From IMG/VR virus record IMGVR_UViG_3300034279_000305, positions 22,962 to 86,961 of that record: a stretch of 64,000 nucleotides of DNA. One strand, written 5' to 3'. Position numbers and translations under genes: made by a program. Position 1 is the first letter of the stretch. Each line of letters opens with the position of its first letter. The stretch comes from a virus. The notes under the pieces are model-generated. The model saw only the letters and a list, made by a program, of their open reading frames with translations, ran no database searches and was not told the origin of the DNA. Of this stretch, positions 1 through 64,000 are shown piece by piece.

Positions 1-322
1 CCTTCACCTTTATCTCTGCTATGTATCCAGGAGTAACTCCTGCGACCTCGTTGAGAGTCGGAGTGTCGCTCATTACGAACCTCTCGGCAGCCTGAGCAGT
101 CACAAAATCCTTTAGGTAGACGTCCCAGTCATGGACTTCTTCATATAGGAATAGAGACGCGAAACATCCACCAGTCAAGATAGATTCTTTGAAATATGGA
201 TAGGTATCGGTTGGTAGGTCGGATAGTAGTTCGCGCAGTTTCTTCTGCGCGATATCCTTCACGGACTCGATTTCTTTACGTTCAGCGTCAGAGAATGTAG
301 CGATCAAAATAATTTCCTTCAT
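1..322 (-). CDS. Nucleotidyltransferase-like phage protein (partial, C-terminus off window)
   Basis: The ATG at 322 opens a frame that runs off the left edge, giving about 107 residues. Residues 50-52 are TGG and residues 65-67 are D-W-D, followed by VYL. A GG...D-x-D arrangement is typical of nucleotidyltransferase-fold proteins that are common as unassigned genes in T4-like phages. The start is supported by a strong promoter immediately upstream (334-362). Substrate is unknown, and the fold call is an inference from a short motif. Confidence 0.6.
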   Translation of the reverse strand, partial: MKEIILIATFSDAERKEIESVKDIAQKKLRELLSDLPTDTYPYFKESILTGGCFASLFLYEEVHDWDVYLKDFVTAQAAERFVMSDTPTLNEVAGVTPGYIAEIKVK

Positions 323-333
323 AATATAAACAC

Positions 334-362
334 ATTCTACCGTAAATTGGTGGAAAAGTCAA
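334..362 (-). promoter_or_regulatory. Early-type promoter, TTGACT-17-TAGAAT
   Basis: On the minus strand TTGACT (362-357) is followed by exactly 17 nt and TAGAAT (339-334). It sits 12 nt upstream of the nucleotidyltransferase-like gene. Confidence 0.75.
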
Positions 363-1798
363 GCGATATTTGGAATAAATCCGAACGTAGATGTTTCTTT
401 TTTGATTGTCGCTGGGATGAGTGCATCTACCAGACTGTTCATATTGAACACCTGCGGAGCGATGAGTGTGATGACATCACACGCAGTAAATGGATTCTGC
501 CCAGACAGAATCTTGACGATCTTGTCGATGCAGTTAAATACAGTGCCGACGATTGGGATTGCCTTGACAAATCCAGGAGCAGCATCGATGAGAGCATGTA
601 TCTGTGCAATCAAACTACCGCGGAAAATGCGTCGCGCCTTGTCGATGTAGTAATCGAAGGCATCCTCCAGTTGGTGGAACAGATATTCCTTACCGAAGTG
701 CACCTTGTTCTTCTTGAGTTCAGTCGATATATCGCTTATGCCAATCATACTACCGACGCTACCGAGAAATGGTATACTGATGCCAAGCACTGTATTGATG
801 CCATCATCCAATAGACTCTGCGCTGATAATATCTTGTCGTTGATCTGTTGCTGCGCTTCTTCCTTCGCAATCTCGGATAGATTACCGTCAGCAATGGACT
901 CTGCTAATGTCTTTGCGCTGGTAATCTGACTGGCGACAGATGTCTTAATAGAATCAAGAGATGCCTTGATGGCAGTCTCGATAGCAATTGTTGGATCGAC
1001 ACCACTTAGCACTGCCTTGATTGCAGTACCAATAACTGGGATATTCTCTAGCAGACCGACGATTGCATTGATAGCACTACCAATCCAGTCGTTGAGAGTC
1101 TTATTCAACCAGTCTTGTGCCTTCTGCCATACCTCTTCCGCAGTCATCTCTGGAACATTAACGCCAAGTTTACCATCAAATCGATACGACAATCCAAGGA
1201 TAGATGCTGCTGATGTAATGTTGCTGGCAATTGCTGCCTTGATGGTAGCATTACCAGATGGCGTGAACATGTCACCAACTACAGCGCCTGGAGCAAATGG
1301 TAGTGGTATATCGAGGGGTGTTGGTATACCGAGAACACCGATGATCTCAGTCAGAATCTCGACAACCTTCTTCTTGAAGAATTGCTCGATGTTCTTGTGG
1401 ATCTCTCGTGCCCGATACTTTGCCTCCATCTCTTTCGAGTGCAGGACAGAAAATGGTCGGGGAGATAGGAATGATTGGATTTGGTCGATTAACTCCTCGA
1501 CCTGCATCATTTTGTCCAGCACATCCAGCACTTGCTCTGGTGCCAAACGCTCGAGTGCAGTTGTCAGGTTTGCAGCATCAACAGAACTGATGTATCCCTT
1601 CGTTCTGATTATAGTACGCTTCTGGTTAGAGATGTCATCCTCCGCAGCGTTCATTGCTGTTGCCAACTGGGATTTTATCTGTCCTGGAAGTTGCGAGACG
1701 CCTCGGAAATACTCGTTTAGATTTCCGAGCGACAAATCTCCTCCTGCACCTGCACAGTCGAGATTAGATACGATGGGGAGTTGGATCGTTACTGTCAT
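359..1798 (-). CDS. Conserved phage protein, putative virion component
   Basis: This 479-residue protein is not assigned to a family. It has no N-terminal signal peptide but long Ala/Ile/Gly-rich amphipathic or hydrophobic stretches in its central and C-terminal parts (roughly residues 160-300 and 320-450), resembling phage proteins that contact membranes or pack into the particle. It is downstream of a two-TM membrane protein (1808-2014). A virion role is an inference. A 411-codon frame on the opposite strand over the same DNA is treated as an antisense shadow. Confidence 0.7.
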   Translation of the reverse strand: MTVTIQLPIVSNLDCAGAGGDLSLGNLNEYFRGVSQLPGQIKSQLATAMNAAEDDISNQKRTIIRTKGYISSVDAANLTTALERLAPEQVLDVLDKMMQVEELIDQIQSFLSPRPFSVLHSKEMEAKYRAREIHKNIEQFFKKKVVEILTEIIGVLGIPTPLDIPLPFAPGAVVGDMFTPSGNATIKAAIASNITSAASILGLSYRFDGKLGVNVPEMTAEEVWQKAQDWLNKTLNDWIGSAINAIVGLLENIPVIGTAIKAVLSGVDPTIAIETAIKASLDSIKTSVASQITSAKTLAESIADGNLSEIAKEEAQQQINDKILSAQSLLDDGINTVLGISIPFLGSVGSMIGISDISTELKKNKVHFGKEYLFHQLEDAFDYYIDKARRIFRGSLIAQIHALIDAAPGFVKAIPIVGTVFNCIDKIVKILSGQNPFTACDVITLIAPQVFNMNSLVDALIPATIKKETSTFGFIPNIA

Positions 1799-1807
1799 AA
1801 GAGATAT

Positions 1808-2014
1808 TTATTCCTTATTCATAAGACTCTTATGTATTTCCGCCATACGAATTATGAGATTGGCAACAGCAAGTACGAAGCAGATAGGAAGCATCGCAAA
1901 GAAGTTGGTCTGTCCAATTGCAGTACCAACGATAATGAAGTGTGCAGCAGCAATTCCTAGCGCGAGTAGGACTGCGTCTGCCACAACCTTCATGGATAGA
2001 TTAACAAACATCAT
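1808..2014 (-). CDS. Small membrane protein, two predicted TM segments
   Basis: Encodes 68 residues. Hydrophobic stretches near residues 8-30 and 35-57 look like two transmembrane helices, with a short polar, basic C-terminal tail. The start ATG overlaps the TGA of the upstream gene, so translational coupling is likely. No family is recognised; a holin-like or envelope-modifying role is possible but unsupported. Confidence 0.7.
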   Translation of the reverse strand: MMFVNLSMKVVADAVLLALGIAAAHFIIVGTAIGQTNFFAMLPICFVLAVANLIIRMAEIHKSLMNKE

Positions 2015-2550
2015 CGACCGACCAATATATCTAAACCACGCTCCTGCCAGTTATCGCAGATATCGTTCGAGTGTTCCCAGAGCATATCGTAATACTCGTC
2101 GCTGTCCTCTTCCAGTTCCTCGAGAGCAGGAACCTCGCGTCGAATCATTGCTTCGATTTGGTCAGAGTCTAAGGATGAACCAGTGTCTCCGAGAGCAGTG
2201 AAAATGTGGTATCCAATGAAGTTCGGACACTCATCCTCGTATTCGATCTCGAGTCTTGCATCAGGATCGATTGCGATAATCTGGTCTGCCATCCACTGAA
2301 CAAAATGTTGCGGCCAGTCCCATGCGCTAACTACACGCACGCAATTGTCCCATACCGTGTCAACATAGCAATACTTAGATCCGATGTTTTCCAGCATCCA
2401 GTCCCAAGTGATGTCTTCCTTGGCGACATCGAACAATGAGGTTACTGATGCGTGCGGATCAGTATCTATCTTGGCAAACCACTGATTGACAAGATCCATT
2501 GCCTGTTCGTTGCAAACGAAAGCAATTCTAGTAGTAACATTATTCGCCAT
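2011..2550 (-). CDS. Acidic phage protein, possibly YubB/Api92-like
   Basis: Encodes 179 residues rich in Asp, Glu and Trp. The central part, with repeated W residues, an SAWDWP segment and then an IEYEDECPNFIGY segment, resembles the ferredoxin-like YubB/Api92 type of phage/plasmid protein; that assignment is tentative. It is the first gene after the promoter at 2576-2604 and is coupled to the downstream membrane protein by ATGA. Function is unknown. Confidence 0.65.
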   Translation of the reverse strand: MANNVTTRIAFVCNEQAMDLVNQWFAKIDTDPHASVTSLFDVAKEDITWDWMLENIGSKYCYVDTVWDNCVRVVSAWDWPQHFVQWMADQIIAIDPDARLEIEYEDECPNFIGYHIFTALGDTGSSLDSDQIEAMIRREVPALEELEEDSDEYYDMLWEHSNDICDNWQERGLDILVGR

Positions 2551-2575
2551 AACAATCTCCTTATCGTATACACAC

Positions 2576-2604
2576 AGTATACTTCATTTCAGGAGAATTG
2601 TCAA
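2576..2604 (-). promoter_or_regulatory. Early-type promoter, TTGACA-17-TATACT
   Basis: TTGACA (2604-2599), 17 nt, TATACT (2581-2576). The -35 overlaps the stop codon of the upstream methyltransferase-like gene, showing how compactly promoters are fitted between operons. Confidence 0.8.
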
Positions 2605-3260
2605 GCCATTTTTGAGTAATTTTGTGAAGTTTTTTTGAAGCATGCCCATGCTGCTTCTTGGAACTCGTCTGTCATATGAGAGGAGAGTCCATACTTATCG
2701 ACTGCGATAGAGATATCTTTATACTTAATCTCGCACCAGCGCCATACATTGTCCTTGACATATGCATCGTAGTATTCGTTGTCAATCACGTAGTCGTGTG
2801 CCATGATAATATCGTCTGTCTTCAGAATACGAGAAAACAGATTAAACTCAGCAGGTTTATTACCGCCATCGCATAGCACGAGAGTCTGTCCATCACTCTG
2901 AATGTAGTCAAAGATGCGATCCAGATCCTCGAATGCATCCATTACTCGAACATCGACACCTCTGTTGCGCAGTCGATCTGCATGTTGAGTTTCTCTAATG
3001 TCATATGTGATGATTGGGGTATCACGGACCTCTGCACCGTTGGTAAAAATGATGTCTGTAAGTGCAAGTGTGAGTCCACCCTTTGCAGTACCAATCTCTA
3101 GGACGCGAGTGATGTTCTCTTGTGCAAATAGTTTATCAAATGCAGCGTAGAAGTTCTTGTTCTGTTGCGTGAAGATACCATTATAGATGCCACCACCCCA
3201 TTGGTGCTTCCAGTTGGGAAACTCTGATTCGAATGCTTCTTTGGGAATTTCAAACGCCAT
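2601..3260 (-). CDS. CmcI-like SAM-dependent methyltransferase family protein
   Basis: Encodes 219 residues. Residues 52-62 (VLEIGTAKGG) form a class I methyltransferase motif I; LCDGG at about 129-133 and AHD at 154-156 match the cephalosporin hydroxylase/CmcI-type subgroup, which binds SAM and a metal. Such proteins often sit beside glycan or secondary-metabolite genes. Here it directly follows a 2OG oxygenase (start adjacent to that gene's stop), suggesting the two act on related substrates. The substrate is unknown. Confidence 0.75.
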   Translation of the reverse strand: MAFEIPKEAFESEFPNWKHQWGGGIYNGIFTQQNKNFYAAFDKLFAQENITRVLEIGTAKGGLTLALTDIIFTNGAEVRDTPIITYDIRETQHADRLRNRGVDVRVMDAFEDLDRIFDYIQSDGQTLVLCDGGNKPAEFNLFSRILKTDDIIMAHDYVIDNEYYDAYVKDNVWRWCEIKYKDISIAVDKYGLSSHMTDEFQEAAWACFKKTSQNYSKMA

Positions 3261-3826
3261 CAGAATCCTCCATATGACCAGTGGACGGTGGAGTAACGAA
3301 TACCCGACGTTAGTTCATCCACTTGGTGTCTAATATATGAGGGAAATACTAATAGATCCCCCTGATCAAAATCGAATGATGCTCGTTTCTCGTCCACTGT
3401 CAATGCAAATTTACCACCTTCGAAGGAACCACGATCAGAGAGCAGCACGATTGCGCTGATTTTTCTAACTGGTCGAGAAACGTGGTTGGCATAATTTGTC
3501 GGGTAGATAATGTCGTGGTGCATCTTAAATTTACCACCAGCATTGTAACGAATGAAGTTGTTCTCACTACAATGCTCGAAAATATTGATGTTCCACATCT
3601 CTTCGTTGAGTTGTGCAACTGCTTGTTTAACTTTAAGACAATATGGATTTGTAGGATTAATCATGCACTGCTCAGAGGTGCGTGCATCGTTGACTCCAGA
3701 ATTATATCCACCAGTGGTTTGACTTGGGGCGAGAGGTTTCTCGAGTTGCTCTTTAATAAACTCTTCTGCCTCTTGCTTCATATAACCACGCCAGATAAAG
3801 GCAGGACCAATTCTCTCAAATGCCAT
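3260..3826 (-). CDS. 2OG-Fe(II) oxygenase (PKHD-type hydroxylase)
   Basis: Encodes 188 residues with the non-haem iron triad visible: H103-x-D105 in MHHD, H167 in IRHQV, and R177 as the probable 2-oxoglutarate-binding residue. The double-stranded beta-helix core spans about 90-185, with GGKF and FPSYIRH as family signatures. Such prolyl/asparaginyl hydroxylase-like genes are frequent in marine T4-like phages; targets are unknown. It is coupled to the downstream CmcI-like gene, both starting with MAFE. Confidence 0.85.
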   Translation of the reverse strand: MAFERIGPAFIWRGYMKQEAEEFIKEQLEKPLAPSQTTGGYNSGVNDARTSEQCMINPTNPYCLKVKQAVAQLNEEMWNINIFEHCSENNFIRYNAGGKFKMHHDIIYPTNYANHVSRPVRKISAIVLLSDRGSFEGGKFALTVDEKRASFDFDQGDLLVFPSYIRHQVDELTSGIRYSTVHWSYGGF

Positions 3827-4149
3827 CAGTAATATATTCCCTTGAATGCTTCTACTGGAATCTCTCCTTTAGGAATGCGATCATTCACATCGTGTTCCAG
3901 GGTGTCCAGTGCGTATTGTGTAATAGATGCTGCCCATTTTTGTTTATCTCCCAAGGCAGAGGTCAAAATATTTTTGGAGATAACTTGGAGGAATGAACCG
4001 ATAGCAATTAGATCCTGTGGATCATCGCAATACTGGATAGATTCACAGATAAAATCGTCAATTTCCTCTATCATAACATGTATTTTCTCTCTCTTCTCAG
4101 AGACAGTTAAACGTCGATGCTGACGAGATGGTATGTTTTCTTCGTTCAT
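3826..4149 (-). CDS. Hypothetical phage protein
   Basis: Encodes 107 mostly helical, charged residues with no recognised motif. It is coupled to the 2OG oxygenase downstream, whose ATG overlaps this gene's stop. AATAAATA lies directly before its start, too close to act as its own promoter. Function unknown. Confidence 0.65.
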   Translation of the reverse strand: MNEENIPSRQHRRLTVSEKREKIHVMIEEIDDFICESIQYCDDPQDLIAIGSFLQVISKNILTSALGDKQKWAASITQYALDTLEHDVNDRIPKGEIPVEAFKGIYY

Positions 4150-4160
4150 GCATCTATTTA

Positions 4161-4349
4161 TTACCCGTCAATACGACCCAATCTGTGAATCAGGTTAGAG
4201 ATAATTGCCACATCTGGATGCGGGTCTCGTTCGCTGACACCTTCTGTTCGCATGCACTCGATAAGATACGAGTGCAATGCACGCTTAATTACTGGATAAT
4301 CTGTTGGTGCGAATGTTCCACCTTTTGCTTCTTTAACCATTAGTCCCAT
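4161..4349 (-). CDS. Small hypothetical phage protein
   Basis: Encodes 62 residues. Its start overlaps the 3' end of the preceding 183-residue gene by 10 nt. It contains a helical middle (about residues 20-32) and no recognised motif. Retained because it fits the tightly packed operon and has no competing frame. Confidence 0.55.
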   Translation of the reverse strand: MGLMVKEAKGGTFAPTDYPVIKRALHSYLIECMRTEGVSERDPHPDVAIISNLIHRLGRIDG

Positions 4350-4891
4350 AGTCCTCTAAAGTAGACACCAAACAGACGGGTGCCATTGTCAATACGCTTG
4401 TTATGTGCCTTCCATCCCTCAACATTGAGGACACCATTTTTGAAGTAAATATCATCGTTACCATCTTCCACCATCTGTTCGAATGTCCATATCATTTCAT
4501 CCATGACCCAGTCCCAACGCTTGTGCCAGTTGCTGTCAGTTTCAAACTCATGTCCTGGATCTTCGGAGGCAGCAAAGCGAAGTTCTTCTGGAACATCTTC
4601 ATCTGCCACGGCAGGTGAACCATGCTTGGTTGCCTTGAGTTGCTTTAACATAGGAAGAATAATCATAGCAAGAGTATCGTCCATACTCCATGTGTCATAT
4701 GGGTCGATACGAATCTCGACTTTCCTCTTATTGAAAAAATATGCGGATATTTCGGTAATTGGTGTATGCTTATCCAACCATTCTCCGAATGCAAAAACTG
4801 CATCATCGTCCTTGTCTTTCCAGAACAGAATCTTTTCTGCAATCTGGTATGGACCGAACCAACGTGGATATGGACCAATGTTAATCTTCAC
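4340..4891 (-). CDS. Conserved phage protein of unknown function
   Basis: Encodes 183 residues. The opening IGPYPRWFGPYQIAEKI and the RIDPYDTWSMDDTLAMIILPMLKQLK block, followed by KHGSP and a W-rich RWDWVMDEMIW segment, are hallmarks of a conserved hypothetical family seen in many T4-like and other large phages. No catalytic motif is evident. It is coupled to the small TM protein upstream. Confidence 0.8.
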   Translation of the reverse strand: MKINIGPYPRWFGPYQIAEKILFWKDKDDDAVFAFGEWLDKHTPITEISAYFFNKRKVEIRIDPYDTWSMDDTLAMIILPMLKQLKATKHGSPAVADEDVPEELRFAASEDPGHEFETDSNWHKRWDWVMDEMIWTFEQMVEDGNDDIYFKNGVLNVEGWKAHNKRIDNGTRLFGVYFRGLWD

Positions 4892-5075
4892 GAGAATTCT
4901 TCGAAAGTTCAGTTAGATACGGATCTTGTCCCCAGTCAAGTGGAATATCCATACCATCGAGTGATTGTGCGATCTTGGTGATGCCATAAACTGCTAGTGC
5001 GGCAACACCAAACACTGCAACATAGGGAATCGCTTCAATTGCCTTGTCCTTTAAATCATCCTTGGTCATTGCCAT
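4881..5075 (-). CDS. Small single-TM membrane protein
   Basis: From the ATG at 5075 it encodes 64 residues with one hydrophobic helix at about residues 14-32, preceded by a charged helix and followed by an acidic tail. It overlaps both neighbours by about 10-20 nt. An AGGAAT ribosome site favours this ATG over the upstream TTG. Function unknown. Confidence 0.6.
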   Translation of the reverse strand: MAMTKDDLKDKAIEAIPYVAVFGVAALAVYGITKIAQSLDGMDIPLDWGQDPYLTELSKNSRED

Positions 5076-5343
5076 CAATTCCTGGAAATATAGTGCTAAT
5101 GCGGGACAAACCGTAATCTTCTAGTTGCTTGTCAGTGCAATACCATGACAGTATAACATCAACTGCATCGATATGCTTCTGAAGTTCGACGTTTTCTGCC
5201 TCCTGATCATCCCAGTTAAACACACCACTACCACCAATCATAAGATCATTAACCCATGACTGGCGACAACGAATCAGTTCGTCTGCGACAATGCGGTCGA
5301 CCTGCTCTATATCAAGTTCTACAGTATACTTACTCATCTTCAT
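5056..5343 (-). CDS. Conserved small phage protein
   Basis: Encodes 95 residues (93 if the second ATG at 5337 is used). The N-terminus TVELDIEQVDRIVADEL and a hydrophobic C-terminal VILSWYCTD segment match a recurrent small T4-like phage protein of unknown role. It overlaps the preceding gene by 14 nt, and both possible starts lie near an AAGG motif. Confidence 0.7.
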   Translation of the reverse strand: MKMSKYTVELDIEQVDRIVADELIRCRQSWVNDLMIGGSGVFNWDDQEAENVELQKHIDAVDVILSWYCTDKQLEDYGLSRISTIFPGIDGNDQG

Positions 5344-5725
5344 TTACCTTCTTATAACGATTGAGAGACCCATCTGCTTCGACTACCATAATCTCGCCAA
5401 GATTTTGTGCCATTATACGTTGCTCGCCTTCTGCTACGATGTGTTCACGTTCGCGCAGAGTGCGCATGACTGCATTGGCAATACCGAACTTGTTGCGCCC
5501 AGTGTCCATAGCATTCTGCGCTGCCTCTGCGCATTCTTTGTAGACGTCGTCGGGTAAAGACCACGAGATATCCATCGCATTACCAAAATCACCTACGCGA
5601 CGCAGATACTCCTGCCCACCATCTACTGAAACAGCACCACACGTGCATGTAACAAAATCGTGGCGATGCTTGGAGACGATCTTATCCCCGCAACTCAAAC
5701 ATAATACTGCATTCTGAACAATCAT
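5330..5725 (-). CDS. Zinc-ribbon phage protein (DUF7695-like)
   Basis: Encodes 131 residues. The N-terminal part has CLSCG at about 9-13 and a TCTCG pair at about 27-31 after KHRHDF, forming a compact zinc ribbon of a type common in T4-like phages (DUF7695-like by recall). The C-terminal half is helical and charged. Probably nucleic-acid or protein binding; no enzyme motif. It overlaps the SWIM-like gene upstream by 4 nt. Confidence 0.7.
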   Translation of the reverse strand: MIVQNAVLCLSCGDKIVSKHRHDFVTCTCGAVSVDGGQEYLRRVGDFGNAMDISWSLPDDVYKECAEAAQNAMDTGRNKFGIANAVMRTLREREHIVAEGEQRIMAQNLGEIMVVEADGSLNRYKKVNEDE

Positions 5726-5949
5726 GATGAAACTTTCTTATGGACCATAGTAATGTGCTTACACTTATTATGGAAATTGAACCCCGTGCAATCACAAACC
5801 CATCCACTCGGAGTCATAGTGGTATGGTAAGTCTTACCCTTGCAGTTGGTATAAGGCCAAGCGAATCCAACTAGATGGTGTTCATTACTGAAGTTGATAC
5901 CAGCAAGAGCAACGGGACGTCGATATGGACTAACACCTGCAACATTCAT
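5722..5949 (-). CDS. SWIM-type zinc finger protein
   Basis: Encodes 75 residues. Near residues 53-65 lies C-D-C-x(6-7)-N-K-C-K-H, fitting the SWIM zinc-finger pattern CxC...CxH. SWIM fingers bind DNA or protein. The start overlaps the stop of a 43-codon membrane peptide (ATGA), and a promoter at 6010-6038 could drive it. Confidence 0.7.
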   Translation of the reverse strand: MNVAGVSPYRRPVALAGINFSNEHHLVGFAWPYTNCKGKTYHTTMTPSGWVCDCTGFNFHNKCKHITMVHKKVSS

Positions 5950-6077
5950 GGGAACATTTCCTTATCATTTAGCATTTCGTCACGCTCTTCAGCAGTAACC
6001 TTATTAGACACTATACCATATATGGTGACAGAAATCAATAGAATTACCAAAATAAAAAGAATATTATCACTGTCCAT
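5946..6077 (-). CDS. 43-residue single-TM membrane peptide
   Basis: A short frame from ATG 6077 to TGA 5946. After a short acidic start (MDSDN) it has one strongly hydrophobic helix at about residues 6-23, then a charged tail rich in Glu/Asp/Lys. Its start lies within the end of the preceding gene and its TGA overlaps the ATG of the SWIM gene, the same coupling used by its neighbours, so it is likely real. Function unknown. Confidence 0.55.
   Translation of the reverse strand: MDSDNILFILVILLISVTIYGIVSNKVTAEERDEMLNDKEMFP
6010..6038 (-). promoter_or_regulatory. Putative promoter, TTGATT-17-TATAGT
   Basis: TTGATT (6038-6033), 17 nt, TATAGT (6015-6010), placed inside the 43-residue membrane peptide gene and upstream of the SWIM finger gene. 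Weaker -35 than the other examples. Confidence 0.5.
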
Positions 6078-6342
6078 AATTAATCACATTCACGAAATCA
6101 AGTTTCTGGTCTTCATCCCAGTCTTTAAGATAGACATTATCCTCGTCAAACATACGAAGATATTCTGCGCTAGTAATCTCACGAGTGGATGAAATCATCT
6201 CGTCGAGATGGAGTTGTGAGAACTCTTTGAAGTCATCGCCTACGCACATCGTTACCTCATCCTTAGCATCGGATGCACTGTTTGCCTCAACGACATATCG
6301 CATACGGAATACGCTAACTGTTTCTACAAGATATTTTGGCAT
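6067..6342 (-). CDS. Conserved small phage protein
   Basis: Encodes 91 residues. The N-terminus YLVETVSVFRMRYVVEA with ASDAKDEV, then HLDEMISS, is a recognisable conserved hypothetical of T4-like phages. No catalytic motif. It starts at the stop of dCMP deaminase (TAATG overlap) and so belongs to that operon. Confidence 0.7.
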   Translation of the reverse strand: MPKYLVETVSVFRMRYVVEANSASDAKDEVTMCVGDDFKEFSQLHLDEMISSTREITSAEYLRMFDEDNVYLKDWDEDQKLDFVNVINYGQ

Positions 6343-6830
6343 TAGTCCAACTTTCCATCATATGTGCGCAACCATGGTTGCCCAGCGTTTACATTAATCT
6401 CTCGTTCTGTCTCGAAAAGCATCACACCTGCCTCTTGGAACATCTCACGAGTGACATCCCAATTGAATCCTTCGCCTTCGCGATTTGGTTTGTAACTGAC
6501 TACCTTCGAAATACCATTTTGGATAATCGACTTAGCACACTCGTTACAAGGAAGGAGAGGCACATACATCGTGCAACCTTCTACGCTATGTGGTGCATTG
6601 TCAAGAGCATTGCGTTCAGCGTGACAAACAAACAGATGTTTAGTTGGGCGATCTTCATAACGCTTGACATCATCTTTAACTCCTCGAGGGAAACCATTGT
6701 ATCCCATAGAGACGACACGCTTCTTATCATCTACGATGACTGCGCCTACTTTCGTGCGAGGGTCGTGTGACCACTCAGCGACGTGCTCGGCGAGGTCAAG
6801 AAATCGTTGTGACCATTTACTCACTATCAT
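6342..6830 (-). CDS. cd: Deoxycytidylate (dCMP) deaminase
   Basis: Converts dCMP to dUMP to supply dTMP synthesis by the ThyX encoded at 29.1-29.8 kb. From the ATG at 6830 it has 163 residues. The zinc site is clear: HAERNA (zinc ligand His, catalytic Glu) followed by LLPCNECA (two Cys ligands). WSHDPRTKVGAVIVD is the nucleotide-binding N-terminal signature. GGGGAAG precedes the chosen ATG; a longer frame upstream lacks conserved residues. Length fits phage dCMP deaminases lacking the extra T4 zinc insert. Confidence 0.9.
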   Translation of the reverse strand: MIVSKWSQRFLDLAEHVAEWSHDPRTKVGAVIVDDKKRVVSMGYNGFPRGVKDDVKRYEDRPTKHLFVCHAERNALDNAPHSVEGCTMYVPLLPCNECAKSIIQNGISKVVSYKPNREGEGFNWDVTREMFQEAGVMLFETEREINVNAGQPWLRTYDGKLD

Positions 6831-7053
6831 CTTCCCCGACGAAATCGTAGGGAACATCTTCGTCCTGCTTACGACCCATATAGTGGTCATCGCTTACGCA
6901 ATAGAACTGTGCCTGTAGTTGACTATTGATAATGGTGCGAGTGACATCACCAGCAAAAGCAACGCATTGCTCTTTGTTTGCAGACTCGTAGACATCCTTT
7001 GCTACGAACTCACCCTCAGTGGTAAAAAGGAATACAATCAACCAATAACTCAT
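6817..7053 (-). CDS. Conserved small phage protein
   Basis: Encodes 78 residues, beginning with a short hydrophobic stretch (YWLIVFLF) and continuing through YESANKEQC and AQFYCVSDDHYMGR to an acidic tail. This is a recurring T4-like hypothetical. It is coupled by ATGA to the membrane protein upstream and overlaps dCMP deaminase by 14 nt. Confidence 0.65.
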   Translation of the reverse strand: MSYWLIVFLFTTEGEFVAKDVYESANKEQCVAFAGDVTRTIINSQLQAQFYCVSDDHYMGRKQDEDVPYDFVGEDDSE

Positions 7054-7283
7054 ACTATAACTCCCACAAGCAAAATACCAACGACGAAAGCATTTACTGC
7101 AATCAACGCTTTATCCTTCATAGCGAACCCAGCATAACCCCAGAGACCAGCACCAGCGATAGAGACCAGAAGATCTACTGTGTGATAATCAAATGCGCGA
7201 CAGGTCGCAGCGACGACGACACATGCAGTTCCTGCCCATTTCACGGTTTCAAGGAACACGTTCTTTTTTACAACTTCACTCAT
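7050..7283 (-). CDS. Conserved phage membrane protein
   Basis: Encodes 77 residues with three hydrophobic stretches (about residues 14-30, 34-52 and 58-77). The start SEVVKKNVFLETVKWAGTA matches a known small T4-like phage membrane family of unknown function. ATGA overlaps join it to both neighbours. Confidence 0.7.
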   Translation of the reverse strand: MSEVVKKNVFLETVKWAGTACVVVAATCRAFDYHTVDLLVSIAGAGLWGYAGFAMKDKALIAVNAFVVGILLVGVIV

Positions 7284-7486
7284 GCGAATTCATCATCCTT
7301 CAAAACCATCACGCCACCAACAAGCATCATCAGAAAACCAACAATCATCTGGACGCCGAAAGCAACTGCGCTTGGGGGATCCCCCGCAACACAGTCAGCA
7401 GCAGCGCGACATTCGACGTAGAAATCTTCAGCGCCGATCGTACCAGCAACGAGGAGAAAACCAGCGAGGAGCAAAATATATTTCAT
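7280..7486 (-). CDS. Small membrane/secreted protein with N-terminal signal
   Basis: Encodes 68 residues. It begins with a signal-like helix (YILLLAGFLLVAGTIGA), then a short Cys-containing loop (C28 and C35 approximately), then a second TM helix (VQMIVGFLMMLVGGVMVL). It is the first gene after the promoter at 7514-7542 and heads a seven-gene run ending near 5.1 kb. Role unknown. Confidence 0.65.
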   Translation of the reverse strand: MKYILLLAGFLLVAGTIGAEDFYVECRAAADCVAGDPPSAVAFGVQMIVGFLMMLVGGVMVLKDDEFA

Positions 7487-7513
7487 AACAAATTCCTTTT
7501 CAAACTATAACTC

Positions 7514-7542
7514 ATTCTACCCTAAAACGGAGATAAAGTCAA
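7514..7542 (-). promoter_or_regulatory. Early-type promoter with shared leader
   Basis: TTGACT (7542-7537), 17 nt, TAGAAT (7519-7514). The transcript leader TTTGAAAAGGAATTTG is nearly identical to the leaders after the promoters at 18131-18159 and 60678-60706. Confidence 0.8.
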
Positions 7543-7859
7543 GCTTTAATTTCATCAAAACCAAACGTAGCACAACGGAACAGTTTTCCGTCTACCTCGA
7601 GGATGTCGCCTACTGACATCGAGGAGCAGGGACCGAGTTTCTCAACCGTAGCACCTTCCCAAAGATTCATGGCAGCGAATGCTTCTTCCATGTCAGCGGT
7701 ATCAACGTTAGCAACGTGGGTATAATACTGGAAGTTCTCTGCCTTGAAGGGGACGGCAAACGAACGGGTGAAGTATGCCTGGATGCGGTCGCTAGTTTCG
7801 CCGTTGTTAACAGCAGTGATTTCAGCATCAGTCAGTTGAATTTGGTAAACCTTAATCAT
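7539..7859 (-). CDS. Conserved phage protein
   Basis: From ATG 7859 it encodes 106 residues (an upstream TTG adds two). The N-terminus IKVYQIQLTDAEI and a C-terminal beta-rich region (VGDILEVDGKLFRCATFGF) are seen in small T4-like proteins of unknown function. Strong AAGGAA site and its own promoter indicate a single-gene early transcript. Confidence 0.7.
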   Translation of the reverse strand: MIKVYQIQLTDAEITAVNNGETSDRIQAYFTRSFAVPFKAENFQYYTHVANVDTADMEEAFAAMNLWEGATVEKLGPCSSMSVGDILEVDGKLFRCATFGFDEIKA

Positions 7860-7885
7860 TTTCAATTCCTTTTCTTATTGTTACC

Positions 7886-7914
7886 ATTCTACCCCAAAAC
7901 GTGGTAAAAGTCAA
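7886..7914 (-). promoter_or_regulatory. Early-type promoter, TTGACT-17-TAGAAT
   Basis: TTGACT (7914-7909), 17 nt, TAGAAT (7891-7886), 27 nt upstream of the 106-residue gene. It lies just downstream of the modification cassette. Confidence 0.8.
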
Positions 7915-7947
7915 GCCCCTAAATGAAAATAATTGCTTTTTTTTGAT

Positions 7948-8469
7948 TTAAATTTTAAATTGGGCGAGGCAATCATCGTAAGATTCTCGCATTCCTCCTA
8001 CTTGGAAGAATATCCTTTGTGCTTTGTTATCTGGCAACCCATGCACGATGGAGGTGTTGATCAGTGTCGCTTCGCTGGAATAATCATAGTTGCAGACCTC
8101 GACGTCATTCTCATACCAGACGATAGGAGCATGAAACGTTACAAGAGGTATGGATATTACTGCAGTTCTAGTGTCAGTGTGTTGCGGGAGTTTGCCCTCT
8201 ACAAAGGATACCTGACTCCACTGGTATACGTGATTCGGATCACTATACGGAGATTCTGGGACAAATAGGTCACTAATCTTCTTGAAGAGTTGGTGTTCTC
8301 TGTAGTCTTCAGTTGCATCTCGGAGAAAATATTGAGAGTATTGTTCAATCGTATGACCCTGGACTACGTAATGATATGCCTGCGACTGATAGTTGTGTGA
8401 CAGAAAATTCATAAATCTCCAATCAGTGCTGTCTAGTGCCAACCCGAGTGGTTTATAATAAGGGTACAT
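7948..8469 (-). CDS. 2OG-Fe(II) oxygenase-like protein (cassette gene 8)
   Basis: Encodes 173 residues. H97-T-D99, H143 and R152 are placed as expected for the iron triad and 2-oxoglutarate-binding Arg of a cupin-fold hydroxylase; the core runs from about 85 to 160. It is the last gene of the 14.5-7.9 kb cassette and is separated by one base from the preceding 2OG gene, to which it is not obviously paralogous in overall sequence. Substrate unknown. Confidence 0.7.
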   Translation of the reverse strand: MYPYYKPLGLALDSTDWRFMNFLSHNYQSQAYHYVVQGHTIEQYSQYFLRDATEDYREHQLFKKISDLFVPESPYSDPNHVYQWSQVSFVEGKLPQHTDTRTAVISIPLVTFHAPIVWYENDVEVCNYDYSSEATLINTSIVHGLPDNKAQRIFFQVGGMRESYDDCLAQFKI

Positions 8470-8470
8470 G

Positions 8471-9112
8471 CTAATATACTCTCATCTTTTTGATAAATTC
8501 TTTCATAGTCTCATAGTCAGAAGAAGCCTTAACATTCAACACCAACATGGTGCAGTCATCGACATATGAGAACAAAGAATGTGCTTTGGTGGTATTCATA
8601 AAATACGTGGTCCCTTCTCTCAGTTGCACAACCTTACCATCAAAAATCCAAGACATGCTTGACGAGTGAAAATTGTAGAATGGTACGACGATTCTAAACA
8701 TGTCATTAGGCAGACCGAAATTGTGGTCTCTGTGTGGCGGGAAAAAACCACCCTTGTCTAACCGCAGGAAATGTGACCGACCCAAGTCTTCTCCGAAAAA
8801 ATTTAACAGTTCATTTACTTCAGGTATCTCGCATGACAAAGGTGTGCGAGTTTTAAAATCAGAATCACGATGTATTATACCAGTTTCGTTATAATATTCT
8901 CCCAAACTTTCAAGATCCGGAACACCTGAGTATCCGCCATCTAAACTGGTCATCGATAATCCGTAACGATTGTACCCCTGTTTATATGTGTTGTATTGCT
9001 TCCATTCTGGATGCCCGAGAATAAGATCTCTATACTTGTTTACGGGAATATTTGGAAATCCCAGTTCTATTATATCTCCATATGAGATTACGAATTCAGT
9101 TAGTGGGTTCAT
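8471..9112 (-). CDS. Aspartyl/asparaginyl hydroxylase-like 2OG oxygenase (cassette gene 7)
   Basis: Encodes 213 residues. FLRLDKGGFFPPHRDHN at about 115-131 gives H127-R-D129, and H178 in KAHSLFSY is the distal iron ligand; the layout follows the beta-hydroxylase type of 2OG oxygenase. Adjacent to the QueC-like gene upstream and to a second 2OG gene downstream with almost no spacing. Likely hydroxylates a cassette product or a peptide; this is an inference. Confidence 0.75.
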   Translation of the reverse strand: MNPLTEFVISYGDIIELGFPNIPVNKYRDLILGHPEWKQYNTYKQGYNRYGLSMTSLDGGYSGVPDLESLGEYYNETGIIHRDSDFKTRTPLSCEIPEVNELLNFFGEDLGRSHFLRLDKGGFFPPHRDHNFGLPNDMFRIVVPFYNFHSSSMSWIFDGKVVQLREGTTYFMNTTKAHSLFSYVDDCTMLVLNVKASSDYETMKEFIKKMRVY

Positions 9113-9793
9113 TTAATTAGTTCCTGGATCTATTTTGCCGAGTTGATCAAACGCCCACTGTCTTTCCCTACAATGGTAGCACCTGCCGCATCTGCCATAT
9201 GTTTGCTGCGTGCAAGTATGAGATATCTCAAGCAATCTTTCGGTACCATGCATAAAATGTAAATCAATTGTATGCGATTTCATCAATTCATTGAACGGCA
9301 TGCCCAGATATTCCGGAAATGGATTTGTATCTACTCTATACGGTTTTTCTTCTGGAGTAAGGATCAACTCGGACGTTTCTCTATTGTCCGCTAGATAAAC
9401 AAACAGTTTCCCACCCGCTGCATATTCGTCGAATACTGCACGAACGCTTTGTTGAATTTGTTGTGAGTGGTGTAGTTCTTGGACGTTTTCTGCACCAAAA
9501 ATAGTAGGCGCAGGTAAGTTTATATCCAGCATCTCATTTATGGCAGCGACTATTCCAGGCGAGTGCACCTCTGCACCATCTGTCTTGGGCACCGTAAAGA
9601 TATACTTTATTTCATCGACACTACGACCCTTCTTGATCAATTCTGAACAAATCATATACAATAAAATAGAACTGTCTGCCCCGCTACTCAACATAATCGC
9701 AAGGTGTCGGTTTTCGGGTAAAGGTAAAACGAAAGAACGTCTATCCTCCGTCGGTCCACAAGTAAATACTGAGAAAAAAGAAGTATCAATCAT
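9113..9793 (-). CDS. PP-loop ATPase, QueC-like (cassette gene 6)
   Basis: Encodes 226 residues. SSGADSS at 36-42 is a PP-loop that binds ATP and adenylates a carboxylate or carbonyl. Near the C-terminus C194, C202, C205 and C208 form a C-x7-CxxCxxC zinc site very like QueC, which makes 7-cyano-7-deazaguanine. No other queuosine/preQ0 genes are visible in this window, so it may act on another substrate in this cassette. The gap of 55 nt upstream is the largest within the cassette. Confidence 0.75.
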   Translation of the reverse strand: MIDTSFFSVFTCGPTEDRRSFVLPLPENRHLAIMLSSGADSSILLYMICSELIKKGRSVDEIKYIFTVPKTDGAEVHSPGIVAAINEMLDINLPAPTIFGAENVQELHHSQQIQQSVRAVFDEYAAGGKLFVYLADNRETSELILTPEEKPYRVDTNPFPEYLGMPFNELMKSHTIDLHFMHGTERLLEISHTCTQQTYGRCGRCYHCRERQWAFDQLGKIDPGTN

Positions 9794-9848
9794 GCGGTTT
9801 CTCCCCGCAATTGCTGGAATTTGTCAACTTTAGCATTACATTTTTTCC

Positions 9849-11468
9849 TTATGTTTCAACATAATCTAACTTTTTCTTTTTATAATCTTCAATGAATGCA
9901 ACTTTCGTATACTCCGAGGGACGAATACCGCCAAGTTGTCGAAACGATTTCATCATATCCTCATCAGTTTTTCCATCTACATACCAATCATCCATTCTCC
10001 AATGGTCGACTCCGTAATCTAAATAAGAATCATTCGCCCAGAAATTTTTGATGACCCATAGCACAACGTCCCTTTCTGTCAACCCTGTATTACTTTGCCA
10101 TCTATTAAATAGGACTGATTCATCCATGTGTCGCATAAACAATCTTACCTGATTTTTCATCTCGGGTTCAATCTGATTACTCTGGAATATAGGTAGTAAT
10201 TCAGGATCATCCTCTGACAATTGATGCCCCTTGATGTCTATTAATTTATATCCCTGTTTTTCGTACTGCGTTGACAATACGCTAGGACTGGTATTCTCTA
10301 ACGTATTACTAGGAATAACCAATGGATGTATAAGTACGTTGTTGGTTTTCCAGTGTTCTTCGCACCATTTTAGAGTCTCACCCATTGTCTCTTCTGTGTC
10401 ATACGGTAGTCCTGCGATGAGACTGATTGAACCTCTGTAATACCCATTATGCTTTAGAAAGTATGCTTTGGTATCTAGAAGTACTTGTTTAATTTTATCG
10501 CTGTCCATACCCTTACCGATTGCAGCAGCACTTGGGCGATTAAATGATTCTATACCATAAAATTGTCCGTTAAACTGCATGCGAGCTAAATGCTCTATGT
10601 CGCCTGGACGAGTGTGTAACAGATCGGCACGAATATAACCGCCAAACAATGGTTTGAAGGAAAACTTTTCAACTTTATCTGCATATTTGATTATCTTATT
10701 GGTATAATCATTGAAAGTTTCATCTGCAATAGAATATCTGTATAACCCCCAGTTGTCATAATTTCGTATAAGATTGTCGCTAAAATCTTCTGCATCACGA
10801 GTATGATCATCCTTTACTCCCAGTACAGGATACGTGCAGAATGAACATTTGAACCGACACCCTCTGGATGTTTCTATGGTTGTATGCTCAAATGGTTGCA
10901 TGAAATCACGGTTTTCATAATCAACAGATAAATTACGCATAGGAAATGCAGGATAGTGTGCAATAGCATCGACAACTTTTCTCTTGTCCCCCTCCTTGTT
11001 AATGACTTCTTCTGTCCACTTAGCAGTGCCTTTCAAAATCTCAAGCATGGCATGTTCACCATATCCTGTTACCATGTAGTCAGCAGGAATTAAATGTATG
11101 TTATGAAACTGCGTTGATCCAGTAATGATAGTAACGTCTGGATAAGTTTGCTTCAACCATGTAAAACAGCGATATAATGTCTCTGTGTTCATTCTAAACA
11201 ATGCACCCAATCCAACAAATTTGAACGACGGTGACATTCGTGAACGTATCAACTGTTGAAATTCGCGAAATGTCCAAGAAGGAGCAAAATCAACAACCTC
11301 GACAGAGAGACCATTTTGACGCAAGAATGATGCAATTCTGTGCGCTCCTGCGCTTCGGCGAACGGAACTATAACTGATTGTTGCATCCTGCCGACGAAAA
11401 CCCTTACTGTCCGTTGAAGGAGTTTCATCTATATTGATCATACCACCAAAGATAATGCCATCAAGCAT
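9849..11468 (-). CDS. B12-binding-type radical SAM enzyme (cassette gene 5)
   Basis: Encodes 539 residues from ATG 11468. The N-terminal third (about 1-150) resembles a cobalamin-binding Rossmann domain, with an ITGSTQ-type strand. TSRGCRFKCSFC carries the 4Fe-4S motif C204-x3-C208-x2-C211, followed by a TIM-barrel core to about residue 400 and a helical C-terminal extension. Family members methylate or rearrange unactivated carbons. AGGTGG precedes this ATG and its start overlaps the stop of the upstream gene, favouring it over the longer frame from 11483. Confidence 0.85.
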   Translation of the reverse strand: MLDGIIFGGMINIDETPSTDSKGFRRQDATISYSSVRRSAGAHRIASFLRQNGLSVEVVDFAPSWTFREFQQLIRSRMSPSFKFVGLGALFRMNTETLYRCFTWLKQTYPDVTIITGSTQFHNIHLIPADYMVTGYGEHAMLEILKGTAKWTEEVINKEGDKRKVVDAIAHYPAFPMRNLSVDYENRDFMQPFEHTTIETSRGCRFKCSFCTYPVLGVKDDHTRDAEDFSDNLIRNYDNWGLYRYSIADETFNDYTNKIIKYADKVEKFSFKPLFGGYIRADLLHTRPGDIEHLARMQFNGQFYGIESFNRPSAAAIGKGMDSDKIKQVLLDTKAYFLKHNGYYRGSISLIAGLPYDTEETMGETLKWCEEHWKTNNVLIHPLVIPSNTLENTSPSVLSTQYEKQGYKLIDIKGHQLSEDDPELLPIFQSNQIEPEMKNQVRLFMRHMDESVLFNRWQSNTGLTERDVVLWVIKNFWANDSYLDYGVDHWRMDDWYVDGKTDEDMMKSFRQLGGIRPSEYTKVAFIEDYKKKKLDYVET

Positions 11469-12090
11469 CAATCCACCTCGCATCTTCTAGAATTTTCTTA
11501 AACTGTTCTTTATAGTGTTCATTCCAAATCATATACAACATCCATTGTTTTGTATAGTTAATTTTAAACGGTCCATTGTCGGGTAATGTATATGGGTGTA
11601 TTCTGAAGTTTGGTTTTCCAAAATGCTTCCCGTCCTCGTAGTAATACTTAGGATAATTCACAGGATCGTTTATTGCCAGATATCTAAGTAATCTCTTGTT
11701 AAATTCATTGGCAGTATTGATTGCTCCATACCTTCCTGCTTCGATGCTACGATCTATTGCTATCGTATGAATGTCACCGTGTGCTCTTGCGAGTTGCATT
11801 CCTGGAATAGTATAACTACGCGAACTCAAATGTGTCATGTGAGAATCTATGTTCGATTCATGATATCCACCTCCACAAAGTATTTTACCATCTCTTCGGT
11901 AGAGAATATATCCATTTCCAAGTCCATCATATCTCTTTTGAACATACAACGCATGTAGAAACGAAGATCGAGTATTCTCCCAATTAACGGGACTCATGTT
12001 TGTTGCTCCAGGTCTTGTATCATCTATTGCATGGTTACAGAATGGCAACAACTGATCAATGGGATATGTGCTGTCTATCTGTTCAAACAT
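11461..12090 (-). CDS. Unassigned cassette protein, weakly acetyltransferase-like (cassette gene 4)
   Basis: Encodes 209 residues from ATG 12090, which shares its A with the TAA of the radical SAM gene upstream (TAATG, with GGAG before it). The central part, LYRRDGKILCGGGYHES followed by AIDRSIEAGRYGAINTANEFNKRLL, vaguely recalls a GNAT fold, but no clear acetyl-CoA motif is visible. Its strict coupling between two radical SAM genes argues for a role in the same pathway. Confidence 0.65.
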   Translation of the reverse strand: MFEQIDSTYPIDQLLPFCNHAIDDTRPGATNMSPVNWENTRSSFLHALYVQKRYDGLGNGYILYRRDGKILCGGGYHESNIDSHMTHLSSRSYTIPGMQLARAHGDIHTIAIDRSIEAGRYGAINTANEFNKRLLRYLAINDPVNYPKYYYEDGKHFGKPNFRIHPYTLPDNGPFKINYTKQWMLYMIWNEHYKEQFKKILEDARWIDA

Positions 12091-13094
12091 TACCCAATCT
12101 CCGCATAATGACATTTTCTACAAATCTCATCTCTGGCGCGAACGATTACCTCAGCATGTGTTTCGGACACCCATATATCACTCAGAGAAGATTTCGAAAG
12201 GTCTCCGAAAACATACTCCATGTTGTAATCATTGCAGCAAAGAAAAGTTTCTCCCAAAGAATTTATATGAATCCATTCAGTAGTTCTATCCGTCTTAACA
12301 TCTTCAAATCCCCGACAACCTATGACAGTGCCAGTTTTTAATCTCTCTTCGATCGAAGGTTGGTTTGAAATTAAAGACGACAACAATCCTGCTCTATCAT
12401 GCAGCACGTATTCCTTGTATGGGATGAAGTTCTTAAACTTTCTCTTGGCAAATTTGTACGCCTGGAAACGTTCTCCCTTTACTGGATGCATATCAATTTG
12501 CAGGTTATTTAATTCCTCGCCTCTGTGAATGTCATTATCCCAGACCTTATCGTCGACCCCATTAATCAGTATGATCAAATTATCAAAGTCTGCCAGTTCT
12601 GTATCTGCATATTCTAAATTTGCTATCAATCTATCGTATTGATTGACATGCAACCCAGAACGACTTGCCCAAGTTTCTGGTTCGAATGATGGGATGTTCA
12701 GTATAATCTCAGAGATAACATCCTTATTAGACTTGATCATGTCTATCTTTTTGGGAGTAAGATTAATCCCATTGCTGAAAATGGTAGTGGTGAAGTTATA
12801 CTTGCGAAGTAACTCCAGAAATTCTTCGAGATACCTATACAATAACACCTCACCGTAGTGTGCAGTGTAGATGTTTCTCATTGAGAGAGATACAACTCCA
12901 CTCTCGTCGTTACGATGCGATGCCAAATCGGCAAGAATCTTTTCTACTAGATCTAGAGGCATGTGCACCCTTGTTCGCTCAGGCTGTGGGATATATTTTA
13001 CTGGACAATACCAGCATGCAGCATTACAGAACCCAAACAAGTCAAGTTGGACGTGTTGGATCTTTATGTCCCGTAAGTTCTGTAAAAGATTCAT
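12090..13094 (-). CDS. Radical SAM protein with SPASM-type C-terminus (cassette gene 3)
   Basis: Encodes 334 residues. FCNAACWYC gives C23-x3-C27-x2-C30 for the 4Fe-4S cluster. The C-terminal part contains CRGFED, FLCCNDYN and C325-x2-C328, a Cys-rich SPASM-like domain that binds auxiliary clusters and is typical of peptide-modifying or sugar-modifying radical SAM enzymes. ATGA overlap with the Coq4-like gene. No precursor peptide is recognised nearby. Confidence 0.85.
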   Translation of the reverse strand: MNLLQNLRDIKIQHVQLDLFGFCNAACWYCPVKYIPQPERTRVHMPLDLVEKILADLASHRNDESGVVSLSMRNIYTAHYGEVLLYRYLEEFLELLRKYNFTTTIFSNGINLTPKKIDMIKSNKDVISEIILNIPSFEPETWASRSGLHVNQYDRLIANLEYADTELADFDNLIILINGVDDKVWDNDIHRGEELNNLQIDMHPVKGERFQAYKFAKRKFKNFIPYKEYVLHDRAGLLSSLISNQPSIEERLKTGTVIGCRGFEDVKTDRTTEWIHINSLGETFLCCNDYNMEYVFGDLSKSSLSDIWVSETHAEVIVRARDEICRKCHYAEIG

Positions 13095-13735
13095 GATATA
13101 ATATTAAGACGAATTCGTGCTTCTTCTAAATCTTCATTAAACAGGTCATCATAATTTTCTGCAAGTAAGAACTTAGCATTCTTCCCTCGTAGATATGCAT
13201 GTTGGACCATCGACAGATTTTTGTATGTAAGACCATACTTCAACAAACCAAGCAGACATATCGCGATCCAACCAATTGATTTTGTTTGTGCAAACGAAAA
13301 TGCAGCAAGGCAAATTTCGCCTGTATCATTTGCAGGATATCCTGTCAATGTATGCCAAGTGTCATGTGTGTCGCGATATCTGCGTGCCATCCAATTATAC
13401 GGATGTTTCGCTTCGATCCATTTACTGTTGTTTGATTTTCTCCTGCTGAGTTTCAGCAGGATTTCTTGGTTTGGAAATAGTTTGTGGCATTCTCTACCAA
13501 CAGACCCTTCTGGTCTCTCGGAAAGTGTCGGGAAATACTCGGAAATTTCTTCAGAGGAGTATGCTATCTCACCACCCGATTCAGTCTTCATTAACTGATC
13601 GAGACTCCAGCGTAATGATGGAGGATTTAATGCATGAAGGATCTCGAAAATGAAAATTGTATTCGCAGGATTTCTACGAAGTTTCTTAAATGCTTTGTAT
13701 GCACGAAGATAGTCAATTTTGTATTCTAGACTCAT
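13091..13735 (-). CDS. Coq4-family protein (cassette gene 2)
   Basis: Encodes 214 residues. H124-D125-T-W-H128-x11-E140 matches the HDxxHx11E zinc motif of Coq4 exactly; WMARRYRDTHDTWHTLTGY and the C-terminal AYLRGKNAK...LEEARIRLNI segment also follow the family. Coq4 acts in ubiquinone head-group assembly, with oxidative decarboxylation at C1 proposed, and is widespread in alphaproteobacteria. A single Coq4-like gene beside radical SAM, PP-loop and 2OG genes suggests a modified aromatic or lipid substrate, by inference. It overlaps the glycosyltransferase by 23 nt. Confidence 0.85.
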   Translation of the reverse strand: MSLEYKIDYLRAYKAFKKLRRNPANTIFIFEILHALNPPSLRWSLDQLMKTESGGEIAYSSEEISEYFPTLSERPEGSVGRECHKLFPNQEILLKLSRRKSNNSKWIEAKHPYNWMARRYRDTHDTWHTLTGYPANDTGEICLAAFSFAQTKSIGWIAICLLGLLKYGLTYKNLSMVQHAYLRGKNAKFLLAENYDDLFNEDLEEARIRLNIIS

Positions 13736-14471
13736 TTACAATAACCTTCAATTCGCGAAGCACTTTCTTAATTTCAATTGGATTACTTAGGAAGGCATAG
13801 AAGTTTCCACTATCTTCCAAGTCATAGACATATAGATGCTCATCAGTAAGAACATAGTTTATGTCTGGATTATAGTATAATTTATATGATGCTACGACAT
13901 CCTCTGAACCGAGAAATGTCTCGTCGAAATTGAAGGAATTGACAACTTTGTTAGAATACAGTAACATTCTATTTTGCAGAAGATTTGCCGCCAAAAATTT
14001 ACCAAGTTCGATTAGGCGTAATCCATGCGAACCTTTTACGTTCGCGAACTTGTAGATATCAGCGCTGTTGAAGAATGCATTACCAGTGGTATTATTTCCA
14101 TTATATGTCATAACTCCATCAATCAAACCAACCACATCAACATCGGGATTATCGTCCACGATCGTAGCGAGTTTGCTCAATGCATCAGGAGCGAGATAAT
14201 CATCAGCATCGACTTGCATATAATAGTCATGCGGGCGAGATCGGAAAATCTCTAGAACAGAATTCTTTCCCCTCGCAGGTGTCCCGTTAGATTCAGTTAC
14301 CAGAAACTCTACATTGTATTCCTCTGCAACAGATCTCGCTTGCTCTACAAATGAAAAATCGAGAGTGTTACATACCACAACCACATCACTGGTTTGAGGT
14401 AGAACACTCTCGATACAACGTTTTAATTTTTCAACATCCCTTGAAGTAAGGAGTGCAACCAATATGTTCAT
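13713..14471 (-). CDS. Family 2 glycosyltransferase (cassette gene 1)
   Basis: Encodes 252 residues. NILVALLTSRD at the start is the nucleotide-sugar Rossmann strand and VDADDY at 87-92 is the metal-binding DxD region of a GT-A fold. The enzyme transfers a sugar from a nucleotide donor, probably to a virion, cell-surface or small-molecule acceptor. It opens the cassette and is coupled by ATGA to the preceding FmdB-like gene. Confidence 0.8.
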   Translation of the reverse strand: MNILVALLTSRDVEKLKRCIESVLPQTSDVVVVCNTLDFSFVEQARSVAEEYNVEFLVTESNGTPARGKNSVLEIFRSRPHDYYMQVDADDYLAPDALSKLATIVDDNPDVDVVGLIDGVMTYNGNNTTGNAFFNSADIYKFANVKGSHGLRLIELGKFLAANLLQNRMLLYSNKVVNSFNFDETFLGSEDVVASYKLYYNPDINYVLTDEHLYVYDLEDSGNFYAFLSNPIEIKKVLRELKVIVNESRIQN

Positions 14472-14785
14472 CCGATCAATGAACCTCCTGCTTTCTTCTT
14501 CGCCTTGGCAACTGCCTCTTGCGTCTTGACAGTCTTATGGTCTTTTTTACCATAGTCTTTGGCAAGGGGACTGTTGGGATTCGCGTCTGCAATTTTCGAC
14601 ATCACTTCCTTGAAGTGGTCTGGTGGTTTGACGCCATCACCTACACCACCGATAATATTCGGTGCAGTTATACCTTGGATAAGGTGTGGATTTTTCTCTA
14701 GAAACTCTTGTAATGCGTCAAATGAACCCCAGAAATCATCCTGAGGTTCACGTGTCTCTGCATCTAAAACTGTATATAAGGGCAT
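14468..14785 (-). CDS. Conserved T4-like protein (FmdB-type relative)
   Basis: Encodes 105 residues. The plan of an N-terminal YTVLDAETRE strand, a helical LQEFLEKNPHLIQ segment, HFKEVMSKIADANPNSPLAKDYG, and a basic VKTQEAVAKAKKK tail is that of T4-like phage proteins labelled FmdB-like. The usual CxxC zinc pair is absent here. Function unknown. It starts just after the tRNA cluster. Confidence 0.7.
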   Translation of the reverse strand: MPLYTVLDAETREPQDDFWGSFDALQEFLEKNPHLIQGITAPNIIGGVGDGVKPPDHFKEVMSKIADANPNSPLAKDYGKKDHKTVKTQEAVAKAKKKAGGSLIG

Positions 14786-14813
14786 TGTTATCGCTCTCTA
14801 ATTAATACCAAAA

Positions 14814-14889
14814 TGGTACGGAGTGACGGGCTCGAACCGCCGACATTCTGCGTGTAAAGCAGACGCTCTACCAACTGAGCTAACCCCGC
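14814..14889 (-). tRNA. tRNA-Val(UAC)
   Basis: Full cloverleaf with acceptor GCGGGGT/ACTCCGT, anticodon loop TTTACAC, T-loop TTCGAGC and encoded CCA. Its 5' end overlaps the last codons of the DUF458 gene. Confidence 0.9.
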
Positions 14890-15317
14890 ACAACGTGGTC
14901 CGCTGCATGGGTGGCAGCGAACGAATCAGGTTTGACCTTGGCATCAATACCAGTCGAACCCTTAACGTATCCCAGTGCTTCTTTCACTGCGATATTACTC
15001 TTATACCTTGGATTTGGATTTAAGTCAAGGTGTATTTCCAATTTTCTTTGACCAACTACGTCTAAAATTGCAGTTGCTGCTTCAATAGCAAATCCTGCTT
15101 CAGTAATTAGACGTTGACGTAGATTGCCAAAGTCGCGCATCTCTACGTTTCTAGAGAATAAATTACCACCATGCTTAGAATCCTTGTGGAGAATAATAAC
15201 AGTGGAATACTTAGCAAACCAAAGACCGTTGCGTTTGAATCGAATGGAGTCCGCACCTACATAAACAGATGACGTCTCGCTTGAATTTAGAATTGCTTGT
15301 CTTGCTTCATCATACAT
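14880..15317 (-). CDS. DUF458/YkuK-like RNase H-fold protein
   Basis: Encodes 145 residues. VYVGADSIRF near the start, HLDLNPNP in the middle and GYVKG...AKVKPDSFAATHAADHV at the end match the YkuK/DUF458 family, which has an RNase H-like fold with conserved Asp residues. It lies between tRNA-Trp and tRNA-Val, and its 3' end overlaps tRNA-Val by 10 nt, so translation and tRNA processing share this RNA. A role in RNA metabolism is plausible but unproven. Confidence 0.75.
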   Translation of the reverse strand: MYDEARQAILNSSETSSVYVGADSIRFKRNGLWFAKYSTVIILHKDSKHGGNLFSRNVEMRDFGNLRQRLITEAGFAIEAATAILDVVGQRKLEIHLDLNPNPRYKSNIAVKEALGYVKGSTGIDAKVKPDSFAATHAADHVVRG

Positions 15318-15335
15318 AGGTCACCTATTGAAAAT

Positions 15336-15411
15336 TGGCGGCGGGTGGTAGGAATTGAACCTACTTCTCAAGGTTTTGGAGACCCGTGGATTACCGTTTT
15401 CCCTCACCCCC
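15336..15411 (-). tRNA. tRNA-Trp(CCA), slightly irregular
   Basis: Anticodon loop CTCCAAA and T-arm GTAGG-TTCAATT-CCTAC are clear. The acceptor has one mismatch, position 8 is A rather than U, and one extra base appears to precede the CCA. Confidence 0.7.
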
Positions 15412-15426
15412 GTAATACTTATAAAA

Positions 15427-15503
<77 letters not shown>

Positions 15504-15564
15504 AAAGTCAAGTCGCACTGTGACGCCTGACCCCGTACTGCCCAGAAAAACAGTACGTCGTATA

Positions 15565-15646
15565 TGGTACCCAAGATAGGATTCGAACCTACATCTTACT
15601 TCCAGTTACCTTTGGCTCCGTTCGTAGCGGAGAGGGATACTTGGGC
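15565..15646 (-). tRNA. Aberrant tRNA-Arg(ACG)-like gene lacking a normal D-arm
   Basis: The acceptor (GCCCAAG/CTTGGGT), T-arm (GTAGG-TTCGAAT-CCTAT), CCA and a perfect anticodon arm (CTCCG-CTACGAA-CGGAG) are intact. Only 5 nt (TCCCT) occupy the D-arm position, while 23 nt containing a CCA-AAGGTAAC-TGG element follow the anticodon arm. Total 82 nt. Confidence 0.6.
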
Positions 15647-15651
15647 AAAAA

Positions 15652-15726
15652 TGGAGCGGGAGATCGGGATCGAACCGACGACGAACAGCTTGGAAGGCTG
15701 ACACTCTACCACTGAGTTACACCCGC
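15652..15726 (-). tRNA. tRNA-Gly(UCC)
   Basis: Anticodon loop CTTCCAA in CAGC/GCTG, T-loop TTCGATC, acceptor starting GCGGGTG, discriminator T, CCA encoded. Confidence 0.9.
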
Positions 15727-15743
15727 ATTAAACTTATTTATAT

Positions 15744-15820
15744 TGGCGACTCGTACGGGACTTGAACCCGTGGCCTCTAGCGTGACAGGCTAGCGATCTA
15801 ACCAACTGATCTAACGAGCC
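15744..15820 (-). tRNA. tRNA-Asp(GUC)
   Basis: Anticodon loop CTGTCAC in a CTAGC-type stem, T-arm CGGG-TTCAAGT-CCCG, acceptor GGCTCGT/ACGAGTC and CCA. Confidence 0.92.
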
Positions 15821-15825
15821 TAAAC

Positions 15826-15911
15826 TGGTGGACAGGGTTGGATTCGAACCAACGTAGCATTACTGCGGCAGATTTACAGTCTGCTGGTATTAACCACTCA
15901 CCCACCTATCC
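15826..15911 (-). tRNA. tRNA-Tyr(GUA)
   Basis: Class II tRNA: anticodon arm GCAGA-CTGTAAA-TCTGC, a long variable arm, T-loop TTCGAAT, acceptor GGATAGG/CCTGTCC, CCA encoded. Confidence 0.92.
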
Positions 15912-15916
15912 AAAAA

Positions 15917-15992
15917 TGGTGCTCCCGAACGGATTCGAACCGCTGACACGTGGTTCTTCAAACCACTGCTCTACCAACTGAGCTACAGGAGC
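15917..15992 (-). tRNA. tRNA-Phe(GAA)
   Basis: Anticodon arm GTGGT-TTGAAGA-ACCAC, canonical D-arm GCTCAGTTGGTAGAGC, T-loop TTCGAAT, CCA encoded. Confidence 0.93.
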
Positions 15993-15998
15993 ATATAA

Positions 15999-16081
15999 TG
16001 GTACGCCTAGAGGGACTCGAACCCCCACGCTTTCGCACTGGTACCTAAAACCAGCGTGTCTACCAATTCCACCATAGGCGC
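15999..16081 (-). tRNA. tRNA-Leu(UAG)
   Basis: Class II: anticodon arm CTGGT-TTTAGGT-ACCAG, variable arm TGCGAAAGCG, T-loop TTCGAGT, acceptor GCGCCTA/TAGGCGT, CCA encoded. Confidence 0.92.
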
Positions 16082-16091
16082 ATAAAAGAGT

Positions 16092-16204
16092 GACCACCTA
16101 AGTGTGCCTTGATTGCTTACTTCGCGACGTTGCAATCTTCCCATGTGAAGAAATATATTGCAAATTATTTCCGCACAACTTCTCGAGGTTCAGCATAGGT
16201 GGTC
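16092..16204 (-). ncRNA. Structured RNA candidate 1 in the tRNA cluster
   Basis: A gene-free 113-nt spacer between tRNA-Leu and tRNA-Ala can fold into a nested structure. P1: 9 bp, 16092-16100 with 16196-16204. P2: 8 bp with one bulge, 16100-16107 with 16173-16181. P3: 7 bp, 16130-16136 with 16157-16163, capped by 4 bp (16137-16140 with 16147-16150) and a 6-nt loop. Strand is inferred from co-directional tRNAs. It recalls the stable RNAs C and D of the T4 tRNA cluster by position only. Confidence 0.55.
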
Positions 16205-16209
16205 TATAT

Positions 16210-16285
16210 TGGTGGAGAATAACGGGATCGAACCGTTCACCTTCTGCGTGCAAGGCAGACGCTCTACCGAATGAGCTAATTCCCC
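16210..16285 (-). tRNA. tRNA-Ala(UGC)
   Basis: Anticodon arm TCTGC-CTTGCAC-GCAGA, T-loop TTCGATC, acceptor GGGGAAT/ATTCTCC, CCA encoded. Confidence 0.92.
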
Positions 16286-16296
16286 GAATCTATAAA

Positions 16297-16449
16297 GCGA
16301 AGTGGGAGGATTCAGTTGTACCTCCATGACCCAGTCAATTACTATCTGTAATCTCGGTCAACGACTCGTTACTGGTTAAGAGGAGTACCACTCCCCGAGT
16401 CTACATTATCCCCACTGACGAGGGGATTATTCAGTCACACTTCTTACGC
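16297..16449 (-). ncRNA. Structured RNA candidate 2, multi-branched
   Basis: No gene lies between tRNA-Ala and the initiator tRNA, but four hairpins sit inside one closing stem. Closing stem: 16297-16304 with 16438-16442 and 16447-16449. Hairpins: 16305-16309/16321-16325; 16327-16331/16356-16360 continued by 16338-16342/16348-16352; 16363-16368/16396-16401 enclosing 16382-16386/16390-16394; 16408-16413/16422-16427. Every arm is 5-6 perfect pairs. No known RNA family is recognised. Strand inferred from neighbours. Confidence 0.5.
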
Positions 16450-16469
16450 CGACCGTCGCCAGCGATATT

Positions 16470-16548
16470 TGGTTGCAGAGGTTGGATTTGAACCAACGAT
16501 TTCCGGCTTATGAGACCAGCGAGGACGACCAGACTCCTCTACTCCGCG
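16470..16548 (-). tRNA. Initiator tRNA-fMet(CAU)
   Basis: Anticodon loop CTCATAA; the first base pair is a C1-A72 mismatch (CGCGGAG...CTCTGCA), the hallmark of bacterial initiators, and the overall sequence closely follows E. coli tRNA-fMet. CCA encoded. Confidence 0.88.
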
Positions 16549-16554
16549 ATAAAC

Positions 16555-16629
16555 TGGCTCCCTAAGATGGATTCGAACCACCGACCAATTGATTAACAGT
16601 CAACTGCGCTACCGCTGCGCCATTAGGGA
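16555..16629 (-). tRNA. tRNA-Asn(GUU)
   Basis: Anticodon arm GTTGA-CTGTTAA-TCAAT, T-loop TTCGAAT, acceptor TCCCTAA/TTAGGGA, discriminator G, CCA encoded. Confidence 0.92.
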
Positions 16630-16636
16630 ATAAGAA

Positions 16637-16712
<76 letters not shown>

Positions 16713-16786
16713 AAAACTTATTTAAAGAACACACTATATGCCTATTGACACGCATCTTAAGCGGGACTCACAATAATGTGCTCATT

Positions 16787-16811
16787 AAATAAGTCTCGAA
16801 AGACTTATTTT
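16787..16811. terminator. Hairpin in tRNA spacer, possible terminator or processing signal
   Basis: AATAAGTCT-CGAA-AGACTTATT is a 9-bp perfect stem with a 4-nt loop, flanked by A/T-rich sequence on both sides. The T-runs are weak, so it could be a bidirectional terminator or an RNA processing hairpin. The rest of the 16713-16908 spacer holds the promoter at 16851-16879 and nothing else I can support. Confidence 0.4.
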
Positions 16812-16850
16812 ATTATAACAATGTCAAAGAGCAGGAACTTTATTTATACA

Positions 16851-16879
16851 TTCTACTACAATTTTTGTAGAAAGTCAAC
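16851..16879 (-). promoter_or_regulatory. Early-type promoter within the tRNA cluster
   Basis: TTGACT (16879-16874), 17 nt, TAGAAT (16856-16851). The spacer contains the palindrome CTACAAAAATTGTAG, a possible operator. A TATAAATA late-type box (16849-16842) follows directly. Would transcribe the downstream half of the tRNA array. Confidence 0.75.
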
Positions 16880-16908
16880 ACTTATTTTCATTTTTACCAA
16901 AATAATTT

Positions 16909-16983
16909 GGTAGGGTCGGTGGGACTCGAACCCACACTGGAGGGATTTTAAGTCCCTTGTCTCTGCCTTTGGACTACGACCCC
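16909..16983 (-). tRNA. tRNA-Leu(UAA), short variable arm
   Basis: Anticodon arm AGGGA-CTTAAAA-TCCCT, T-loop TTCGAGT, acceptor GGGGTCG/CGACCCT, CCA encoded. The anticodon reads UUA, yet the variable loop is only about 5 nt, unlike the long arm of normal bacterial tRNA-Leu. Confidence 0.82.
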
Positions 16984-16984
16984 A

Positions 16985-17062
16985 TGGGGTGGAAGACGGG
17001 ACTCGAACCCGCGACATTCGGCATCACAAGCCGACGCTCTAACCAACTGAGCTACAACCACC
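16985..17062 (-). tRNA. tRNA-His(GUG)
   Basis: Anticodon arm TCGGC-TTGTGAT-GCCGA, extra 5' G and discriminator C as in His tRNAs, T-loop TTCGAGT, CCA encoded. Confidence 0.9.
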
Positions 17063-17063
17063 A

Positions 17064-17152
17064 TGGCGGAACATCAGGGAGTCGAACCCTGTCTACCCTT
17101 TACAGGTAGTACGCATTAGCAGTGCGCTGCATTACCGTCCTGCCCATGTTCC
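17064..17152 (-). tRNA. tRNA-Ser(GCU)
   Basis: Class II: anticodon loop CTGCTAA, long variable arm, T-loop TTCGACT, acceptor GGAACAT/ATGTTCC, CCA encoded. Confidence 0.9.
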
Positions 17153-17157
17153 AAACC

Positions 17158-17235
17158 TGGAGCGCCGAGTCGGATTCGAACCGACGACTGGAAGGATTTG
17201 CAGTCCTTTGCATTTGACCACTCTGCCATCGGCGC
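17158..17235 (-). tRNA. tRNA-Cys(GCA)
   Basis: Anticodon arm AAGGA-CTGCAAA-TCCTT, T-arm GTCGG-TTCGAAT-CCGAC, acceptor GCGCCGA/TCGGCGC, CCA encoded. Confidence 0.92.
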
Positions 17236-17236
17236 T

Positions 17237-17308
17237 TGGTACCAGCAGTAGGTAACGCTCCTACCAAACCAACCTTATGAGAGTCGGTCGGACACTTATC
17301 CTGCTGGC
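17237..17308 (-). tRNA. Degenerate tRNA-like gene with CAU anticodon loop
   Basis: The acceptor pairs perfectly (GCCAGCA/TGCTGGT) with discriminator A and CCA, and the anticodon loop CTCATAA is intact. The D-arm is reduced to GGA-TAAGTG-TCC without the GG pair, and the T-loop is AGCGTTA instead of TTCRANY on a perfect 5-bp stem. Total 72 nt. Either a decaying Met/Ile tRNA or a tRNA-like RNA with another role. Confidence 0.55.
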
Positions 17309-17310
17309 AT

Positions 17311-17386
17311 TGGTGCGTCTAGTAGGCTCCGACCCTACGACCTCACGGTTATCAGCCGTGTGCTCTACCAACTGAGCTATAGACGC
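17311..17386 (-). tRNA. tRNA-Ile(GAU)
   Basis: Anticodon arm CACGG-CTGATAA-CCGTG, D-arm GCTCAGTTGGTAGAGC, CCA encoded. The T-loop GTCGGAG deviates from the usual TTCRANY. Confidence 0.88.
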
Positions 17387-17393
17387 ATTAACT

Positions 17394-17588
17394 CTACTTC
17401 GAATCTGCCTGCGGAGTTACTGCCGCATCTAGAGGTTTTTCTGCTGCTTCTTCTGTTGCATTTGCTGTAGCAAGTGCTTCATCTGCTGCAGGACCAGCAG
17501 CTTCTGCAACTGATGGCGTTTCTGCGCTGGGAGCACATGCTGCTGTAAGTGCTACAACTGCTGCTGCCATAAAAGTCTTGATATTCAT
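17394..17588 (-). CDS. Small lipoprotein inside the tRNA cluster
   Basis: Encodes 64 residues. MNIKTF plus a hydrophobic Ala/Val stretch and the lipobox LTAAC (Cys18) mark a type II signal peptide; the mature part is an Ala/Glu/Pro-rich, acidic low-complexity peptide. GAAGGAAG precedes the ATG. It probably anchors in the outer membrane of the infected cell. Superinfection exclusion or surface masking is a possible role, known for other phage lipoproteins, but unproven. A leader hairpin (17617-17622 with 17633-17638) lies upstream. Confidence 0.7.
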   Translation of the reverse strand: MNIKTFMAAAVVALTAACAPSAETPSVAEAAGPAADEALATANATEEAAEKPLDAAVTPQADSK

Positions 17589-17665
17589 ATTATTACTTCC
17601 TTCGTTAATAGAGTTTGAGAGACTAACCGTGATCTCTCGCGTGCTTATTAAGTAGCAACCCTAAC

Positions 17666-17741
17666 TGGTGGACACTCTGGGGCTTGAACCCAGGACCTAC
17701 AGGTTAAAAGCCCGTTGCTCTACCTACTGAGCTAAGTGTCC
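17666..17741 (-). tRNA. tRNA-Lys(UUU)
   Basis: Anticodon arm ACGGG-CTTTTAA-CCTGT, T-loop TTCAAGC, acceptor GGACACT/AGTGTCC, CCA encoded. Confidence 0.92.
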
Positions 17742-17746
17742 GAAAC

Positions 17747-17822
17747 TGGTAGACCCTGTTGGATTCGAACCAACGACCTGCGGATTAAGAGTCCGATGCT
17801 CTACCGACTGAGCTAAGGGTCC
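17747..17822 (-). tRNA. tRNA-Lys(CUU)
   Basis: Anticodon loop CTCTTAA, T-loop TTCGAAT, acceptor GGACCCT/AGGGTCT, CCA encoded. Similar enough to the neighbouring Lys(UUU) gene to suggest tandem duplication. Confidence 0.9.
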
Positions 17823-17828
17823 ATAAAC

Positions 17829-17904
17829 TGGTAGACGAGGAGGGACTCGAACCCCCAACCAAACCGTTATGAGCGGTCGGCTCTAACCATTGAGCTACTC
17901 GTCT
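17829..17904 (-). tRNA. tRNA-Met or tRNA-Ile(CAU)
   Basis: Anticodon arm GACCG-CTCATAA-CGGTT, D-arm GCTCAATGGTTAGAGC, acceptor AGACGAG/CTCGTCT, CCA encoded. Elongator Met versus lysidine-modified Ile cannot be separated by eye. Confidence 0.88.
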
Positions 17905-18103
17905 AGATGTAGATTCGATGCTCGAAATCCGGATTCACATGAGCGCCAACTACTTGACGCACGATGTAATAATAATCGATGAACCGATCACCGTCACGAG
18001 TATACACACCATGGGCATTCCGTGCTTCATCTTCCGACGCATACACGCCAAGGAGCACAGAACCTGCCATATCGAACTCACCTAGTAATGCAAAAACTTC
18101 CAT
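17903..18103 (-). CDS. Small phage protein of unknown function
   Basis: Encodes 66 residues with a beta-alpha-beta feel: EVFALLGEF, then VYASEDEARNAHGVY, then YYYIVRQVVGAHV. No family is recognised. It has its own early-type promoter (18131-18159) with the shared AAGGAAAT leader, and its stop lies at the 5' end of the tRNA-CAU gene, so this promoter likely also feeds the tRNAs downstream. Confidence 0.65.
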   Translation of the reverse strand: MEVFALLGEFDMAGSVLLGVYASEDEARNAHGVYTRDGDRFIDYYYIVRQVVGAHVNPDFEHRIYI

Positions 18104-18130
18104 AACAATTTCCTTTCAAACTATACACAC

Positions 18131-18159
18131 AGTATACCCCAGATTTAAGAAAAAGTCAA
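18131..18159 (-). promoter_or_regulatory. Early-type promoter with shared leader
   Basis: TTGACT (18159-18154), 17 nt, TATACT (18136-18131), followed by a GTTTGAAAGGAAATTG leader like those at 7.5 and 60.7 kb. Confidence 0.8.
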
Positions 18160-18191
18160 GCCCCTATTTTGCATTTTATCAAATTATTTTT

Positions 18192-18268
18192 TGGTGACCC
18201 CTACGGGATTCGAACCCGTGATCTTCGCCGTGAAAGGGCGATGTCCTAGACCGCTAGACGAAGGGGCC
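18192..18268 (-). tRNA. tRNA-Glu(UUC)
   Basis: Anticodon arm TCGCC-CTTTCAC-GGCGA, T-loop TTCGAAT, acceptor GGCCCCT/AGGGGTC, CCA encoded. Confidence 0.92.
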
Positions 18269-18270
18269 AA

Positions 18271-18359
<89 letters not shown>

Positions 18360-18365
18360 TAAACG

Positions 18366-18602
18366 TTAGAGACCAATCGCGGTACGATATGTCTCTAGAA
18401 TCATATCTTCTTCTTGCCGAATATGCGCTTCCTTTTTACGGAGACGAATAATCTGGCGAGTCGCTTTAGCATCGTAACCTTCGCCTTTCAACTCAGAATA
18501 GACTTCCTTACGATCTGCCTTCCTAGCATCAAGATCCGCTTCGATATTTTCGATGCGCTCGATGAAGAGGCGATACTTATCAACTGCAATAATGTCACTC
18601 AT
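18366..18602 (-). CDS. GapR/DUF2312-family DNA-binding protein
   Basis: Encodes 78 residues, the full family length. YRLFIERIENIEADL, DRKEVYSELKGEGYD, KATRQIIRLRKKE and RQEEDMILETYRTAIGL follow the DUF2312/GapR pattern throughout: a helical, coiled-coil protein that in Caulobacter clamps overtwisted AT-rich DNA and aids replication and transcription. The family is characteristic of alphaproteobacteria, making it the best host clue here. It sits between tRNA-Gln and tRNA-Ser genes. A role on phage DNA or in competing with host GapR is an inference. Confidence 0.85.
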   Translation of the reverse strand: MSDIIAVDKYRLFIERIENIEADLDARKADRKEVYSELKGEGYDAKATRQIIRLRKKEAHIRQEEDMILETYRTAIGL

Positions 18603-18619
18603 AATATTCTCCTACAAAA

Positions 18620-18695
18620 TGGATGCCCCGTCAGGTCTCGAACCTGAACTCTTCTGAATCAAAATCAGACGTGTTGCCAATTACACCACGGGGCA
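18620..18695 (-). tRNA. tRNA-Gln(UUG)
   Basis: Anticodon arm TCTGA-TTTTGAT-TCAGA, T-loop TTCGAGA, acceptor TGCCCCG/CGGGGCA, discriminator T, CCA encoded. First gene of the array. Confidence 0.9.
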
Positions 18696-18715
18696 AGAAC
18701 CTCAATAACAAAACC

Positions 18716-18744
18716 AATATACTATAGATTTATAAAATAGTCAA
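18716..18744 (-). promoter_or_regulatory. Promoter heading the tRNA array
   Basis: TTGACT (18744-18739), 17 nt, TATATT (18721-18716), about 20 nt upstream of tRNA-Gln. Confidence 0.75.
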
Positions 18745-18758
18745 CACTTTTCTTCAAA

Positions 18759-19253
18759 CTATTTGTATGGGTCGTAATTTCTTCCCCATAACCATCCACT
18801 CGGTAGACTGAACGATCTTGGGTCGACCAGATGCGTCTTACCACTAGGTTCAACACACCACCTTCGCACCCGCATACTTTGCATAAGACTCATCTTGCGA
18901 CGAGTCTCGTAGGAGTGCCTCCGATTATACATCGGATTATTCTCTCCCCGACGAGTTCCCTTCATCGTCCTGCTAATCTTTGCTCGATGCTCGTCTGACA
19001 ATCCATTGGCATTTGGGTTTTTACTACCCTTCTTTGCCTCGGCAATTTTCTCTCTGCCTTCTGGAGTGTGCAATCTATTTCGTCGGCGAGTTACCTTGTC
19101 AACGACTTTAGAGATCTTTTGTTGCTTAGAAGCAGTTTCGCGAATCAACTCAATGTTGGTTGTCTGTAGAATCAGTTCGCGAGGTTTTGGGACGATTGTT
19201 GGATCTTTTACGATCCACAGTTCCGTTTTATGTTGAAAGAGGTAAAACCTCAT
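18759..19253 (-). CDS. NUMOD3-containing protein, homing-endonuclease-like without nuclease domain
   Basis: Encodes 164 basic residues. GSKNPNANGLSDEHRAKIS, KGTRRGENNPMYNR and HSYETRRKMS are NUMOD3 repeats, DNA-binding modules usually found in GIY-YIG or HNH homing endonucleases. No nuclease signature is visible, and the N-terminus begins inside the 3' end of speD (26-nt overlap). It may be the remnant DNA-binding half of a homing endonuclease or a stand-alone DNA binder. Confidence 0.7.
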   Translation of the reverse strand: MRFYLFQHKTELWIVKDPTIVPKPRELILQTTNIELIRETASKQQKISKVVDKVTRRRNRLHTPEGREKIAEAKKGSKNPNANGLSDEHRAKISRTMKGTRRGENNPMYNRRHSYETRRKMSLMQSMRVRRWCVEPSGKTHLVDPRSFSLPSGWLWGRNYDPYK

Positions 19254-19638
19254 TTACAATGCCTTTATCAATCAACGTCAAATCATGTTCCCGATCAATG
19301 TATTTAAACTCTACATGGTCTGGATCAAATTCCTGTAGCGCCTCGAAGACATCCTTCGTATTTAGCGCCGAGCACGTATACACATCCAGTTGCATGAGAG
19401 CAGGAGAAACCTCATCCCAAACATGCATAGCAATATGCGATGTTTCGATAATAGTAACTGCAGTCAAACCACGATTGCCTTCCATGTCACTGTAAACAGC
19501 ATATGGACCCATTAGTATCTTCATACCAATTTTATCAACCAGAGTCTTCATCCAGTCCTGGATTGCCTCTGCGCATTGTGGTGGATTCTTCAATTCAGCT
19601 CTGATAATCAGATGTTTATGCTCAAGAATTTGCCCCAT
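19228..19638 (-). CDS. speD: S-adenosylmethionine decarboxylase proenzyme
   Basis: Encodes 136 residues. TIIETSHIAMHVWDE contains the self-cleavage and pyruvoyl-forming site just before the invariant SH, and LMQLDVYTCS is the second family signature. The enzyme makes decarboxylated SAM for spermidine synthesis; polyamines neutralise packaged DNA, and speD is common in marine T4-like phages. A TATAAATA box at 19673-19680 suggests late expression. No spermidine synthase is seen in the window. Confidence 0.85.
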   Translation of the reverse strand: MGQILEHKHLIIRAELKNPPQCAEAIQDWMKTLVDKIGMKILMGPYAVYSDMEGNRGLTAVTIIETSHIAMHVWDEVSPALMQLDVYTCSALNTKDVFEALQEFDPDHVEFKYIDREHDLTLIDKGIVNEVLPLST

Positions 19639-19672
19639 CGATGTTCCTTCTTCGTAGGTGCTGGAAAGATCT

Positions 19673-19680
19673 TATTTATA
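19673..19680 (-). promoter_or_regulatory. T4-type late promoter box TATAAATA
   Basis: TATAAATA reads on the minus strand 35 nt upstream of the speD start. Confidence 0.55.
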
Positions 19681-20176
19681 AGACCGACAAAGACTTTTTT
19701 GCTCGAGACTGCTTCTTAACCTCTGGTTTCTTCCATCCAGGAAGGAATGATTCTAGCACATCTGCTAATGTAGGATACTTATCGAGGAGTTTCTGGTCCT
19801 TGACAAGATCGAGCAGTTCTACCTCAGTAGCTACTACGCCCTGACAGATCTGCATCCAGAGTTCTTCCCTACGCCACTGACCGAGATTCTTTGCGCTTCC
19901 ATCTGGTAGCAGAGTTAGAAGACGACGAAACTCCTGTGTGATGGTGGTGTCGCCCATATTTTCGGGGAGACCTTCATCCTTAAAGGGAGTCTTACCTTCT
20001 GGTAGATTCCATGGACCTTGTTCGTAACCCACACCCCATGCAATAAATCGCATAAGAATAGAGTTGCCGACTGAGATTGCACCAACACGTGCGGAAAGTT
20101 CTTCTGTTGTTTTTGCTTCAACTGCCCAGTCAAGAGCCTCGTTGATTTGCCTAAATTTCTTGGGTACTATTGCCAT
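19676..20176 (-). CDS. Conserved T4-like protein (DUF6433-like)
   Basis: Encodes 166 residues. GYEQGPWNLPEGKTPFKD and TLLPDGSAKNLGQWRREELWMQICQGV are conserved blocks of a T4-like family whose genes lie next to RNase H. The C-terminus ends in a basic KPEVKKQSRAKKS tail. Function unknown; position suggests replication or early metabolism. Confidence 0.75.
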   Translation of the reverse strand: MAIVPKKFRQINEALDWAVEAKTTEELSARVGAISVGNSILMRFIAWGVGYEQGPWNLPEGKTPFKDEGLPENMGDTTITQEFRRLLTLLPDGSAKNLGQWRREELWMQICQGVVATEVELLDLVKDQKLLDKYPTLADVLESFLPGWKKPEVKKQSRAKKSLSVL

Positions 20177-21058
20177 TTAAAATTCATCCACTAGTTCAAT
20201 CAATTGTGTCATACGATTAGCGATAAAGTAGTTCAATAGACCAGAACGGTCGCCACCCTTCTGCATCTCGTAACTATCTATAATACTTTCCTTAATATCT
20301 TCAGGAATTCTTGATAGATCAACCAGTTCGCGGTTGCGCTGGTAGTTGCGCCACATTTCATCACTGTTGATAAACTCTTCTGGTTTCTGAGTTTTCCATT
20401 CAGCGAGTTTATCTTTACGAATAGGACGCTGACGGTCACCATTGATGAAAGTGTCATCACAGGAAAGGATATTCGGAACACCGTCACCCTTATCGCCCAT
20501 GATAATATGTTCCATGAGCACTGCTTCAGGTGATTCCTTCAACTTACAGAACTTCTTTTGAACAGGAGCATACTGTTTAACATTGTTCCACTTCTGCAGT
20601 TGCTGGAAGTCATGGTCACCAGAAAGAATAAGGAAAGGTTCAGCACTAGGCATGAGACCATCAGTGTTCATAGTCTGACTATACTCGGCGAGCACTGCGA
20701 TAACATCATCTGCCTCAGCACCATCAACGTCGATTACAGGATAAGGGAAATGCTCTGTGAGTTCGGAGCGAACAAGGTGTAGCGCCTCGAAGATAGAGTT
20801 CCAGTCGAATCCACTTTCATCACGCGACTTCTTACGGTTTGCCTTGTAGTTCGGGAAATACTGACGACGCCAGTAGTGACGATTGTCACAGGCGATAACC
20901 ATATCGCCAAACTCAGGACCAAACTTCTTACGATATGACCGAAGCGCATTGATAATCATGTGACGAACGAGAGGGATGTTTACCTCAACGTCACGACGAC
21001 CCGCCAAATTTGCCATCAGACTGCTGATTGCAGTCTGGTTATAATCTACAACAATCAC
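20177..21058 (-). CDS. rnh: RNase H / 5'-3' exonuclease (T4 Rnh type)
   Basis: Encodes 293 residues (T4 Rnh is 305). It belongs to the FEN/PIN-like family: an N-terminal DYNQ strand with the first metal Asp, then VIACDNRHYWRRQYFPNYKANR, then VDGAEADDVIAVLAE with clustered acidic metal ligands, LSGDHDFQQL and GDKGDGVPNI. It removes RNA primers and flaps on the lagging strand. Coupled to the genes on both sides. Confidence 0.9.
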   Translation of the reverse strand: MIVVDYNQTAISSLMANLAGRRDVEVNIPLVRHMIINALRSYRKKFGPEFGDMVIACDNRHYWRRQYFPNYKANRKKSRDESGFDWNSIFEALHLVRSELTEHFPYPVIDVDGAEADDVIAVLAEYSQTMNTDGLMPSAEPFLILSGDHDFQQLQKWNNVKQYAPVQKKFCKLKESPEAVLMEHIIMGDKGDGVPNILSCDDTFINGDRQRPIRKDKLAEWKTQKPEEFINSDEMWRNYQRNRELVDLSRIPEDIKESIIDSYEMQKGGDRSGLLNYFIANRMTQLIELVDEF

Positions 21059-21405
21059 GTTTCATCATTCCCATCATTTAATTTTGTATCAAGTGCATTA
21101 CGAATATCAGTTAGTAGATACGTTTCAGGCGTATCAATCCCACGTTGACGCAAGAACATCCCATATACCAGAACAGAAATTACTGCTGCATCAGCATAGA
21201 AACTATCGTGTTTTGTAATGCCAAACTTCTCAGTGCAAACCTTGGTGATTCCTGCCATGACTGATCGACCTGCACGTTCGGCGTCTTGATACGAGTTGTA
21301 GTCATCAATACCTTCGAGGAAGTATGTAAGAGATTCCTTATCTGGATTTGTATCTTCGAACTTCTTCTTAGGATTAAGAAAAGTCACGTTATCATTATCG
21401 CTCAT
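21055..21405 (-). CDS. Conserved phage protein between rnh and a large unknown
   Basis: Encodes 116 residues from ATG 21405, which overlaps the upstream TGA. Acidic N-terminus, then an Ala-rich helical DAERAGRSVMAGITKVC region and a hydrophobic VISVLVYGMFLRQRG helix. In T4 the late coactivator gp33 lies near rnh and is of similar size, but I see no sequence match, so the product is left unnamed. Confidence 0.6.
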   Translation of the reverse strand: MSDNDNVTFLNPKKKFEDTNPDKESLTYFLEGIDDYNSYQDAERAGRSVMAGITKVCTEKFGITKHDSFYADAAVISVLVYGMFLRQRGIDTPETYLLTDIRNALDTKLNDGNDET

Positions 21406-22526
21406 CAAAACACTTTCAAAATTAATGTAGTCGGAGTCAGTCGCGCACGAACAGGTGCAGGCTTACTCTTAACGGCTGAGTACCATTTAGTCAAGTCTTT
21501 TTTCGCCAGTTCAGCAAATTCTTTTACTTGAGTCTCTGGTTTACGTAGCAACCGTGAGTTAGAGAAGTTCTCATCAAATCCTACAAGACTTGCACCCTTG
21601 ACAGTAATGCTACCACTGACTGGGTTATAGTACTTGGAGATCTTTCGAGTCTTGGTGTCGAAAGTCCACACTTCACTACAGTTTAGCAGATTGATAGGTT
21701 CGACACTGGCGATACCAAGTGCAGTATCTTCCTTGAGGAACTTTAGGTTCTGGACCAATTTGGTCTTATCCTTTGGTTTCTTCTTACGAACCTTAGCAAC
21801 CTGCTTGCTGACATGCGACTTTTTAAGATCGTTGACATAGGATTCGAGCAACTTGACGATATCCTTGACAATCTTCATACCAGACAGATGTTCGTAACTC
21901 TCGAGCAACTGCGATTGCATGTCAGTCAGTTTTGCCTTGGGTATACGACGAACTTCTACCAATTCAGCAAACTCGGCGAGGATAGGTTGAATCTTTTCGA
22001 CGCACTCAAGGTAATGTCTGTCTGCCATACGATATGGCATAAGAATTTGTGCTATATTCTTTACATCTTCGCCAATGACCAGATTCTCGATCTCGTCATT
22101 AACATCAGATACAATGAAGTGACCTGCAATCAACGGTTTCTTTGCAACCTTGACTACAGGTTCTGGAGAGGTGTCATCCTCTTCGAGTTTGGTACGCTTA
22201 TTGAAAGTTTCCTCGACCTTCTCCCAGATACGAGAGGTATCTCTGTCGTTAAGAGGGAACCCACGCATAGCGATACGAGCTGAATTAGCATAGGTGCGTG
22301 GAAGCAACTTGTCAGGAATCTTACTGAGAGTTTTCAGTTTATCCCTATCACCCTTGAACCAGTCGCTCAAGAATGCACGACAATCCTTAGCATCCACGAT
22401 GTAATTATACCAAGAGAGAGCATTACCAAACTCTGCCTGATAGTTTACAGGTTCGTAGTCGGCAACCCAAATGGGTTCGACACCAACGAATTTCGATTCA
22501 GCAATAGGGACTTTCAACTTATGCAT
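21405..22526 (-). CDS. Large conserved phage protein of unknown function
   Basis: Encodes 373 residues. Features are an aromatic N-terminal third, a central helical region, a strongly basic KVRKKKPKDKTKLVQ patch near residue 245, and a beta-rich C-terminal part with TFDTKTRKISKYYNPVSG. The pattern suggests a nucleic-acid-associated protein; no catalytic motif is seen. It is first in the operon driven from 22555-22583. Confidence 0.6.
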   Translation of the reverse strand: MHKLKVPIAESKFVGVEPIWVADYEPVNYQAEFGNALSWYNYIVDAKDCRAFLSDWFKGDRDKLKTLSKIPDKLLPRTYANSARIAMRGFPLNDRDTSRIWEKVEETFNKRTKLEEDDTSPEPVVKVAKKPLIAGHFIVSDVNDEIENLVIGEDVKNIAQILMPYRMADRHYLECVEKIQPILAEFAELVEVRRIPKAKLTDMQSQLLESYEHLSGMKIVKDIVKLLESYVNDLKKSHVSKQVAKVRKKKPKDKTKLVQNLKFLKEDTALGIASVEPINLLNCSEVWTFDTKTRKISKYYNPVSGSITVKGASLVGFDENFSNSRLLRKPETQVKEFAELAKKDLTKWYSAVKSKPAPVRARLTPTTLILKVF

Positions 22527-22554
22527 GGGTTCACCTCATCAAATTTATAGATTA

Positions 22555-22583
22555 CTTATACCGCATTTCTGCAGAAAAGTCAA
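22555..22583 (-). promoter_or_regulatory. Early-type promoter, TTGACT-17-TATAAG
   Basis: TTGACT (22583-22578), 17 nt, TATAAG (22560-22555), 29 nt upstream of the 373-residue gene, directly after the DUF2693-like gene. Confidence 0.8.
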
Positions 22584-22831
22584 GCCATAAATTTGACATT
22601 TGTGATAGTATCATATCTGAAAGAGCGCCAAGCAGACTTTTCAGTATCCCAGACAGGTAGAACATCAGGGTTTACCACCTTACTTTCAGCAGGAGTTGTT
22701 TTCTTCTCGGGCACTACGCTTTCCTGCAGAGTACATTTGATGACTCGAACATCACCATTAAGTTTTGTGAACGTCACTTCGGCGTTCATCTTCTTAAGAT
22801 TCTTTACGAGCATTTCACGGTCAATTTCCAT
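22580..22831 (-). CDS. DUF2693-like small phage protein
   Basis: Encodes 83 residues from ATG 22831 (a GTG two codons earlier is possible and closer to AAGGA). EIDREMLVKNLKKMNAEVTFTK, VRVIKCTL and VWDTEKSAWRSFRYDTIT follow the DUF2693 pattern of T4-like phages, a small beta-rich protein of unknown function. Confidence 0.7.
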   Translation of the reverse strand: MEIDREMLVKNLKKMNAEVTFTKLNGDVRVIKCTLQESVVPEKKTTPAESKVVNPDVLPVWDTEKSAWRSFRYDTITNVKFMA

Positions 22832-22833
22832 AA

Positions 22834-23820
22834 TCACATTTTCCTTACATTATTTTCGTCTATAATAATTTTACCATCTCTCCAAGATTTTCTGGGAGGA
22901 TCTGGTGCGGGTATATCGTGGGTTGATAGATTATTTTTTTCCATAGCGAAGAAATCAGTGGGGTTTTCTACTACCACCTCAATTTTCTTCTTTGGTTTAT
23001 GCTTCTTAACAACCTTCTTCGGTGCCACTGTTGGTGGAGTTGGATCAACCTCATCAACAGCGACAAAGTCTACTATACCCGCTTCTTCCTTTTTAGTCAA
23101 GCTTAAAATTGAAATATTTGCTGCAATAACCAAAAGAATTGCCAGAGGGTCGAATACGAAGATAAGAACAATAATCATCAAGCGCACTGCTTTGTCGATA
23201 GTAGCAGTATCGCCACTACCGTAGAACAGTTCTGCGATATATTTTATCGGACCTACTTCTGCTTCGAGTTTGAGATTTTCTGTTTTGAGCGGTATGAGAT
23301 CAGTCTCAATAGTCTCAATGTCTGCAGTCGCACTCTCAATTTCTTTATTGAGAGACGCACGTTCCCGTTTCTGTCTGTTTCGAATGAAATTAGCATCGAG
23401 CACATCCTCTGCAGTAGTGAGTCTGTCCAAAGTATCCAAAGATGTTTGCGCATTTTTGAGTCTCCTTTCTGCAGATGTTTTCTTGCTCTCGAGTTGTTCT
23501 ATCTTAATTTGCGTGGAACCGCCAACAGTGCTATGTTCGATGTGCGCTCCACTTAGATAACCGAATACGCCAATACTTGTGATAAATGATAATACCACAA
23601 TCGCGATTGTGAAATATGTTTTCAACAGTTTGTTTGCGGTTTTCCAATTCCTATACACCCAACTCGCAGTAACGAGTTTAGCAAATTCTAAAGATCCACC
23701 CATCGCTGCAACAGCAATAGGGGATGCGGGGAAAATCGCCATCAAACCTAATATCGAAAAGTAACCAGCAACTGATGTAATCGCCAGCGCTGCCAACATT
23801 AATAGTGCTATGAATAGCAT
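22834..23820 (-). CDS. Phage membrane protein with cytoplasmic coiled coil
   Basis: Encodes 328 residues from ATG 23820, preceded by GGAG. Four hydrophobic segments occupy about residues 1-95, a long Glu/Lys-rich coiled coil about 105-185, another TM pair about 205-240, and a Pro/Lys-rich soluble tail (VAPKKVVKKHKPKKK). The layout resembles conserved myovirus membrane proteins of unknown role. It overlaps the GIY-YIG gene's stop by 13 nt. Confidence 0.7.
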   Translation of the reverse strand: MLFIALLMLAALAITSVAGYFSILGLMAIFPASPIAVAAMGGSLEFAKLVTASWVYRNWKTANKLLKTYFTIAIVVLSFITSIGVFGYLSGAHIEHSTVGGSTQIKIEQLESKKTSAERRLKNAQTSLDTLDRLTTAEDVLDANFIRNRQKRERASLNKEIESATADIETIETDLIPLKTENLKLEAEVGPIKYIAELFYGSGDTATIDKAVRLMIIVLIFVFDPLAILLVIAANISILSLTKKEEAGIVDFVAVDEVDPTPPTVAPKKVVKKHKPKKKIEVVVENPTDFFAMEKNNLSTHDIPAPDPPRKSWRDGKIIIDENNVRKM

Positions 23821-24155
23821 CCAGGTCTCCAATCAGGTAATTTTAATTCTTTCAAGTGATCAAGTCTCAGACGCACATTCCACATTTGATTGATGCATCT
23901 GTCGTCGAGTCTATGCTCCCATTGCAGGATATGTTCAACTGCTTTGGCATGCGATTTGCTGTCGTATTCAGCGACAACTTCCTTGCGCATTTCGCCTTCA
24001 TAGTTAGTCACATAAGAGGAACTTCCGAAGTATGTTTCGAAAAGTTTCTCTGTCTTACATGAATACCCAATATAAAATTTGCCGTCGTCGAAGTAAGTGC
24101 AATATACTCTATGCACCTTCTTCGGCAACGGCTTACGTTTTTTTCTAATTACCAT
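23808..24155 (-). CDS. GIY-YIG-like nuclease domain protein
   Basis: Encodes 115 residues. VYCTYFDDGKFYIGYS is a GIY-YIG-type motif (two Tyr-containing strands), and the downstream WEHRL may supply the catalytic Glu. Free-standing GIY-YIG proteins of this size in T4-like phages are often Seg-type homing endonucleases. No target site is identified. Confidence 0.65.
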   Translation of the reverse strand: MVIRKKRKPLPKKVHRVYCTYFDDGKFYIGYSCKTEKLFETYFGSSSYVTNYEGEMRKEVVAEYDSKSHAKAVEHILQWEHRLDDRCINQMWNVRLRLDHLKELKLPDWRPGCYS

Positions 24156-24178
24156 AATCTACTCCGTAAGTAGACTAT

Positions 24179-24337
24179 TTATTCGCTTTCTTGATCGGAA
24201 TCGAAATCATATTCTTCTTGATCGATCCCTTCGCCGCAGAAAGGACAGTACAACACTCTATAATATTTACCGTCCATATCATGCTCTACAGAGAATAGAG
24301 CATTACAACTAGAACATTCGTGCTCCTCGTCAAGCAT
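24179..24337 (-). CDS. 52-residue zinc-ribbon protein
   Basis: A short frame from ATG 24337 to TAA 24179. CSSC at about 8-11 and CPFC at about 31-34 form two CxxC knuckles of a zinc ribbon, followed by a very acidic tail. It starts 5 nt after the preceding gene's stop. Likely a small adaptor or nucleic-acid binder. Confidence 0.6.
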   Translation of the reverse strand: MLDEEHECSSCNALFSVEHDMDGKYYRVLYCPFCGEGIDQEEYDFDSDQESE

Positions 24338-24342
24338 GTAAA

Positions 24343-24646
24343 TTACACATCAGTAATAGTTGTAGTAGATATAATACCAACGGAATTATGATATTCGTCC
24401 ATTGCACCACCTAGATTACCCGAGGCAACAAATGCTTCAAACTCTTCAGCGACTGCATCATCTGTGAACGTATATTCTAATACCTGGACATACATATCAT
24501 TCAGGATATCGAAATGAAATGTAACAGTATCTCTATTATTTTCTAACCATTCATCCAATAAAGAATTCTGCGGGGGATTGGTCTGAAAATACCACAAAGT
24601 TTGATGTGACGGTCTAGTATTTGTAATAGTAAGTTTCTTCGCCATG
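24343..24646 (-). CDS. Hypothetical phage protein
   Basis: Encodes 100 residues from ATG 24646, chosen because GAGAAGGAA lies just upstream; a longer frame begins before the nrdB stop. It contains RPSHQTLWYFQTNPPQN and an acidic helical C-terminal half. No family recognised. Belongs to the nrd operon by spacing. Confidence 0.6.
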
Positions 24647-24668
24647 ATAGTTTCCTTCTCGTTTAAAT

Positions 24669-25643
24669 TTATGCTGCCACACCCCAAACATCATCCCACT
24701 TGCCTGATAGTGCACCCTTGGCATAGTCGGTAGCACGATTTTCAAAGAAGTTGGTGTGTGTTGGTGCGTTGATCATTTCCTCGACCCAAGGCAGAGGATT
24801 TTTCTTAATCTTAAAGATACCCTTGAGACCGAGACTAATTAGTCGACGGTCACAAATATAACGGATATACTTCTTTACATCTGCAGATGTGAGATCTTGC
24901 ATCTCACCCATCTCGAATGAAAGATCAATAAACTTATCTTCCAGTTCTACCATTTTCTCGGCGATGGTATAGATACTGGACTTCAATTCATCGTTCCAGA
25001 GTTCGCGATTTTCCTCGACATAAGTGCGGAACAACTTGATCATCGACTCAGCATGCATCGTCTCATCAACGATTGACCAAGTAACAATCTGTCCCATTCC
25101 CTTCATCTTTCCGTGACGAGGGAAGTTGAGGAGCATAATGAAGGATGAGAACAGTTGCATACCCTCAGTGAATGCACTAAATGCAGCGATATTGGTCGCG
25201 ACCGATTCAGGTGTTCCATTTGCATTCGACAAATCCGTAAAGTAGTCGTGCTTTGCTCGCATTGAGTCGTATTCAAGGAATTCTTGATATGTCGTTTCTG
25301 GCATACCCAGAGTTTCAATAAGGTGAGAATACGCTGCAACATGTAGTGCCTCCCTTGCCGCAAATCCCATCAACATCATACGAATTTCAGGTTGAGGGAA
25401 ATACGGTAGATAGTTCTTCACATAACCGCCAGCAACATCGATGTCACCCTGTGTGAAGAAGCGGAAAATGTTAGTCAGAAAGTGTTTTTCACCATCGGTA
25501 AGACGCTTCTTCCAGTCTTGCACGTCTTCGACCATTGGCACCTCAGTATGCAACCAATGTGACTGCTCATGCTTTAACCAAGCATCATACGCCCAAGGAT
25601 AGTTGAACGGTTTGAAATACGATCTTTCACTCATTAATGTCAT
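24669..25643 (-). CDS. nrdB: Ribonucleotide reductase class Ia, beta subunit
   Basis: Encodes 324 residues of the R2 subunit that holds the diiron-tyrosyl radical. Visible iron ligands include the Glu and EALH-type motifs (AAREALHVAAYSH) and IVDETMHAESM; the C-terminal residues form the R1-binding tail. It works with NrdA (26.0-27.8 kb) to make deoxynucleotides. The start overlaps the preceding small gene by ATGA. Confidence 0.93.
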   Translation of the reverse strand: MTLMSERSYFKPFNYPWAYDAWLKHEQSHWLHTEVPMVEDVQDWKKRLTDGEKHFLTNIFRFFTQGDIDVAGGYVKNYLPYFPQPEIRMMLMGFAAREALHVAAYSHLIETLGMPETTYQEFLEYDSMRAKHDYFTDLSNANGTPESVATNIAAFSAFTEGMQLFSSFIMLLNFPRHGKMKGMGQIVTWSIVDETMHAESMIKLFRTYVEENRELWNDELKSSIYTIAEKMVELEDKFIDLSFEMGEMQDLTSADVKKYIRYICDRRLISLGLKGIFKIKKNPLPWVEEMINAPTHTNFFENRATDYAKGALSGKWDDVWGVAA

Positions 25644-25798
25644 GGACGACCCTGACCCCTATACTTTTTGAAGTTTTGCTTTTTATTTTTATTCATTGTG
25701 CTGGTTTTAATCTTCCCATTACCAATCGAAGTACCTCTCTTATGAGTTTCGTTGATGCTGTTTTTCGTTGTCCCAGTAGACTTGCTGCCTTTTGCCAT
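25640..25798 (-). CDS. 52-residue basic phage protein in the nrd operon
   Basis: A short frame between glutaredoxin and nrdB (ATG 25798, TGA 25640), overlapping both by TAATG and ATGA. It is very basic and low in hydrophobics: MAKGSKSTGTTKNS, then KRGTSIGNGKIKTSTMNKN, ending KKYRGQGRP. Such small basic proteins recur in T4-like phages; probably nucleic-acid or ribosome associated. Confidence 0.65.
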   Translation of the reverse strand: MAKGSKSTGTTKNSINETHKRGTSIGNGKIKTSTMNKNKKQNFKKYRGQGRP

Positions 25799-26034
25799 TA
25801 ATTATTCTCCGCCCATTTGATTAAACCATCATAACCACCGACGTGATGTCCATTAATCCAAATTTGCGGAACAGTTGTCACCCCAGGAACTGCGGCAACT
25901 ACATCTTCCCATAATACATCTTCACCCACCACACTTTCAATATACTGAATTTCCATACCAGTCATGAATTCCTTTGCCAATACGCAATAGGGGCAATCAG
26001 GTTTGGTATAAATCTCTGCAAAAAATTGTGTCAT
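25798..26034 (-). CDS. nrdC: Glutaredoxin / thioredoxin-like reductant for RNR
   Basis: Encodes 78 residues. CPYC at about 14-17 is the redox active site, TTVPQIWING the cis-Pro loop, and GGYDGL the C-terminal glutathione-binding motif. It reduces the NrdA disulfide and lies between nrdA and the rest of the operon. Confidence 0.9.
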   Translation of the reverse strand: MTQFFAEIYTKPDCPYCVLAKEFMTGMEIQYIESVVGEDVLWEDVVAAVPGVTTVPQIWINGHHVGGYDGLIKWAENN

Positions 26035-26037
26035 TTC

Positions 26038-27840
26038 TTATCCTTCGCATGCAACACAGGTGTCACCTTCGATCATTGCTTTGAAGTCGAGTTCTTTAAT
26101 TACTTCTCGTTCAATACGCTTTGATACCTTATCTGCCTTACCAATCTTCTCGGAACGGCAATAGTATAGAGTCTTCAAACCTTGCTTCCATGCAAGATAA
26201 TGGACTGCATGAATATATTTGATATTTGCATCAGGACGGAAGAATAGATTGAGGGACTGTGCCTGATCAATAAACTTCTGTCTGTCTGCTGCATGTTCAA
26301 TAACCCAACGCTGATCGATTTCCATCGAGGTTTTGTAGACACTCTTAGTAATATCGTCCATCCATGTAAGGTGCTGCACCGAACCATCGTTGGCGATAAT
26401 CGAGGACCAAACCTCGTCATACCAACCAGCAGGTCTGCCGAATGCCGCTTCTTCTAGAATAATCGCGTCAAGATATTTATTCTTATTCAAAAATGAACCC
26501 GATAGTGTATCTTGACGATATGCATTTGCTCGCCATGGTTCAATCGACGGACTAGTATTACCCATGATGATTGACGACGATGCGTTTGGAGCAATTGCCT
26601 GCATATGTGAGAAACGACGACCAGTGCCAGCAGCATCAGGTGCTTCGCCACGCTCTGTTCCAAGTTCTAGATTCGCAGTATCTAGACGATTCTTGATTAG
26701 TTTGAACATTCGCATGTTCGTTCCCTTAGCGACTGCCGACTCCCACGCAATACCCTTGCGCTGAAGATAAGCATGGAAACCTAGTGCACCGATACCAATA
26801 GAACGTTCGCGCTTTGCTGAATAGATCGCACGAGCAACCTGCTTCGGAGCATTGTCAATAAAGTATTGTAACACGTTATCTAGCATTTCCGCCATGTCCT
26901 TGAGGAACAACGGATCTTTCGACCATGCATCATAGTATTCTAGATTAACGGACGAGAGGCAGCAAACCGCAGTACGCTTCCTATCCGTTGGAAGAATGAT
27001 TTCTGAACAGAGATTTGACTGATGAATCTTTAGACCAAGATCCTTCTGGAACTGCGGCATTGCACGATTAGACGTATCAATAAAGTGTAGGTATGGTTCA
27101 CCTGTCATCATACGAAGTTCGAGAATCTTCTGCCAAAGTTCCTTCGCTGAAACTGTGTCGCGGATTTCACCCGATTTCGGATCGGTAAGGTTCCAACTGT
27201 CGTCGGCATCCTTGTCCGTCATACAACGCTCAACGATTTCCATAAACGCATCCGAGATGTTGATCCCATGGTGCAGGTTCAGTGCACGCATGTTGGGATC
27301 ACCCGTCGGTTTGCGCATCTCTAGAAATAACCCAACATCAGGGTGAGAAATATCCAGATAAGCAGCATAAGAACCACGACGAGTGCGACCTTGACGGTAA
27401 GCCATACTAGAAGCATCATAAGTGCGAAGGTGAGGCATAACGCCAGTAGACTTATCATCTGCGGCGCGAATGCCAAAACCAATACCAACGCCGCCACCAA
27501 GCATAGACAACCAGTTAGTTTCTGAAAGATTTTCAACTAGACCCTCCGCAGTATCGTCAATGAAGTTTAGAAAACATGAGATTGGCATACCACGCTTCGA
27601 CCGACCAAACGAGAGGATCGGAGTGGCATATGACAACCAGTGCTTTGACGCATATTCGTATAGACGCTGCGCATGTTCAGGATTAGAACCGAACGTCTTT
27701 GAAACAAAAGCGAACCGATGTTGTGGAGACGTTTCGTCGTCCTTCATATATGATTCTTGAAGTCGCTGAATACCTAGTTTGTCAAACAGGGAGTCCCGTG
27801 ATAGGTCAATTTCAATATCCAGATAATTCTCTCTTGCCAT
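26038..27840 (-). CDS. nrdA: Ribonucleotide reductase class Ia, alpha subunit (no ATP-cone)
   Basis: Encodes 600 residues (T4 NrdA is 754). GGGVGIGF, NLCSEI, CCLSSVNLEYY and MGNTSPSIEPW are active-site and barrel signatures; the C-terminal CVACEG carries the shuttle Cys pair that takes electrons from glutaredoxin. The N-terminus starts directly in the catalytic fold, so the ATP-cone that senses ATP/dATP is missing, suggesting loss of dATP shut-off. Confidence 0.93.
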   Translation of the reverse strand: MARENYLDIEIDLSRDSLFDKLGIQRLQESYMKDDETSPQHRFAFVSKTFGSNPEHAQRLYEYASKHWLSYATPILSFGRSKRGMPISCFLNFIDDTAEGLVENLSETNWLSMLGGGVGIGFGIRAADDKSTGVMPHLRTYDASSMAYRQGRTRRGSYAAYLDISHPDVGLFLEMRKPTGDPNMRALNLHHGINISDAFMEIVERCMTDKDADDSWNLTDPKSGEIRDTVSAKELWQKILELRMMTGEPYLHFIDTSNRAMPQFQKDLGLKIHQSNLCSEIILPTDRKRTAVCCLSSVNLEYYDAWSKDPLFLKDMAEMLDNVLQYFIDNAPKQVARAIYSAKRERSIGIGALGFHAYLQRKGIAWESAVAKGTNMRMFKLIKNRLDTANLELGTERGEAPDAAGTGRRFSHMQAIAPNASSSIIMGNTSPSIEPWRANAYRQDTLSGSFLNKNKYLDAIILEEAAFGRPAGWYDEVWSSIIANDGSVQHLTWMDDITKSVYKTSMEIDQRWVIEHAADRQKFIDQAQSLNLFFRPDANIKYIHAVHYLAWKQGLKTLYYCRSEKIGKADKVSKRIEREVIKELDFKAMIEGDTCVACEG

Positions 27841-28383
27841 TTATAGTCCCTGTTCCTTCAACACTTTTTCGATGTCTGGTTTGAAATATGATTCTGGTTT
27901 CAGAATCTTACCATCCTCGCGCTTTTTAATCTTACCATTATCAGAAACCTTGCTCATGTTAGAAGCACGCACTTCTTTCCACACTTCTTCAAAGTTGATA
28001 CCAAGAGTTGCAAACAATCCTTGAACAACCCAGACTAGATCGGCACCACCGTCAGCAATGTCTCCAATATGACGACGAAGAAACCCATCGCAAAGTTCGC
28101 GGTATTCTTCATCGATTAGATTAATATATAGGCTTGCTTGCGCCATATTATCATCATTTAGATGAGGTTTTACACCAACATATTGATCCGCTGCGGACAT
28201 AAATTCAGTAACGTCTTCTTGATAATTCATAGTATTTTCTTTCATTAGTGTAAAACTTCCATCTTCATTGGCAACCCACGTGATAGTATCACCTTCTTTC
28301 CATTGCAGTTTTTCGAAACCTTCCCAAACAATATAGTGCTCGTCTGCGAAAGGATCGTATTCAACTTTAATAGTATCACTCAT
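27841..28383 (-). CDS. MazG-like NTP pyrophosphohydrolase with fused N-terminal domain
   Basis: Encodes 180 residues. Residues about 50-180 form an all-alpha MazG/PRA-PH-like fold with DEEYREL and DIADGGADLVWV supplying the acidic metal ligands. The first 50 residues (VEYDPFADEHYIVWE, WKEGDTITWVANEDGSFTL) resemble a small stand-alone T4-like domain. MNYQEDV at about 51 could be an internal start. MazG proteins remove abnormal or signalling nucleotides. Confidence 0.75.
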   Translation of the reverse strand: MSDTIKVEYDPFADEHYIVWEGFEKLQWKEGDTITWVANEDGSFTLMKENTMNYQEDVTEFMSAADQYVGVKPHLNDDNMAQASLYINLIDEEYRELCDGFLRRHIGDIADGGADLVWVVQGLFATLGINFEEVWKEVRASNMSKVSDNGKIKKREDGKILKPESYFKPDIEKVLKEQGL

Positions 28384-29096
28384 TTGCGCACCTCTTCAAG
28401 AATGTGATATTTAGGTTCCCATCCGAGTCTGCGCATTTCATCGATATTGGCATGAGTGACTTCTCTCTCACCAACAACATCTTTGAAAGGAACATCTCGG
28501 TATCCATAGGTATCCAAAACTTCACTGACAGAGATCGGTTCATCCGACCCAATATCTACTATACCCGAATAATTCGGATTAGTCAATAGAATTTCAATCG
28601 CAGAGCAAATATCTTCAACATGCGTCCAGTCTCGAAGATGTTCTGTTTTATATTCGATTTTATTATTAAGCATCATATCATAGAACATATCAGGGCGACT
28701 GTCTGGACCATAAACTGTATGGAATCTCATACCAATTGAGGTATATGGCGCAAGTTCTTCCATCGCCTTTTTGCTGGTAGCATATGGATTTTTCCACCAC
28801 TCATAAATTGAGGAGGAAGATGCATAGATTACCTTTACCCGATTAATCTCTGCCCATCTAAAGATGCGATTCGATGCAGTCACATTAGTTTCCCAATAAC
28901 CTTCTGGATCGTCCCAACTTTTGCGAACACCAGCGAGTGCTGCTAGGTGTAGAACAACATCTGGGTTCCCGTAAGACTCTGTCATCTTCCATTCACGAAT
29001 ATCTCCCTCGTATGGAATTACAGTGTGATTCTTAGAAAGAATACGAAGCGCATTCCTACCGATAAACCCTTCATGTCCAGTTAGTAGAATTCTCAC
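28380..29096 (-). CDS. NAD-dependent epimerase/dehydratase
   Basis: Encodes 238 residues of an extended SDR. TGHEGFIG near residues 6-13 is the GxxGxxG NAD site, HLAALAGV the next strand, SSSSIYE the catalytic Ser region and YATSK the catalytic YxxxK. It is short for the family and lacks a large C-terminal domain. Likely acts on a nucleotide sugar, which would fit the phage's glycosyltransferases. Coupled to ThyX by ATGA. Confidence 0.85.
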   Translation of the reverse strand: MRILLTGHEGFIGRNALRILSKNHTVIPYEGDIREWKMTESYGNPDVVLHLAALAGVRKSWDDPEGYWETNVTASNRIFRWAEINRVKVIYASSSSIYEWWKNPYATSKKAMEELAPYTSIGMRFHTVYGPDSRPDMFYDMMLNNKIEYKTEHLRDWTHVEDICSAIEILLTNPNYSGIVDIGSDEPISVSEVLDTYGYRDVPFKDVVGEREVTHANIDEMRRLGWEPKYHILEEVRK

Positions 29097-29791
29097 GGGA
29101 GTTTTCTTTCAAACTCTGCTTGTGCTGCCATGCTATCTAGAGCTGCCTTGACATCAGGGAAGTGATGGGCAATTATATCCCAGCACTGCACTGCAACGAT
29201 ACGGTGTTCCTTTTGAGTCGCCTTATCCATGCGCAACTGACAGTAGTGAACCCATGACCGAAGCGAACCTGCCATGATGATAGTTGATTCTGTTAGACCT
29301 TCAGGGAGAACAGCACGTGCCTGTTCCTTGGCGATACCATTTTCAATTGCCCACTCATAAGCATCTACCGCAGCATGAGTTAAGGTTCGTTGTTTCAAAT
29401 CCCACTCTCCAGCAAGTTCGCTATCTTCAACTTCTACTGAGTTCTGTCTGTTCTTGGCATCCTGCAGACGTGCTTCCCGTACAACAAATCCCAGATCCTT
29501 GGTTGGATCGGCGTAACGCTGACTGTACTCTTGGAATCTGAAAGAACTATGCCGCAAAATCTGGCGGGCAATATCTCGTGTTGTTTTAATTTCCATTGCG
29601 ACATGGACCATCTCCAGTGGTGACCAGTGTTGGTTCTTAATAAGATACTGAACCAGTTTAGGTGCTGTTGCGGTGTTGTTTTGGTTTGACGGATTAGATA
29701 CTCTTGCTGCCCATGCAACAAGTTCATTAGCAGTATTACATTCTGTGTAGGCAGAAGGTTTCGACAGACTTACTAGGTTTACTTCACTCAT
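29093..29791 (-). CDS. thyX: Flavin-dependent thymidylate synthase
   Basis: Encodes 232 residues. RHSSFRFQEYSQRY is the ThyX signature that binds FAD and dUMP; SLRSWVHYCQLR follows near the C-terminus. It makes dTMP from dUMP and completes the path from dCMP deaminase. Length and motif are typical. Confidence 0.92.
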   Translation of the reverse strand: MSEVNLVSLSKPSAYTECNTANELVAWAARVSNPSNQNNTATAPKLVQYLIKNQHWSPLEMVHVAMEIKTTRDIARQILRHSSFRFQEYSQRYADPTKDLGFVVREARLQDAKNRQNSVEVEDSELAGEWDLKQRTLTHAAVDAYEWAIENGIAKEQARAVLPEGLTESTIIMAGSLRSWVHYCQLRMDKATQKEHRIVAVQCWDIIAHHFPDVKAALDSMAAQAEFERKLP

Positions 29792-29985
29792 TAAATGTTT
29801 TCCAATGCTTCCAACTTGTCTTTGTATTCAGCGATATGACCAAGTTCTAGTTCAATCGCACCCATGAAGTCAGTATGCTCATGAATTGCCATTGGGTTAT
29901 TCATCATAACACGCACGTTCATTGCATGCTTTTCAATGTGTGCTTGAAAATGCTTCCGAAGCACATGTTTAATATCATCTTTCAT
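29791..29985 (-). CDS. Small His-rich phage protein
   Basis: Encodes 64 helical residues with several His (KHVLRKHFQAHIEKH, AIHEHTDFMGAIELELGHI). Metal binding is possible but not shown. It is coupled to thyX and to the next gene. A short conserved protein with similar helices occurs near thyX in related phages; function unknown. Confidence 0.6.
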   Translation of the reverse strand: MKDDIKHVLRKHFQAHIEKHAMNVRVMMNNPMAIHEHTDFMGAIELELGHIAEYKDKLEALENI

Positions 29986-30527
29986 TCAACTCTCCATGAT
30001 TTTGTATTCAGTTTAATATTAGTCGGCCAATCACCCTCGGTAAATGACTTGTCGTGGAACCGTAGTTCATTTGTTGGCATGATACACAGTCTGCCATTGT
30101 CTAGTTCTATAAACATAAACTCCTTAGACTGCGATGGATGCATACTGTAACCATCGTTCATCGGAATGGCAGTAAACAGATAGCGACCAAACTCTCCAGT
30201 GCTCCGTATCTCTGCTCGCTGGGTGTTTAGATAATCATAACTGACAACTGAGAATTGATCACCATAACAATCCCATACCTGTGTATCATCAAGTCTCCAA
30301 AATGGTTCTGGTTCTACAGAAAATGCCAGAGCATGCGGAGGAACGCCACGGTAGACTGCACCACATTCCAACATCACATGGCAACCCCATGAATGTCCAG
30401 GTTTTGAATGTAATGCAAACCAAACGCAGGGTTCAAAGATATAAGGTTCTACATCTTTACGAATGAATGATGATTGCACCCAGCAGTAAATATGATTTGG
30501 GATGTTTCCCGATCCAGTATAAAGCAT
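29982..30527 (-). CDS. Hypothetical phage protein
   Basis: Encodes 181 residues rich in Trp, Phe and His with predicted beta structure, for example CVWFALHSKPGHSWGCHVMLECGAVYRGVPPHAL and DDTQVWDCYGDQFSVVSYDYL. No family assigned. It is preceded and followed by coupled genes of the primase-thyX operon. Confidence 0.6.
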   Translation of the reverse strand: MLYTGSGNIPNHIYCWVQSSFIRKDVEPYIFEPCVWFALHSKPGHSWGCHVMLECGAVYRGVPPHALAFSVEPEPFWRLDDTQVWDCYGDQFSVVSYDYLNTQRAEIRSTGEFGRYLFTAIPMNDGYSMHPSQSKEFMFIELDNGRLCIMPTNELRFHDKSFTEGDWPTNIKLNTKSWRVE

Positions 30528-30793
30528 TACTCGACTTCAAATTCTTTGACAGTCTGGAACTGTGCCTTGCTTACGAAACCAATGCCCAATAGATGGTCTA
30601 CACGGTCAGTTGCATCGGCATAATTTGCATACCTGCCATCATCGAACCACCACCATCGGTCGAGACCAAGAAACCAGCGAGGTTCGCGTCGGTATTCGAC
30701 CAACCACATATCGTCTGTTCGATGAATACGCAACTTTGTAATTCTGGTATGACGGATTTCTACGCCATATTCATTAGCGACCAATTCGCTCAT
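30527..30793 (-). CDS. Small Trp-rich phage protein
   Basis: Encodes 88 residues from ATG 30793, which overlaps the primase TGA, with AGGAAA just upstream; a longer frame starts within primase. MWLVEYRREPRWFLGLDRWWWFDDGRYANY is an unusual aromatic/charged core. No known family. Confidence 0.6.
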   Translation of the reverse strand: MSELVANEYGVEIRHTRITKLRIHRTDDMWLVEYRREPRWFLGLDRWWWFDDGRYANYADATDRVDHLLGIGFVSKAQFQTVKEFEVE

Positions 30794-31821
30794 ACTTTCC
30801 TCCACATGGCATACTTTGCCTTTGCTGATAGACCTTGAAACGTATTATCATTTATAATACTCTGGATTTCACCAGAAGTCAATCCATTTTCAATCATTTC
30901 ATTAATATCTTTTCCTGGAACATCTGGCCAGATGACCATCTTATACCCCATATCAATATACTTATTCATCAACTTACCAACGTCTCTGTTTTTAGGTTGG
31001 TTGTCGAAAATAATTGTTATTTTTTCTTTCGGTATCGGGAGTTGGTCGATTTTTCCGAATGACGTTCCAGCACAAGCGATAGAATTATCCAGAAAAAGGG
31101 AGTCAAGGGGTCCTTCGACGACGAGTACTTCTTTTGTAGGATCGATTTGATCCAAACCGAAAATCGATGGTGCATCTTCATCTACCTTAACATTGATATA
31201 CCGTAATGACTCACCTCTGATTCCACGAAGACTAACAACAAGTAGTTTACCAGCGCCATCAAGAAAAGGAATCGCGAGTCTCGGTTCAGTTGTGATGATC
31301 GAATCTTTGTATTTAGCATTAAGTTGAACCACGTCTTTAACATTAGGAATGAAATACAACCGATCAAAAGCAGAGCGAGGGATTTTGCGGTCAGTAACAT
31401 ATTGGATTACCTCATGATCATCTGGTAGTGTGTCAAGTCGATCCATAATCGAGTCGAGTAGTTTGGGTTCAGGTTTCTTGGCAAACTTCGGTTCTTCAAA
31501 CTTGAGAACTGATTCTACAGTCTTGTGTGATGTCTTATTATGAGCGCCATCGGCATAACGCTCTACGACATATTGACTATAAAGATTTGAATCGAAGTTC
31601 TTCAGGAAGGTTCCGAAGTGATGACTCGCGCCACATTTATGGCACTTGTAATACAGATCGTTCTTCCCGCGATAGAAGTATCCTCGCGCCTTGCGCTTAT
31701 TACGCTGTGAGTCGCCGCAGAGAGGACACCTGCAGTTATATAGATCTTGTGATTTTTTCTTGAAGTTCTCGAGACGATACGAAACCGAATGGAGATACTT
31801 GATATCAATATATAAACTCAT
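30790..31821 (-). CDS. 61: DNA primase (T4 gp61 type)
   Basis: Encodes 343 residues (T4 gp61 is 342). The N-terminal zinc finger CPLCGDSQRNK...YKCHKCGA is at about 34-66. The TOPRIM-like catalytic core contains VVEGPLDSLFL and IIFDNQPKNRD with the acidic metal ligands. It synthesises RNA primers on the lagging strand with gp41 helicase (47.9-49.3 kb). It has its own promoter at 31828-31856. Confidence 0.92.
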   Translation of the reverse strand: MSLYIDIKYLHSVSYRLENFKKKSQDLYNCRCPLCGDSQRNKRKARGYFYRGKNDLYYKCHKCGASHHFGTFLKNFDSNLYSQYVVERYADGAHNKTSHKTVESVLKFEEPKFAKKPEPKLLDSIMDRLDTLPDDHEVIQYVTDRKIPRSAFDRLYFIPNVKDVVQLNAKYKDSIITTEPRLAIPFLDGAGKLLVVSLRGIRGESLRYINVKVDEDAPSIFGLDQIDPTKEVLVVEGPLDSLFLDNSIACAGTSFGKIDQLPIPKEKITIIFDNQPKNRDVGKLMNKYIDMGYKMVIWPDVPGKDINEMIENGLTSGEIQSIINDNTFQGLSAKAKYAMWRKV

Positions 31822-31827
31822 AATATA

Positions 31828-31856
31828 GTTATACCCGATTTCATCGGAGAAGTAAA
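31828..31856 (-). promoter_or_regulatory. Promoter of the primase operon, TTTACT-17-TATAAC
   Basis: TTTACT (31856-31851), 17 nt, TATAAC (31833-31828), close upstream of the primase start. Confidence 0.75.
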
Positions 31857-31861
31857 GGCTT

Positions 31862-32329
31862 TTATTGAATAAATTTCATAAGCATTGGAAGTATCTTGGT
31901 AATGATAGCACCAAGAACGATACCACCACCAATCATAATATACTTGGTTTTTTCCAATTTGTCAATACGATTTTTATGTTTTTCTTCTTCTTTATCAACT
32001 GAACCTTTAAGATCCCTGATAGCAGCAAGCATCTTGTCTTCAGTCGACTGAATTTTTGCCTCGAGTTCACGAGTGGTTGTCGTGATACGCGAATGTAACT
32101 CGGCGTTACTTTCCTTGGTTTCTTGTCTATGCACTTCTAAACTCGTGTAGATATCTTCGTTGACTGTTTCTTGCGCATCGAGTTTGGTGTCATGGACAGC
32201 GAGCATCTTATTGATGCAGTTGGAAACATCACCAATCTTTTCGATGGCAAGGTCGAGACGACTGAACACGACCTGAATTTGCTTCAGATCGTGTTCGATT
32301 ACCGCGACTTTTGTTTCCAAAGATTCCAA
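31862..32329 (-). CDS. Coiled-coil protein with C-terminal TM anchor (DUF7201-like)
   Basis: Encodes 155 residues: a long heptad-rich helix (about 1-125) and a single C-terminal TM helix (YIMIGGGIVLGAIITKILPML). The plan fits tail-anchored phage proteins encoded beside endolysins. A role in lysis control is a possibility. It abuts the EF-hand gene. Confidence 0.65.
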   Translation of the reverse strand: MESLETKVAVIEHDLKQIQVVFSRLDLAIEKIGDVSNCINKMLAVHDTKLDAQETVNEDIYTSLEVHRQETKESNAELHSRITTTTRELEAKIQSTEDKMLAAIRDLKGSVDKEEEKHKNRIDKLEKTKYIMIGGGIVLGAIITKILPMLMKFIQ

Positions 32330-32500
32330 TTACTTTGCCTTTGGTTTACGTGCTTTTTTGACAACTGCTTTAACTTCTTCAAACTTGTCTTCTGCCTTGT
32401 CAACTGCTGCAGTAATCTCAGCAAGATCGACCTTGCCATCCTTGTTAGTGTCAACAAAACCGAAAAGTTTCTTTAGTGCGTCTTTGATTTGATTAAGCAT
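32330..32500 (-). CDS. Small EF-hand protein
   Basis: Encodes 56 residues from ATG 32500. DTNKDGKVDLAEI at about 18-30 is a canonical calcium-binding EF-hand loop, followed by a Lys/Ala-rich helix. It lies between the endolysin and the coiled-coil anchor gene, so calcium-dependent control of lysis or virion assembly is conceivable, but this is speculation. Confidence 0.75.
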   Translation of the reverse strand: MLNQIKDALKKLFGFVDTNKDGKVDLAEITAAVDKAEDKFEEVKAVVKKARKPKAK

Positions 32501-32504
32501 ATTC

Positions 32505-33680
32505 TTATCCCCATGCTGCGAATTGTTTGGTTTTCTTAATGCGGTCATCTAGACCATGCGTACCACCATTTACACGACGAGTAATCTGACCGATGACTGC
32601 ATCAGATACACCCTTACCCGCGATTGCGAACAGACCGTTCTTGTTGAAGAACCATAGTGCTGATTCGAATGCGAGTTCAGTTGCGACGATATCTGGATCT
32701 GTTAGAACGTCTGGGCGACCGATGTCTTGGGCGAATTGAGTGTAGTTGCTCTTACCAGTTAACTGGATCGGACCACGTCCACGGAATTTCCATCCATCAC
32801 CCGATGACTCTGGACCATTGCCCATACGATTAGCATAGACCTTGTTAGCAATCTTCTCTGGTTTGCGAGCATACCCTGCAGTCGATGCGATTGTTGGGAA
32901 ATACTTCTTGAAGATACCGTTCAGACCCTTGTCTGAGTAGTTCAGGTTCTCTTGGAATACCTTGAAACCACCCGACTCGTGTGCGCACTGTCCGAAGAAG
33001 TGAGCAGCACCAGCTGTCGACAACTTGTAGTAATCTCTTGCTGCCTTGAATGTTCCTGGACCCCACTTACCATCGGCAGTAATACCGCACTTAGTTTGAA
33101 GTGCTGCCATTGGTCCAAGACCAGCAACAGTTGGTGCTTGGACTGCTGCCTTAGCAACCTGCGCGACTGCTTGAACGGCAGGAGCACCTGCTTCTCTAGT
33201 AGTCGATGGATCGAAATCTTTAACAGGAGTATACTTTGTTCCACCTGCCTTAGACTTGGTAGCAACCAGACGCTGCTTGCGGTTTCCGCCTTCCTTCTTA
33301 ATGGAAGCATGGACCCAACCAGAGTTCTTATCACCAGCAGCATAGAATTCTAGGATGACTTGGTCAAACTCTAGATTGTCAGCAACCCAGTCAGCAACCT
33401 TCTTATTGTCAACACCCTTTACTTCAAAGTCAATTGCTTGACCATTAACGTGCTGGGAAGTAGCAGATCCACCAACTGCCTTATTGACAAGTGGTGCACG
33501 ATACGAAGAGTTGATTGTTACTGGACCAAACTTGGCACGAACAGGTTCGAGAATCTTTTCACAGCAGTAACGCATGTTCTCAATATGTTCAGCAGTTGGT
33601 GTGTTAGGAATGCCAAGACGCTTTGCGGTTGGCGATACAATCATTTCTGCGAGAGTAAAATGTTCAGTTAGTTGTGTCAT
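32505..33680 (-). CDS. Modular endolysin: M15 peptidase, peptidoglycan-binding domain, GH19 lysozyme
   Basis: Encodes 391 residues. The N-terminal domain (1-150) is a D-Ala-D-Ala carboxypeptidase-like M15A peptidase with SYRAPLVNKAVGG...SQHVNGQAIDF (zinc His and Asp) and GWVHAS. A short helical repeat (TKCGITADGKWGPGTF, about 190-210) resembles a peptidoglycan-binding domain. The C-terminal part (about 215-391) is a GH19 chitinase-type lysozyme with FGQCAHESGGF (catalytic Glu), FRGRGPIQLTGKSNY and a helical end. Two cutting activities in one protein would cleave both glycan and peptide. Confidence 0.88.
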   Translation of the reverse strand: MTQLTEHFTLAEMIVSPTAKRLGIPNTPTAEHIENMRYCCEKILEPVRAKFGPVTINSSYRAPLVNKAVGGSATSQHVNGQAIDFEVKGVDNKKVADWVADNLEFDQVILEFYAAGDKNSGWVHASIKKEGGNRKQRLVATKSKAGGTKYTPVKDFDPSTTREAGAPAVQAVAQVAKAAVQAPTVAGLGPMAALQTKCGITADGKWGPGTFKAARDYYKLSTAGAAHFFGQCAHESGGFKVFQENLNYSDKGLNGIFKKYFPTIASTAGYARKPEKIANKVYANRMGNGPESSGDGWKFRGRGPIQLTGKSNYTQFAQDIGRPDVLTDPDIVATELAFESALWFFNKNGLFAIAGKGVSDAVIGQITRRVNGGTHGLDDRIKKTKQFAAWG

Positions 33681-33691
33681 TATCTTACCCC

Positions 33692-34141
33692 TTAAAATGG
33701 ACCGAAGTCGTCGTCGCTGTCTTTATACTTATCGATAGCAGCCATTAGTTTGATTTCAGTATCTGCTTCGATCGACTCTGCTTTGGCGTGTTCAGTGTGC
33801 GCCTCAGCAAGATGCTTATAGTCAGTCTTACCAAGTTCCTGAACCTTAACATTTGGATCAAACTCAGTGACCTTCATGCCCATCATCGTTGCAAAAGCAC
33901 CAACAAAAGCACCAATAATCATCGAGAACGCAGGACCAATAATCTTAAAGATCTCATTATTATCGATTAGATCGTTTGGCATGAACATGCCAATAAGGAA
34001 GATGAATACAACTGCTAACATGATAGATGCTAGAACAATCGTTACCATCTTCATAATGGTAAGTTGGACTTTGCCCTTCTCGAGTTCAAGTTGTTCCAGC
34101 GATTCAATCGGTGGTGATGAGAAAAAATTTGACAAATTCAT
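33692..34141 (-). CDS. Two-TM membrane protein, holin candidate
   Basis: Encodes 149 residues. Hydrophobic helices at about 28-52 and 65-88 are followed by an acidic soluble tail that ends in DDDFGPF. Its place directly upstream of the endolysin and the two-TM topology suggest a holin, but no holin family motif is seen. A TATAAATA box lies about 100 nt upstream. Confidence 0.6.
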   Translation of the reverse strand: MNLSNFFSSPPIESLEQLELEKGKVQLTIMKMVTIVLASIMLAVVFIFLIGMFMPNDLIDNNEIFKIIGPAFSMIIGAFVGAFATMMGMKVTEFDPNVKVQELGKTDYKHLAEAHTEHAKAESIEADTEIKLMAAIDKYKDSDDDFGPF

Positions 34142-34146
34142 GGGAA

Positions 34147-34686
34147 TTATTTCCTTCTTATAATTTTATTCTTTTTACGCCACTTCTTCTGAGCAGCCTT
34201 AGAAACTCCAGGTTCCGCTTGGTTTGGAATACTTGGATTATTTATACCGATACCAGCAATAGCACCACCAGCGACGCCCATGCCTTCTTCAGTAACATAG
34301 TCTTTAAATGACAACATTGTATTCAATTCCAATTGTTCTGCAATAGATTTAGTTTCTTCGTGTTCCATTGTCATATAAAGAATTTCTTCTAGGATATCCT
34401 CGTCGTATTCGACGTTTTCCTTAACAAGTGCAATAGCAGCAGCGAAAGAAAGAAACTTACTATTCGCAAATGGAACTTTTTCTATGATTCGCTTCAACTT
34501 AAAGACCATACGGTGAAGGAGACTGTATGATTCTCTTTCTTCTTCCGTTGCAAGATCCTGTTCTCTCTTCAGGACATTACCATGTGCATCGATGATACCG
34601 AGACGATATGCATCTGTCTCGGTAAATGAAGTCGTCAACATACGTAAAATGCGGTATGTTATCAGTGCATCGACAAACCTGGCCAT
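34147..34686 (-). CDS. Conserved T4-like virion-associated protein
   Basis: Encodes 179 residues. MARFVDALITYRILRML and AYRLGIIDAHGNVLK match a conserved family in marine T4-like phages. LSFKDYVTEE at about 125-134 resembles the capsid-targeting/processing motif also found at the starts of the 38820-39185 and 44109-45248 products. The C-terminus is basic (KKWRKKNKIIRRK). Probable virion protein. Confidence 0.7.
   Translation of the reverse strand: MARFVDALITYRILRMLTTSFTETDAYRLGIIDAHGNVLKREQDLATEEERESYSLLHRMVFKLKRIIEKVPFANSKFLSFAAAIALVKENVEYDEDILEEILYMTMEHEETKSIAEQLELNTMLSFKDYVTEEGMGVAGGAIAGIGINNPSIPNQAEPGVSKAAQKKWRKKNKIIRRK
34239..34246 (-). promoter_or_regulatory. Possible late promoter box TATAAATA
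   Basis: TATAAATA on the minus strand about 100 nt upstream of the holin candidate, inside the end of the preceding gene. Confidence 0.4.
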
Positions 34687-35039
34687 TAAATCCCTCTTAA
34701 CTTGTTAACGATCGTCTGATCCATAAAGACATCTGGTAACTCATCTTCTGTCATTCGATTTAAGAACAACAGAAACGGTTTAATCAGAGGCATTAGATCC
34801 GAAAGTTTATAGACAATCATATCTGTCGCTGCTTGATTGAACACATTATATAGAACCAACAAATGATTTATAATAAGACGATCGTTTAAAACATTAGTAT
34901 TTTGATATCGCGTCAACAATCTTCGAAGATAAACAAACCGCTTTAAATCTTCCTGTAAATCCGAAATACCAGTGCATCCAGGACTATCATAGTGTTTAAT
35001 TGCGAACATTAAAAAAGTTTCTTCATTCAATACATTCAT
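34686..35039 (-). CDS. Conserved T4-like phage protein
   Basis: Encodes 117 residues, all helical: FLMFAIKHYDSPGCTGISDLQEDLKRFVYLRRLL, then NDRLIINHLLVLYNVF. Homologues sit in the structural clusters of marine T4-like phages; function unknown. Adjacent to the beta-rich virion gene upstream and coupled to the gene downstream. Confidence 0.7.
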   Translation of the reverse strand: MNVLNEETFLMFAIKHYDSPGCTGISDLQEDLKRFVYLRRLLTRYQNTNVLNDRLIINHLLVLYNVFNQAATDMIVYKLSDLMPLIKPFLLFLNRMTEDELPDVFMDQTIVNKLRGI

Positions 35040-35040
35040 A

Positions 35041-35493
35041 TTATGTTACCGTTGCTGTGCCTCCAATGAAATACCATCTTCCAGTCAAGCACATCAACGT
35101 TGCAGTATCACCCGCTGAATTGAAAACAATTGAAGAATGACCAATATTATCATTGATTGTTAGAGCATGACCACCAGTATTACTTGTCATTACAACAACT
35201 TTAATCTGCCCGTCAGTTCCATCTACGATAGAAAGAGTCCCTGCACCATCAGGCGAAGTAATCTTTGTTACCAGTGAAGCGATACTGATGGCGCCAGCAG
35301 AAGTCATTGTCTGCACAGCGCCACCAAGAATCAGATCGTCTTCCAGAACTACAGGAACTGGAATACCACCAAACAGATTAGCAACACTTACCTTGTGATC
35401 ATATGGAGATGTTGCTGGTTTAACAACATACATCAAGTCTGTAGCAACAAGCGATGACGCTGTTGTTAGTGCGACAAGTTTGCTATCTGCCAT
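35041..35493 (-). CDS. Beta-rich structural protein
   Basis: Encodes 150 residues of predicted beta sandwich with many Gly/Thr/Ser/Val (SPDGAGTLSIVDGTDGQIKVVVMTSN, GHALTINDNIGH). Such sequences are typical of phage fibre or decoration proteins. It lies next to another beta-rich virion gene (35497-37080). Specific role unknown. Confidence 0.7.
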   Translation of the reverse strand: MADSKLVALTTASSLVATDLMYVVKPATSPYDHKVSVANLFGGIPVPVVLEDDLILGGAVQTMTSAGAISIASLVTKITSPDGAGTLSIVDGTDGQIKVVVMTSNTGGHALTINDNIGHSSIVFNSAGDTATLMCLTGRWYFIGGTATVT

Positions 35494-35496
35494 TTA

Positions 35497-37080
35497 TTAG
35501 TCCTCTGGGAACGCAATATCATCAGAAGCATCGCTAGTGATGCCGTTCTTCGAAAGTGCAACTAGAACTTCATACTGGATACGACCAGCATGAGCACCAG
35601 TTAGAACCTTGCGATGCACCCAACCAGTGTGAGCAACAGCACCAGATTCTGCCTCATCAATACCTTGGTTTACACCAAGAGCAGCATTAGCAGTCGCAGT
35701 AGTTCCTGCAACAATTTCTAGATACTGAGCATTATTACCAGTTCCGGAAATGTTAACCAGAGTTCCTGCCTTGTAAGTCAGACCAGTTGGAGTACCAGCA
35801 GTTGTAACAATTGCACCACCTTCTTCATCTGTTAGCGTGAACCCTGTCACACTCGGAGATGTTCCAGTTACTGCCGACACCTTATATACTGTTCCAGTTG
35901 TGTAACCAGTAATCGAACCAGTGCCACCAAGAGTTCCTGTAATCTGAACACGGTCACCTGTAGCAAGAGTCGCATTCGCGCAAGTGAATTGACCACCTGT
36001 GCCTGAAATAGCAACAGTACCAAGTGTAGTACCAGCAGAAAGGACTGACGAAGATGCCAGGCGTAATGCGTTAGCACTTAGACCGATAGTAGAAACGTAG
36101 TAAGTTGTGTTATCAGTCAGACCACTAGCAGCAGTGCCACCGCCATCTTGGTATTTTAGAGCAGCGCCCTGTGCTTGACCGTGCGCAGTATATTGGATGT
36201 AGTCGAATGTTGGACTGACTGTGCTTGTTGGTAGAGTTAGAACAGGACCAGCAACAGTAACTGTTGGAGCAGTTTCATATGACGAACCGTTGTTTGTTAC
36301 TGCGATTGCAGTAACTACGCCATCCGCGATTGTTGCTGTTGCTTCAGCATCAGCGCCGCCGCCACCAGAGAACGAAACACCAGGAACTTCAACGTATCCA
36401 GCACCACCCTGAATTAGAGCAACTGCCGAAATATAACCACCTGTTTGGTCACCATGGATTTCGTCGCTTCTTACACCGAATACTTGTGTTGATTCGAAGT
36501 CAGTTGTCGCAACAGAAGAAACAAAGGTTGGTTTCTCGTGGATTCTATAACTCTCATCATCAGCAAATGCAGTCAGAGTCGTACCTGGATTCGCGTTAAT
36601 TACAGTAGCAAGTGTATCGCTAGTAACTGCGATTACAATCATTTCCTGATTGCCACCCGTTGCCGAAGCGCGAACAATGTCACCGACAAACAGTTCTTCA
36701 GTAAATATGGTGCTGTTAGTACCCGTTAGAGTTCCACGACCAAATGCAAGTGGTAGTGTGAATGTATGTGAAGTGCCAATACCATCGGTTGATGCGATTG
36801 TGGTTGGGAAATTGTGCAGTGCATCCGCCTCTGTAGCAGCAACCATGAAAGTGTTTGCTGTTACATTAGTAACATAGTATGTGTTACCAGATGTTAGACC
36901 AACGACCGAAGTTCCTCCGCCGTTTGAATAAACAACAGGATCACCAAGTTGGAATGGATGACCTGCTGAAGTATAAACGCCAGCAGCGTGACCTGTGGCG
37001 CCATTGAATGTGATAGATGGCGCAGTAAGAGTTACCGTACCATCTGATGATTTATTATCTGATTTACCCCATGCGGACAT
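35497..37080 (-). CDS. Large beta-repeat virion structural protein
   Basis: Encodes 527 residues starting MSAWGKSDNKSSDGTV, a start motif of T4-like neck/appendage-type structural proteins. Throughout are short beta repeats of the type GLTSGNTYYVTNV, GLTDNTTYYVSTI and GYTTGTVYKVSAV, separated by Gly/Thr-rich linkers. It is low in Cys and charged residues. Probably an adhesin or neck fibre. Confidence 0.75.
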   Translation of the reverse strand: MSAWGKSDNKSSDGTVTLTAPSITFNGATGHAAGVYTSAGHPFQLGDPVVYSNGGGTSVVGLTSGNTYYVTNVTANTFMVAATEADALHNFPTTIASTDGIGTSHTFTLPLAFGRGTLTGTNSTIFTEELFVGDIVRASATGGNQEMIVIAVTSDTLATVINANPGTTLTAFADDESYRIHEKPTFVSSVATTDFESTQVFGVRSDEIHGDQTGGYISAVALIQGGAGYVEVPGVSFSGGGGADAEATATIADGVVTAIAVTNNGSSYETAPTVTVAGPVLTLPTSTVSPTFDYIQYTAHGQAQGAALKYQDGGGTAASGLTDNTTYYVSTIGLSANALRLASSSVLSAGTTLGTVAISGTGGQFTCANATLATGDRVQITGTLGGTGSITGYTTGTVYKVSAVTGTSPSVTGFTLTDEEGGAIVTTAGTPTGLTYKAGTLVNISGTGNNAQYLEIVAGTTATANAALGVNQGIDEAESGAVAHTGWVHRKVLTGAHAGRIQYEVLVALSKNGITSDASDDIAFPED

Positions 37081-38348
37081 TAATTGTCTCCCTTTTTAAA
37101 TTCTTGATCTACGTGGTTGAAAAATTCTTTTCTCTTTTCTTCACCAAGTTCCGAGGGAGACTTGATGTTATAATGTTCTAGAGCAGCATCGAACTTCATT
37201 TTGTATGACTCGTGCATCGACTTTGCTGTATCAATATCTTCTTTAGTCAGTTTCTTGACTGCCATTGAAATACCCTTATGGCGCTTTGTGAGTTTTTTCT
37301 CTAGCGGATTATTTGATTTATATGGAGTCGATGAAGAAATCGCTGTTCCATCTTTTATACCGCTTCTATATGATGTGTTGTCAATCGAGTCTTTTGCCTT
37401 GTTAATATAGCGACCCATTGTTGCCTTCGAGATCTCATCGACCTGTTCGACTTCTTCATTAGTTTTTCTTTTCTGAAGAGATTGAAGACCCTTTTCTCTT
37501 TTCATGTTATTCATTGAAGCTTTGAATGAAGTTGACTTATCTGTCACATAGTCACGAACCTGATCAGATGCCTTGTTGCCGTATGACTTCAGTGTTGCCT
37601 TTGAGAGTTCATCGACCTGTTCGACTTCTTCCTTGGTAATTTTATCAACTGCTCTCTTGATGCCTGTCTCACGATTCTTACGGAGACGCTCTGCTTTATC
37701 ATAAGTTGCTTGGTTGAATCTCTTACCGAAGTGTCCTGTTTCGCTGTCGCCTTGGTATGCAGCAATCTTTGTCAAAGGAACATTCTTTGGTGACATTACA
37801 TTCTTTGGTTGCTCAGCGCCTGATGCTTTCTTGACATAAGAACCCATAGTCTTCTTTGACAGTTCGTCGATCTGCTCTTCGTTCACCTCACCTTGGAGAT
37901 AGTTAGCAGCAGTTGAGATATAATCTTCAGCAAGAGTAATCTTCGACTGAACCCACTCAGGAAGATTTGTATCTTCACTCAACGAGTCATGCATACGCTG
38001 CGAGTTGGCAATGATTGACTTTAGTTGGGACATTGCCATGTCGCCTTCGTAATCATACTCTTGCTTTTCTTTTGCTTCAGTAGCATAAGTCTTAGCACCA
38101 GCACGTGCCTTATTAAAGATTGAATCGTCGCCGAGAACAATGAACATCATCGAGTTAATGAAGTTTGCCATGACATCACGTTCTGCGCCCTGAAGTGTCA
38201 TACCACCTTGCACCTTCGCAATTGCCTTACGAAGAACAGGAATTGTATTTGATGGCATCAGACCAGCACGAACTAGTTGCTGAAGACGACCATCCAAGTC
38301 TTGCGATTCAGCAATGATAGTATCTTTAATTGTTTGCTCTAGACTCAT
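37080..38348 (-). CDS. Virion protein with three DELSK-type repeats
   Basis: Encodes 422 helical, charged residues. A motif of about 20 residues, E-E-x-(I/V)-(D/E)-x-(V/I)-x-(E)LSK-x-T-(M/L)-x-x-Y-x-x-KA, recurs near residues 157, 242 and 304, with basic linkers between. Such repeats are found in internal proteins of marine T4-like phages. Late promoter TATAAATA at 38373-38380. Confidence 0.7.
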   Translation of the reverse strand: MSLEQTIKDTIIAESQDLDGRLQQLVRAGLMPSNTIPVLRKAIAKVQGGMTLQGAERDVMANFINSMMFIVLGDDSIFNKARAGAKTYATEAKEKQEYDYEGDMAMSQLKSIIANSQRMHDSLSEDTNLPEWVQSKITLAEDYISTAANYLQGEVNEEQIDELSKKTMGSYVKKASGAEQPKNVMSPKNVPLTKIAAYQGDSETGHFGKRFNQATYDKAERLRKNRETGIKRAVDKITKEEVEQVDELSKATLKSYGNKASDQVRDYVTDKSTSFKASMNNMKREKGLQSLQKRKTNEEVEQVDEISKATMGRYINKAKDSIDNTSYRSGIKDGTAISSSTPYKSNNPLEKKLTKRHKGISMAVKKLTKEDIDTAKSMHESYKMKFDAALEHYNIKSPSELGEEKRKEFFNHVDQEFKKGDN

Positions 38349-38372
38349 TTGATATTCCTCTAATCTTTTCTA

Positions 38373-38380
38373 TATTTATA
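38373..38380 (-). promoter_or_regulatory. T4-type late promoter TATAAATA
   Basis: ATATAAATATAG on the minus strand, 25 nt upstream of the repeat-containing virion gene. Confidence 0.7.
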
Positions 38381-38818
38381 TTATTTAGAGGTTGCCCGTA
38401 GCATCCATGCATGTTTAGCATGAACATCGAGACGCTCTTCAATAAGGTTTACCAGACCGCGATTGCTATCTGCATCCGCCAATTTATGTGCAGCATTTAA
38501 TGCTTCAATTACCGAGGCATTAGCAGTAATAAGATCTGCAAGCATTCCTGAGACATCAACACCGTAAATATTTGACTCTTTGATTGTAGTCATAGATGCC
38601 AATTCGGTCATATTATACGGAGCATACTCATCGAGTGCTCGAATCTCTTCCGCAATCTTGTCGATCGTAGCAAATAGTTCTTCGTAAATGCCAGCAAAGA
38701 AATCATGCATCTGGGAGAAGTCTTTACCTTCTACATTCCAGTGAAAACCATGTGCCTTAAAATACATTGCATATGTATTCGCAAGAACCACCTTCATTGA
38801 TGTCTGTAATTCATCCAT
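38381..38818 (-). CDS. Dps-like ferritin-fold protein
   Basis: Encodes 145 residues of a four-helix ferritin fold. H26, H38, D53 and E57 have exactly the spacing of the intersubunit ferroxidase site of Dps proteins (HxxxxxxxxxxxH...DxxxE), with the family signature FHWNVEG. Dps binds DNA and oxidises iron with peroxide. Lying among virion genes, it may protect packaged or host DNA; that role is inferred. Confidence 0.87.
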   Translation of the reverse strand: MDELQTSMKVVLANTYAMYFKAHGFHWNVEGKDFSQMHDFFAGIYEELFATIDKIAEEIRALDEYAPYNMTELASMTTIKESNIYGVDVSGMLADLITANASVIEALNAAHKLADADSNRGLVNLIEERLDVHAKHAWMLRATSK

Positions 38819-38819
38819 A

Positions 38820-39185
38820 TCAACAATTCCATTTACGTAGTGCTAGTGCCTTGCGAGTCGGACGACCCTTCTCATCTTTCATTGGACCTTCTACACCAGA
38901 CATTCTAGCACAGAAAGACTTGCGACGATTCGCTGCTTTACTACCTGCCTTCAACTTAGAGGGAGGAGTGGTTACAGGTGCCTTTAGATTACCACCAGAC
39001 TGTCTGTTATAGTAGTCACGACCTTTTTGTGTGAGTCCGCCAGTAGAGGACTTATGTCCCTTACCATCAACTGCTGCCTCTTTAATGCACGAACCTTGTG
39101 CACACGGTTTAGTTCCTGGTTTGCGTTTGTAACCAGTCCAACAGGTGCATTCCTTTTCGGCAAGATAATCAAAAAACGAAAGCAT
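38820..39185 (-). CDS. Basic Cys-containing T4-like protein (DUF6321-like)
   Basis: Encodes 121 very basic residues. It starts MLSFFDYLAEKE, resembling the T4 capsid-targeting sequence, then CTCWTGYKRKPGTKPCAQGSC, and ends FCARMSGVEGP...RKALALRKWNC. Six Cys in two groups suggest zinc binding. Likely an internal virion or DNA-associated protein. Confidence 0.7.
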   Translation of the reverse strand: MLSFFDYLAEKECTCWTGYKRKPGTKPCAQGSCIKEAAVDGKGHKSSTGGLTQKGRDYYNRQSGGNLKAPVTTPPSKLKAGSKAANRRKSFCARMSGVEGPMKDEKGRPTRKALALRKWNC

Positions 39186-41608
39186 TACTTTTTCTTTCTT
39201 TTATTTCTATTGTTGATTCTCTTGCGGTCGATCATACGTTCTTTTTGTTGAAGGCGAAGGGAAAGTCTACCGACCATTGGCGCCATGCGCTTTACCATTC
39301 CTTCAATTCTTGTTTTCTCAGTAGCAGAGAGTGTAGAACGGTCACGACCACGGAGGACTCTGCTATAAACCATGTTACGAGCAGCGCGAACAGATCTTGA
39401 CTTAATACGATCAGGAGTCGCGACACGCTTCAGTGCAAGGTTTCTTGCCATGTTACGACGTGATTTACTACGCATCATATTGAAACGCTTCTTCAGACGA
39501 CCTTGTGGAGTAATACCCTCAGCGATATCTTCATCGGAATCTTCGTAGTTTAGATCTTCATCGTCATAATAGAAAACTAGATCTTCCCACTCAGAGTTTT
39601 CGATCTGGGCAGCAACATCATTTTCGATTGCGACCATATCATATTCATCGTGACGATCGTCGCTATTGTAGTCCGTTATATCATCGCGGACTGGTGGAGT
39701 TGGATAGTTAGCAGGAGTGATAGAATCTGTGTTAGGTTTTTCCTGACTGAAGTCAGCAAATTCTTCGTGGATTGCTTTAAGGAAATCTTCATGCGACTTA
39801 TGTGCACGCTTGATTAATGATTCCTTTTCGATCGACGACTTCAGACCATGATACTTGTTCATAAATTTGTCGTGATGGTTAGGAGCAATCTCATGTTCCT
39901 TACCATCATAGAACTTTACCTTGGCATTAATCGACTGAGACTTATGAAGTTGGTGAACCAGATTCTTTGGTTCATTAGCAGCTGCCTCTTTCGCCTTCGC
40001 CTTTTTTCTTGCAATAACTTTTTTAGCACGTGCAATATTTGCAGGGTCTGACATAGCACGTTGGATTTTTTGTCTAAATTCGTCCCTAGCAGAAACCCCC
40101 TTAGCAGAAATTTCCGTCAGAGTTTCTTCGTTAACATGACCATCGTGTTCCGAATCAAGACTTTTAAATCCAGACTTAACACCATGATGGAATCCAGTTG
40201 CCTGATACCCTTTTTTGAATTTATATGCAGCGCCTTTATCAGAAATGTAGTGTAGTTCACCACCCCACCCCTTTAGATGCTTTTTAAACTCTGGTGAGTT
40301 GTGATCTTTACTATCGCCCTTGACATGGACAGAGTAGACCTTACCTTCGACTTCTTCTGGAAGAATGCTCGACTTAGTTACCTTCGACTTGAACACCTTG
40401 TGATCAACGCCAACTCTCTTTGCAGCAACCTTGTGAGCATGAGCAGTGTTCTGCGCCTTAACGTGAACAGAACCAGCAGCGACTGCCTTACCAGCATGTT
40501 GCTTAGGGAAGTCTACCTTCCACATGCCATGCGCTTCTTCAGTCTGTGATGCCTTCAGTGCTGCCGCAGTAGGTGCACCCTCAGATCCAGGTTTGCGCAT
40601 ACGCTCACCCGATCCTGCTTTAATGCGCTTACGCTTGGCATGAATGTTATCCCACAGTCCACGCTTTTCTTCGAGTTCTGATTCTTCCTTGACAGCATTC
40701 TGACGAAGACTCTTGTAACGACGAATAGCAGATTTACGCTCAGAAGAACCACCAGGAGTTTTTATAAGATCAGCATATGCTTTCTTGATTTCTGGATTAG
40801 TCACACCTTCATCAATTTCAACTTCTTCGTGCATCTCTGGTTTATATTTCTTTTTAAATTCAGAGAATCTGCTAGTGATGTTTTTATCAGTTGGATTGTC
40901 AGCAATATGACGACCATGCGCAGAATCAAGGAAGTGCTTGACCATTACGTTTGGTTTCTTTGCATCAGAAAGATGTCCAGCAGCACCCACTAGTTTCTTA
41001 GCATAACGATGCATGGCAGAATATCTCTTATCTTTCTCAGCATCGTCGCGTGCTTCTACAGTACCATGGTATCCGTAACCTTTGTTACCTGAGGTAACAC
41101 GAGTCAGTGCTTCGTCAAGTTCTGCTGTATCACATTGACCGCAGCACTCTGGAGTTCCGCAATTGTCATGTTCGATAATCTTTGCATTCAATGGTTTGCG
41201 AGCTTCTTTCTCAGTTGCTTTCTTGTATGCCACATCCATATCTTTGTCTGAATCGCTCTCCTGTGGTTTCATACCAGGATTTGGGTGGTAACCATAGTCA
41301 CCCTCTTCTGGGAATCCCTCTCTAGGATGCTTCATAGAGTCTGCTTCATCAAGACCCTTTTTGCGTCTTAGGGCGGCAGTGAAATGATCAGGTGTTCCAG
41401 TATCTGGATCCATCTTTAGTTTGGCACCTGCTTTTTTTGCAACTGCTGCATTCTTATTGACCGATTCCTTGACAGCATTCATCGCCTTGCGTGCAAGGTG
41501 CTTGGCAACGTTCTTAATCTCGTTGCCATACTTATCCTTACGCTTCTCGCCTGATCGACGAGTCGGGTTTTTAGGATCTTCTTGCCATGGTGGTGAATCA
41601 TTTTTCAT
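39185..41608 (-). CDS. Large basic internal virion protein
   Basis: Encodes 807 residues, Lys-, Glu- and His-rich with low hydrophobicity: mostly helical, a short Cys patch GTPECCGQC near 160, an acidic YYDDEDLNYEDSDED stretch near 680, and an Arg/Lys-rich C-terminal tail of about 110 residues (SRRNMARNLALKR, ending NRNKRKKK). The charge and length suggest a DNA-associated internal or ejected protein. Late promoter at 41637-41644. Confidence 0.7.
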   Translation of the reverse strand: MKNDSPPWQEDPKNPTRRSGEKRKDKYGNEIKNVAKHLARKAMNAVKESVNKNAAVAKKAGAKLKMDPDTGTPDHFTAALRRKKGLDEADSMKHPREGFPEEGDYGYHPNPGMKPQESDSDKDMDVAYKKATEKEARKPLNAKIIEHDNCGTPECCGQCDTAELDEALTRVTSGNKGYGYHGTVEARDDAEKDKRYSAMHRYAKKLVGAAGHLSDAKKPNVMVKHFLDSAHGRHIADNPTDKNITSRFSEFKKKYKPEMHEEVEIDEGVTNPEIKKAYADLIKTPGGSSERKSAIRRYKSLRQNAVKEESELEEKRGLWDNIHAKRKRIKAGSGERMRKPGSEGAPTAAALKASQTEEAHGMWKVDFPKQHAGKAVAAGSVHVKAQNTAHAHKVAAKRVGVDHKVFKSKVTKSSILPEEVEGKVYSVHVKGDSKDHNSPEFKKHLKGWGGELHYISDKGAAYKFKKGYQATGFHHGVKSGFKSLDSEHDGHVNEETLTEISAKGVSARDEFRQKIQRAMSDPANIARAKKVIARKKAKAKEAAANEPKNLVHQLHKSQSINAKVKFYDGKEHEIAPNHHDKFMNKYHGLKSSIEKESLIKRAHKSHEDFLKAIHEEFADFSQEKPNTDSITPANYPTPPVRDDITDYNSDDRHDEYDMVAIENDVAAQIENSEWEDLVFYYDDEDLNYEDSDEDIAEGITPQGRLKKRFNMMRSKSRRNMARNLALKRVATPDRIKSRSVRAARNMVYSRVLRGRDRSTLSATEKTRIEGMVKRMAPMVGRLSLRLQQKERMIDRKRINNRNKRKKK

Positions 41609-41636
41609 GTTTGGGTTACTCTCCAGTCGTTTGCTA

Positions 41637-41644
41637 TATTTATA
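41637..41644 (-). promoter_or_regulatory. T4-type late promoter TATAAATA
   Basis: TATAAATATAGC on the minus strand, 29 nt before the 807-residue virion gene. Confidence 0.7.
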
Positions 41645-41648
41645 ATAA

Positions 41649-42731
41649 TTACTGCTTGTATTTGAAATCGCACATCAAACGAGATGGAAACCCTTCTTTC
41701 CCCTGTGAATCTCGAATGTTTAATTTGAATTCATATTTGGGACTGTCAATCACAATATCAATTCTTTTGCCCCTTCCACCTTTACCACCATAGTAGATAG
41801 TTTGCGACAGAGCATTTGCACCAGATCGCATATAGACTTCATCGACTTTATATGATTTAATTTTTCCAGGAAATTTATGGATAACGTGGTATCCATACCC
41901 AATACCAGATTCAAGTAGAGTCTTTAATTTAAGTAGATTAGGAGAAACTACTGGCACAATCTCGCCTTTACCAGTCCCGTTAAAAATGTCGCAGAATTTT
42001 TTATGGTCAATCTTAAACAAGTCCAACAGTGCCTGTCCATCTTTATTTGTAATTGAACCTGTTTGTATTTCATTCTTAGTAAGAATAGTTTGAACGCCAA
42101 CATTAAAGAATGTAACAGTACTCTCAAATTTCAAACTGAGAAATAATGTTTGTGCAATTTTATTCTTATCTTTCCATGTAACAGTAATATCAGTTACTGC
42201 AGCACCAATATCGTTACCAACCCCCTTAGTATTGGTCAATTTAATTCCACCAATAAATGACAACGGTCTTTTGGTATTTTCACCACCAACCGCATCAACC
42301 TTGAAATCAGAACCTTGTCCAATACCATAAGTTTTATCTAGACCCTCGATGGTTTCTAGCACCATTCGATCCATACCAGTAGTTTCACCTGCTCGCCAGT
42401 CTTTTAATGCTTGGGTGAATTCCTCTTCAAATGCATTACCGCGATTTGCAGCGCCTCTGTTACCAGAAGATCCATCTCCAAATTTTACCTTAAATGGTTG
42501 CTTAACTCCAGACTGAGTTAAGATTTGCTGCTCGGTAAGAGAACCTTTAATGGCACGAACGACATTGATTGGTCCTCGGTCAACATCAATGTTAATCGGA
42601 GTGGCAATTGTTGCGTATTTTTTACGCAGAAATTTAAATACCGCCTTACAATTATCACGATACGCTTTAGGTTTGGTCTTAAGAGTGGAATCGATATCTT
42701 CCTCAGATGTTGGGAAAAAATTGTAAGCCAT
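41649..42731 (-). CDS. Conserved phage protein with possible PD-(D/E)xK-type core
   Basis: Encodes 360 residues. GNAFEEEFTQALKDW is a helix typical before restriction-like nuclease cores; DIGAAVTDITVTWKDKNKIAQTLFLSLKFE follows with a spaced D...(S)LK pair that could be the metal site. This fold call is tentative. The C-terminal third is basic. It lies among virion genes, so it may be a structural protein or packaged nuclease. Confidence 0.5.
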   Translation of the reverse strand: MAYNFFPTSEEDIDSTLKTKPKAYRDNCKAVFKFLRKKYATIATPINIDVDRGPINVVRAIKGSLTEQQILTQSGVKQPFKVKFGDGSSGNRGAANRGNAFEEEFTQALKDWRAGETTGMDRMVLETIEGLDKTYGIGQGSDFKVDAVGGENTKRPLSFIGGIKLTNTKGVGNDIGAAVTDITVTWKDKNKIAQTLFLSLKFESTVTFFNVGVQTILTKNEIQTGSITNKDGQALLDLFKIDHKKFCDIFNGTGKGEIVPVVSPNLLKLKTLLESGIGYGYHVIHKFPGKIKSYKVDEVYMRSGANALSQTIYYGGKGGRGKRIDIVIDSPKYEFKLNIRDSQGKEGFPSRLMCDFKYKQ

Positions 42732-43252
42732 TATTTCTTCTTCTTTGAATTTTTTTCGTTCACTGCATCGACTGCCTCTTTGTTGTCAGCAATCCATTTC
42801 TGAAGCGCAATTAATTGCTCGGCGTTTTGCTGGCATCTGGAGTAGTTTCCGATGATGCCGAGGAGGGCTGTAGTGTCTGTAATTCCAGAGGGGGACGCAT
42901 CAGAACTTCTGGTGGGGTCGGCATCACTGGCAGTGGCACTAGAGTCGTGCGCGAACACCCAACCGTTAGACATAACATGCTGAGTAGGAACATTTTCTTT
43001 GATAATGTCGCGATATACATATTCTTTTTCCTTGATTGTATTGGTTCTGTCTACATACTGAGTCACCACTTCAGTGGAGATCTCAGAGTTTTTCTTTTCC
43101 ATATCTGCTACTAATGTTGCATTCTTTGCAGCAAATCTTTGTAGTTCTGCATCAGCATAAGCAGATCCCTTCATGTATCCATAAACAAAAACACCAAGTA
43201 TTAAGGCAACACCTGCCAGTAACTTATATGGTAACGGGATCATACCAAACAT
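42731..43252 (-). CDS. i-spanin (Rz-like)
   Basis: Encodes 173 residues from ATG 43252, which follows AAGGAATTAAAT; a longer upstream frame lacks such a site. One N-terminal TM helix (about 5-25), a coiled-coil periplasmic region, then a C-terminal NYSRCQQNAEQLIALQKW that is highly typical of Rz-type inner-membrane spanins. Spanins fuse the membranes at lysis. No separate lipoprotein o-spanin was found. Confidence 0.75.
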   Translation of the reverse strand: MFGMIPLPYKLLAGVALILGVFVYGYMKGSAYADAELQRFAAKNATLVADMEKKNSEISTEVVTQYVDRTNTIKEKEYVYRDIIKENVPTQHVMSNGWVFAHDSSATASDADPTRSSDASPSGITDTTALLGIIGNYSRCQQNAEQLIALQKWIADNKEAVDAVNEKNSKKKK

Positions 43253-43262
43253 ATTTAATTCC

Positions 43263-43502
43263 TTATTCTTCTTCTGACTTCTTAGTTGGTTTCTTGGGCG
43301 CAAACTTCTCCACGCCTGTAATGCCAAGAGTACCGATAACAATATACATTACACCATTAAAGATAAACTCTTCAATTGTGAAATCCCAGAATAGATTTGC
43401 AATATAACCAATGGCAACAAGAATAGTAGCAACAACTGCAATCATACGTTTAGTCGATGGATTGCCATTGTCTGACATCATATCTATTAGAAATTTACCC
43501 AT
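43263..43502 (-). CDS. Two-TM membrane protein, holin-like
   Basis: Encodes 79 residues: TM segments at about 19-38 and 46-64, with a basic/acidic soluble tail KFAPKKPTKKSEEE. Just upstream of the spanin gene. The length and topology resemble class II holins. A lysis role is inferred from position. Confidence 0.65.
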   Translation of the reverse strand: MGKFLIDMMSDNGNPSTKRMIAVVATILVAIGYIANLFWDFTIEEFIFNGVMYIVIGTLGITGVEKFAPKKPTKKSEEE

Positions 43503-43503
43503 C

Positions 43504-44112
43504 TTACAGTCCTAGAAATGTTTTGAATGATAGTGACTCGTGGATACCCATACCATGGCGAACGTCTTTATAGAGTTCGTGCTTATGCTTTGTTGACATG
43601 GCACTTGGTGCCATCTTATGGAATTCTTTTTCGTTACCAACAGAGGCATGATGACGCATCTTGGTAGCAGATGCACCACCGACTCCAGTGTCTGCATCAG
43701 AACGTTCTCCGCCGACCTTGTGGATCTTGATACCCTTGAAGTTGAAGTAACCATGTTTACCTTCAACACCATTATATTTATGGATCAGCGTATGAAATTC
43801 GTGCGCACGATCGGAACCCACGTGCAAGTGAAGGTGCGTCACACCCGACTTGTGTAGATTCGAAAGATGGTGAAGCATTGTTGGTGATTCTTTGGTGGCA
43901 AGTTTAACATTTGCTCCAGGGAATGCACGCTTGGCATGCTTTAACTTTTGTTCAGGTGTCAGAGGATTCTTTTTGGAATCATGACTGCCAGTGAGAATGA
44001 TAGTGTGTCCATGTTCACCTGCTGTCTTACGAACCTGATTGACAACTGCTTCGTGACCAACAGTAGGAGGGTTCATTCTCCCCTGTGTAATGTGGTGATG
44101 GACTTCGCTCAT
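43504..44112 (-). CDS. Cytidylyltransferase/NMN adenylyltransferase-like enzyme
   Basis: Encodes 202 residues. GRMNPPTVGHEAVV at about 11-24 is the (H/T)xGH nucleotide-binding motif and ASATKMR at about 148-154 is the second ATP site. Such enzymes join a nucleoside monophosphate to a small molecule. C-terminal LSFKTFLGL resembles the capsid-targeting motif of neighbours. ATGA-coupled to the ligase-like gene upstream. Confidence 0.8.
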   Translation of the reverse strand: MSEVHHHITQGRMNPPTVGHEAVVNQVRKTAGEHGHTIILTGSHDSKKNPLTPEQKLKHAKRAFPGANVKLATKESPTMLHHLSNLHKSGVTHLHLHVGSDRAHEFHTLIHKYNGVEGKHGYFNFKGIKIHKVGGERSDADTGVGGASATKMRHHASVGNEKEFHKMAPSAMSTKHKHELYKDVRHGMGIHESLSFKTFLGL

Positions 44113-45248
44113 TTTTTACCCTTGCCTGCTCTCAGGATGGCGCTGCGTTCACGATTCGCTTTCGAGAATCCTTCGCGGTCAACAACCTTTAGTCCGTTTG
44201 CAACGTAACCTTCACCACCTGCTGCCTTGCCATTAATCTTTGTGTGGAATCCACCGCCACCAGAAGAATCAAGACCACGTGCTAGATGATTGGTTGCTTG
44301 TTGAAGATGATGATGGATCTCAAATGACTTAGCGAAGTGTTCTTTGTTCTTTGTAACATGCGAGAGGTCAGCATGCATTGTTGCAGTCTTACGCTCTTTA
44401 GCAGCAGCAGTTTTAACTGCGTCAATCTTCTTCTGGTGGACTGCTTGAAGATGCTTCTTGTATCCAGCAACTGATGGAGTTTCCTCACTTGTAACTGTCT
44501 TATTGATATAAGAACGAGCAGTAATCTCATGACCGTCGAGGTGATGGTAGGAGTGATCCTTCATCAATTTTTCTGCTTGCGTTAAGTGATGATCAGCAGA
44601 TGCCTTTACTTCGCTCGACAAGTTGCGCTCATGTGGTGCTACCAAGTGCTGAACCATGTGAACATCTGGGTGCGAACCGAAGTGTGAGGTGTCAGTAATA
44701 GGATGTGCAGTCTTGTGTTCACCCTTCAGTTCTGTATGAACCGTGGCGCTTACTTTTGACCTTTGGAGTTTCTGTCCTTCTTCACCACTAACAGGAGTGT
44801 GATACTGAATCGTGTTAGGAGTGTGGGAAATGTGTCCATCTTTGGTTTCGCGAGTATGCGGTTCGCTCATATATCCACCCTGATATTCACCAGCGTGTTT
44901 TGGCAGAACTTTACCTAGATGTTTATGGAGCGCCTTCAGCGGACCAACAAGATATGGTTTGTGACCATGTTGTCTATCAATATCTGATGCGGAGAAATTA
45001 TAGTGTGCTCCTGGACCCTTGTACTTTACACCGACCTTACCTTCTGGGGTGCGGATGGCATGGAACGACATCTTGTCGTCAATCTTACGGGTGAGAGGAG
45101 TTTTGCCTGATGCGACACCTTGGAGTGTCTTCAGAGCATGATGTGCTGCATCGGCATTATCGAATGATCTATCCGACGGGTGTTCAATATGTTGAATCCC
45201 AGCAGCAGGTTTTTTTTCTTCAGAGAGATATTGGGTAAATGATAACAT
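44109..45248 (-). CDS. DUF6267-like, possible ligase-fold protein
   Basis: Encodes 379 residues from ATG 45248. MLSFTQYLSEEKK at the start resembles a capsid-targeting sequence. TRKIDDKMSFHAIRTPEGKVGVKYKG is reminiscent of the KxDG motif and following strand of nucleotidyltransferase/ligase folds (DUF6267-type), while the rest is His-rich and helical. It is coupled to a nucleotidyltransferase gene. A TTG at 45263 would add five residues but is less likely. Confidence 0.65.
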   Translation of the reverse strand: MLSFTQYLSEEKKPAAGIQHIEHPSDRSFDNADAAHHALKTLQGVASGKTPLTRKIDDKMSFHAIRTPEGKVGVKYKGPGAHYNFSASDIDRQHGHKPYLVGPLKALHKHLGKVLPKHAGEYQGGYMSEPHTRETKDGHISHTPNTIQYHTPVSGEEGQKLQRSKVSATVHTELKGEHKTAHPITDTSHFGSHPDVHMVQHLVAPHERNLSSEVKASADHHLTQAEKLMKDHSYHHLDGHEITARSYINKTVTSEETPSVAGYKKHLQAVHQKKIDAVKTAAAKERKTATMHADLSHVTKNKEHFAKSFEIHHHLQQATNHLARGLDSSGGGGFHTKINGKAAGGEGYVANGLKVVDREGFSKANRERSAILRAGKGKK

Positions 45249-45275
45249 GGTGTTCCCGTTCAATTGTATCTCTCA

Positions 45276-45283
45276 TATTTATA
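45276..45283 (-). promoter_or_regulatory. T4-type late promoter TATAAATA
   Basis: TATAAATATGAGAG on the minus strand, 28 nt before the ATG at 45248; its distance matches the promoters at 38.37 and 41.64 kb and supports that start. Confidence 0.7.
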
Positions 45284-45391
45284 ATAAAAATGCCTTACAA
45301 TTACTCCGACTTGTATTATATTTTCTCGCTAAGAGAATGTGATTACTACGAGTAGACCGTTGGTAATTGTTTGGCATCACCATAGTATTTA

Positions 45392-46087
45392 TTAAAACAC
45401 TTTTTTCCAAGGGAAGTTAATCTGTTTATCATGGTGTATAACTTTATCTCTATAGAAGTTTGGAGTAATCATCAACATTTTTTCGTTGTCGTAAATTGGT
45501 GCAGATAATGTATTATCAAAATATACTCGACGCCCTGCTCGCATACACTGAATGGTAATATCAGTCAATTCTTCCCGAGGGAATTTTGAATCCATCATGT
45601 CAAGATATTCTCTGTCTCCATAATGATGTGGAACAAATGACTCGTCATACCCACCACCTGCGTGAAACATTTCTTTACTGCACATAAATGAATTTAATGA
45701 TGGGAATGTAATATCATTATGCCTCGTGATAAAACTATACCACTTTTCCATAGACAAATTCATTGTTTGAAGTTTAATTAAGTCTTCAGATGTAATGGCA
45801 TGATCTATATCTAAGAAAATTATCCAATCAGTTTCAGCAACTGATGCGCCAAGATTGCGGCAACCATGACTGTTGAACCCTATATCTTCTTCAACAACAA
45901 GAAATGAAACGTTAAGATTGTCATTGAATTTAGCAGCAGTAATAATATCGGAAGCAGGATATTTGTTAGAACCATCATCAATCAGAATAATTGAAACTGG
46001 AGTTGTAAATGTATTCCAGTGTTCTATTGCCTGTTTTAAAAATTCTACATCATTATAATATGTATGCACTATTGTGATTGCGTTCAT
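45392..46087 (-). CDS. Family 2 glycosyltransferase, paralog B
   Basis: Encodes 231 residues from ATG 46087 (ATGA overlap with the next gene). It is a GT-A fold: IVHTYYNDVEFLKQAIEHWN, LIDDGSNK, the GFNSHGCRNLGA motif, and IIFLDIDHAI as the DxD. Closely similar to the gene at 46084-46785, so a tandem duplication. It is followed by a non-coding gap with one late promoter (45249-45391). Confidence 0.85.
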   Translation of the reverse strand: MNAITIVHTYYNDVEFLKQAIEHWNTFTTPVSIILIDDGSNKYPASDIITAAKFNDNLNVSFLVVEEDIGFNSHGCRNLGASVAETDWIIFLDIDHAITSEDLIKLQTMNLSMEKWYSFITRHNDITFPSLNSFMCSKEMFHAGGGYDESFVPHHYGDREYLDMMDSKFPREELTDITIQCMRAGRRVYFDNTLSAPIYDNEKMLMITPNFYRDKVIHHDKQINFPWKKVF

Positions 46088-46785
46088 AAAACCCTCTCCC
46101 AATCAAAATTTATACGTTGTTCGATCGGTGTAATATTAGTTGGATCAAATTTTCTGGTATAGAATATCATCTTCTCGTCATCATATACTGGAATAGCAGC
46201 ATCGTCAACAATAACTGCCTTTCTTCCACCACGACGACAAGTTAGATTCAACCACTCTAGATTTTTGGTATCATAACTAGATGAAAGTCTACTCAGAAAT
46301 TCTCTATCTCCAGTATGAAATGGAACAAATGATTCATCGTATCCACCAGATTCAAGATAAAGTTTTTTTGGTATGATAAACTGATTCAGCGCCACATAAG
46401 GATCTCCATGACCGTTAAACTTTGCATTCATTTCATACCAAGTATTCTCGGCGAGGGATTCTCGTTGTAACTTTATTAAATGAGAGGGTTGTATCGTATA
46501 ATCAATATCCAAGAATACCAACCATTCAGTATTTGCTAATCGTGCACCAAGATTGCGACAACCATGACTATTAAATCCGATATCTTCTGTTACTTTATAC
46601 AGAGAGAAATCTATGTTCTCTGAAAATGAAACACCCCGCAAGACTTCCTCGGCAGGAACCTCTTGGGATCCATCGTCGATTAGGATAATCTTGATCGGGG
46701 TGTTGTATACGTTCCACCTCTCGAGTTGTGTCTCGAGAAGCGAACGTTCGTTATAATAAGTATGGATTACTGTAAATTGATTCAT
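46084..46785 (-). CDS. Family 2 glycosyltransferase, paralog A
   Basis: Encodes 233 residues: VIHTYYNERSLLETQLERWN, LIDDGSQE, FNSHGCRNLGARLANTEWLVFLDIDY with the DxD. The same blocks, in the same order, appear in paralog B. Donor and acceptor are unknown; virion or DNA glycosylation is possible. Confidence 0.85.
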   Translation of the reverse strand: MNQFTVIHTYYNERSLLETQLERWNVYNTPIKIILIDDGSQEVPAEEVLRGVSFSENIDFSLYKVTEDIGFNSHGCRNLGARLANTEWLVFLDIDYTIQPSHLIKLQRESLAENTWYEMNAKFNGHGDPYVALNQFIIPKKLYLESGGYDESFVPFHTGDREFLSRLSSSYDTKNLEWLNLTCRRGGRKAVIVDDAAIPVYDDEKMIFYTRKFDPTNITPIEQRINFDWERVL

Positions 46786-47147
46786 CCAACAATCTGTTGA
46801 AGTTCTTCTGTTGCATCAATTTCAGTTAGGTCGATTGCAGGAAATTCAATCTGCTCAGTCAGACTATACTGCAGATACTCATTATGAGTAACATTCTGGT
46901 CAAGATACAATTGCCAACCAGAAAGAGTTTCGTGGAATTGCTTGGTGTGAGTTTCGATCAGATGACGTTTTGCTTCACATGCCTTACCAATTTGTTCAAG
47001 GGTTGGTTCGACGTCGAATCGAGCAATGATATATTCTTTGGCACCAATAGTTTTCCAAAGTGGCATGTCATCAGTTGCAGAGTTTGCCCATAGTGCAGTT
47101 GTTGCAACCAACTTGAGATTCAGTTCTTCATTTGTTTGTTCAGTCAT
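46782..47147 (-). CDS. Hypothetical phage protein
   Basis: Encodes 121 acidic helical residues without a recognised motif; LWKTIGAKEYIIARFDVEPTLEQIGKACEAKRHL is the clearest block. Coupled by ATGA to glycosyltransferase A. A tail-assembly or chaperone role is possible on size alone but unsupported. Confidence 0.55.
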   Translation of the reverse strand: MTEQTNEELNLKLVATTALWANSATDDMPLWKTIGAKEYIIARFDVEPTLEQIGKACEAKRHLIETHTKQFHETLSGWQLYLDQNVTHNEYLQYSLTEQIEFPAIDLTEIDATEELQQIVG

Positions 47148-47169
47148 TTATTCATTCCCTAGTTAAAAA

Positions 47170-47246
47170 TGGTGATGCCAGTAGGATTCGAACCTACGAC
47201 CTAGAGCTTAGAAGGCTCTTGCTCTATCCAGCTGAGCTATGGCACC
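47170..47246 (-). tRNA. tRNA-Arg(UCU)
   Basis: Isolated from the main array. Anticodon arm AGAGC-CTTCTAA-GCTCT, T-arm GTAGG-TTCGAAT-CCTAC, acceptor GGTGCCA/TGGCATC, CCA encoded. Reads the AGA codon. It has its own promoter. Confidence 0.92.
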
Positions 47247-47259
47247 AATGTCAATTATT

Positions 47260-47288
47260 GTTATACTATATCTATTGTAAAAAGTCAA
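47260..47288 (-). promoter_or_regulatory. Promoter of tRNA-Arg, TTGACT-17-TATAAC
   Basis: TTGACT (47288-47283), 17 nt, TATAAC (47265-47260), 14 nt upstream of the tRNA. Confidence 0.8.
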
Positions 47289-47295
47289 GTGTTTT

Positions 47296-47871
47296 TTATC
47301 GAACATCTAATCTTTCTGGATATTCAAACCATCCAGTAGCGATATACTTATTCCCGACAAGATCGGGTGCAGCACGATGAACATGGGTATATGCTGCAGG
47401 CCAAATAAGCAAAGTTCCTGCTTCTGGTTTTACTGCCAGATCTTGGAATTTAAACTCTGTCTTACCACCTTCTTCTACAGTGTTCAGATACAACATCCAA
47501 ACACCAAACCTGCCTCGATTATTTTTTCCAGATCCTTGTTCAGTATGCCATTGGTGGAATCCACCACCAGTTTCTGATTTCTGGAATTTCCAACCTGGAG
47601 TAAACAGTTCTAAGAATGCTCGACTAGCAGCACCATATTGTTTGTTATATTTTCTCCAACCTGCATGTACTGCATCGACAACAGATTCTTCAAAAAACTT
47701 TAATGACCCATATCTACCAGTAAAGATATTCCAGTCTGTTCTGTTTGCATCATCCGATAGAATACAGGCAGTTCCTGGATCTGGACGTGAGATAATAACG
47801 TCCATGGCATCGCAAATCTGTTTACATTTTTCTGCACTTAGTGCATTGGGGTATGATTCTATAAAATTCAT
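47296..47871 (-). CDS. 2OG-Fe(II) oxygenase (prolyl hydroxylase-like)
   Basis: Encodes 191 residues. WHTEQ (HxE instead of HxD) gives the first iron ligands; the distal His is in YTHVHRAAP, followed by KYIATGWFEY. LNTVEEGGKTEFKFQDLAVKPEAGTLLIWPA is the typical hydroxylase beta core. It lies in the replication region, immediately after gp41, and is the fourth 2OG oxygenase-like gene in the window. Confidence 0.82.
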   Translation of the reverse strand: MNFIESYPNALSAEKCKQICDAMDVIISRPDPGTACILSDDANRTDWNIFTGRYGSLKFFEESVVDAVHAGWRKYNKQYGAASRAFLELFTPGWKFQKSETGGGFHQWHTEQGSGKNNRGRFGVWMLYLNTVEEGGKTEFKFQDLAVKPEAGTLLIWPAAYTHVHRAAPDLVGNKYIATGWFEYPERLDVR

Positions 47872-49262
47872 TAGAAATTAAACTTCGAAAAGTCCCTCTG
47901 TTGACGTTGACCGATTGTAGTTTTCTCGAACACTGGCAGATCGTCTTGACCTGAATCCATAATTCCCTTTTGGGCAGATTCTTCTAGGTCATACAAACGC
48001 ATCTTACCACGATCGATACCAACCATGAACCTCTTATTTATTCCTGGATCATTGTAGCGATTTTTCAACTGCTTGACCATCAGTTGTCCCATCTTCTCAA
48101 GTTCTTCTGTCGAGATTAGGGCAAACATCAAGTCGGCAGTTGCTGGCAAACCAAATGATTCCGAGGTATCAGTCAGTTCAACGTCACTGTTCGCATATCC
48201 ACCACGAGTAGTTTGGGTGGCAGAAACAACAGGTAAATCAAACTCAACTGCGAAACCACGAAGTTCTTCGGCGATTGCCTTCACATATGTATAAGAGTTT
48301 ACACCTGCTCCTGGTTTGAATCTACTCGAGGCACAGATGTTAAGATAATCGACAAACACAATATCAGGAGCAAAGTTTCGCTTCAACATCAATTCGTTTA
48401 GCAGCGCCTTGAAATGACCAACGTGTGCAGATGCAGTTGGATATTCTTTGATGATCAACTTACCCTCAGTCTTGTTTCGAATTTTGTCAATTCGAGTATC
48501 AAACATGGAACGGGAAAGGTCTTTCAACTCACCAATGTTTACATTCATCATGTTCGCATCGATACGCTCGGCAATCTTCTCTTCACTCATTTCCATGGTA
48601 ATGTAGAGAACATTCTTACCCTGCGCCAATGCTCCTGATGCCATGTGACACATGAACAAAGACTTACCCACACCAGTACCAGCAAGTGCAATATTCAGAG
48701 TCTTGTTTGGTAGACCACCACCTGTAATCTTGTTGAACATTTCAAGATCGAATGGCATCTTATTCTCAACACGGTGATAGAAGTCAAACCGCGACTCAGA
48801 ATTATCTAGATAATCATGACCGACATTATTATCAAAGCAAATTCCCAATGCTTCCTGTAAGATGGAAGGGATACCATCCTGAGAATGCTCCTTGTCTCCA
48901 CCATCGATAATCTGAATCGACTTCATGATTGCATTATAGACTGCCTTGTCTTTACAAAACTTCTCAGTCTCTTCAAGCAACCACTTCTCATTCACATCAA
49001 GAGAATCATCAAGATGTGTCAGTTTCTCATTGATGTTTTTAAATTCATTTTCGTTGATACCACGGTCATTCTGCACTACGATTTCAATTGCTTCGACTGT
49101 CGGAAGTGAATTATACTTCTCGATAAACTCTCTAGCATAATTGAAAATCTTGCGCTCGGAAGTATCATGGAAATATTCTGGTGTTATGAATGGAATTACC
49201 TTGCGAGCATAGTCTTCATCAGAAAACAACTTACTAAGGATGATTGTTTCAATTTTTTGCAT
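47871..49262 (-). CDS. 41: Replicative DNA helicase (T4 gp41 type)
   Basis: Encodes 463 residues from ATG 49262 (the upstream TTG adds two). LAGTGVGKSLF is the Walker A motif near residue 200; VFVDYLNI carries Walker B; the C-terminal half is the RecA-like motor and the first 150 residues a DnaB-type N-terminal domain. It unwinds the fork with gp61 primase. T4 gp41 is 475 residues. Confidence 0.92.
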   Translation of the reverse strand: MQKIETIILSKLFSDEDYARKVIPFITPEYFHDTSERKIFNYAREFIEKYNSLPTVEAIEIVVQNDRGINENEFKNINEKLTHLDDSLDVNEKWLLEETEKFCKDKAVYNAIMKSIQIIDGGDKEHSQDGIPSILQEALGICFDNNVGHDYLDNSESRFDFYHRVENKMPFDLEMFNKITGGGLPNKTLNIALAGTGVGKSLFMCHMASGALAQGKNVLYITMEMSEEKIAERIDANMMNVNIGELKDLSRSMFDTRIDKIRNKTEGKLIIKEYPTASAHVGHFKALLNELMLKRNFAPDIVFVDYLNICASSRFKPGAGVNSYTYVKAIAEELRGFAVEFDLPVVSATQTTRGGYANSDVELTDTSESFGLPATADLMFALISTEELEKMGQLMVKQLKNRYNDPGINKRFMVGIDRGKMRLYDLEESAQKGIMDSGQDDLPVFEKTTIGQRQQRDFSKFNF

Positions 49263-49264
49263 AT

Positions 49265-50131
49265 TCAATTTACTTTCTTCGCATTTATTTCTTCGCGTGA
49301 CAATTGTCGATGTGGTATATTGATTACAGGCAGCGCATCACCAAACCCCTTACAGAATCTACAGGCATTTATGTTAATTTTTTCACTGTTAATTGCCTCG
49401 GTATACTTCTCAGTAAACTGCTCGTCGATTGATATACCATCTAGTTCTTTCAGATCATATGGTAACGGAACACCGATTGCTTTATAATATCCTGGTCGAT
49501 GAATACTTACTGCACACCGATAGTATTTTCCACCAAAGAACGTGGAATAATAGGTTTTTCCGGAACAAGAAGTATATACTGCTTGTGCGGTGTCTTCGTC
49601 TAGTTCTTCGAATTGATCTAGTACACGAAATTGCTCGCCTATTACGAGATCTACATTTTGTCGATCTATTACAACTTGGTCTTTTTTCCAAGCACTCATA
49701 CTTTTTGGATGGTTAATAACGTTGTTAAAGTTCCATCGTTTTCCTCGCTCGTCTAAATAGTTAAGAATTTTGTCATAGTTTATGTTCACATTTTCATATT
49801 TACTAATGCTAACAATATCACAATTATCATAAAACTCATCTGACAAAGACAATAGGTTTATTCCATTGGTTACGATGGCAGTAACATCACAAAAATTACT
49901 CTGCTTTGCATATTTCAAATATTCTGTAATATCTGGATTAAGTGTTGGTTCGCCACCAATAAAACGCAAAACACCAACATGCATGTACTGCGAAAGATTG
50001 TCCATATCTCGTTTAAAACTTTCAAGATCAAAAGATTCTTCGTCGCGGTATGGCGATCCAGTACTGCAGTTCGCACATTTTAAATTACAATGAAAACTTA
50101 TATAGTATTCAATAGATGGAAGATTAATCAT
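49265..50131 (-). CDS. Radical SAM enzyme within the replication module
   Basis: Encodes 288 residues. C15-N-L-K-C19-A-N-C22 is the 4Fe-4S motif, GGEPTLNPDI follows as the second signature (SAM ribose site), and CRFCKGFGD near the C-terminus could bind a second cluster. Inserted between the small zinc-protein gene after uvsX and gp41, ahead of gp41 in the same direction. Substrate unknown. Confidence 0.85.
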   Translation of the reverse strand: MINLPSIEYYISFHCNLKCANCSTGSPYRDEESFDLESFKRDMDNLSQYMHVGVLRFIGGEPTLNPDITEYLKYAKQSNFCDVTAIVTNGINLLSLSDEFYDNCDIVSISKYENVNINYDKILNYLDERGKRWNFNNVINHPKSMSAWKKDQVVIDRQNVDLVIGEQFRVLDQFEELDEDTAQAVYTSCSGKTYYSTFFGGKYYRCAVSIHRPGYYKAIGVPLPYDLKELDGISIDEQFTEKYTEAINSEKININACRFCKGFGDALPVINIPHRQLSREEINAKKVN

Positions 50132-50136
50132 ACACT

Positions 50137-50358
50137 TTAATCTTCTTCTGCAACTTTTAAATTCTCTATCTCATCATATTCATTTGCAATTCTAATGCAA
50201 CATGGTTCACAAACAAACATCTCATACTCGAGACCCTCTTCAATACCATGAAGGCACATGGCAGGGTCATTCTTTTTCAGAACGACCCCACATTGATTAC
50301 ATATCTTGATTTTCGTAGTCTTCTGAAATATCTTCGTCAGAAATGTCCACATTTTCAT
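50137..50358 (-). CDS. Small zinc-finger protein overlapping uvsX
   Basis: Encodes 73 residues. CNQCG near residue 20 and CEPC near residue 50 make a four-Cys zinc site around a FVCEPCC segment, with an acidic tail. The start lies inside the uvsX 3' end (about 62 nt overlap), preceded by GGAGAATGAAA. It may be a nucleic-acid-binding accessory to recombination; that is inferred from position. Confidence 0.6.
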   Translation of the reverse strand: MKMWTFLTKIFQKTTKIKICNQCGVVLKKNDPAMCLHGIEEGLEYEMFVCEPCCIRIANEYDEIENLKVAEED

Positions 50359-51367
50359 TCTCCATCATTTGTCCACCTGCCATGCGATAGCGACCTTCAA
50401 TCCACTCGCCGAACGTTGGATCAGTCAGAACTGGCATCCAGAATTCTTTGTTGTAAGTATCATTCAAGCGATACTTCTTTTCTTCGCCAACTCGCTGATA
50501 CCAACCGTTGTTCGGTTTAACCACGTGTCCTGACTCGAGCGCCATGTCTAGTAGACCAGACCATTTACTGATGCCACCTTCGAAGGTAACTTCAATAGGA
50601 ATCTTGGACTTTTCACGAACATAACGAGACTTCTCGACGTTAATGATAAAGTTATAACCAACTACCTCGGTACCAGTCTTTTCCTGCTGACGACCAATGA
50701 TAAAGATGTTATCGGCAGAGTAATAGATGCCAGTACCACCAGAGACGATTGCCTTGGGGAACATACCAATTTCCATATAAGTGTGATTGACCACGACCAT
50801 AGGAATATCCTTGATGGTAAGGTGGGGAGTAATCATACGGAACAACGACTTCATCTGCTTTGCACGAGTCATATCTGCGACTGACTTACCGTCAAGCGCA
50901 TCGTCTACTTCCTTCTTCGATGCCAAATTGCCAACTGAGTCAACGACAATCATGACACGATCCTTACGCTCAAGTTCGTTCACCTGCTTCATAATATCAT
51001 GCTTCAACTGCTCAATGTCAGTGATGGGAGTATGAATAATTTTATCGGTGTTAATACCGAAGTTCTCAAAGTACGACTGCGGAGCACCAAACTCCGAGTC
51101 ATAGAACAGGACAACACCATCGTCATACTTATCCAAGAAACTCTTGACTAGCATCATTGCAAATGCAGTCTTGAAGTGCTTAGATGGACCAGCAAAAATG
51201 GTCAATCCTGGAGTTAGACCACCGTCTAACTTACCAGAAAGTGCTACGTTCAGTGCAGGAACTGCAGTCTGAATTAGATCTTTCGTACTGAACAACTTAC
51301 TCTGAGAGAGAACATTAGTCTCTTTGATTGTGCTGTTCTTTTTAAGTCTATCAATTAAATCACTCAT
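50297..51367 (-). CDS. uvsX: UvsX, RecA-like strand-exchange protein
   Basis: Encodes 356 residues from ATG 51367 (ATGA overlap with DNA polymerase). IFAGPSKHFKTAFAMML is the Walker A motif, VMIVVDSVGNL Walker B, VVVNHTYMEIGMFPKAIVSGGTG the L2-like DNA-binding loop. The acidic tail (EDISEDYENQDM) is typical. It initiates recombination-dependent replication. T4 UvsX is 391 residues. Confidence 0.92.
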   Translation of the reverse strand: MSDLIDRLKKNSTIKETNVLSQSKLFSTKDLIQTAVPALNVALSGKLDGGLTPGLTIFAGPSKHFKTAFAMMLVKSFLDKYDDGVVLFYDSEFGAPQSYFENFGINTDKIIHTPITDIEQLKHDIMKQVNELERKDRVMIVVDSVGNLASKKEVDDALDGKSVADMTRAKQMKSLFRMITPHLTIKDIPMVVVNHTYMEIGMFPKAIVSGGTGIYYSADNIFIIGRQQEKTGTEVVGYNFIINVEKSRYVREKSKIPIEVTFEGGISKWSGLLDMALESGHVVKPNNGWYQRVGEEKKYRLNDTYNKEFWMPVLTDPTFGEWIEGRYRMAGGQMMENENVDISDEDISEDYENQDM

Positions 51368-53892
51368 GTAAATAAATCCTCTAGTGTTGCGGTTACTTCG
51401 GTCTGCCAACCAAGACCTTCGATAATTTGTTTAATTGGTTCCAAGAAACTCTTCTCGAACATTGTATTATAGTCTATATACCTATCTAAGTCAAGCTCTT
51501 TTGGAATCTTTCCAATAAAAGCGATACAATTTTCTCGAATATGATTAGGTTCCTTCAAGTAGAGAAACTTAATCTTTTCCCCTTCTTGAATCAACTCATA
51601 TTTCTTATCTAGTTTATTCTTACGCAAAAGGTGGTTATACATTAACGCACCTCGAACATGCATAGGTGTTCCCTTGGCATAGATGTCTGCACCAGAAGTA
51701 TACTTCATAAGACCATTCACACCACGAGGGAATGCAATTTGCTCTGGTTCAAACTTGTTGAACAAGATGCGAGTATGCTCGATAAAACCCTGTAGAGTTT
51801 TCTCGTCAGTTGTCAGTGCCAGTCTTACTGCTTCCTTGAGACTTTCTCGAACAGGTGCTGGAGTGGAAGAACGAACGATCTCAAGACCCATGACCTTGAG
51901 TTTCGGATCTTTGTATCGGACACCTTCATTATCGTAGACGTTGAGTGCATACCTTTTCTTCGCAACCCAGAGACCACGTTCTGCGATTGCTTCACGTTTG
52001 AAGATAATCTTCTTTTGAAATGCGTTCGTGTAGTCCGCAAGTCCATCGCAACTCTTGTTGATCGTCTCTGTGATTTTCTCTTCGCAGATTTTATCGAGAA
52101 CGTCAATGAGTTTATCGCGTGGTAGATTGCTATAATACTTACGAACAAGAGGGTCCAAGGAAATATAACAAGAATCAGTATCACTGTAGAAAGAGTAGTT
52201 GTGTCCATTTGTTCCTACGACTTTATTAAGATAAACATCAAGTGCTGTGCCGACTTTGCGAATAATATATTGACCAGTCATTGTGATACCCTCGGCAATA
52301 CGAGAGTCATAATAACGGAAGTATTCGTTACCCCACGCACCGAACAGCGAGTTCAACTGAATCTTTCTCGCCATCTGGAAGTTGTTATACTTTGAGATGT
52401 CATTCTTCAGTCGAGAATCTTTAGTAATTTCATATTCTTTCTCGGCAGCAATCATCAATTTCTTATAACGCTGTCGGTCATCGAAGAACTTCTGAACAAT
52501 CTCAGGAAACTTACCCTGCTTTTCTCGAGTATAACAATAACCATTGGCAGTCATGGTGTAATCGTTGGTCTGTAGATCATCAAGATTATACTTGCCTTCG
52601 AGCAATCCGTTGACTGTCGTGTCTTTAACATGACCCTCGACGAATGTTTCGGGCGACTGATTATACTGCATAATGATTGACGGATACAGGGAGGTCGCAT
52701 CGAATGACACAACCCAGTCGTACTGTCCAGGTTTTGGTTCCTGCACAAACGCACCTTCAATCTGTCGACCACGACTCTCTTTCTTCTGAGGAATCTGGAT
52801 ATTCTGATTATGAAGGTGATTGTAGATGATACAATCCCATGTTCGAACCTGAGAGAACACATCATTGAAGTTACACTTAGCATCGTATGCCATCGTCAGA
52901 ATCAGTTCAATCAACTTCATCTTGTGCTCGAGTGCATCAACGATCTCAACGTCTCGAATGTTATACTCTACAAACTTCTGCCAGTCCTTGACATAAAATT
53001 CACGGAAACTCTCATATGGATTTTCCATCTTTTTAAGACCAAGTTCAACCTCACCGATGTAGTCGAGTTTATAACTTTCCCGACGAACATAGGTAAACTT
53101 CTTATAGAGATCGATGTAGTCAATGATGGCAACACCAGTGATGTCATAGGAGACATGTTCACGACCCATGATAGTCACATTCTTACGACGAACAAGTCCC
53201 CATGGAGAGAACTTCTTCTTCATAGTTGTGTCATCCTCGGAGCAGAACAAACGCTCAACGCGAGAGATTAGATACGCAATATCGAATAGGTCGCAGTTCC
53301 AACCTGTGATGATGTCAGGATAATTCTCAGAGTAAAAACGAACGAACGTCTCAAGGAGATCACGCTCATTATCGCACTTGACATACAAGAACTTGTTGCC
53401 TTGGGCGCGAAGACTCTCGACTTCCTCGCACTTGTCATCAAAATCACCGCAACCAAATGTGATGATTTGGCGAGTGATAAGATTCTTGACGGTGATTAGA
53501 AGAACTTCTTCGATAGGGTTTTGAACGTCAGGGAACCCATGTTCCGCCGACGTTTCAATATCGATAGTCTGAATGTTTAGTTGCGTAATATCCCACTGGA
53601 TTTCTCCAGGATATGTATGGGTGATATACTGATACCCATAATTAGTCTGACCGTAGATCGGGAAGTTCTCTACCTGACCATAAGTTTGAACAAATTCTTT
53701 TGCTTCATTGTTATTGGCAAATTCTACAGGTTGTAAATCTTCGCCATACAAAGACTTAAACTTGCTTGGTTCTTTTGACTTCACATACAAAGTCGGGGAG
53801 AAGTCTGCCCTCTTAGTAAAACGCACACCATTATTTACTCCACGGACTAAAACCTTGGAACCATATTGGTGTGCGCATGTATAAAATTTCAT
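51364..53892 (-). CDS. 43: DNA polymerase, family B (T4 gp43)
   Basis: Encodes 842 residues (T4 gp43 is 898). The 3'-5' exonuclease has IQTIDIETSAEHG (Exo I) and TGWNCDLFDIAYLI (Exo II). The polymerase motifs are FDATSLYPSIIMQYNQSPE (A), QLNSLFGAWGNEYFRYYD (B) and SDTDSCYISL (C). It carries out phage DNA synthesis with clamp gp45. It has its own promoter at 53917-53945. Confidence 0.96.
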   Translation of the reverse strand: MKFYTCAHQYGSKVLVRGVNNGVRFTKRADFSPTLYVKSKEPSKFKSLYGEDLQPVEFANNNEAKEFVQTYGQVENFPIYGQTNYGYQYITHTYPGEIQWDITQLNIQTIDIETSAEHGFPDVQNPIEEVLLITVKNLITRQIITFGCGDFDDKCEEVESLRAQGNKFLYVKCDNERDLLETFVRFYSENYPDIITGWNCDLFDIAYLISRVERLFCSEDDTTMKKKFSPWGLVRRKNVTIMGREHVSYDITGVAIIDYIDLYKKFTYVRRESYKLDYIGEVELGLKKMENPYESFREFYVKDWQKFVEYNIRDVEIVDALEHKMKLIELILTMAYDAKCNFNDVFSQVRTWDCIIYNHLHNQNIQIPQKKESRGRQIEGAFVQEPKPGQYDWVVSFDATSLYPSIIMQYNQSPETFVEGHVKDTTVNGLLEGKYNLDDLQTNDYTMTANGYCYTREKQGKFPEIVQKFFDDRQRYKKLMIAAEKEYEITKDSRLKNDISKYNNFQMARKIQLNSLFGAWGNEYFRYYDSRIAEGITMTGQYIIRKVGTALDVYLNKVVGTNGHNYSFYSDTDSCYISLDPLVRKYYSNLPRDKLIDVLDKICEEKITETINKSCDGLADYTNAFQKKIIFKREAIAERGLWVAKKRYALNVYDNEGVRYKDPKLKVMGLEIVRSSTPAPVRESLKEAVRLALTTDEKTLQGFIEHTRILFNKFEPEQIAFPRGVNGLMKYTSGADIYAKGTPMHVRGALMYNHLLRKNKLDKKYELIQEGEKIKFLYLKEPNHIRENCIAFIGKIPKELDLDRYIDYNTMFEKSFLEPIKQIIEGLGWQTEVTATLEDLFT

Positions 53893-53916
53893 ATAAATCC
53901 CTCATCATCAAATACT

Positions 53917-53945
53917 ACTATACCGTAAAAACATAATAAAGTAAA
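53917..53945 (-). promoter_or_regulatory. Promoter of gene 43, TTTACT-17-TATAGT
   Basis: TTTACT (53945-53940), 17 nt, TATAGT (53922-53917), 24 nt upstream of the polymerase start. Confidence 0.78.
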
Positions 53946-53950
53946 GGGAT

Positions 53951-54598
53951 TTATCGTAGTTTGTAACCAATCTTTGCTTCTAGTTCTTCCAGTTTCATAG
54001 TTGAAACCTGTGACTTGGGAACTAGATTGTCTACAATATAGACTGCAACATTTCCACTCTCGAAGAATGCTACCTTATAAAGAAAGTCTGGAACAGGAAC
54101 CTTACTCTTACCAACCAGTTTTGGATTCTTAGAGTAATGTGCACCAGTCACAACCCACTTGAACGGAACCGAACGAACACGTTCCTCAAGATTCTTCCAT
54201 GCTATACGGTTGACCGAAGGCAACTGTGGAGTCATGTTTGTCATCAGGAAAGTATCTGACATTTCGTTTGGATCGTCTGCGTTTGCAGCAGGAACCATAT
54301 GCCCACGATCGTAACCAGAGTTGGTATAATCAGCATGGGTTGGTGAATCAGCGATGCGCTTATCTGGACGGAAGTCGTCGGTGCGTGGTGTTTTCTTTAC
54401 TCGTTCCTGTGCAATCTCCGTCGAGAAAACATTTGCATTACGAGCATCGTCATAAACAATTGCAAAGAAAGAGTTGCAGAGAACCGTAGTATTAGGTACT
54501 ACGATTTCCTTACCATTTGGATAGAACTGATCGCAGGGGGACGCATTAGCAGCAGTCGGTAGAGCGAATAAAAATAGAGCAGCAATAAAGTTCTTCAT
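53951..54598 (-). CDS. Secreted DNA/RNA non-specific endonuclease (NUC1 family)
   Basis: Encodes 215 residues. A signal peptide (KNFIAALFLFALPTAANA) ends at about residue 19. YDRGHMVPAAN gives the DRGH catalytic motif (His general base), TNMTPQLPSVNR the metal-binding Asn region. Exported to the periplasm, it could degrade incoming DNA of rivals or host debris; that role is inferred. It sits between gp43 and the LSm-like gene. Confidence 0.88.
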   Translation of the reverse strand: MKNFIAALFLFALPTAANASPCDQFYPNGKEIVVPNTTVLCNSFFAIVYDDARNANVFSTEIAQERVKKTPRTDDFRPDKRIADSPTHADYTNSGYDRGHMVPAANADDPNEMSDTFLMTNMTPQLPSVNRIAWKNLEERVRSVPFKWVVTGAHYSKNPKLVGKSKVPVPDFLYKVAFFESGNVAVYIVDNLVPKSQVSTMKLEELEAKIGYKLR

Positions 54599-54900
54599 AT
54601 AATGATTTTACTTTCTGGAACGACTAGACCCGATCCATACCGAGTGTTATACTCATTCAGCATACCAGTTTCTGGATCGAAAATTGAAACGATTGCACCA
54701 CCGCGAATAGGAACAATGTTGTCCTTCGCATAGGGGCAGAATGGAGCAAGTCCAATACCAAACTGGTTATTTTGACCTTGGGGAACCATCATAATTAGTA
54801 GAGGTTTACTGAGAACAACAAGGTTTCCATCATCAAACTCAGAAACATCTGCAATGATTTCATCCCCACTGATCAACTTAACACATTTGATATTGGACAT
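54595..54900 (-). CDS. LSm-like phage protein
   Basis: Encodes 101 residues. IKCVKLISGDEIIADVSEFDD and VLSKPLLIMMVP form an Sm1-like strand pair, as in conserved small T4-like proteins with an Sm/LSm fold. RNA binding is plausible. Overlaps the nuclease gene by 4 nt. Family assignment from pattern only. Confidence 0.65.
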   Translation of the reverse strand: MSNIKCVKLISGDEIIADVSEFDDGNLVVLSKPLLIMMVPQGQNNQFGIGLAPFCPYAKDNIVPIRGGAIVSIFDPETGMLNEYNTRYGSGLVVPESKIII

Positions 54901-54929
54901 ACTTTATACTTTCATTATTTAGATTAAGA

Positions 54930-55415
54930 TTATTTAGTTTTACCTTCTGCTAAGAATTCGGCAGCCTGCGATGGATATTCACTATCATCGGTAATGTCGA
55001 TTTTCTTCGCTTTCTTTTCTTCTGGAATAAATGCTTCTAACCAAATCTTCAGCATACCATTAACCAGAGAAGAACTTTTTACTTCCACATTGTCAGCAAG
55101 AGTGAATTCACGTTTGAATCCTCGCTCTGCGATTCCCTTGTAGAGATATTCAGTAGACTCAGATGAATCGCACTTTCCTTGGATGCTCAGCATACCCTCT
55201 TGCAATTGAATATCAATGTCCGCTTTACCGAAACCAGCAACTGCCAGTTCGATTACGTAGCGATCTTCATCGACTTTCTTGATATTGTATGGAGGATATT
55301 TAATTGGCATCATCTGTGCCGATTGATCAGCAATATCTGCCAACCGTTTCATGACGCGATCAGCGCCAACAAAATAACGGTCGAAGTCTGCTAAATTAGT
55401 TGTATTAAATTTCAT
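54930..55415 (-). CDS. hsp20: Small heat-shock protein, Hsp20 family
   Basis: Encodes 161 residues. The alpha-crystallin domain spans about 35-130: YNIKKVDEDRYVIELAVAGF, DIDIQLQEGMLSIQGKC, FKREFTLADNVEVKSSSLVNGMLKIWL. It is an ATP-independent chaperone common in marine T4-like phages. A hairpin and overlapping promoter boxes lie just upstream (55447-55503). Confidence 0.88.
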   Translation of the reverse strand: MKFNTTNLADFDRYFVGADRVMKRLADIADQSAQMMPIKYPPYNIKKVDEDRYVIELAVAGFGKADIDIQLQEGMLSIQGKCDSSESTEYLYKGIAERGFKREFTLADNVEVKSSSLVNGMLKIWLEAFIPEEKKAKKIDITDDSEYPSQAAEFLAEGKTK

Positions 55416-55439
55416 ATTTTGCTCCTATTAAGCGAGTTT

Positions 55440-55471
55440 AAAAAAGTGTGCCATCCGAAGCATGGCACACT
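55440..55471 (-). terminator. Rho-independent terminator-like hairpin upstream of hsp20
   Basis: GTGTGCCAT-GCTTCGG-ATGGCACAC (55470-55446) is a 9-bp stem followed on the minus strand by TTTTTT. It would end read-through from regA. The promoter at 55475-55503 would start transcripts almost at its base, so it may also be a 5' mRNA hairpin. Confidence 0.75.
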
Positions 55472-55472
55472 C

Positions 55473-55503
55473 TATTTATACTACAATTTAGAAGAAAAGT
55501 AAA
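55473..55503 (-). promoter_or_regulatory. Overlapping early and late promoter boxes for hsp20
   Basis: TTTACT (55503-55498), 17 nt, then TATAAATA (55480-55473): the -10 hexamer TATAAA is embedded in a T4-type late box. Confidence 0.7.
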
Positions 55504-55511
55504 TAGTTTTT

Positions 55512-55931
55512 TTAATTTCTTTTTGCGCCAATATTATATTTTTGAACCAGTTCCCACTCGCCCTTTTCTTTATAGGCGATAATCTTAATCTGATTTAGTG
55601 GTGCACAATTTTCGTGCAGTTCTGGATTCTTAATATCTATTAGACCCCAGTCACCGAGCAACTTGGCAATAGTATTTCTACGTTCTAAATCATTGTCACT
55701 AAAGTCAGCACCCTTACCATCTAAGGCAAAGAGTTCCTTGAAGTGAACAATAAAGTATCTGCTCTGTTTGTGGAGGATATGGCAGGACTGGAAAAGAGTC
55801 TTTTCCTTGCGTGATGCTACCCCAATACGAGAAAGAGTTTCTCGCACCTTTAGAAAGTCGTCGGGATTCTTGAGGGTTACTTCTAAGGGTGCATACCCTG
55901 GAAAGTCGATATCAAAAAAATCATCAGTCAT
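55512..55931 (-). CDS. regA: RegA translational repressor
   Basis: Encodes 139 residues (T4 RegA is 122). APLEVTLKNPDDFLKVRETLSRIGVA, FQSCHILHKQSRYFIVHFKELFALDG, RRNTIAKLLGDWGLI and WELVQKYNIG closely match T4 RegA. It binds ribosome sites on early mRNAs to shut off their translation. Order regA-62-44 is as in T4. Confidence 0.9.
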   Translation of the reverse strand: MTDDFFDIDFPGYAPLEVTLKNPDDFLKVRETLSRIGVASRKEKTLFQSCHILHKQSRYFIVHFKELFALDGKGADFSDNDLERRNTIAKLLGDWGLIDIKNPELHENCAPLNQIKIIAYKEKGEWELVQKYNIGAKRN

Positions 55932-56383
55932 TTGTTGCCACCTTTATTCAATTTCTCTTTTATGTATTGTTTTTGTTCTTCAGAGAGAATTGAGAGTGCT
56001 TGGCGTGCTTTTTCATTGCTATAACCATAATACTCTTTGATCAACTCTACATCAGCATTCTTTTCGGACTTCAACCATGGATTCCATCGGTTTTTCGCCC
56101 TTATAGTATTTATAAGAAATGCATTTTGGAGAGCATGAGCTAGGTGAGGACGGCAATTGACCTCATTCGCTTGAACGATGGTTTCTCGATCTAGCGAAAG
56201 TGCTCGATTAATGATATATGGGGTGTATTGTTTTTCTGATCGTTCGTCTACAATGAGATTCTTTTGTTGATTGATGTTCTTGACAAATTCAAATGGACTT
56301 ATCTTAGTTATCTTCTCAACATAATCTTCTGCAGTGTAAATCTTAGTAGGTTCACCCAAACCTTCTAGGATTGCTTCCTTCAT
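55928..56383 (-). CDS. 62: Clamp loader small subunit gp62
   Basis: Encodes 151 residues from ATG 56383 (ATGA overlap with gene 44). Helical protein with SPFEFVKNINQQKNLIVDE, YIINRALSLDRETI and NEVNCRPHLAHALQNAFLINTIRAKNR blocks of T4-like gp62. With gp44 it loads gp45 onto DNA. The start at 56389 (GTG) is less likely. Confidence 0.88.
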   Translation of the reverse strand: MKEAILEGLGEPTKIYTAEDYVEKITKISPFEFVKNINQQKNLIVDERSEKQYTPYIINRALSLDRETIVQANEVNCRPHLAHALQNAFLINTIRAKNRWNPWLKSEKNADVELIKEYYGYSNEKARQALSILSEEQKQYIKEKLNKGGNK

Positions 56384-57315
56384 TTCCACACCGCAGTCGC
56401 CATAATGTCAGTCAAACACGCAACCAGATTGATTTCCTGATCGACTGCAAATGCTGCCTTGTATTGATAGTCAGCGAGAAGAAGAATGATGGCAGGAATA
56501 TTTTTAAATTCATCAAGATAACTGTCATAGATCTTACGAATGATTGCATTAGGATCACTATCCATATTTTCTACAACCCATGCACGCATCTTCGTCCAAT
56601 CCTTGCCTTGAAGATAAGTCAAAAGACTCTTCATATCAAGATCACGACTGGTATTAAGAACACCCTCGTCAATAGTGCCGCCGACACTATACCGCTGCAG
56701 TTCGTTTAAAACACGGCGATAGTCAGGGAAGTGCTTCTTGAGAACATGAGCGACCACCTTCTCATCGAAGGTGACATTTTCTCCACGAAGAATGTCAGTC
56801 AATCGTTTCATGAACCGACCTGCCATTTTCGGACGGTCTGCCTTGGTAAGTTTAAATTCGATGACTGCACAACGACTATGCAGAGGAGAGATAATCTTAT
56901 CCTTGAAATTACAAGTAAAGATAAACCGACAGTTGTTTGAATATTGCTCAATAAACGCACGAAGCGCAGGTTGAGTTGAATTTGGATTGAGGTAATCTGC
57001 CTCATCAAGAATTACGATCTTGGGTTTACCATTAAATGAAACCGACGCAGCAAACTCTGTAATCTTGACACGCAGAGTTTCAATATTTCTATCGTCAGAA
57101 CCGTTGATGATGATGTAATCGCACCCAAGTTCTTCACAGACTGCTCGAGCGATGGTAGTCTTACCAACACCCGCAGTACCACAAAGAAGCATGTTAGGAA
57201 TTTCACCAGACTCAACAAACTGGCGGAAGGTGTTCAATTGTGCATCTGGAAGGATACAGTCGTCCAATTTACGAGGACGATACTTTTCAACCCAAAGGAA
57301 TTGTTCATTGCTCAT
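56380..57315 (-). CDS. 44: Clamp loader ATPase gp44
   Basis: Encodes 311 residues from ATG 57315, which has GGAG upstream. QFLWVEKYRPRKLDDCI start motif, CGTAGVGKTT Walker A near 45-54, VILDEADYL Walker B, FTCNFKDKIISPLHSRC with the SRC arginine-finger motif. AAA+ protein of the T4 clamp loader. A stem-loop (57338-57384) lies upstream. Confidence 0.93.
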   Translation of the reverse strand: MSNEQFLWVEKYRPRKLDDCILPDAQLNTFRQFVESGEIPNMLLCGTAGVGKTTIARAVCEELGCDYIIINGSDDRNIETLRVKITEFAASVSFNGKPKIVILDEADYLNPNSTQPALRAFIEQYSNNCRFIFTCNFKDKIISPLHSRCAVIEFKLTKADRPKMAGRFMKRLTDILRGENVTFDEKVVAHVLKKHFPDYRRVLNELQRYSVGGTIDEGVLNTSRDLDMKSLLTYLQGKDWTKMRAWVVENMDSDPNAIIRKIYDSYLDEFKNIPAIILLLADYQYKAAFAVDQEINLVACLTDIMATAVWK

Positions 57316-57337
57316 AATAATCTCCATAATAAAAGGT

Positions 57338-57384
57338 GGGTGATGCCTCATCGATGACGCTCTTCGCAGCAGCAGACATCACCC
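57338..57384 (-). other. Stem-loop upstream of gene 44
   Basis: GGGTGATG (57384-57377) and CATCACCC (57345-57338) form an 8-bp stem around 31 nt, then ACCTTTTATT. Could be a weak terminator after the peroxiredoxin gene or a leader element of gene 44. Confidence 0.45.
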
Positions 57385-57398
57385 TCAGCGAAGTTTGA

Positions 57399-57938
57399 TT
57401 AACTATTCGTTTGCAACCAATGCAAGATAGTGTATGGATCAGTCTCGCCATACGGATCAGTCTCGCAGTTATCTTCCTTCCCAGGTTCGATAAACCACTT
57501 CTCGATCTTACCATTATCTACAACAACTGCATACCGCCAAGAACGAATGCCAAAACCAAGATTGTCCTTATAAACTTCCATGTTCATACCAGAAGTAAAC
57601 TCTGCAGAACCATCAGGGATAACCTTAACATGCTCTAGTTTCTGATCCTTCGCCCAACAATTCATAACGAATGAATCGTTGACTGACAGGCAGTAGATAT
57701 CGTCAATACCATGAGAGTAGAAACGCATCGCCAGTTCTTCGAATCCAGGAAGTTGCATTGTCGAACAAGTAGGCGTAAATGCTCCAGGAAGCGAGAATAG
57801 GATGACACGTTTACCCGCGAAAAGATCGAACGATGTCACATCCTCCCAACGATAAGGATTCAAATCCTCAATAGTATCATCACGAACACGAGTCTTGAAG
57901 ACTACACTCGGAACAACTGTCGGTAGATTATCAACCAT
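57399..57938 (-). CDS. Prx5-type peroxiredoxin
   Basis: Encodes 179 residues from ATG 57938. ILFSLPGAFTPTCST is the peroxidatic Cys motif (PxxxTxxC); LSVNDSFVMNCWAKD and a FGIRSWRY segment follow the Prx5 pattern. It reduces peroxides, perhaps protecting the cell during infection together with Dps. Start chosen from GGAG spacing and overlap with the preceding stop. Confidence 0.88.
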   Translation of the reverse strand: MVDNLPTVVPSVVFKTRVRDDTIEDLNPYRWEDVTSFDLFAGKRVILFSLPGAFTPTCSTMQLPGFEELAMRFYSHGIDDIYCLSVNDSFVMNCWAKDQKLEHVKVIPDGSAEFTSGMNMEVYKDNLGFGIRSWRYAVVVDNGKIEKWFIEPGKEDNCETDPYGETDPYTILHWLQTNS

Positions 57939-58104
57939 TAACATTCTCCACTTGAGCATCCCAATCATTGACAATCAGGAATTTATTAAACTGACGAATG
58001 ACTTCTTCAACACTACTTGTAGTGAATTCGATAGACATTGCACGACCATCTACATCATTGTCATACGGAATTCGTGCACTAAATGTAATTTCTAACTTAT
58101 CCAT
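57931..58104 (-). CDS. 57-residue phage protein between clamp and peroxiredoxin
   Basis: A short frame from ATG 58104 to TGA 57931, with AAGGATAC upstream. LEITFSARIPYDNDVDGRAM then FTTSSVEEVIRQFNKFL looks like a small alpha/beta protein. Its TGA overlaps the peroxiredoxin ATG. No family recognised. Confidence 0.6.
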   Translation of the reverse strand: MDKLEITFSARIPYDNDVDGRAMSIEFTTSSVEEVIRQFNKFLIVNDWDAQVENVNG

Positions 58105-58114
58105 GACTGTATCC

Positions 58115-58774
58115 TTATACGACCGACGAAGGTTCCATCGCCAACCAGTATTCCAACTTCTTGGTCAGGTTGTTAAAGTGCATTGCCTTCTTCTTTCCGA
58201 GTGTTACCTCATAGTCATCAGCAATAACCTTCAGGTTCTCGACCTTCAGACGACAATCAAAGTCACCATCTGCGTTATTGTCTAGTTCGCGACGGAATGC
58301 ATTTGCACGAGGATTAGCAGGGTCGCTAACAGTCAGAGTCACCTTACCGCCCTTTGAGACAACGCTCATGGTCGGAGCAGAAAGAATGGATGCTGCCTTC
58401 TGGACCATGCCAATCTCAGCAGCAGTCATCTTGAAGGTGAAGAACGGATCAATCTCGAGTGACTTATAGGGAGCAGCGGTAACTACTGATGGGTCAGCAT
58501 AACCATACTCGAATTCCGACTTGTCCTTACGCAAGAACATACTCGACTGTTCAAACTCGATATCTTGTTCGTCCCAGATGCTGAGAAGAGCAAGGAGGTT
58601 GGGCAAATCATACACTGCGAATTCGCGAGGGAATGATTCGGAGACAGTGGCAAGAGTCAGAATGTTCTTACCTTCACTCACGGTCGCAAGAACTGAACCC
58701 TCGCGAACGACAATGTTCGTATTAATCGAGGCAAAGTTCTTTAGAACGGCGAGAGTTTCATTTGAGATCTTCAT
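58115..58774 (-). CDS. 45: Sliding clamp gp45
   Basis: Encodes 219 residues (T4 gp45 is 228). MKISNETLAVLKNFASIN start, FPREFAVYDLPNLLALLSIW, and a C-terminal HFNNLTKKLEYWLAME are conserved. It is the trimeric processivity clamp and in T4 also activates late promoters. Promoter at 58839-58867. Confidence 0.93.
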   Translation of the reverse strand: MKISNETLAVLKNFASINTNIVVREGSVLATVSEGKNILTLATVSESFPREFAVYDLPNLLALLSIWDEQDIEFEQSSMFLRKDKSEFEYGYADPSVVTAAPYKSLEIDPFFTFKMTAAEIGMVQKAASILSAPTMSVVSKGGKVTLTVSDPANPRANAFRRELDNNADGDFDCRLKVENLKVIADDYEVTLGKKKAMHFNNLTKKLEYWLAMEPSSVV

Positions 58775-58780
58775 AATATA

Positions 58781-59227
58781 TTAATCCTTAGTAGTCAGAG
58801 AGGTTTTAAGACGTGGTAAAGTAATAGTACCACCATCAGTTATACTATCATTATTGAAGAAAGTCAAGGTATTTGTTGCACTTCCCATGGTAGTAAATGA
58901 TTCAGTATCGGTGTTTAGAACAAAAGTATTTTCGTCGAAATCATCTTCGACTCCAACTTCTTCATCATGCACATGTAATGCAATGATTGCGTAATGAATG
59001 ACCTTCATGAGATCCTTACGCCAGTCTTCAGGTGTTCCCTTGTGACCATAACGTTGAGCATACTTTAAAATATTCCCAACAGTAAATCCAATACCATGAC
59101 CACCGTCGATAATAAACTCGGTCGCCTGATATTGGTTTTGTGCGTAATGTCCATCATATGTGGAATCTACGTAGTCGGTGATCTCCCGTAGGAGATCACC
59201 CTCATTATATCTGTATTCAATTGTCAT
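58781..59227 (-). CDS. DUF3310-like nucleotide-kinase-related phage protein
   Basis: Encodes 148 residues. QYQATEFIIDGGHGIGFTVGNILKYAQRYGHKGTPEDWRKDLMKVIHYAI follows the DUF3310/SaV-like pattern. The C-terminal 50 residues are low-complexity and overlap the gp45 promoter, so they may be under regulatory rather than protein-level constraint. Confidence 0.7.
   Translation of the reverse strand: MTIEYRYNEGDLLREITDYVDSTYDGHYAQNQYQATEFIIDGGHGIGFTVGNILKYAQRYGHKGTPEDWRKDLMKVIHYAIIALHVHDEEVGVEDDFDENTFVLNTDTESFTTMGSATNTLTFFNNDSITDGGTITLPRLKTSLTTKD
58839..58867 (-). promoter_or_regulatory. Promoter of gene 45, TTGACT-17-TATAAC
   Basis: TTGACT (58867-58862), 17 nt, TATAAC (58844-58839), inside the 3' end of the DUF3310-like gene. 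Confidence 0.78.
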
Positions 59228-59236
59228 AGTTTCTCC

Positions 59237-60388
59237 TTAGAATGGGACTTCTTCAGTCATTTGGTTAAAATATGCATCTTCATTCACACCATCATCTGGC
59301 ACTGCATCAACGTCGACTTTCTTATAGAGGTCGAGGAATGCTGCCTTGGTATCGGCATCGAAGCGATTAACGCAAAGTTCGATTGCCTTGCTGCGTGAAT
59401 TAAACATCGCGTAAGCATTGACGATGTGCTCAAGACGACGAGTAGAAACCAGTTCGTCGACGCCACCGTCGTAGAAAGTCTTACGGATGATTTCCGCCCA
59501 CGTGGTCAGTTTATCGGCGAATTCTTCGTCGACCTTTCCTGCCTTCTCCATCTTGTTCAGCACGATCTTCTTTTCGATCTTGGCGGAAGGATATTCCTGC
59601 TCAACGGTGATGGCGAAACGCTCAAGGAAAGCATCGTCGAGGATTTGGGCAGACATAAACTTGCCATCGTCAGAACCACGACCCTTGGTGTTGGCAGTGG
59701 CGATAACGTTGAACCCTGCCTTGGGAAAGATAGTTTCACCAGTCTTCTTATTGAAGTAAGGTTTGCCCTCAAGGATTGCTTGAAGACACATCATCTTGTT
59801 CGAACCACGGTCGATTTCGTCGAGGATGAGGATAGCACCACGCTTCATGGCGGTCAGGACTGGACCTTCGCGGTAAACAACGTTACCGTCGATCAGGGTG
59901 TTACCACCGATCAGATCGTCTTCATCGGTTTCAATCGAGATATTGACACGAAGGCATTCGCGCTTCAACTTGGCACATGCCTGTTCAATCATCGTGGTCT
60001 TACCGTTACCAGAAAGACCAGAGACGAACGTCGGATAGAACACACCAGCGTTCAAGATCTTGATTAGATCTTTATAAAAACCGAATGGAACGTAAGTCGT
60101 GTCAGCAGCAGGAACGAGGTTCTCAATAAGAACTTCCAACTTAGGAGCGATAACAATCTTCGCTGCTTCGCGAACTGGCATCGGGGTAACGTTGCCTACC
60201 ATCAGAGGAGACAGGTTATACTTACCACGACCGATACGGTGTTCGGTCATGTTCAACAACCAGAAGGGAACCTTCTGACCAAGGTCACGGGCAGCGGCAA
60301 CGATTTCCTTCTTAAGGAAAACACCGTTCTTGGTGTTGTTGGCGGAGAGTTTTTCAAGCAGTGCTTCACGGTTCATAATCATATTCAT
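59237..60388 (-). CDS. MoxR/CobS-like AAA+ ATPase
   Basis: Encodes about 383 residues; several in-frame ATGs (60391, 60388, 60382, 60376) lie behind GTGAGG. GLSGNGKTTMIEQACAK is Walker A near 130, ILILDEIDRG Walker B, FNVIATANTKGRG sensor 1. MoxR/CobS ATPases pair with VWA proteins to remodel or metallate targets. The matching VWA protein is next upstream (60861-63122). Confidence 0.87.
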   Translation of the reverse strand: MNMIMNREALLEKLSANNTKNGVFLKKEIVAAARDLGQKVPFWLLNMTEHRIGRGKYNLSPLMVGNVTPMPVREAAKIVIAPKLEVLIENLVPAADTTYVPFGFYKDLIKILNAGVFYPTFVSGLSGNGKTTMIEQACAKLKRECLRVNISIETDEDDLIGGNTLIDGNVVYREGPVLTAMKRGAILILDEIDRGSNKMMCLQAILEGKPYFNKKTGETIFPKAGFNVIATANTKGRGSDDGKFMSAQILDDAFLERFAITVEQEYPSAKIEKKIVLNKMEKAGKVDEEFADKLTTWAEIIRKTFYDGGVDELVSTRRLEHIVNAYAMFNSRSKAIELCVNRFDADTKAAFLDLYKKVDVDAVPDDGVNEDAYFNQMTEEVPF

Positions 60389-60415
60389 CATCCTCACATC
60401 ATCATAATATAATAC

Positions 60416-60444
60416 ATTCTACCGCAAAACGCAGCAGAAGTCAA
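60416..60444 (-). promoter_or_regulatory. Promoter of the MoxR-like gene, TTGACT-17-TAGAAT
   Basis: TTGACT (60444-60439), 17 nt, TAGAAT (60421-60416), directly upstream of the ATPase gene. Confidence 0.8.
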
Positions 60445-60451
60445 CAGTTTT

Positions 60452-60646
60452 TTAAGAAATAATCAACTCACGCGACTCAACTAGTTCATGAGAACCGTCA
60501 TTGCAGAAGTCATAATATTCAACGGTTTCATTGCGAAGAAGCATAAACCCAGCACCATTGGGATATACAGCACGAAGGACACCATTTTCATCACGCGACC
60601 ACGAGCAGAGGACGAGAGTTTCAAGTTCAGAGGGGAAATCAACCAT
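60452..60646 (-). CDS. Small conserved phage protein
   Basis: Encodes 64 residues: FPSELETLVLCSWSRDENGVLRAVYP, then MLLRNETVEYYDFCND. Beta-rich, no known family. Preceded by AAGGAA and a shared-leader promoter, so an independently expressed early gene. Confidence 0.6.
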   Translation of the reverse strand: MVDFPSELETLVLCSWSRDENGVLRAVYPNGAGFMLLRNETVEYYDFCNDGSHELVESRELIIS

Positions 60647-60677
60647 AATAAAATTTTCCTTTTCAAATTATATACAC

Positions 60678-60706
60678 AGTATACCCCAAAAACGAGATAA
60701 AGTCAA
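60678..60706 (-). promoter_or_regulatory. Early-type promoter with shared leader
   Basis: TTGACT (60706-60701), 17 nt, TATACT (60683-60678), then a leader with TTTGAAAAGGAAAA like those at 7.5 and 18.1 kb. The -35 overlaps the TGA of the 52-residue membrane peptide. Confidence 0.8.
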
Positions 60707-60861
60707 GCCCTATTCTTGCGATATATGTAAAAAAGATACAAGATTATCCACAGCGGCCATAGCGAAAGCGCAATCAAAAACATTGCACCCAATACATAAA
60801 ATGCAATAACCAAAACTGTCAACAAACCAATCAATTCTAACACAGACCATCTCCCTATCAT
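60703..60861 (-). CDS. 52-residue two-TM membrane peptide
   Basis: A short frame from ATG 60861 (TAATG overlap with the CobT-like stop) to TGA 60703. Two hydrophobic helices span about residues 7-30 and 32-48, ending in a basic YRKNRA tail. The coupling suggests it is made with the CobT-like protein; function unknown. Confidence 0.6.
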   Translation of the reverse strand: MIGRWSVLELIGLLTVLVIAFYVLGAMFLIALSLWPLWIILYLFYIYRKNRA

Positions 60862-63122
60862 TATGCTACTGCCCGAATCATTTTGGTAAGCAGAACACGG
60901 TTTGCTTGCTTTCCGTTCTGCATCTTTTTGAATGCTTGGAAGATTTGCTTCGTATTCTCACTATCAACCTGCAAAGTATCAGCGCCAATCTGAAGGTTCT
61001 TGCCACCTGGAACGAGGAAGCGATTGTGGAACCCACCGTGGTTGTCGAGAGTGAACACACGGTCCTTGACCCATTCTGTCTTCCACTTGGCATCGAAATT
61101 GAAGTCATCACCGAGCATACGACGAGCAGTATGCTTTTCGCTGTATCCTACGATGAAGAAATTGATCACTCGCGAACCAGTCACCTGACCGTAGAGTTCG
61201 AGCAATGCCTTCGAGTAGGCAGAGCGCATACCCTTATCGCGGTCATACTTCACAGTAACCGACTTACGAGTCTTAGCATCTTCAATAGTCAGATTGCTAT
61301 TGCCGTAGTAGTTATAGGTATTGGTGTTAAAGTTATTGTCACCGTCACCATCAGTCAAGAACACGGTCGACAGAACTTCGAGACGATGCTTCGAGCGGAA
61401 CTGTTCAGCAATCGAGCGAGCAACGATAACTGATTCCTCGAGAGGAGTCGAACCAAGACCGAAGTGATCAGGATACCTGTAAATCAGATTTTTATAACTA
61501 CCATACGAACGACGATTTTCATATGCATGACCAAGATGCAGCAACTTTTTTACAGCATTATTAAACTGTGCACTAGAGCAACTCCCGTCGAGGAACTGAT
61601 ACAAGAAGAAATTTGAATCAGCAATCTGGATATCGTTCTTGTTTTCACCAGTGGTAATTTCACGATGTTCACGATTGTGCGCAGGGAATGCAGACTTAGC
61701 AAACTGGTTATTGATGAAACCGTAAACTTCCAACGGGATACGAACCTTACGGCAGAACATTGCCAGCGTAACCATCTGCTCAATCGTGCCTTTCATGTTC
61801 ATGTCCATAGAACCAGACATGTCGAGGAACATAAGCATGCCATGGTTCTTACCGTTAGGCATAATGGTGTGACGAGCGAACAAATCTTCGCTGATCTTAT
61901 GTGCCCACAAACGATCAGTGTCAAGACGACCAGTCTTAGCAACAGTCGCACGAGCAAACTCAGATGCCTTACGACGCATTTCGAATTCTTGAACCATCAG
62001 ATTGATATACTTTTGGTTGTTCGCACGAAATTCGTTGTAAACCTTAGTTGCATCAGTTTCAGAATTGACAGTGTTGTAACCATCACGAACAGTAATCTTG
62101 ATGCTATCAATCACCCGTTTCATTGGAATAATATAGTCAGAAGGTTTTACGATCGTCAGGTTGCCATAGACATATGGACGCGACTTATCATCGACCAGTT
62201 CGTCTTCACGATTGCGGAAGTGTTCGTCGGTTTCAGCGATAGGATTTTCGTTGTAATAAGGTTCTTCTTGAAACCCCTTTGAACCATCTGGTTCGCGCGA
62301 ATCATATTCTTGATCGTCGCCATTTTCACCAGATTCATCTTCATCAGTTTCAGAGGTGGTGTTCTCATTGTCAGTTTCGTCAGTCATTCCACCCGATTGA
62401 CCTTCGCCATCTTGCGTGTCATCGGTTTCTTCCGACTCATCATCAGACTGACCATCAGAGGTTTCGGAAGGAGCAGAGGAAGATGAGTCCATGTCGAATT
62501 CATCACCCATCATACCACCGAGTTGATCCATCAACTCATCAAAGGCAGTTTCTTCGGGAGTCTGTTCAGTCTTAGCGAGACCGTAGAGTTCGGTTGCCAA
62601 CGCCGAAACTTCTTCCCAAGTTTCTAGAACGTCGATGCGGCGCAGGATTGCCTTCTCATCTTCCGAGAACTGAATGTTCAGGAAAGCACCAACCTTGTAA
62701 TAAAGGTTGACACGGTCGATGAAGCGAAGTGTATCGAGGTCGCGACCCTCTACGCCGAAGAAGTTACGCTCAAAGAGTTCCTTGTAACCAGCGTAGAAGT
62801 TCTTGCGAATTCCAGGATACTTGTCCTTAACCTTACGCTCAATACGAGCATCTTCGAGAATGTTTAGGAACGACTTGATACCGTTACCACCGTCAGTGAT
62901 GGCATCGTGCCATCCCGCAGCAGGAGTGTAGAGAGCATGACCGATTTCGTGACCGATAAGCAGGTCATAGAGGTCAGCAGACATTTCCTTCCAGATAGGA
63001 AGGATCAACGCACGGTCTTGAAGGTTGAACGCTGCGGTTGCAACCTTCTGGTGCTCAATGCGGATATTCTCGGAAGCAAGCAACTTAGCGAGAATGGACT
63101 TTTCAGAGTTAGAAACGGACAT
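60861..63122 (-). CDS. CobT-like protein: HExxH metallopeptidase domain plus VWA domain
   Basis: Encodes 753 residues from ATG 63122. H58-E-I-G-H62 in LIGHEIGHALYTP is a zinc-peptidase motif in the N-terminal domain. Residues about 205-300 are a long acidic Asp/Glu/Ser/Thr linker, as in CobT. The C-terminal VWA domain has LMFLDMSGSMDMN (MIDAS DxSxS) near 430. With the MoxR-like ATPase it forms a putative AAA+/VWA machine; a phage role is unknown. Confidence 0.85.
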   Translation of the reverse strand: MSVSNSEKSILAKLLASENIRIEHQKVATAAFNLQDRALILPIWKEMSADLYDLLIGHEIGHALYTPAAGWHDAITDGGNGIKSFLNILEDARIERKVKDKYPGIRKNFYAGYKELFERNFFGVEGRDLDTLRFIDRVNLYYKVGAFLNIQFSEDEKAILRRIDVLETWEEVSALATELYGLAKTEQTPEETAFDELMDQLGGMMGDEFDMDSSSSAPSETSDGQSDDESEETDDTQDGEGQSGGMTDETDNENTTSETDEDESGENGDDQEYDSREPDGSKGFQEEPYYNENPIAETDEHFRNREDELVDDKSRPYVYGNLTIVKPSDYIIPMKRVIDSIKITVRDGYNTVNSETDATKVYNEFRANNQKYINLMVQEFEMRRKASEFARATVAKTGRLDTDRLWAHKISEDLFARHTIMPNGKNHGMLMFLDMSGSMDMNMKGTIEQMVTLAMFCRKVRIPLEVYGFINNQFAKSAFPAHNREHREITTGENKNDIQIADSNFFLYQFLDGSCSSAQFNNAVKKLLHLGHAYENRRSYGSYKNLIYRYPDHFGLGSTPLEESVIVARSIAEQFRSKHRLEVLSTVFLTDGDGDNNFNTNTYNYYGNSNLTIEDAKTRKSVTVKYDRDKGMRSAYSKALLELYGQVTGSRVINFFIVGYSEKHTARRMLGDDFNFDAKWKTEWVKDRVFTLDNHGGFHNRFLVPGGKNLQIGADTLQVDSENTKQIFQAFKKMQNGKQANRVLLTKMIRAVA

Positions 63123-63151
63123 CACAAAACCTCATCATCAATTTATATTCC

Positions 63152-63180
63152 ATTCTACCCCAAAATGAGATAAAAGTCAA
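63152..63180 (-). promoter_or_regulatory. Promoter of the CobT-like gene, TTGACT-17-TAGAAT
   Basis: TTGACT (63180-63175), 17 nt, TAGAAT (63157-63152), 30 nt before the ATG. Confidence 0.8.
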
Positions 63181-63204
63181 CACTTATTTTGAGATTTTTG
63201 TAAA

Positions 63205-63561
63205 TTAATAACAGGCAGTGACCCTTGCGTATCGCACGAAACGACCGTAAGAATCATATAGCGGTTCAAATTTCTCGTAACAAGTAGGTTCTGGTGGACG
63301 ACGATAGTGATAGTCATATTCGCGGTCATAGACTTCACGATCGGTTGCACGATCGTTGCGACGATTGCTGTTTGTCGCGGCACCAAGAATGAATGCACCT
63401 ACGCCGATAGCGATTGCCTCGCCTGTGCTAATGCGTGAACGTTTTTCGCGTCGTTCCTTGCGCTGTTCCCATCCATATCCATCGCGGTTGCGTGCTTCAG
63501 CAGCAACAGGAACAAAGGCAACACTCAGAGCAACTAAACTTACAACAACTGTCTTAATCAT
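63205..63561 (-). CDS. Secreted small protein with glycine-zipper-like segment
   Basis: Encodes 118 residues: signal peptide (KTVVVSLVALSVAFVPVAAEA), a very basic stretch (EQRKERREKRSR), a Gly/Ala-rich hydrophobic segment (IAIGVGAFILGAATN) like glycine-zipper outer-membrane proteins, then a Tyr/Arg-rich tail with two Cys. Periplasmic or envelope location is likely; function unknown. Confidence 0.7.
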   Translation of the reverse strand: MIKTVVVSLVALSVAFVPVAAEARNRDGYGWEQRKERREKRSRISTGEAIAIGVGAFILGAATNSNRRNDRATDREVYDREYDYHYRRPPEPTCYEKFEPLYDSYGRFVRYARVTACY

Positions 63562-63583
63562 AACTTTCTCCTTCTATTATTCC

Positions 63584-63612
63584 ATTCTACCCTAGAACAT
63601 GACAAAAGTCAA
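63584..63612 (-). promoter_or_regulatory. Promoter, TTGACT-17-TAGAAT
   Basis: TTGACT (63612-63607), 17 nt, TAGAAT (63589-63584), upstream of the secreted protein gene. Confidence 0.8.
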
Positions 63613-63616
63613 GCCC

Positions 63617-64000
63617 TTATTTACGATATCTTGTCATCGTTCCATCATGGTGTGCAAGGTATGCTTCAAAATCAATATCAGGATATTCAGTCTTTAAACC
63701 CAGTAGCATATCTAGATTTGAGATAGCGTCATCGAACAGACGGACACGAGCGTATTTACCCGTTTCGAGATACTGTTTGATAACGATTTTCTTACCAGCA
63801 GCAGAGTTGGGAGCATCGAGATTACCCGAACGATGAACGTGCACATCATCAATGTCAATTCCCTGCTGACGGAACGTATCTAGGAAGGTTTCACGATCAT
63901 CGAAATCTGAGCGAGCAGTGATGATAATCATCTTACTACCAGCACGATTCTTAATGTTTTTGTGGATTGCTTTCGCCTTCGCGATTGCTCGAGCAATAGG
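63617..64000 (-). CDS. HAD-like phosphatase (partial, N-terminus off window)
   Basis: The frame is open from the right edge; an internal ATG at 63931 is not the real start because 23 in-frame codons lie upstream. MIIITARSDFDDRETF supplies the HAD motif II Thr, and RLFDDAISNL the motif IV acidic pair. The nucleophilic DxD must lie outside the window. Function cannot be narrowed further. Confidence 0.65.
   Translation of the reverse strand, partial: PIARAIAKAKAIHKNIKNRAGSKMIIITARSDFDDRETFLDTFRQQGIDIDDVHVHRSGNLDAPNSAAGKKIVIKQYLETGKYARVRLFDDAISNLDMLLGLKTEYPDIDFEAYLAHHDGTMTRYRK

Follow-up and report, generated by a model that had tools for sequence, protein, structure and literature searches.

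Genes called cobS are present in nearly all marine T4-like cyanophages, where they are counted as B12 auxiliary metabolic genes and serve as a community marker, with a role in infection that is stated to be unknown (PMC9983427). The two published readings of such genes and their partners conflict. One study proposed that cyanophages encode a viral CobST and deemed the 'peptidase' annotation of the cyanophage cobT mistaken (PMC8651126), and the other put forward a role in virion assembly for group 2.2 jumbo phages (ASV44729.1/ASV44728.2), whose MoxR ATPase and vWA protein with an N-terminal metallopeptidase are, by their published description, like the pair analyzed here (PMC7824862). In SXT, deletion of s067, s068, or s070 cut transfer by at most 10-fold (PMC2791158), and these mild effects imply that the role in conjugative elements is not essential. 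A conjugative-element cluster of AAA, DUF3150, and VWA genes (IncC pMG252, pPHE24) encodes, as here, an HExxH...EDxRIE VWA protein and a MoxR-type ATPase, and differs in carrying the extra DUF3150 gene; a search of phage records returned no DUF3150, but the positive controls of that search gave no match either. CobS and CobT of the aerobic cobaltochelatase are homologous to the present pair in the AAA+ protein and in the N-domain/linker/VWA architecture, respectively. NorQ-NorD and CbbQ-CbbO likewise combine an AAA+ protein with a VWA partner, and these pairs activate an enzyme (NO reductase and Rubisco, respectively). The pair and its two rival readings are thus already published, and the present phage adds another member.

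Organization of the gene pair

Both genes lie on the minus strand of the window, which is the whole stretch of 64,000 nucleotides that was analyzed, and show the following features.

60861-63122, minus strand: VWA protein with a predicted N-terminal gluzincin-like domain (phrog_459 match, N-domain and VWA models)
62937-62951, minus strand: HEIGH (HExxH), residues 58-62, within predicted helix 49-65
62838-62855, minus strand: EDARIE, residues 90-95, within predicted helix 81-101; E90, D91, and R93 invariant
62223-62552, minus strand: acidic low-complexity linker, residues ~191-300, net charge -39
61809-61823, minus strand: MIDAS motif DMSGS, residues 434-438; D434, S436, and S438 invariant
60703-60861, minus strand: putative 52-aa hydrophobic ORF, probably a membrane protein, called from sequence only; its start overlaps the VWA stop codon (TAATGA)
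59237-60388, minus strand: MoxR/CobS-type AAA+ ATPase, 383-386 aa (AAA_5 and phrog_249 matches)
59996-60019, minus strand: Walker A motif GLSGNGKT; glycines and lysine invariant in the alignment

The ATPase, which likely starts at an ATG at about 60388 (range 60388-60397) instead of a GTG, matched Pfam AAA_5 (8.7e-17) and, over its full length, the cyanophage "CobS" family phrog_249 (2e-106); its sequence matches in the PDB were midasin, CobS (1e-37), CbbQ, and NorQ. The 753-aa partner, which likely starts at ATG 63122 with GTG 63125 as an alternative, matched the 'peptidase' family phrog_459 (1e-182) over its whole length. The initial annotation of an AAA+ MoxR/CobS-like ATPase beside a VWA metallopeptidase-like protein was therefore confirmed for both ORFs and for the intact HExxH motif.

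The pairing is obligate, in that the ATPase gene was adjacent to and downstream of the partner gene on the same strand in all 100 loci with the ATPase that were scored, and cyanophage record counts were equal for both genes (365/61/24). Together with the AAA_5 match, the DMSGS motif, and the VWA fold, this adjacency places the locus among MoxR-VWA systems, and the two products presumably form a physical complex. ATPase matches in Staphylococcus and Listeria phages had neighbors without VWA or peptidase annotation. In the cyanophages P-HM2 and S-MS29 and in Pelagibacter phage HTVC008M, the core 'cobS' (phrog_249) and 'peptidase' (phrog_459) genes correspond to the present pair in families, order, and strand and occupy the same slot between gp46/47 and gp45/44, at 27-35% identity for the partner and ~50% for the ATPase. 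Unlike those phages, the present record lacks psbA, and its two genes are separated by a spacer that carries a promoter of its own.

Structure models, whose underlying alignments were built without rows from the annotated phage collection, suggest how the partner may be organized. Its N-domain was modeled with a pLDDT of 88 and a pTM of 0.84, and the linker mostly fell below a pLDDT of 50 across residues 200-290. A gluzincin sequence signature is present, with HExxH followed by a downstream Glu on a second predicted helix (H58, E59, H62, and E90 invariant), and we propose that the Glu of EDARIE is the putative third zinc ligand. In Foldseek, each of the first 12 PDB matches of the N-domain was either a metallopeptidase or ArdC (among them jannalysin, selecase, abylysin, ArdC, and M61), and the best of these were minigluzincins (jannalysin with probability 1.00), yet at E >= 0.2 they are weak and not significant, and the N-domain gave no match as a query in a PDB sequence search. 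These models weakly indicate a gluzincin-like fold class, and the N-domain may bind zinc. The VWA domain resembled the NorD VWA of NorQD complexes, which was among its best fold matches, and the MIDAS domain of midasin.

Conservation of HExxH and the cobalamin question

H58, E59, H62, E90, D91, and R93 were invariant in an alignment with seven diverse phage homologues, and HExxH and EDxRI were kept in 48 of 48 complete partners. This invariance rules out that HExxH is a chance string, and a bias of pattern searching is ruled out as well, because the 48 loci were reached through the ATPase only and the HExxH pattern was not used, so that the sample is unbiased. HExxH was also found in partners from IncC pMG252, pPHE24, SSU5, Cyrano, and a Rhizobium phage. 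The motif is therefore family-wide, and its treatment as a peculiarity of this phage had to be abandoned. By contrast, none of 32 true CobT sequences contained HExxH, which bears out the initial annotation that the motif is uncommon in classical CobT. Among phages and conjugative elements, HExxH is the rule for this family, with classical CobT as the exception. When the distant CobT-like proteins of phages were aligned jointly, the alignment proved too diverse for use as a search query.

Two relatives depart from this pattern. Phage phiK7B1 retains the pair with HExxH destroyed and the Glu motif gone, which implies that the core function may not require the peptidase site, and the ICP2 partner has lost the Glu. 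Together these losses imply that proteolysis cannot be essential in every family member. Proteolytic activity of the partner is nevertheless plausible.

The relationship to CobS and CobT is real. The ATPase matched the CobS model TIGR01650 (2e-22), and the partner is homologous to CobT over its full length through plasmid-type intermediates (E 1e-29 and 1e-34). Moreover, cyanobacterial hosts have CobN, which a Prochlorococcus genome assembly containing the pair also encodes, as would suit a viral pair that replaces or boosts the host cobaltochelatase, works with host CobN, and raises cobalamin during infection. However, both proteins missed the curated cut-offs by a wide distance (79.8 of 558.55 bits for CobS; 11.9 of 759 bits for CobT, TIGR01651), and the partner matched Pfam CobT at an E of 0.18. 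CobN (PF02514) was not found in the 87-kb record, its 150-kb near relative, or five cultured phages, seven records of the present phage type; the claim that no other cobalamin gene is seen thus holds for CobN in the 87-kb record and the near relative. The phage encodes a class I RNR, an enzyme that needs no B12. Relatives of the pair are carried by IncC plasmids and by phages of E. coli and Salmonella, while the E. coli control gave no CobN match, and one relative lies in a Morganella genome without CobN. The unmet cut-offs, the missing CobN, the class I RNR, and the relatives in IncC plasmids and in phages of E. coli, a species without CobN, make a B12 role unlikely, and with HExxH conserved in phages and absent from CobT, we give the viral cobaltochelatase reading a very low probability.

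Promoters and gene neighborhood

The window contains 21 occurrences of the promoter motif TTGACTT-N14-GGTAKAMT compared to 0.57 expected, and exact copies lie 19-30 bases upstream of the start codons of both genes. The claim of a separate strong promoter for each gene is accordingly upheld as a statement about sequence. Promoters and neighboring genes around the pair are listed below.

63152-63180, minus strand: phage promoter TTGACTT-N14-GGTAGAAT upstream of the VWA gene, 27 bases before GTG 63125 and 30 before ATG 63122
60678-60706, minus strand: same TTGACTT-type motif (motif match) upstream of small ORF 60452-60646 between the pair
60416-60444, minus strand: same TTGACTT-type motif (motif match) upstream of the ATPase gene
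58781-59227, minus strand: DUF3310/phrog_480 small protein
58115-58774, minus strand: gp45-type sliding clamp (phrog_223, 3e-61)
55928-57351, minus strand: clamp loader subunits gp44 (56380-57351) and gp62 (55928-56389)

The T4-type neighborhood that follows the pair contains gp45, gp44, gp62, regA, UvsX, and the gp43 polymerase. Among viral loci, gp45 lay within ~4 kb downstream of the pair in 35 of 40, which do not count as 35 independent events because this neighborhood partly reflects shared descent, and at least one of gp44/45/46/47 was near the pair in 43 of 46. Unrelated phages and conjugative plasmids provide independent replication or recombination contexts: in SSU5, Cyrano, and phages of Rhizobium and Pseudomonas the pair is beside DNA ligase and PolIII alpha, and elsewhere it is beside ssb-bet-exo in IncC and near RecT/YqaJ in a bacterial locus. 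Assignment of the bacterial relatives as NorD/CbbO was dropped, since their genes sit, as they do in conjugative elements, in clusters that also contain DUF3150 and recombination genes.

These observations bear on the view that the pair assembles or matures virion parts, with the peptidase domain trimming structural proteins. Acidianus two-tailed virus needs a MoxR-VWA pair for tail assembly (a precedent cited in PMC7824862), and very strong conservation suits a core phage function. However, the early-type TTGACTT promoters of the pair are common to DNA polymerase and primase and differ from the late-type TATAAATA before structural-region genes in the window, the pair sits amid replication genes, and the same HExxH protein occurs in conjugative plasmids, which make no virions. 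Thus, whereas the jumbo-phage authors favor virion assembly (PMC7824862), promoters and neighborhood here favor replication or recombination, and we regard a virion-assembly role as improbable.

Early-type promoters, an occurrence in both phages and conjugative elements, and the fold match to ArdC, an antirestriction protein, weak as it is, would also fit a machine that takes apart or cleaves host defense or nucleoid proteins early in infection. Counter-defense genes are usually patchy in distribution, in contrast to this near-invariant core pair of cyanophages. PADLOC, whose models mainly cover defense and not counter-defense, gave no family match, and we consider such a host-takeover protease doubtful.

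A candidate remodeling machine

We lean, with some reserve, toward a MoxR-VWA remodeling machine with a gluzincin-like domain that serves replication or recombination and is not a cobaltochelatase. The AAA+ protein would assemble into a MoxR/CobS-type ATPase ring, onto which the partner would dock by its C-terminal VWA/MIDAS domain, by analogy with NorD on NorQ, and a long acidic tether would link this domain to a gluzincin-like zinc-peptidase domain at the partner N-terminus. Powered by ATP hydrolysis, the machine would pull or remodel protein clients, which the N-terminal domain may bind or clip. Because the pair is kept within a replication cluster and has early-type promoters, the clients would most likely be proteins on phage DNA or of the replication/recombination complex. 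From the earlier proposal of an ATP-driven proteolytic or metallation machine outside cobalamin synthesis, the ATP-driven, non-cobalamin part is retained, proteolysis is at most plausible in view of the weak Foldseek matches (E >= 0.2) and the HExxH-less phiK7B1, and metallation found no support.

The question is directly testable through the contrasts reported here, namely HExxH in 48/48 phage partners versus 0/32 true CobT sequences, class I RNR, relatives in CobN-less hosts, early-type promoters, and independent contexts of replication or recombination. A bolder idea, which we think rather unlikely, is that an AAA+/VWA/zinc-peptidase machine widespread in phages and conjugative elements removes or trims proteins bound to DNA during replication or recombination, as a mobile-element counterpart of the eukaryotic AAA-assisted DNA-protein-crosslink proteases, and that classical CobT is a descendant in which the active site was lost. 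If this were true, the 'cobS' of marine cyanophages would be misnamed, although it is listed among their B12 auxiliary metabolic genes.

The two genes and their predicted fold

The pair lies on the minus strand of the window, which is part of an IMG/VR virus record of 86,961 bases. Residues of the VWA partner are numbered from the ATG at 63122.

59237-60388, minus strand: AAA+ ATPase gene, matching Pfam AAA_5 and phrog_249, the family that carries the cyanophage cobS annotation
60861-63122, minus strand: VWA partner gene, matching phrog_459 ('peptidase') end to end at 1e-182
Partner residues 58-62, minus strand: HEIGH (HExxH)
Partner residues 90-95, minus strand: EDARIE
Partner residues ~191-300, minus strand: acidic linker, net charge -39
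Partner residues 434-438, minus strand: MIDAS motif DMSGS

The ATPase falls far short of the curated CobS cut-off (80 vs 558 bits), and the partner reaches the cut-off of no Pfam or NCBIfam family. A model of the partner N-domain (195 aa, 70 sequences; pLDDT 88, pTM 0.84) places HExxH within helix 49-65 and E90, the proposed third zinc ligand, within helix 81-101. No single Foldseek match of this domain to the PDB was significant (E of at least 0.2 throughout); at that level, the first twelve matches were only metallopeptidases or ArdC, headed by the minigluzincins jannalysin, selecase, and abylysin, which have an HExxH-plus-Glu arrangement in common. Modelled at full length, the partner scores lower (pLDDT 75), its linker is disordered, and its C-terminal part resembles VWA domains, including that of NorD in NorQD complexes and the MIDAS domain of midasin.

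Two small minus-strand ORFs lie between the genes. One (60703-60861; 52 aa, hydrophobic) has a start codon that overlaps the VWA stop codon (TAATGA) and occupies part of the gap ahead of the ATPase gene, a gap too short for it in most distant relatives. The other (60452-60646; 64 aa) has an exact promoter copy of its own and no PHROG match.

Conservation of the pair and of HExxH

The ATPase and VWA genes form an obligate pair. Each of the 100 loci recovered with an ATPase has the VWA gene upstream of it in the same orientation, most often a few hundred bases away or less, and among annotated phages the two queries return equal cyanophage record counts (365, 61, and 24). The initial annotation had called the intact HExxH of the VWA protein uncommon in classical CobT, and this contrast held up. 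Loci were retrieved through the ATPase alone, so that HExxH was never a search criterion, and 48/48 complete partners carry both HExxH and EDxRI, whereas HExxH is absent from the N-domain of all 32 true CobT proteins above the NCBIfam cut-off (30 from one search and two from another). One CobT ORF has a chance HEPAH string in an upstream extension. In those CobT sequences for which the region was read, it runs ...HHDxxxH..., with an EQxRxE motif retained.

Farther from this phage, HExxH persists in the partners from IncC plasmid pMG252, pPHE24, Salmonella phage SSU5, Escherichia phage Cyrano, and a Rhizobium phage. In Pseudomonas phage phiK7B1 the pair is present (3358-5442 of its record, L032), but DSEISK replaces HExxH and the Glu motif is degraded; the Vibrio phage ICP2 partner has lost the Glu. 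HExxH is family-wide, and CobT is the odd one out. Profile comparisons linked the phage proteins with the plasmid type (E 1e-29, HExxH aligned on HExxH) and the plasmid type with CobT over the whole length (E 1e-34), which together indicate genuine homology between the phage protein and CobT. Parsimony, rather than a rooted result, suggests that the site was lost in CobT.

Cobalamin synthesis, promoters, and virion assembly

The pair has been read as a viral CobST that hijacks host CobN (PMC8651126), which is possible for cyanobacterial hosts, where CobN is present. Against this reading, no CobN was found in the window's record, its 150-kb near relative (L005), or five pair-bearing cultured phages. 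Relatives occur in E. coli and Salmonella phages and in plasmids, and the CobN search, which matched 5/14 control genomes, gave no match in the E. coli control; CobN is likewise absent from a Morganella genome that carries a relative. Moreover, the phage encodes a class I ribonucleotide reductase, an enzyme that does not require B12:

26038-27840: class I ribonucleotide reductase large subunit
24669-25643: class I ribonucleotide reductase small subunit

Unlike cyanophage S-MS29, the window's record and L005 lack the photosystem gene (PF00124); the host may be something other than a cyanobacterium.

The window holds 21 copies of a phage promoter motif, TTGACTT-N14-GGTAKAMT (0.57 expected; 21 reached in no shuffle), on the minus strand except once.

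334, 7514, 7886, 18131, 22555, 53917, and 63584: sites among these 21

Exact copies precede both genes of the pair and the small ORF that separates them, bearing out the earlier proposal that each gene of the pair has its own promoter; the genes for primase, DNA polymerase, and the sliding clamp have weaker copies ahead of them. A T4-type late box, TATAAATA, shows modest enrichment (9 vs 2.7 expected) and lies at most ~30 bases from starts at 38348, 41608, and 45263 in a structural-looking region, and the window search found none ahead of the pair. At the sequence level, the early-type motif here and the late box elsewhere point to early rather than late expression of the pair. A role in virion assembly, proposed for MoxR-VWA pairs (PMC7824862), is weakened for this phage by these promoters and by plasmid relatives, which occur in 2,306 records (1,918 predicted conjugative), with many matches partial and HExxH read in two inspected plasmids.

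Gene neighbourhood and proposed function

Cyanophages, Pelagibacter phage HTVC008M, and Ochrobactrum phage OC have the pair flanked by gp46/47 on one side and gp45/44 on the other. At least one of gp44/45/46/47 is near it in 43/46 viral loci, and gp45 follows on the same strand within ~4 kb in 35/40 viral loci that have 5 kb of sequence available. These counts mostly reflect shared descent because the phages are related, and unrelated contexts are weightier: DNA ligase and PolIII alpha in SSU5, Cyrano, and Rhizobium and Pseudomonas phages; primase and polymerase in ICP2; ssb, bet, and exo in IncC; and RecT and YqaJ beside a relative in one bacterial locus. In SXT, deleting bet, exo, s067, s068, and s070 lowered transfer 10-fold at most (PMC2791158); since gene order is common to SXT/IncA/C, some of these genes are presumably the ATPase and VWA genes.

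Elsewhere in the window, a peroxiredoxin gene (phrog_2281; 57399-57974, minus strand) lies in the replication cluster, with the clamp loader on one side and the sliding clamp on the other. Two radical-SAM domain proteins are encoded at 9849-11483 and 49265-50131 (minus strand), one adjoining a DnaB-like helicase gene. Twenty-two tRNA genes covering most amino acids cluster at 14814-18695 (minus strand), and a 23rd, tRNA-Arg, is at 47170.

The pair and its architecture have been described (PMC7824862, PMC8651126); our contribution is the contrasts that separate competing readings of it. With its identity, pairing, conservation, promoter motifs, and neighbourhood established, we lean toward a protein-remodelling machine of the MoxR-VWA kind whose N-domain is gluzincin-like. 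The ATPase and VWA partner would form a complex acting on putative clients, and the N-domain would bind zinc; that it also cleaves proteins is a suggestion that we hold with less confidence than the overall reading. Such remodelling would serve DNA replication or recombination.
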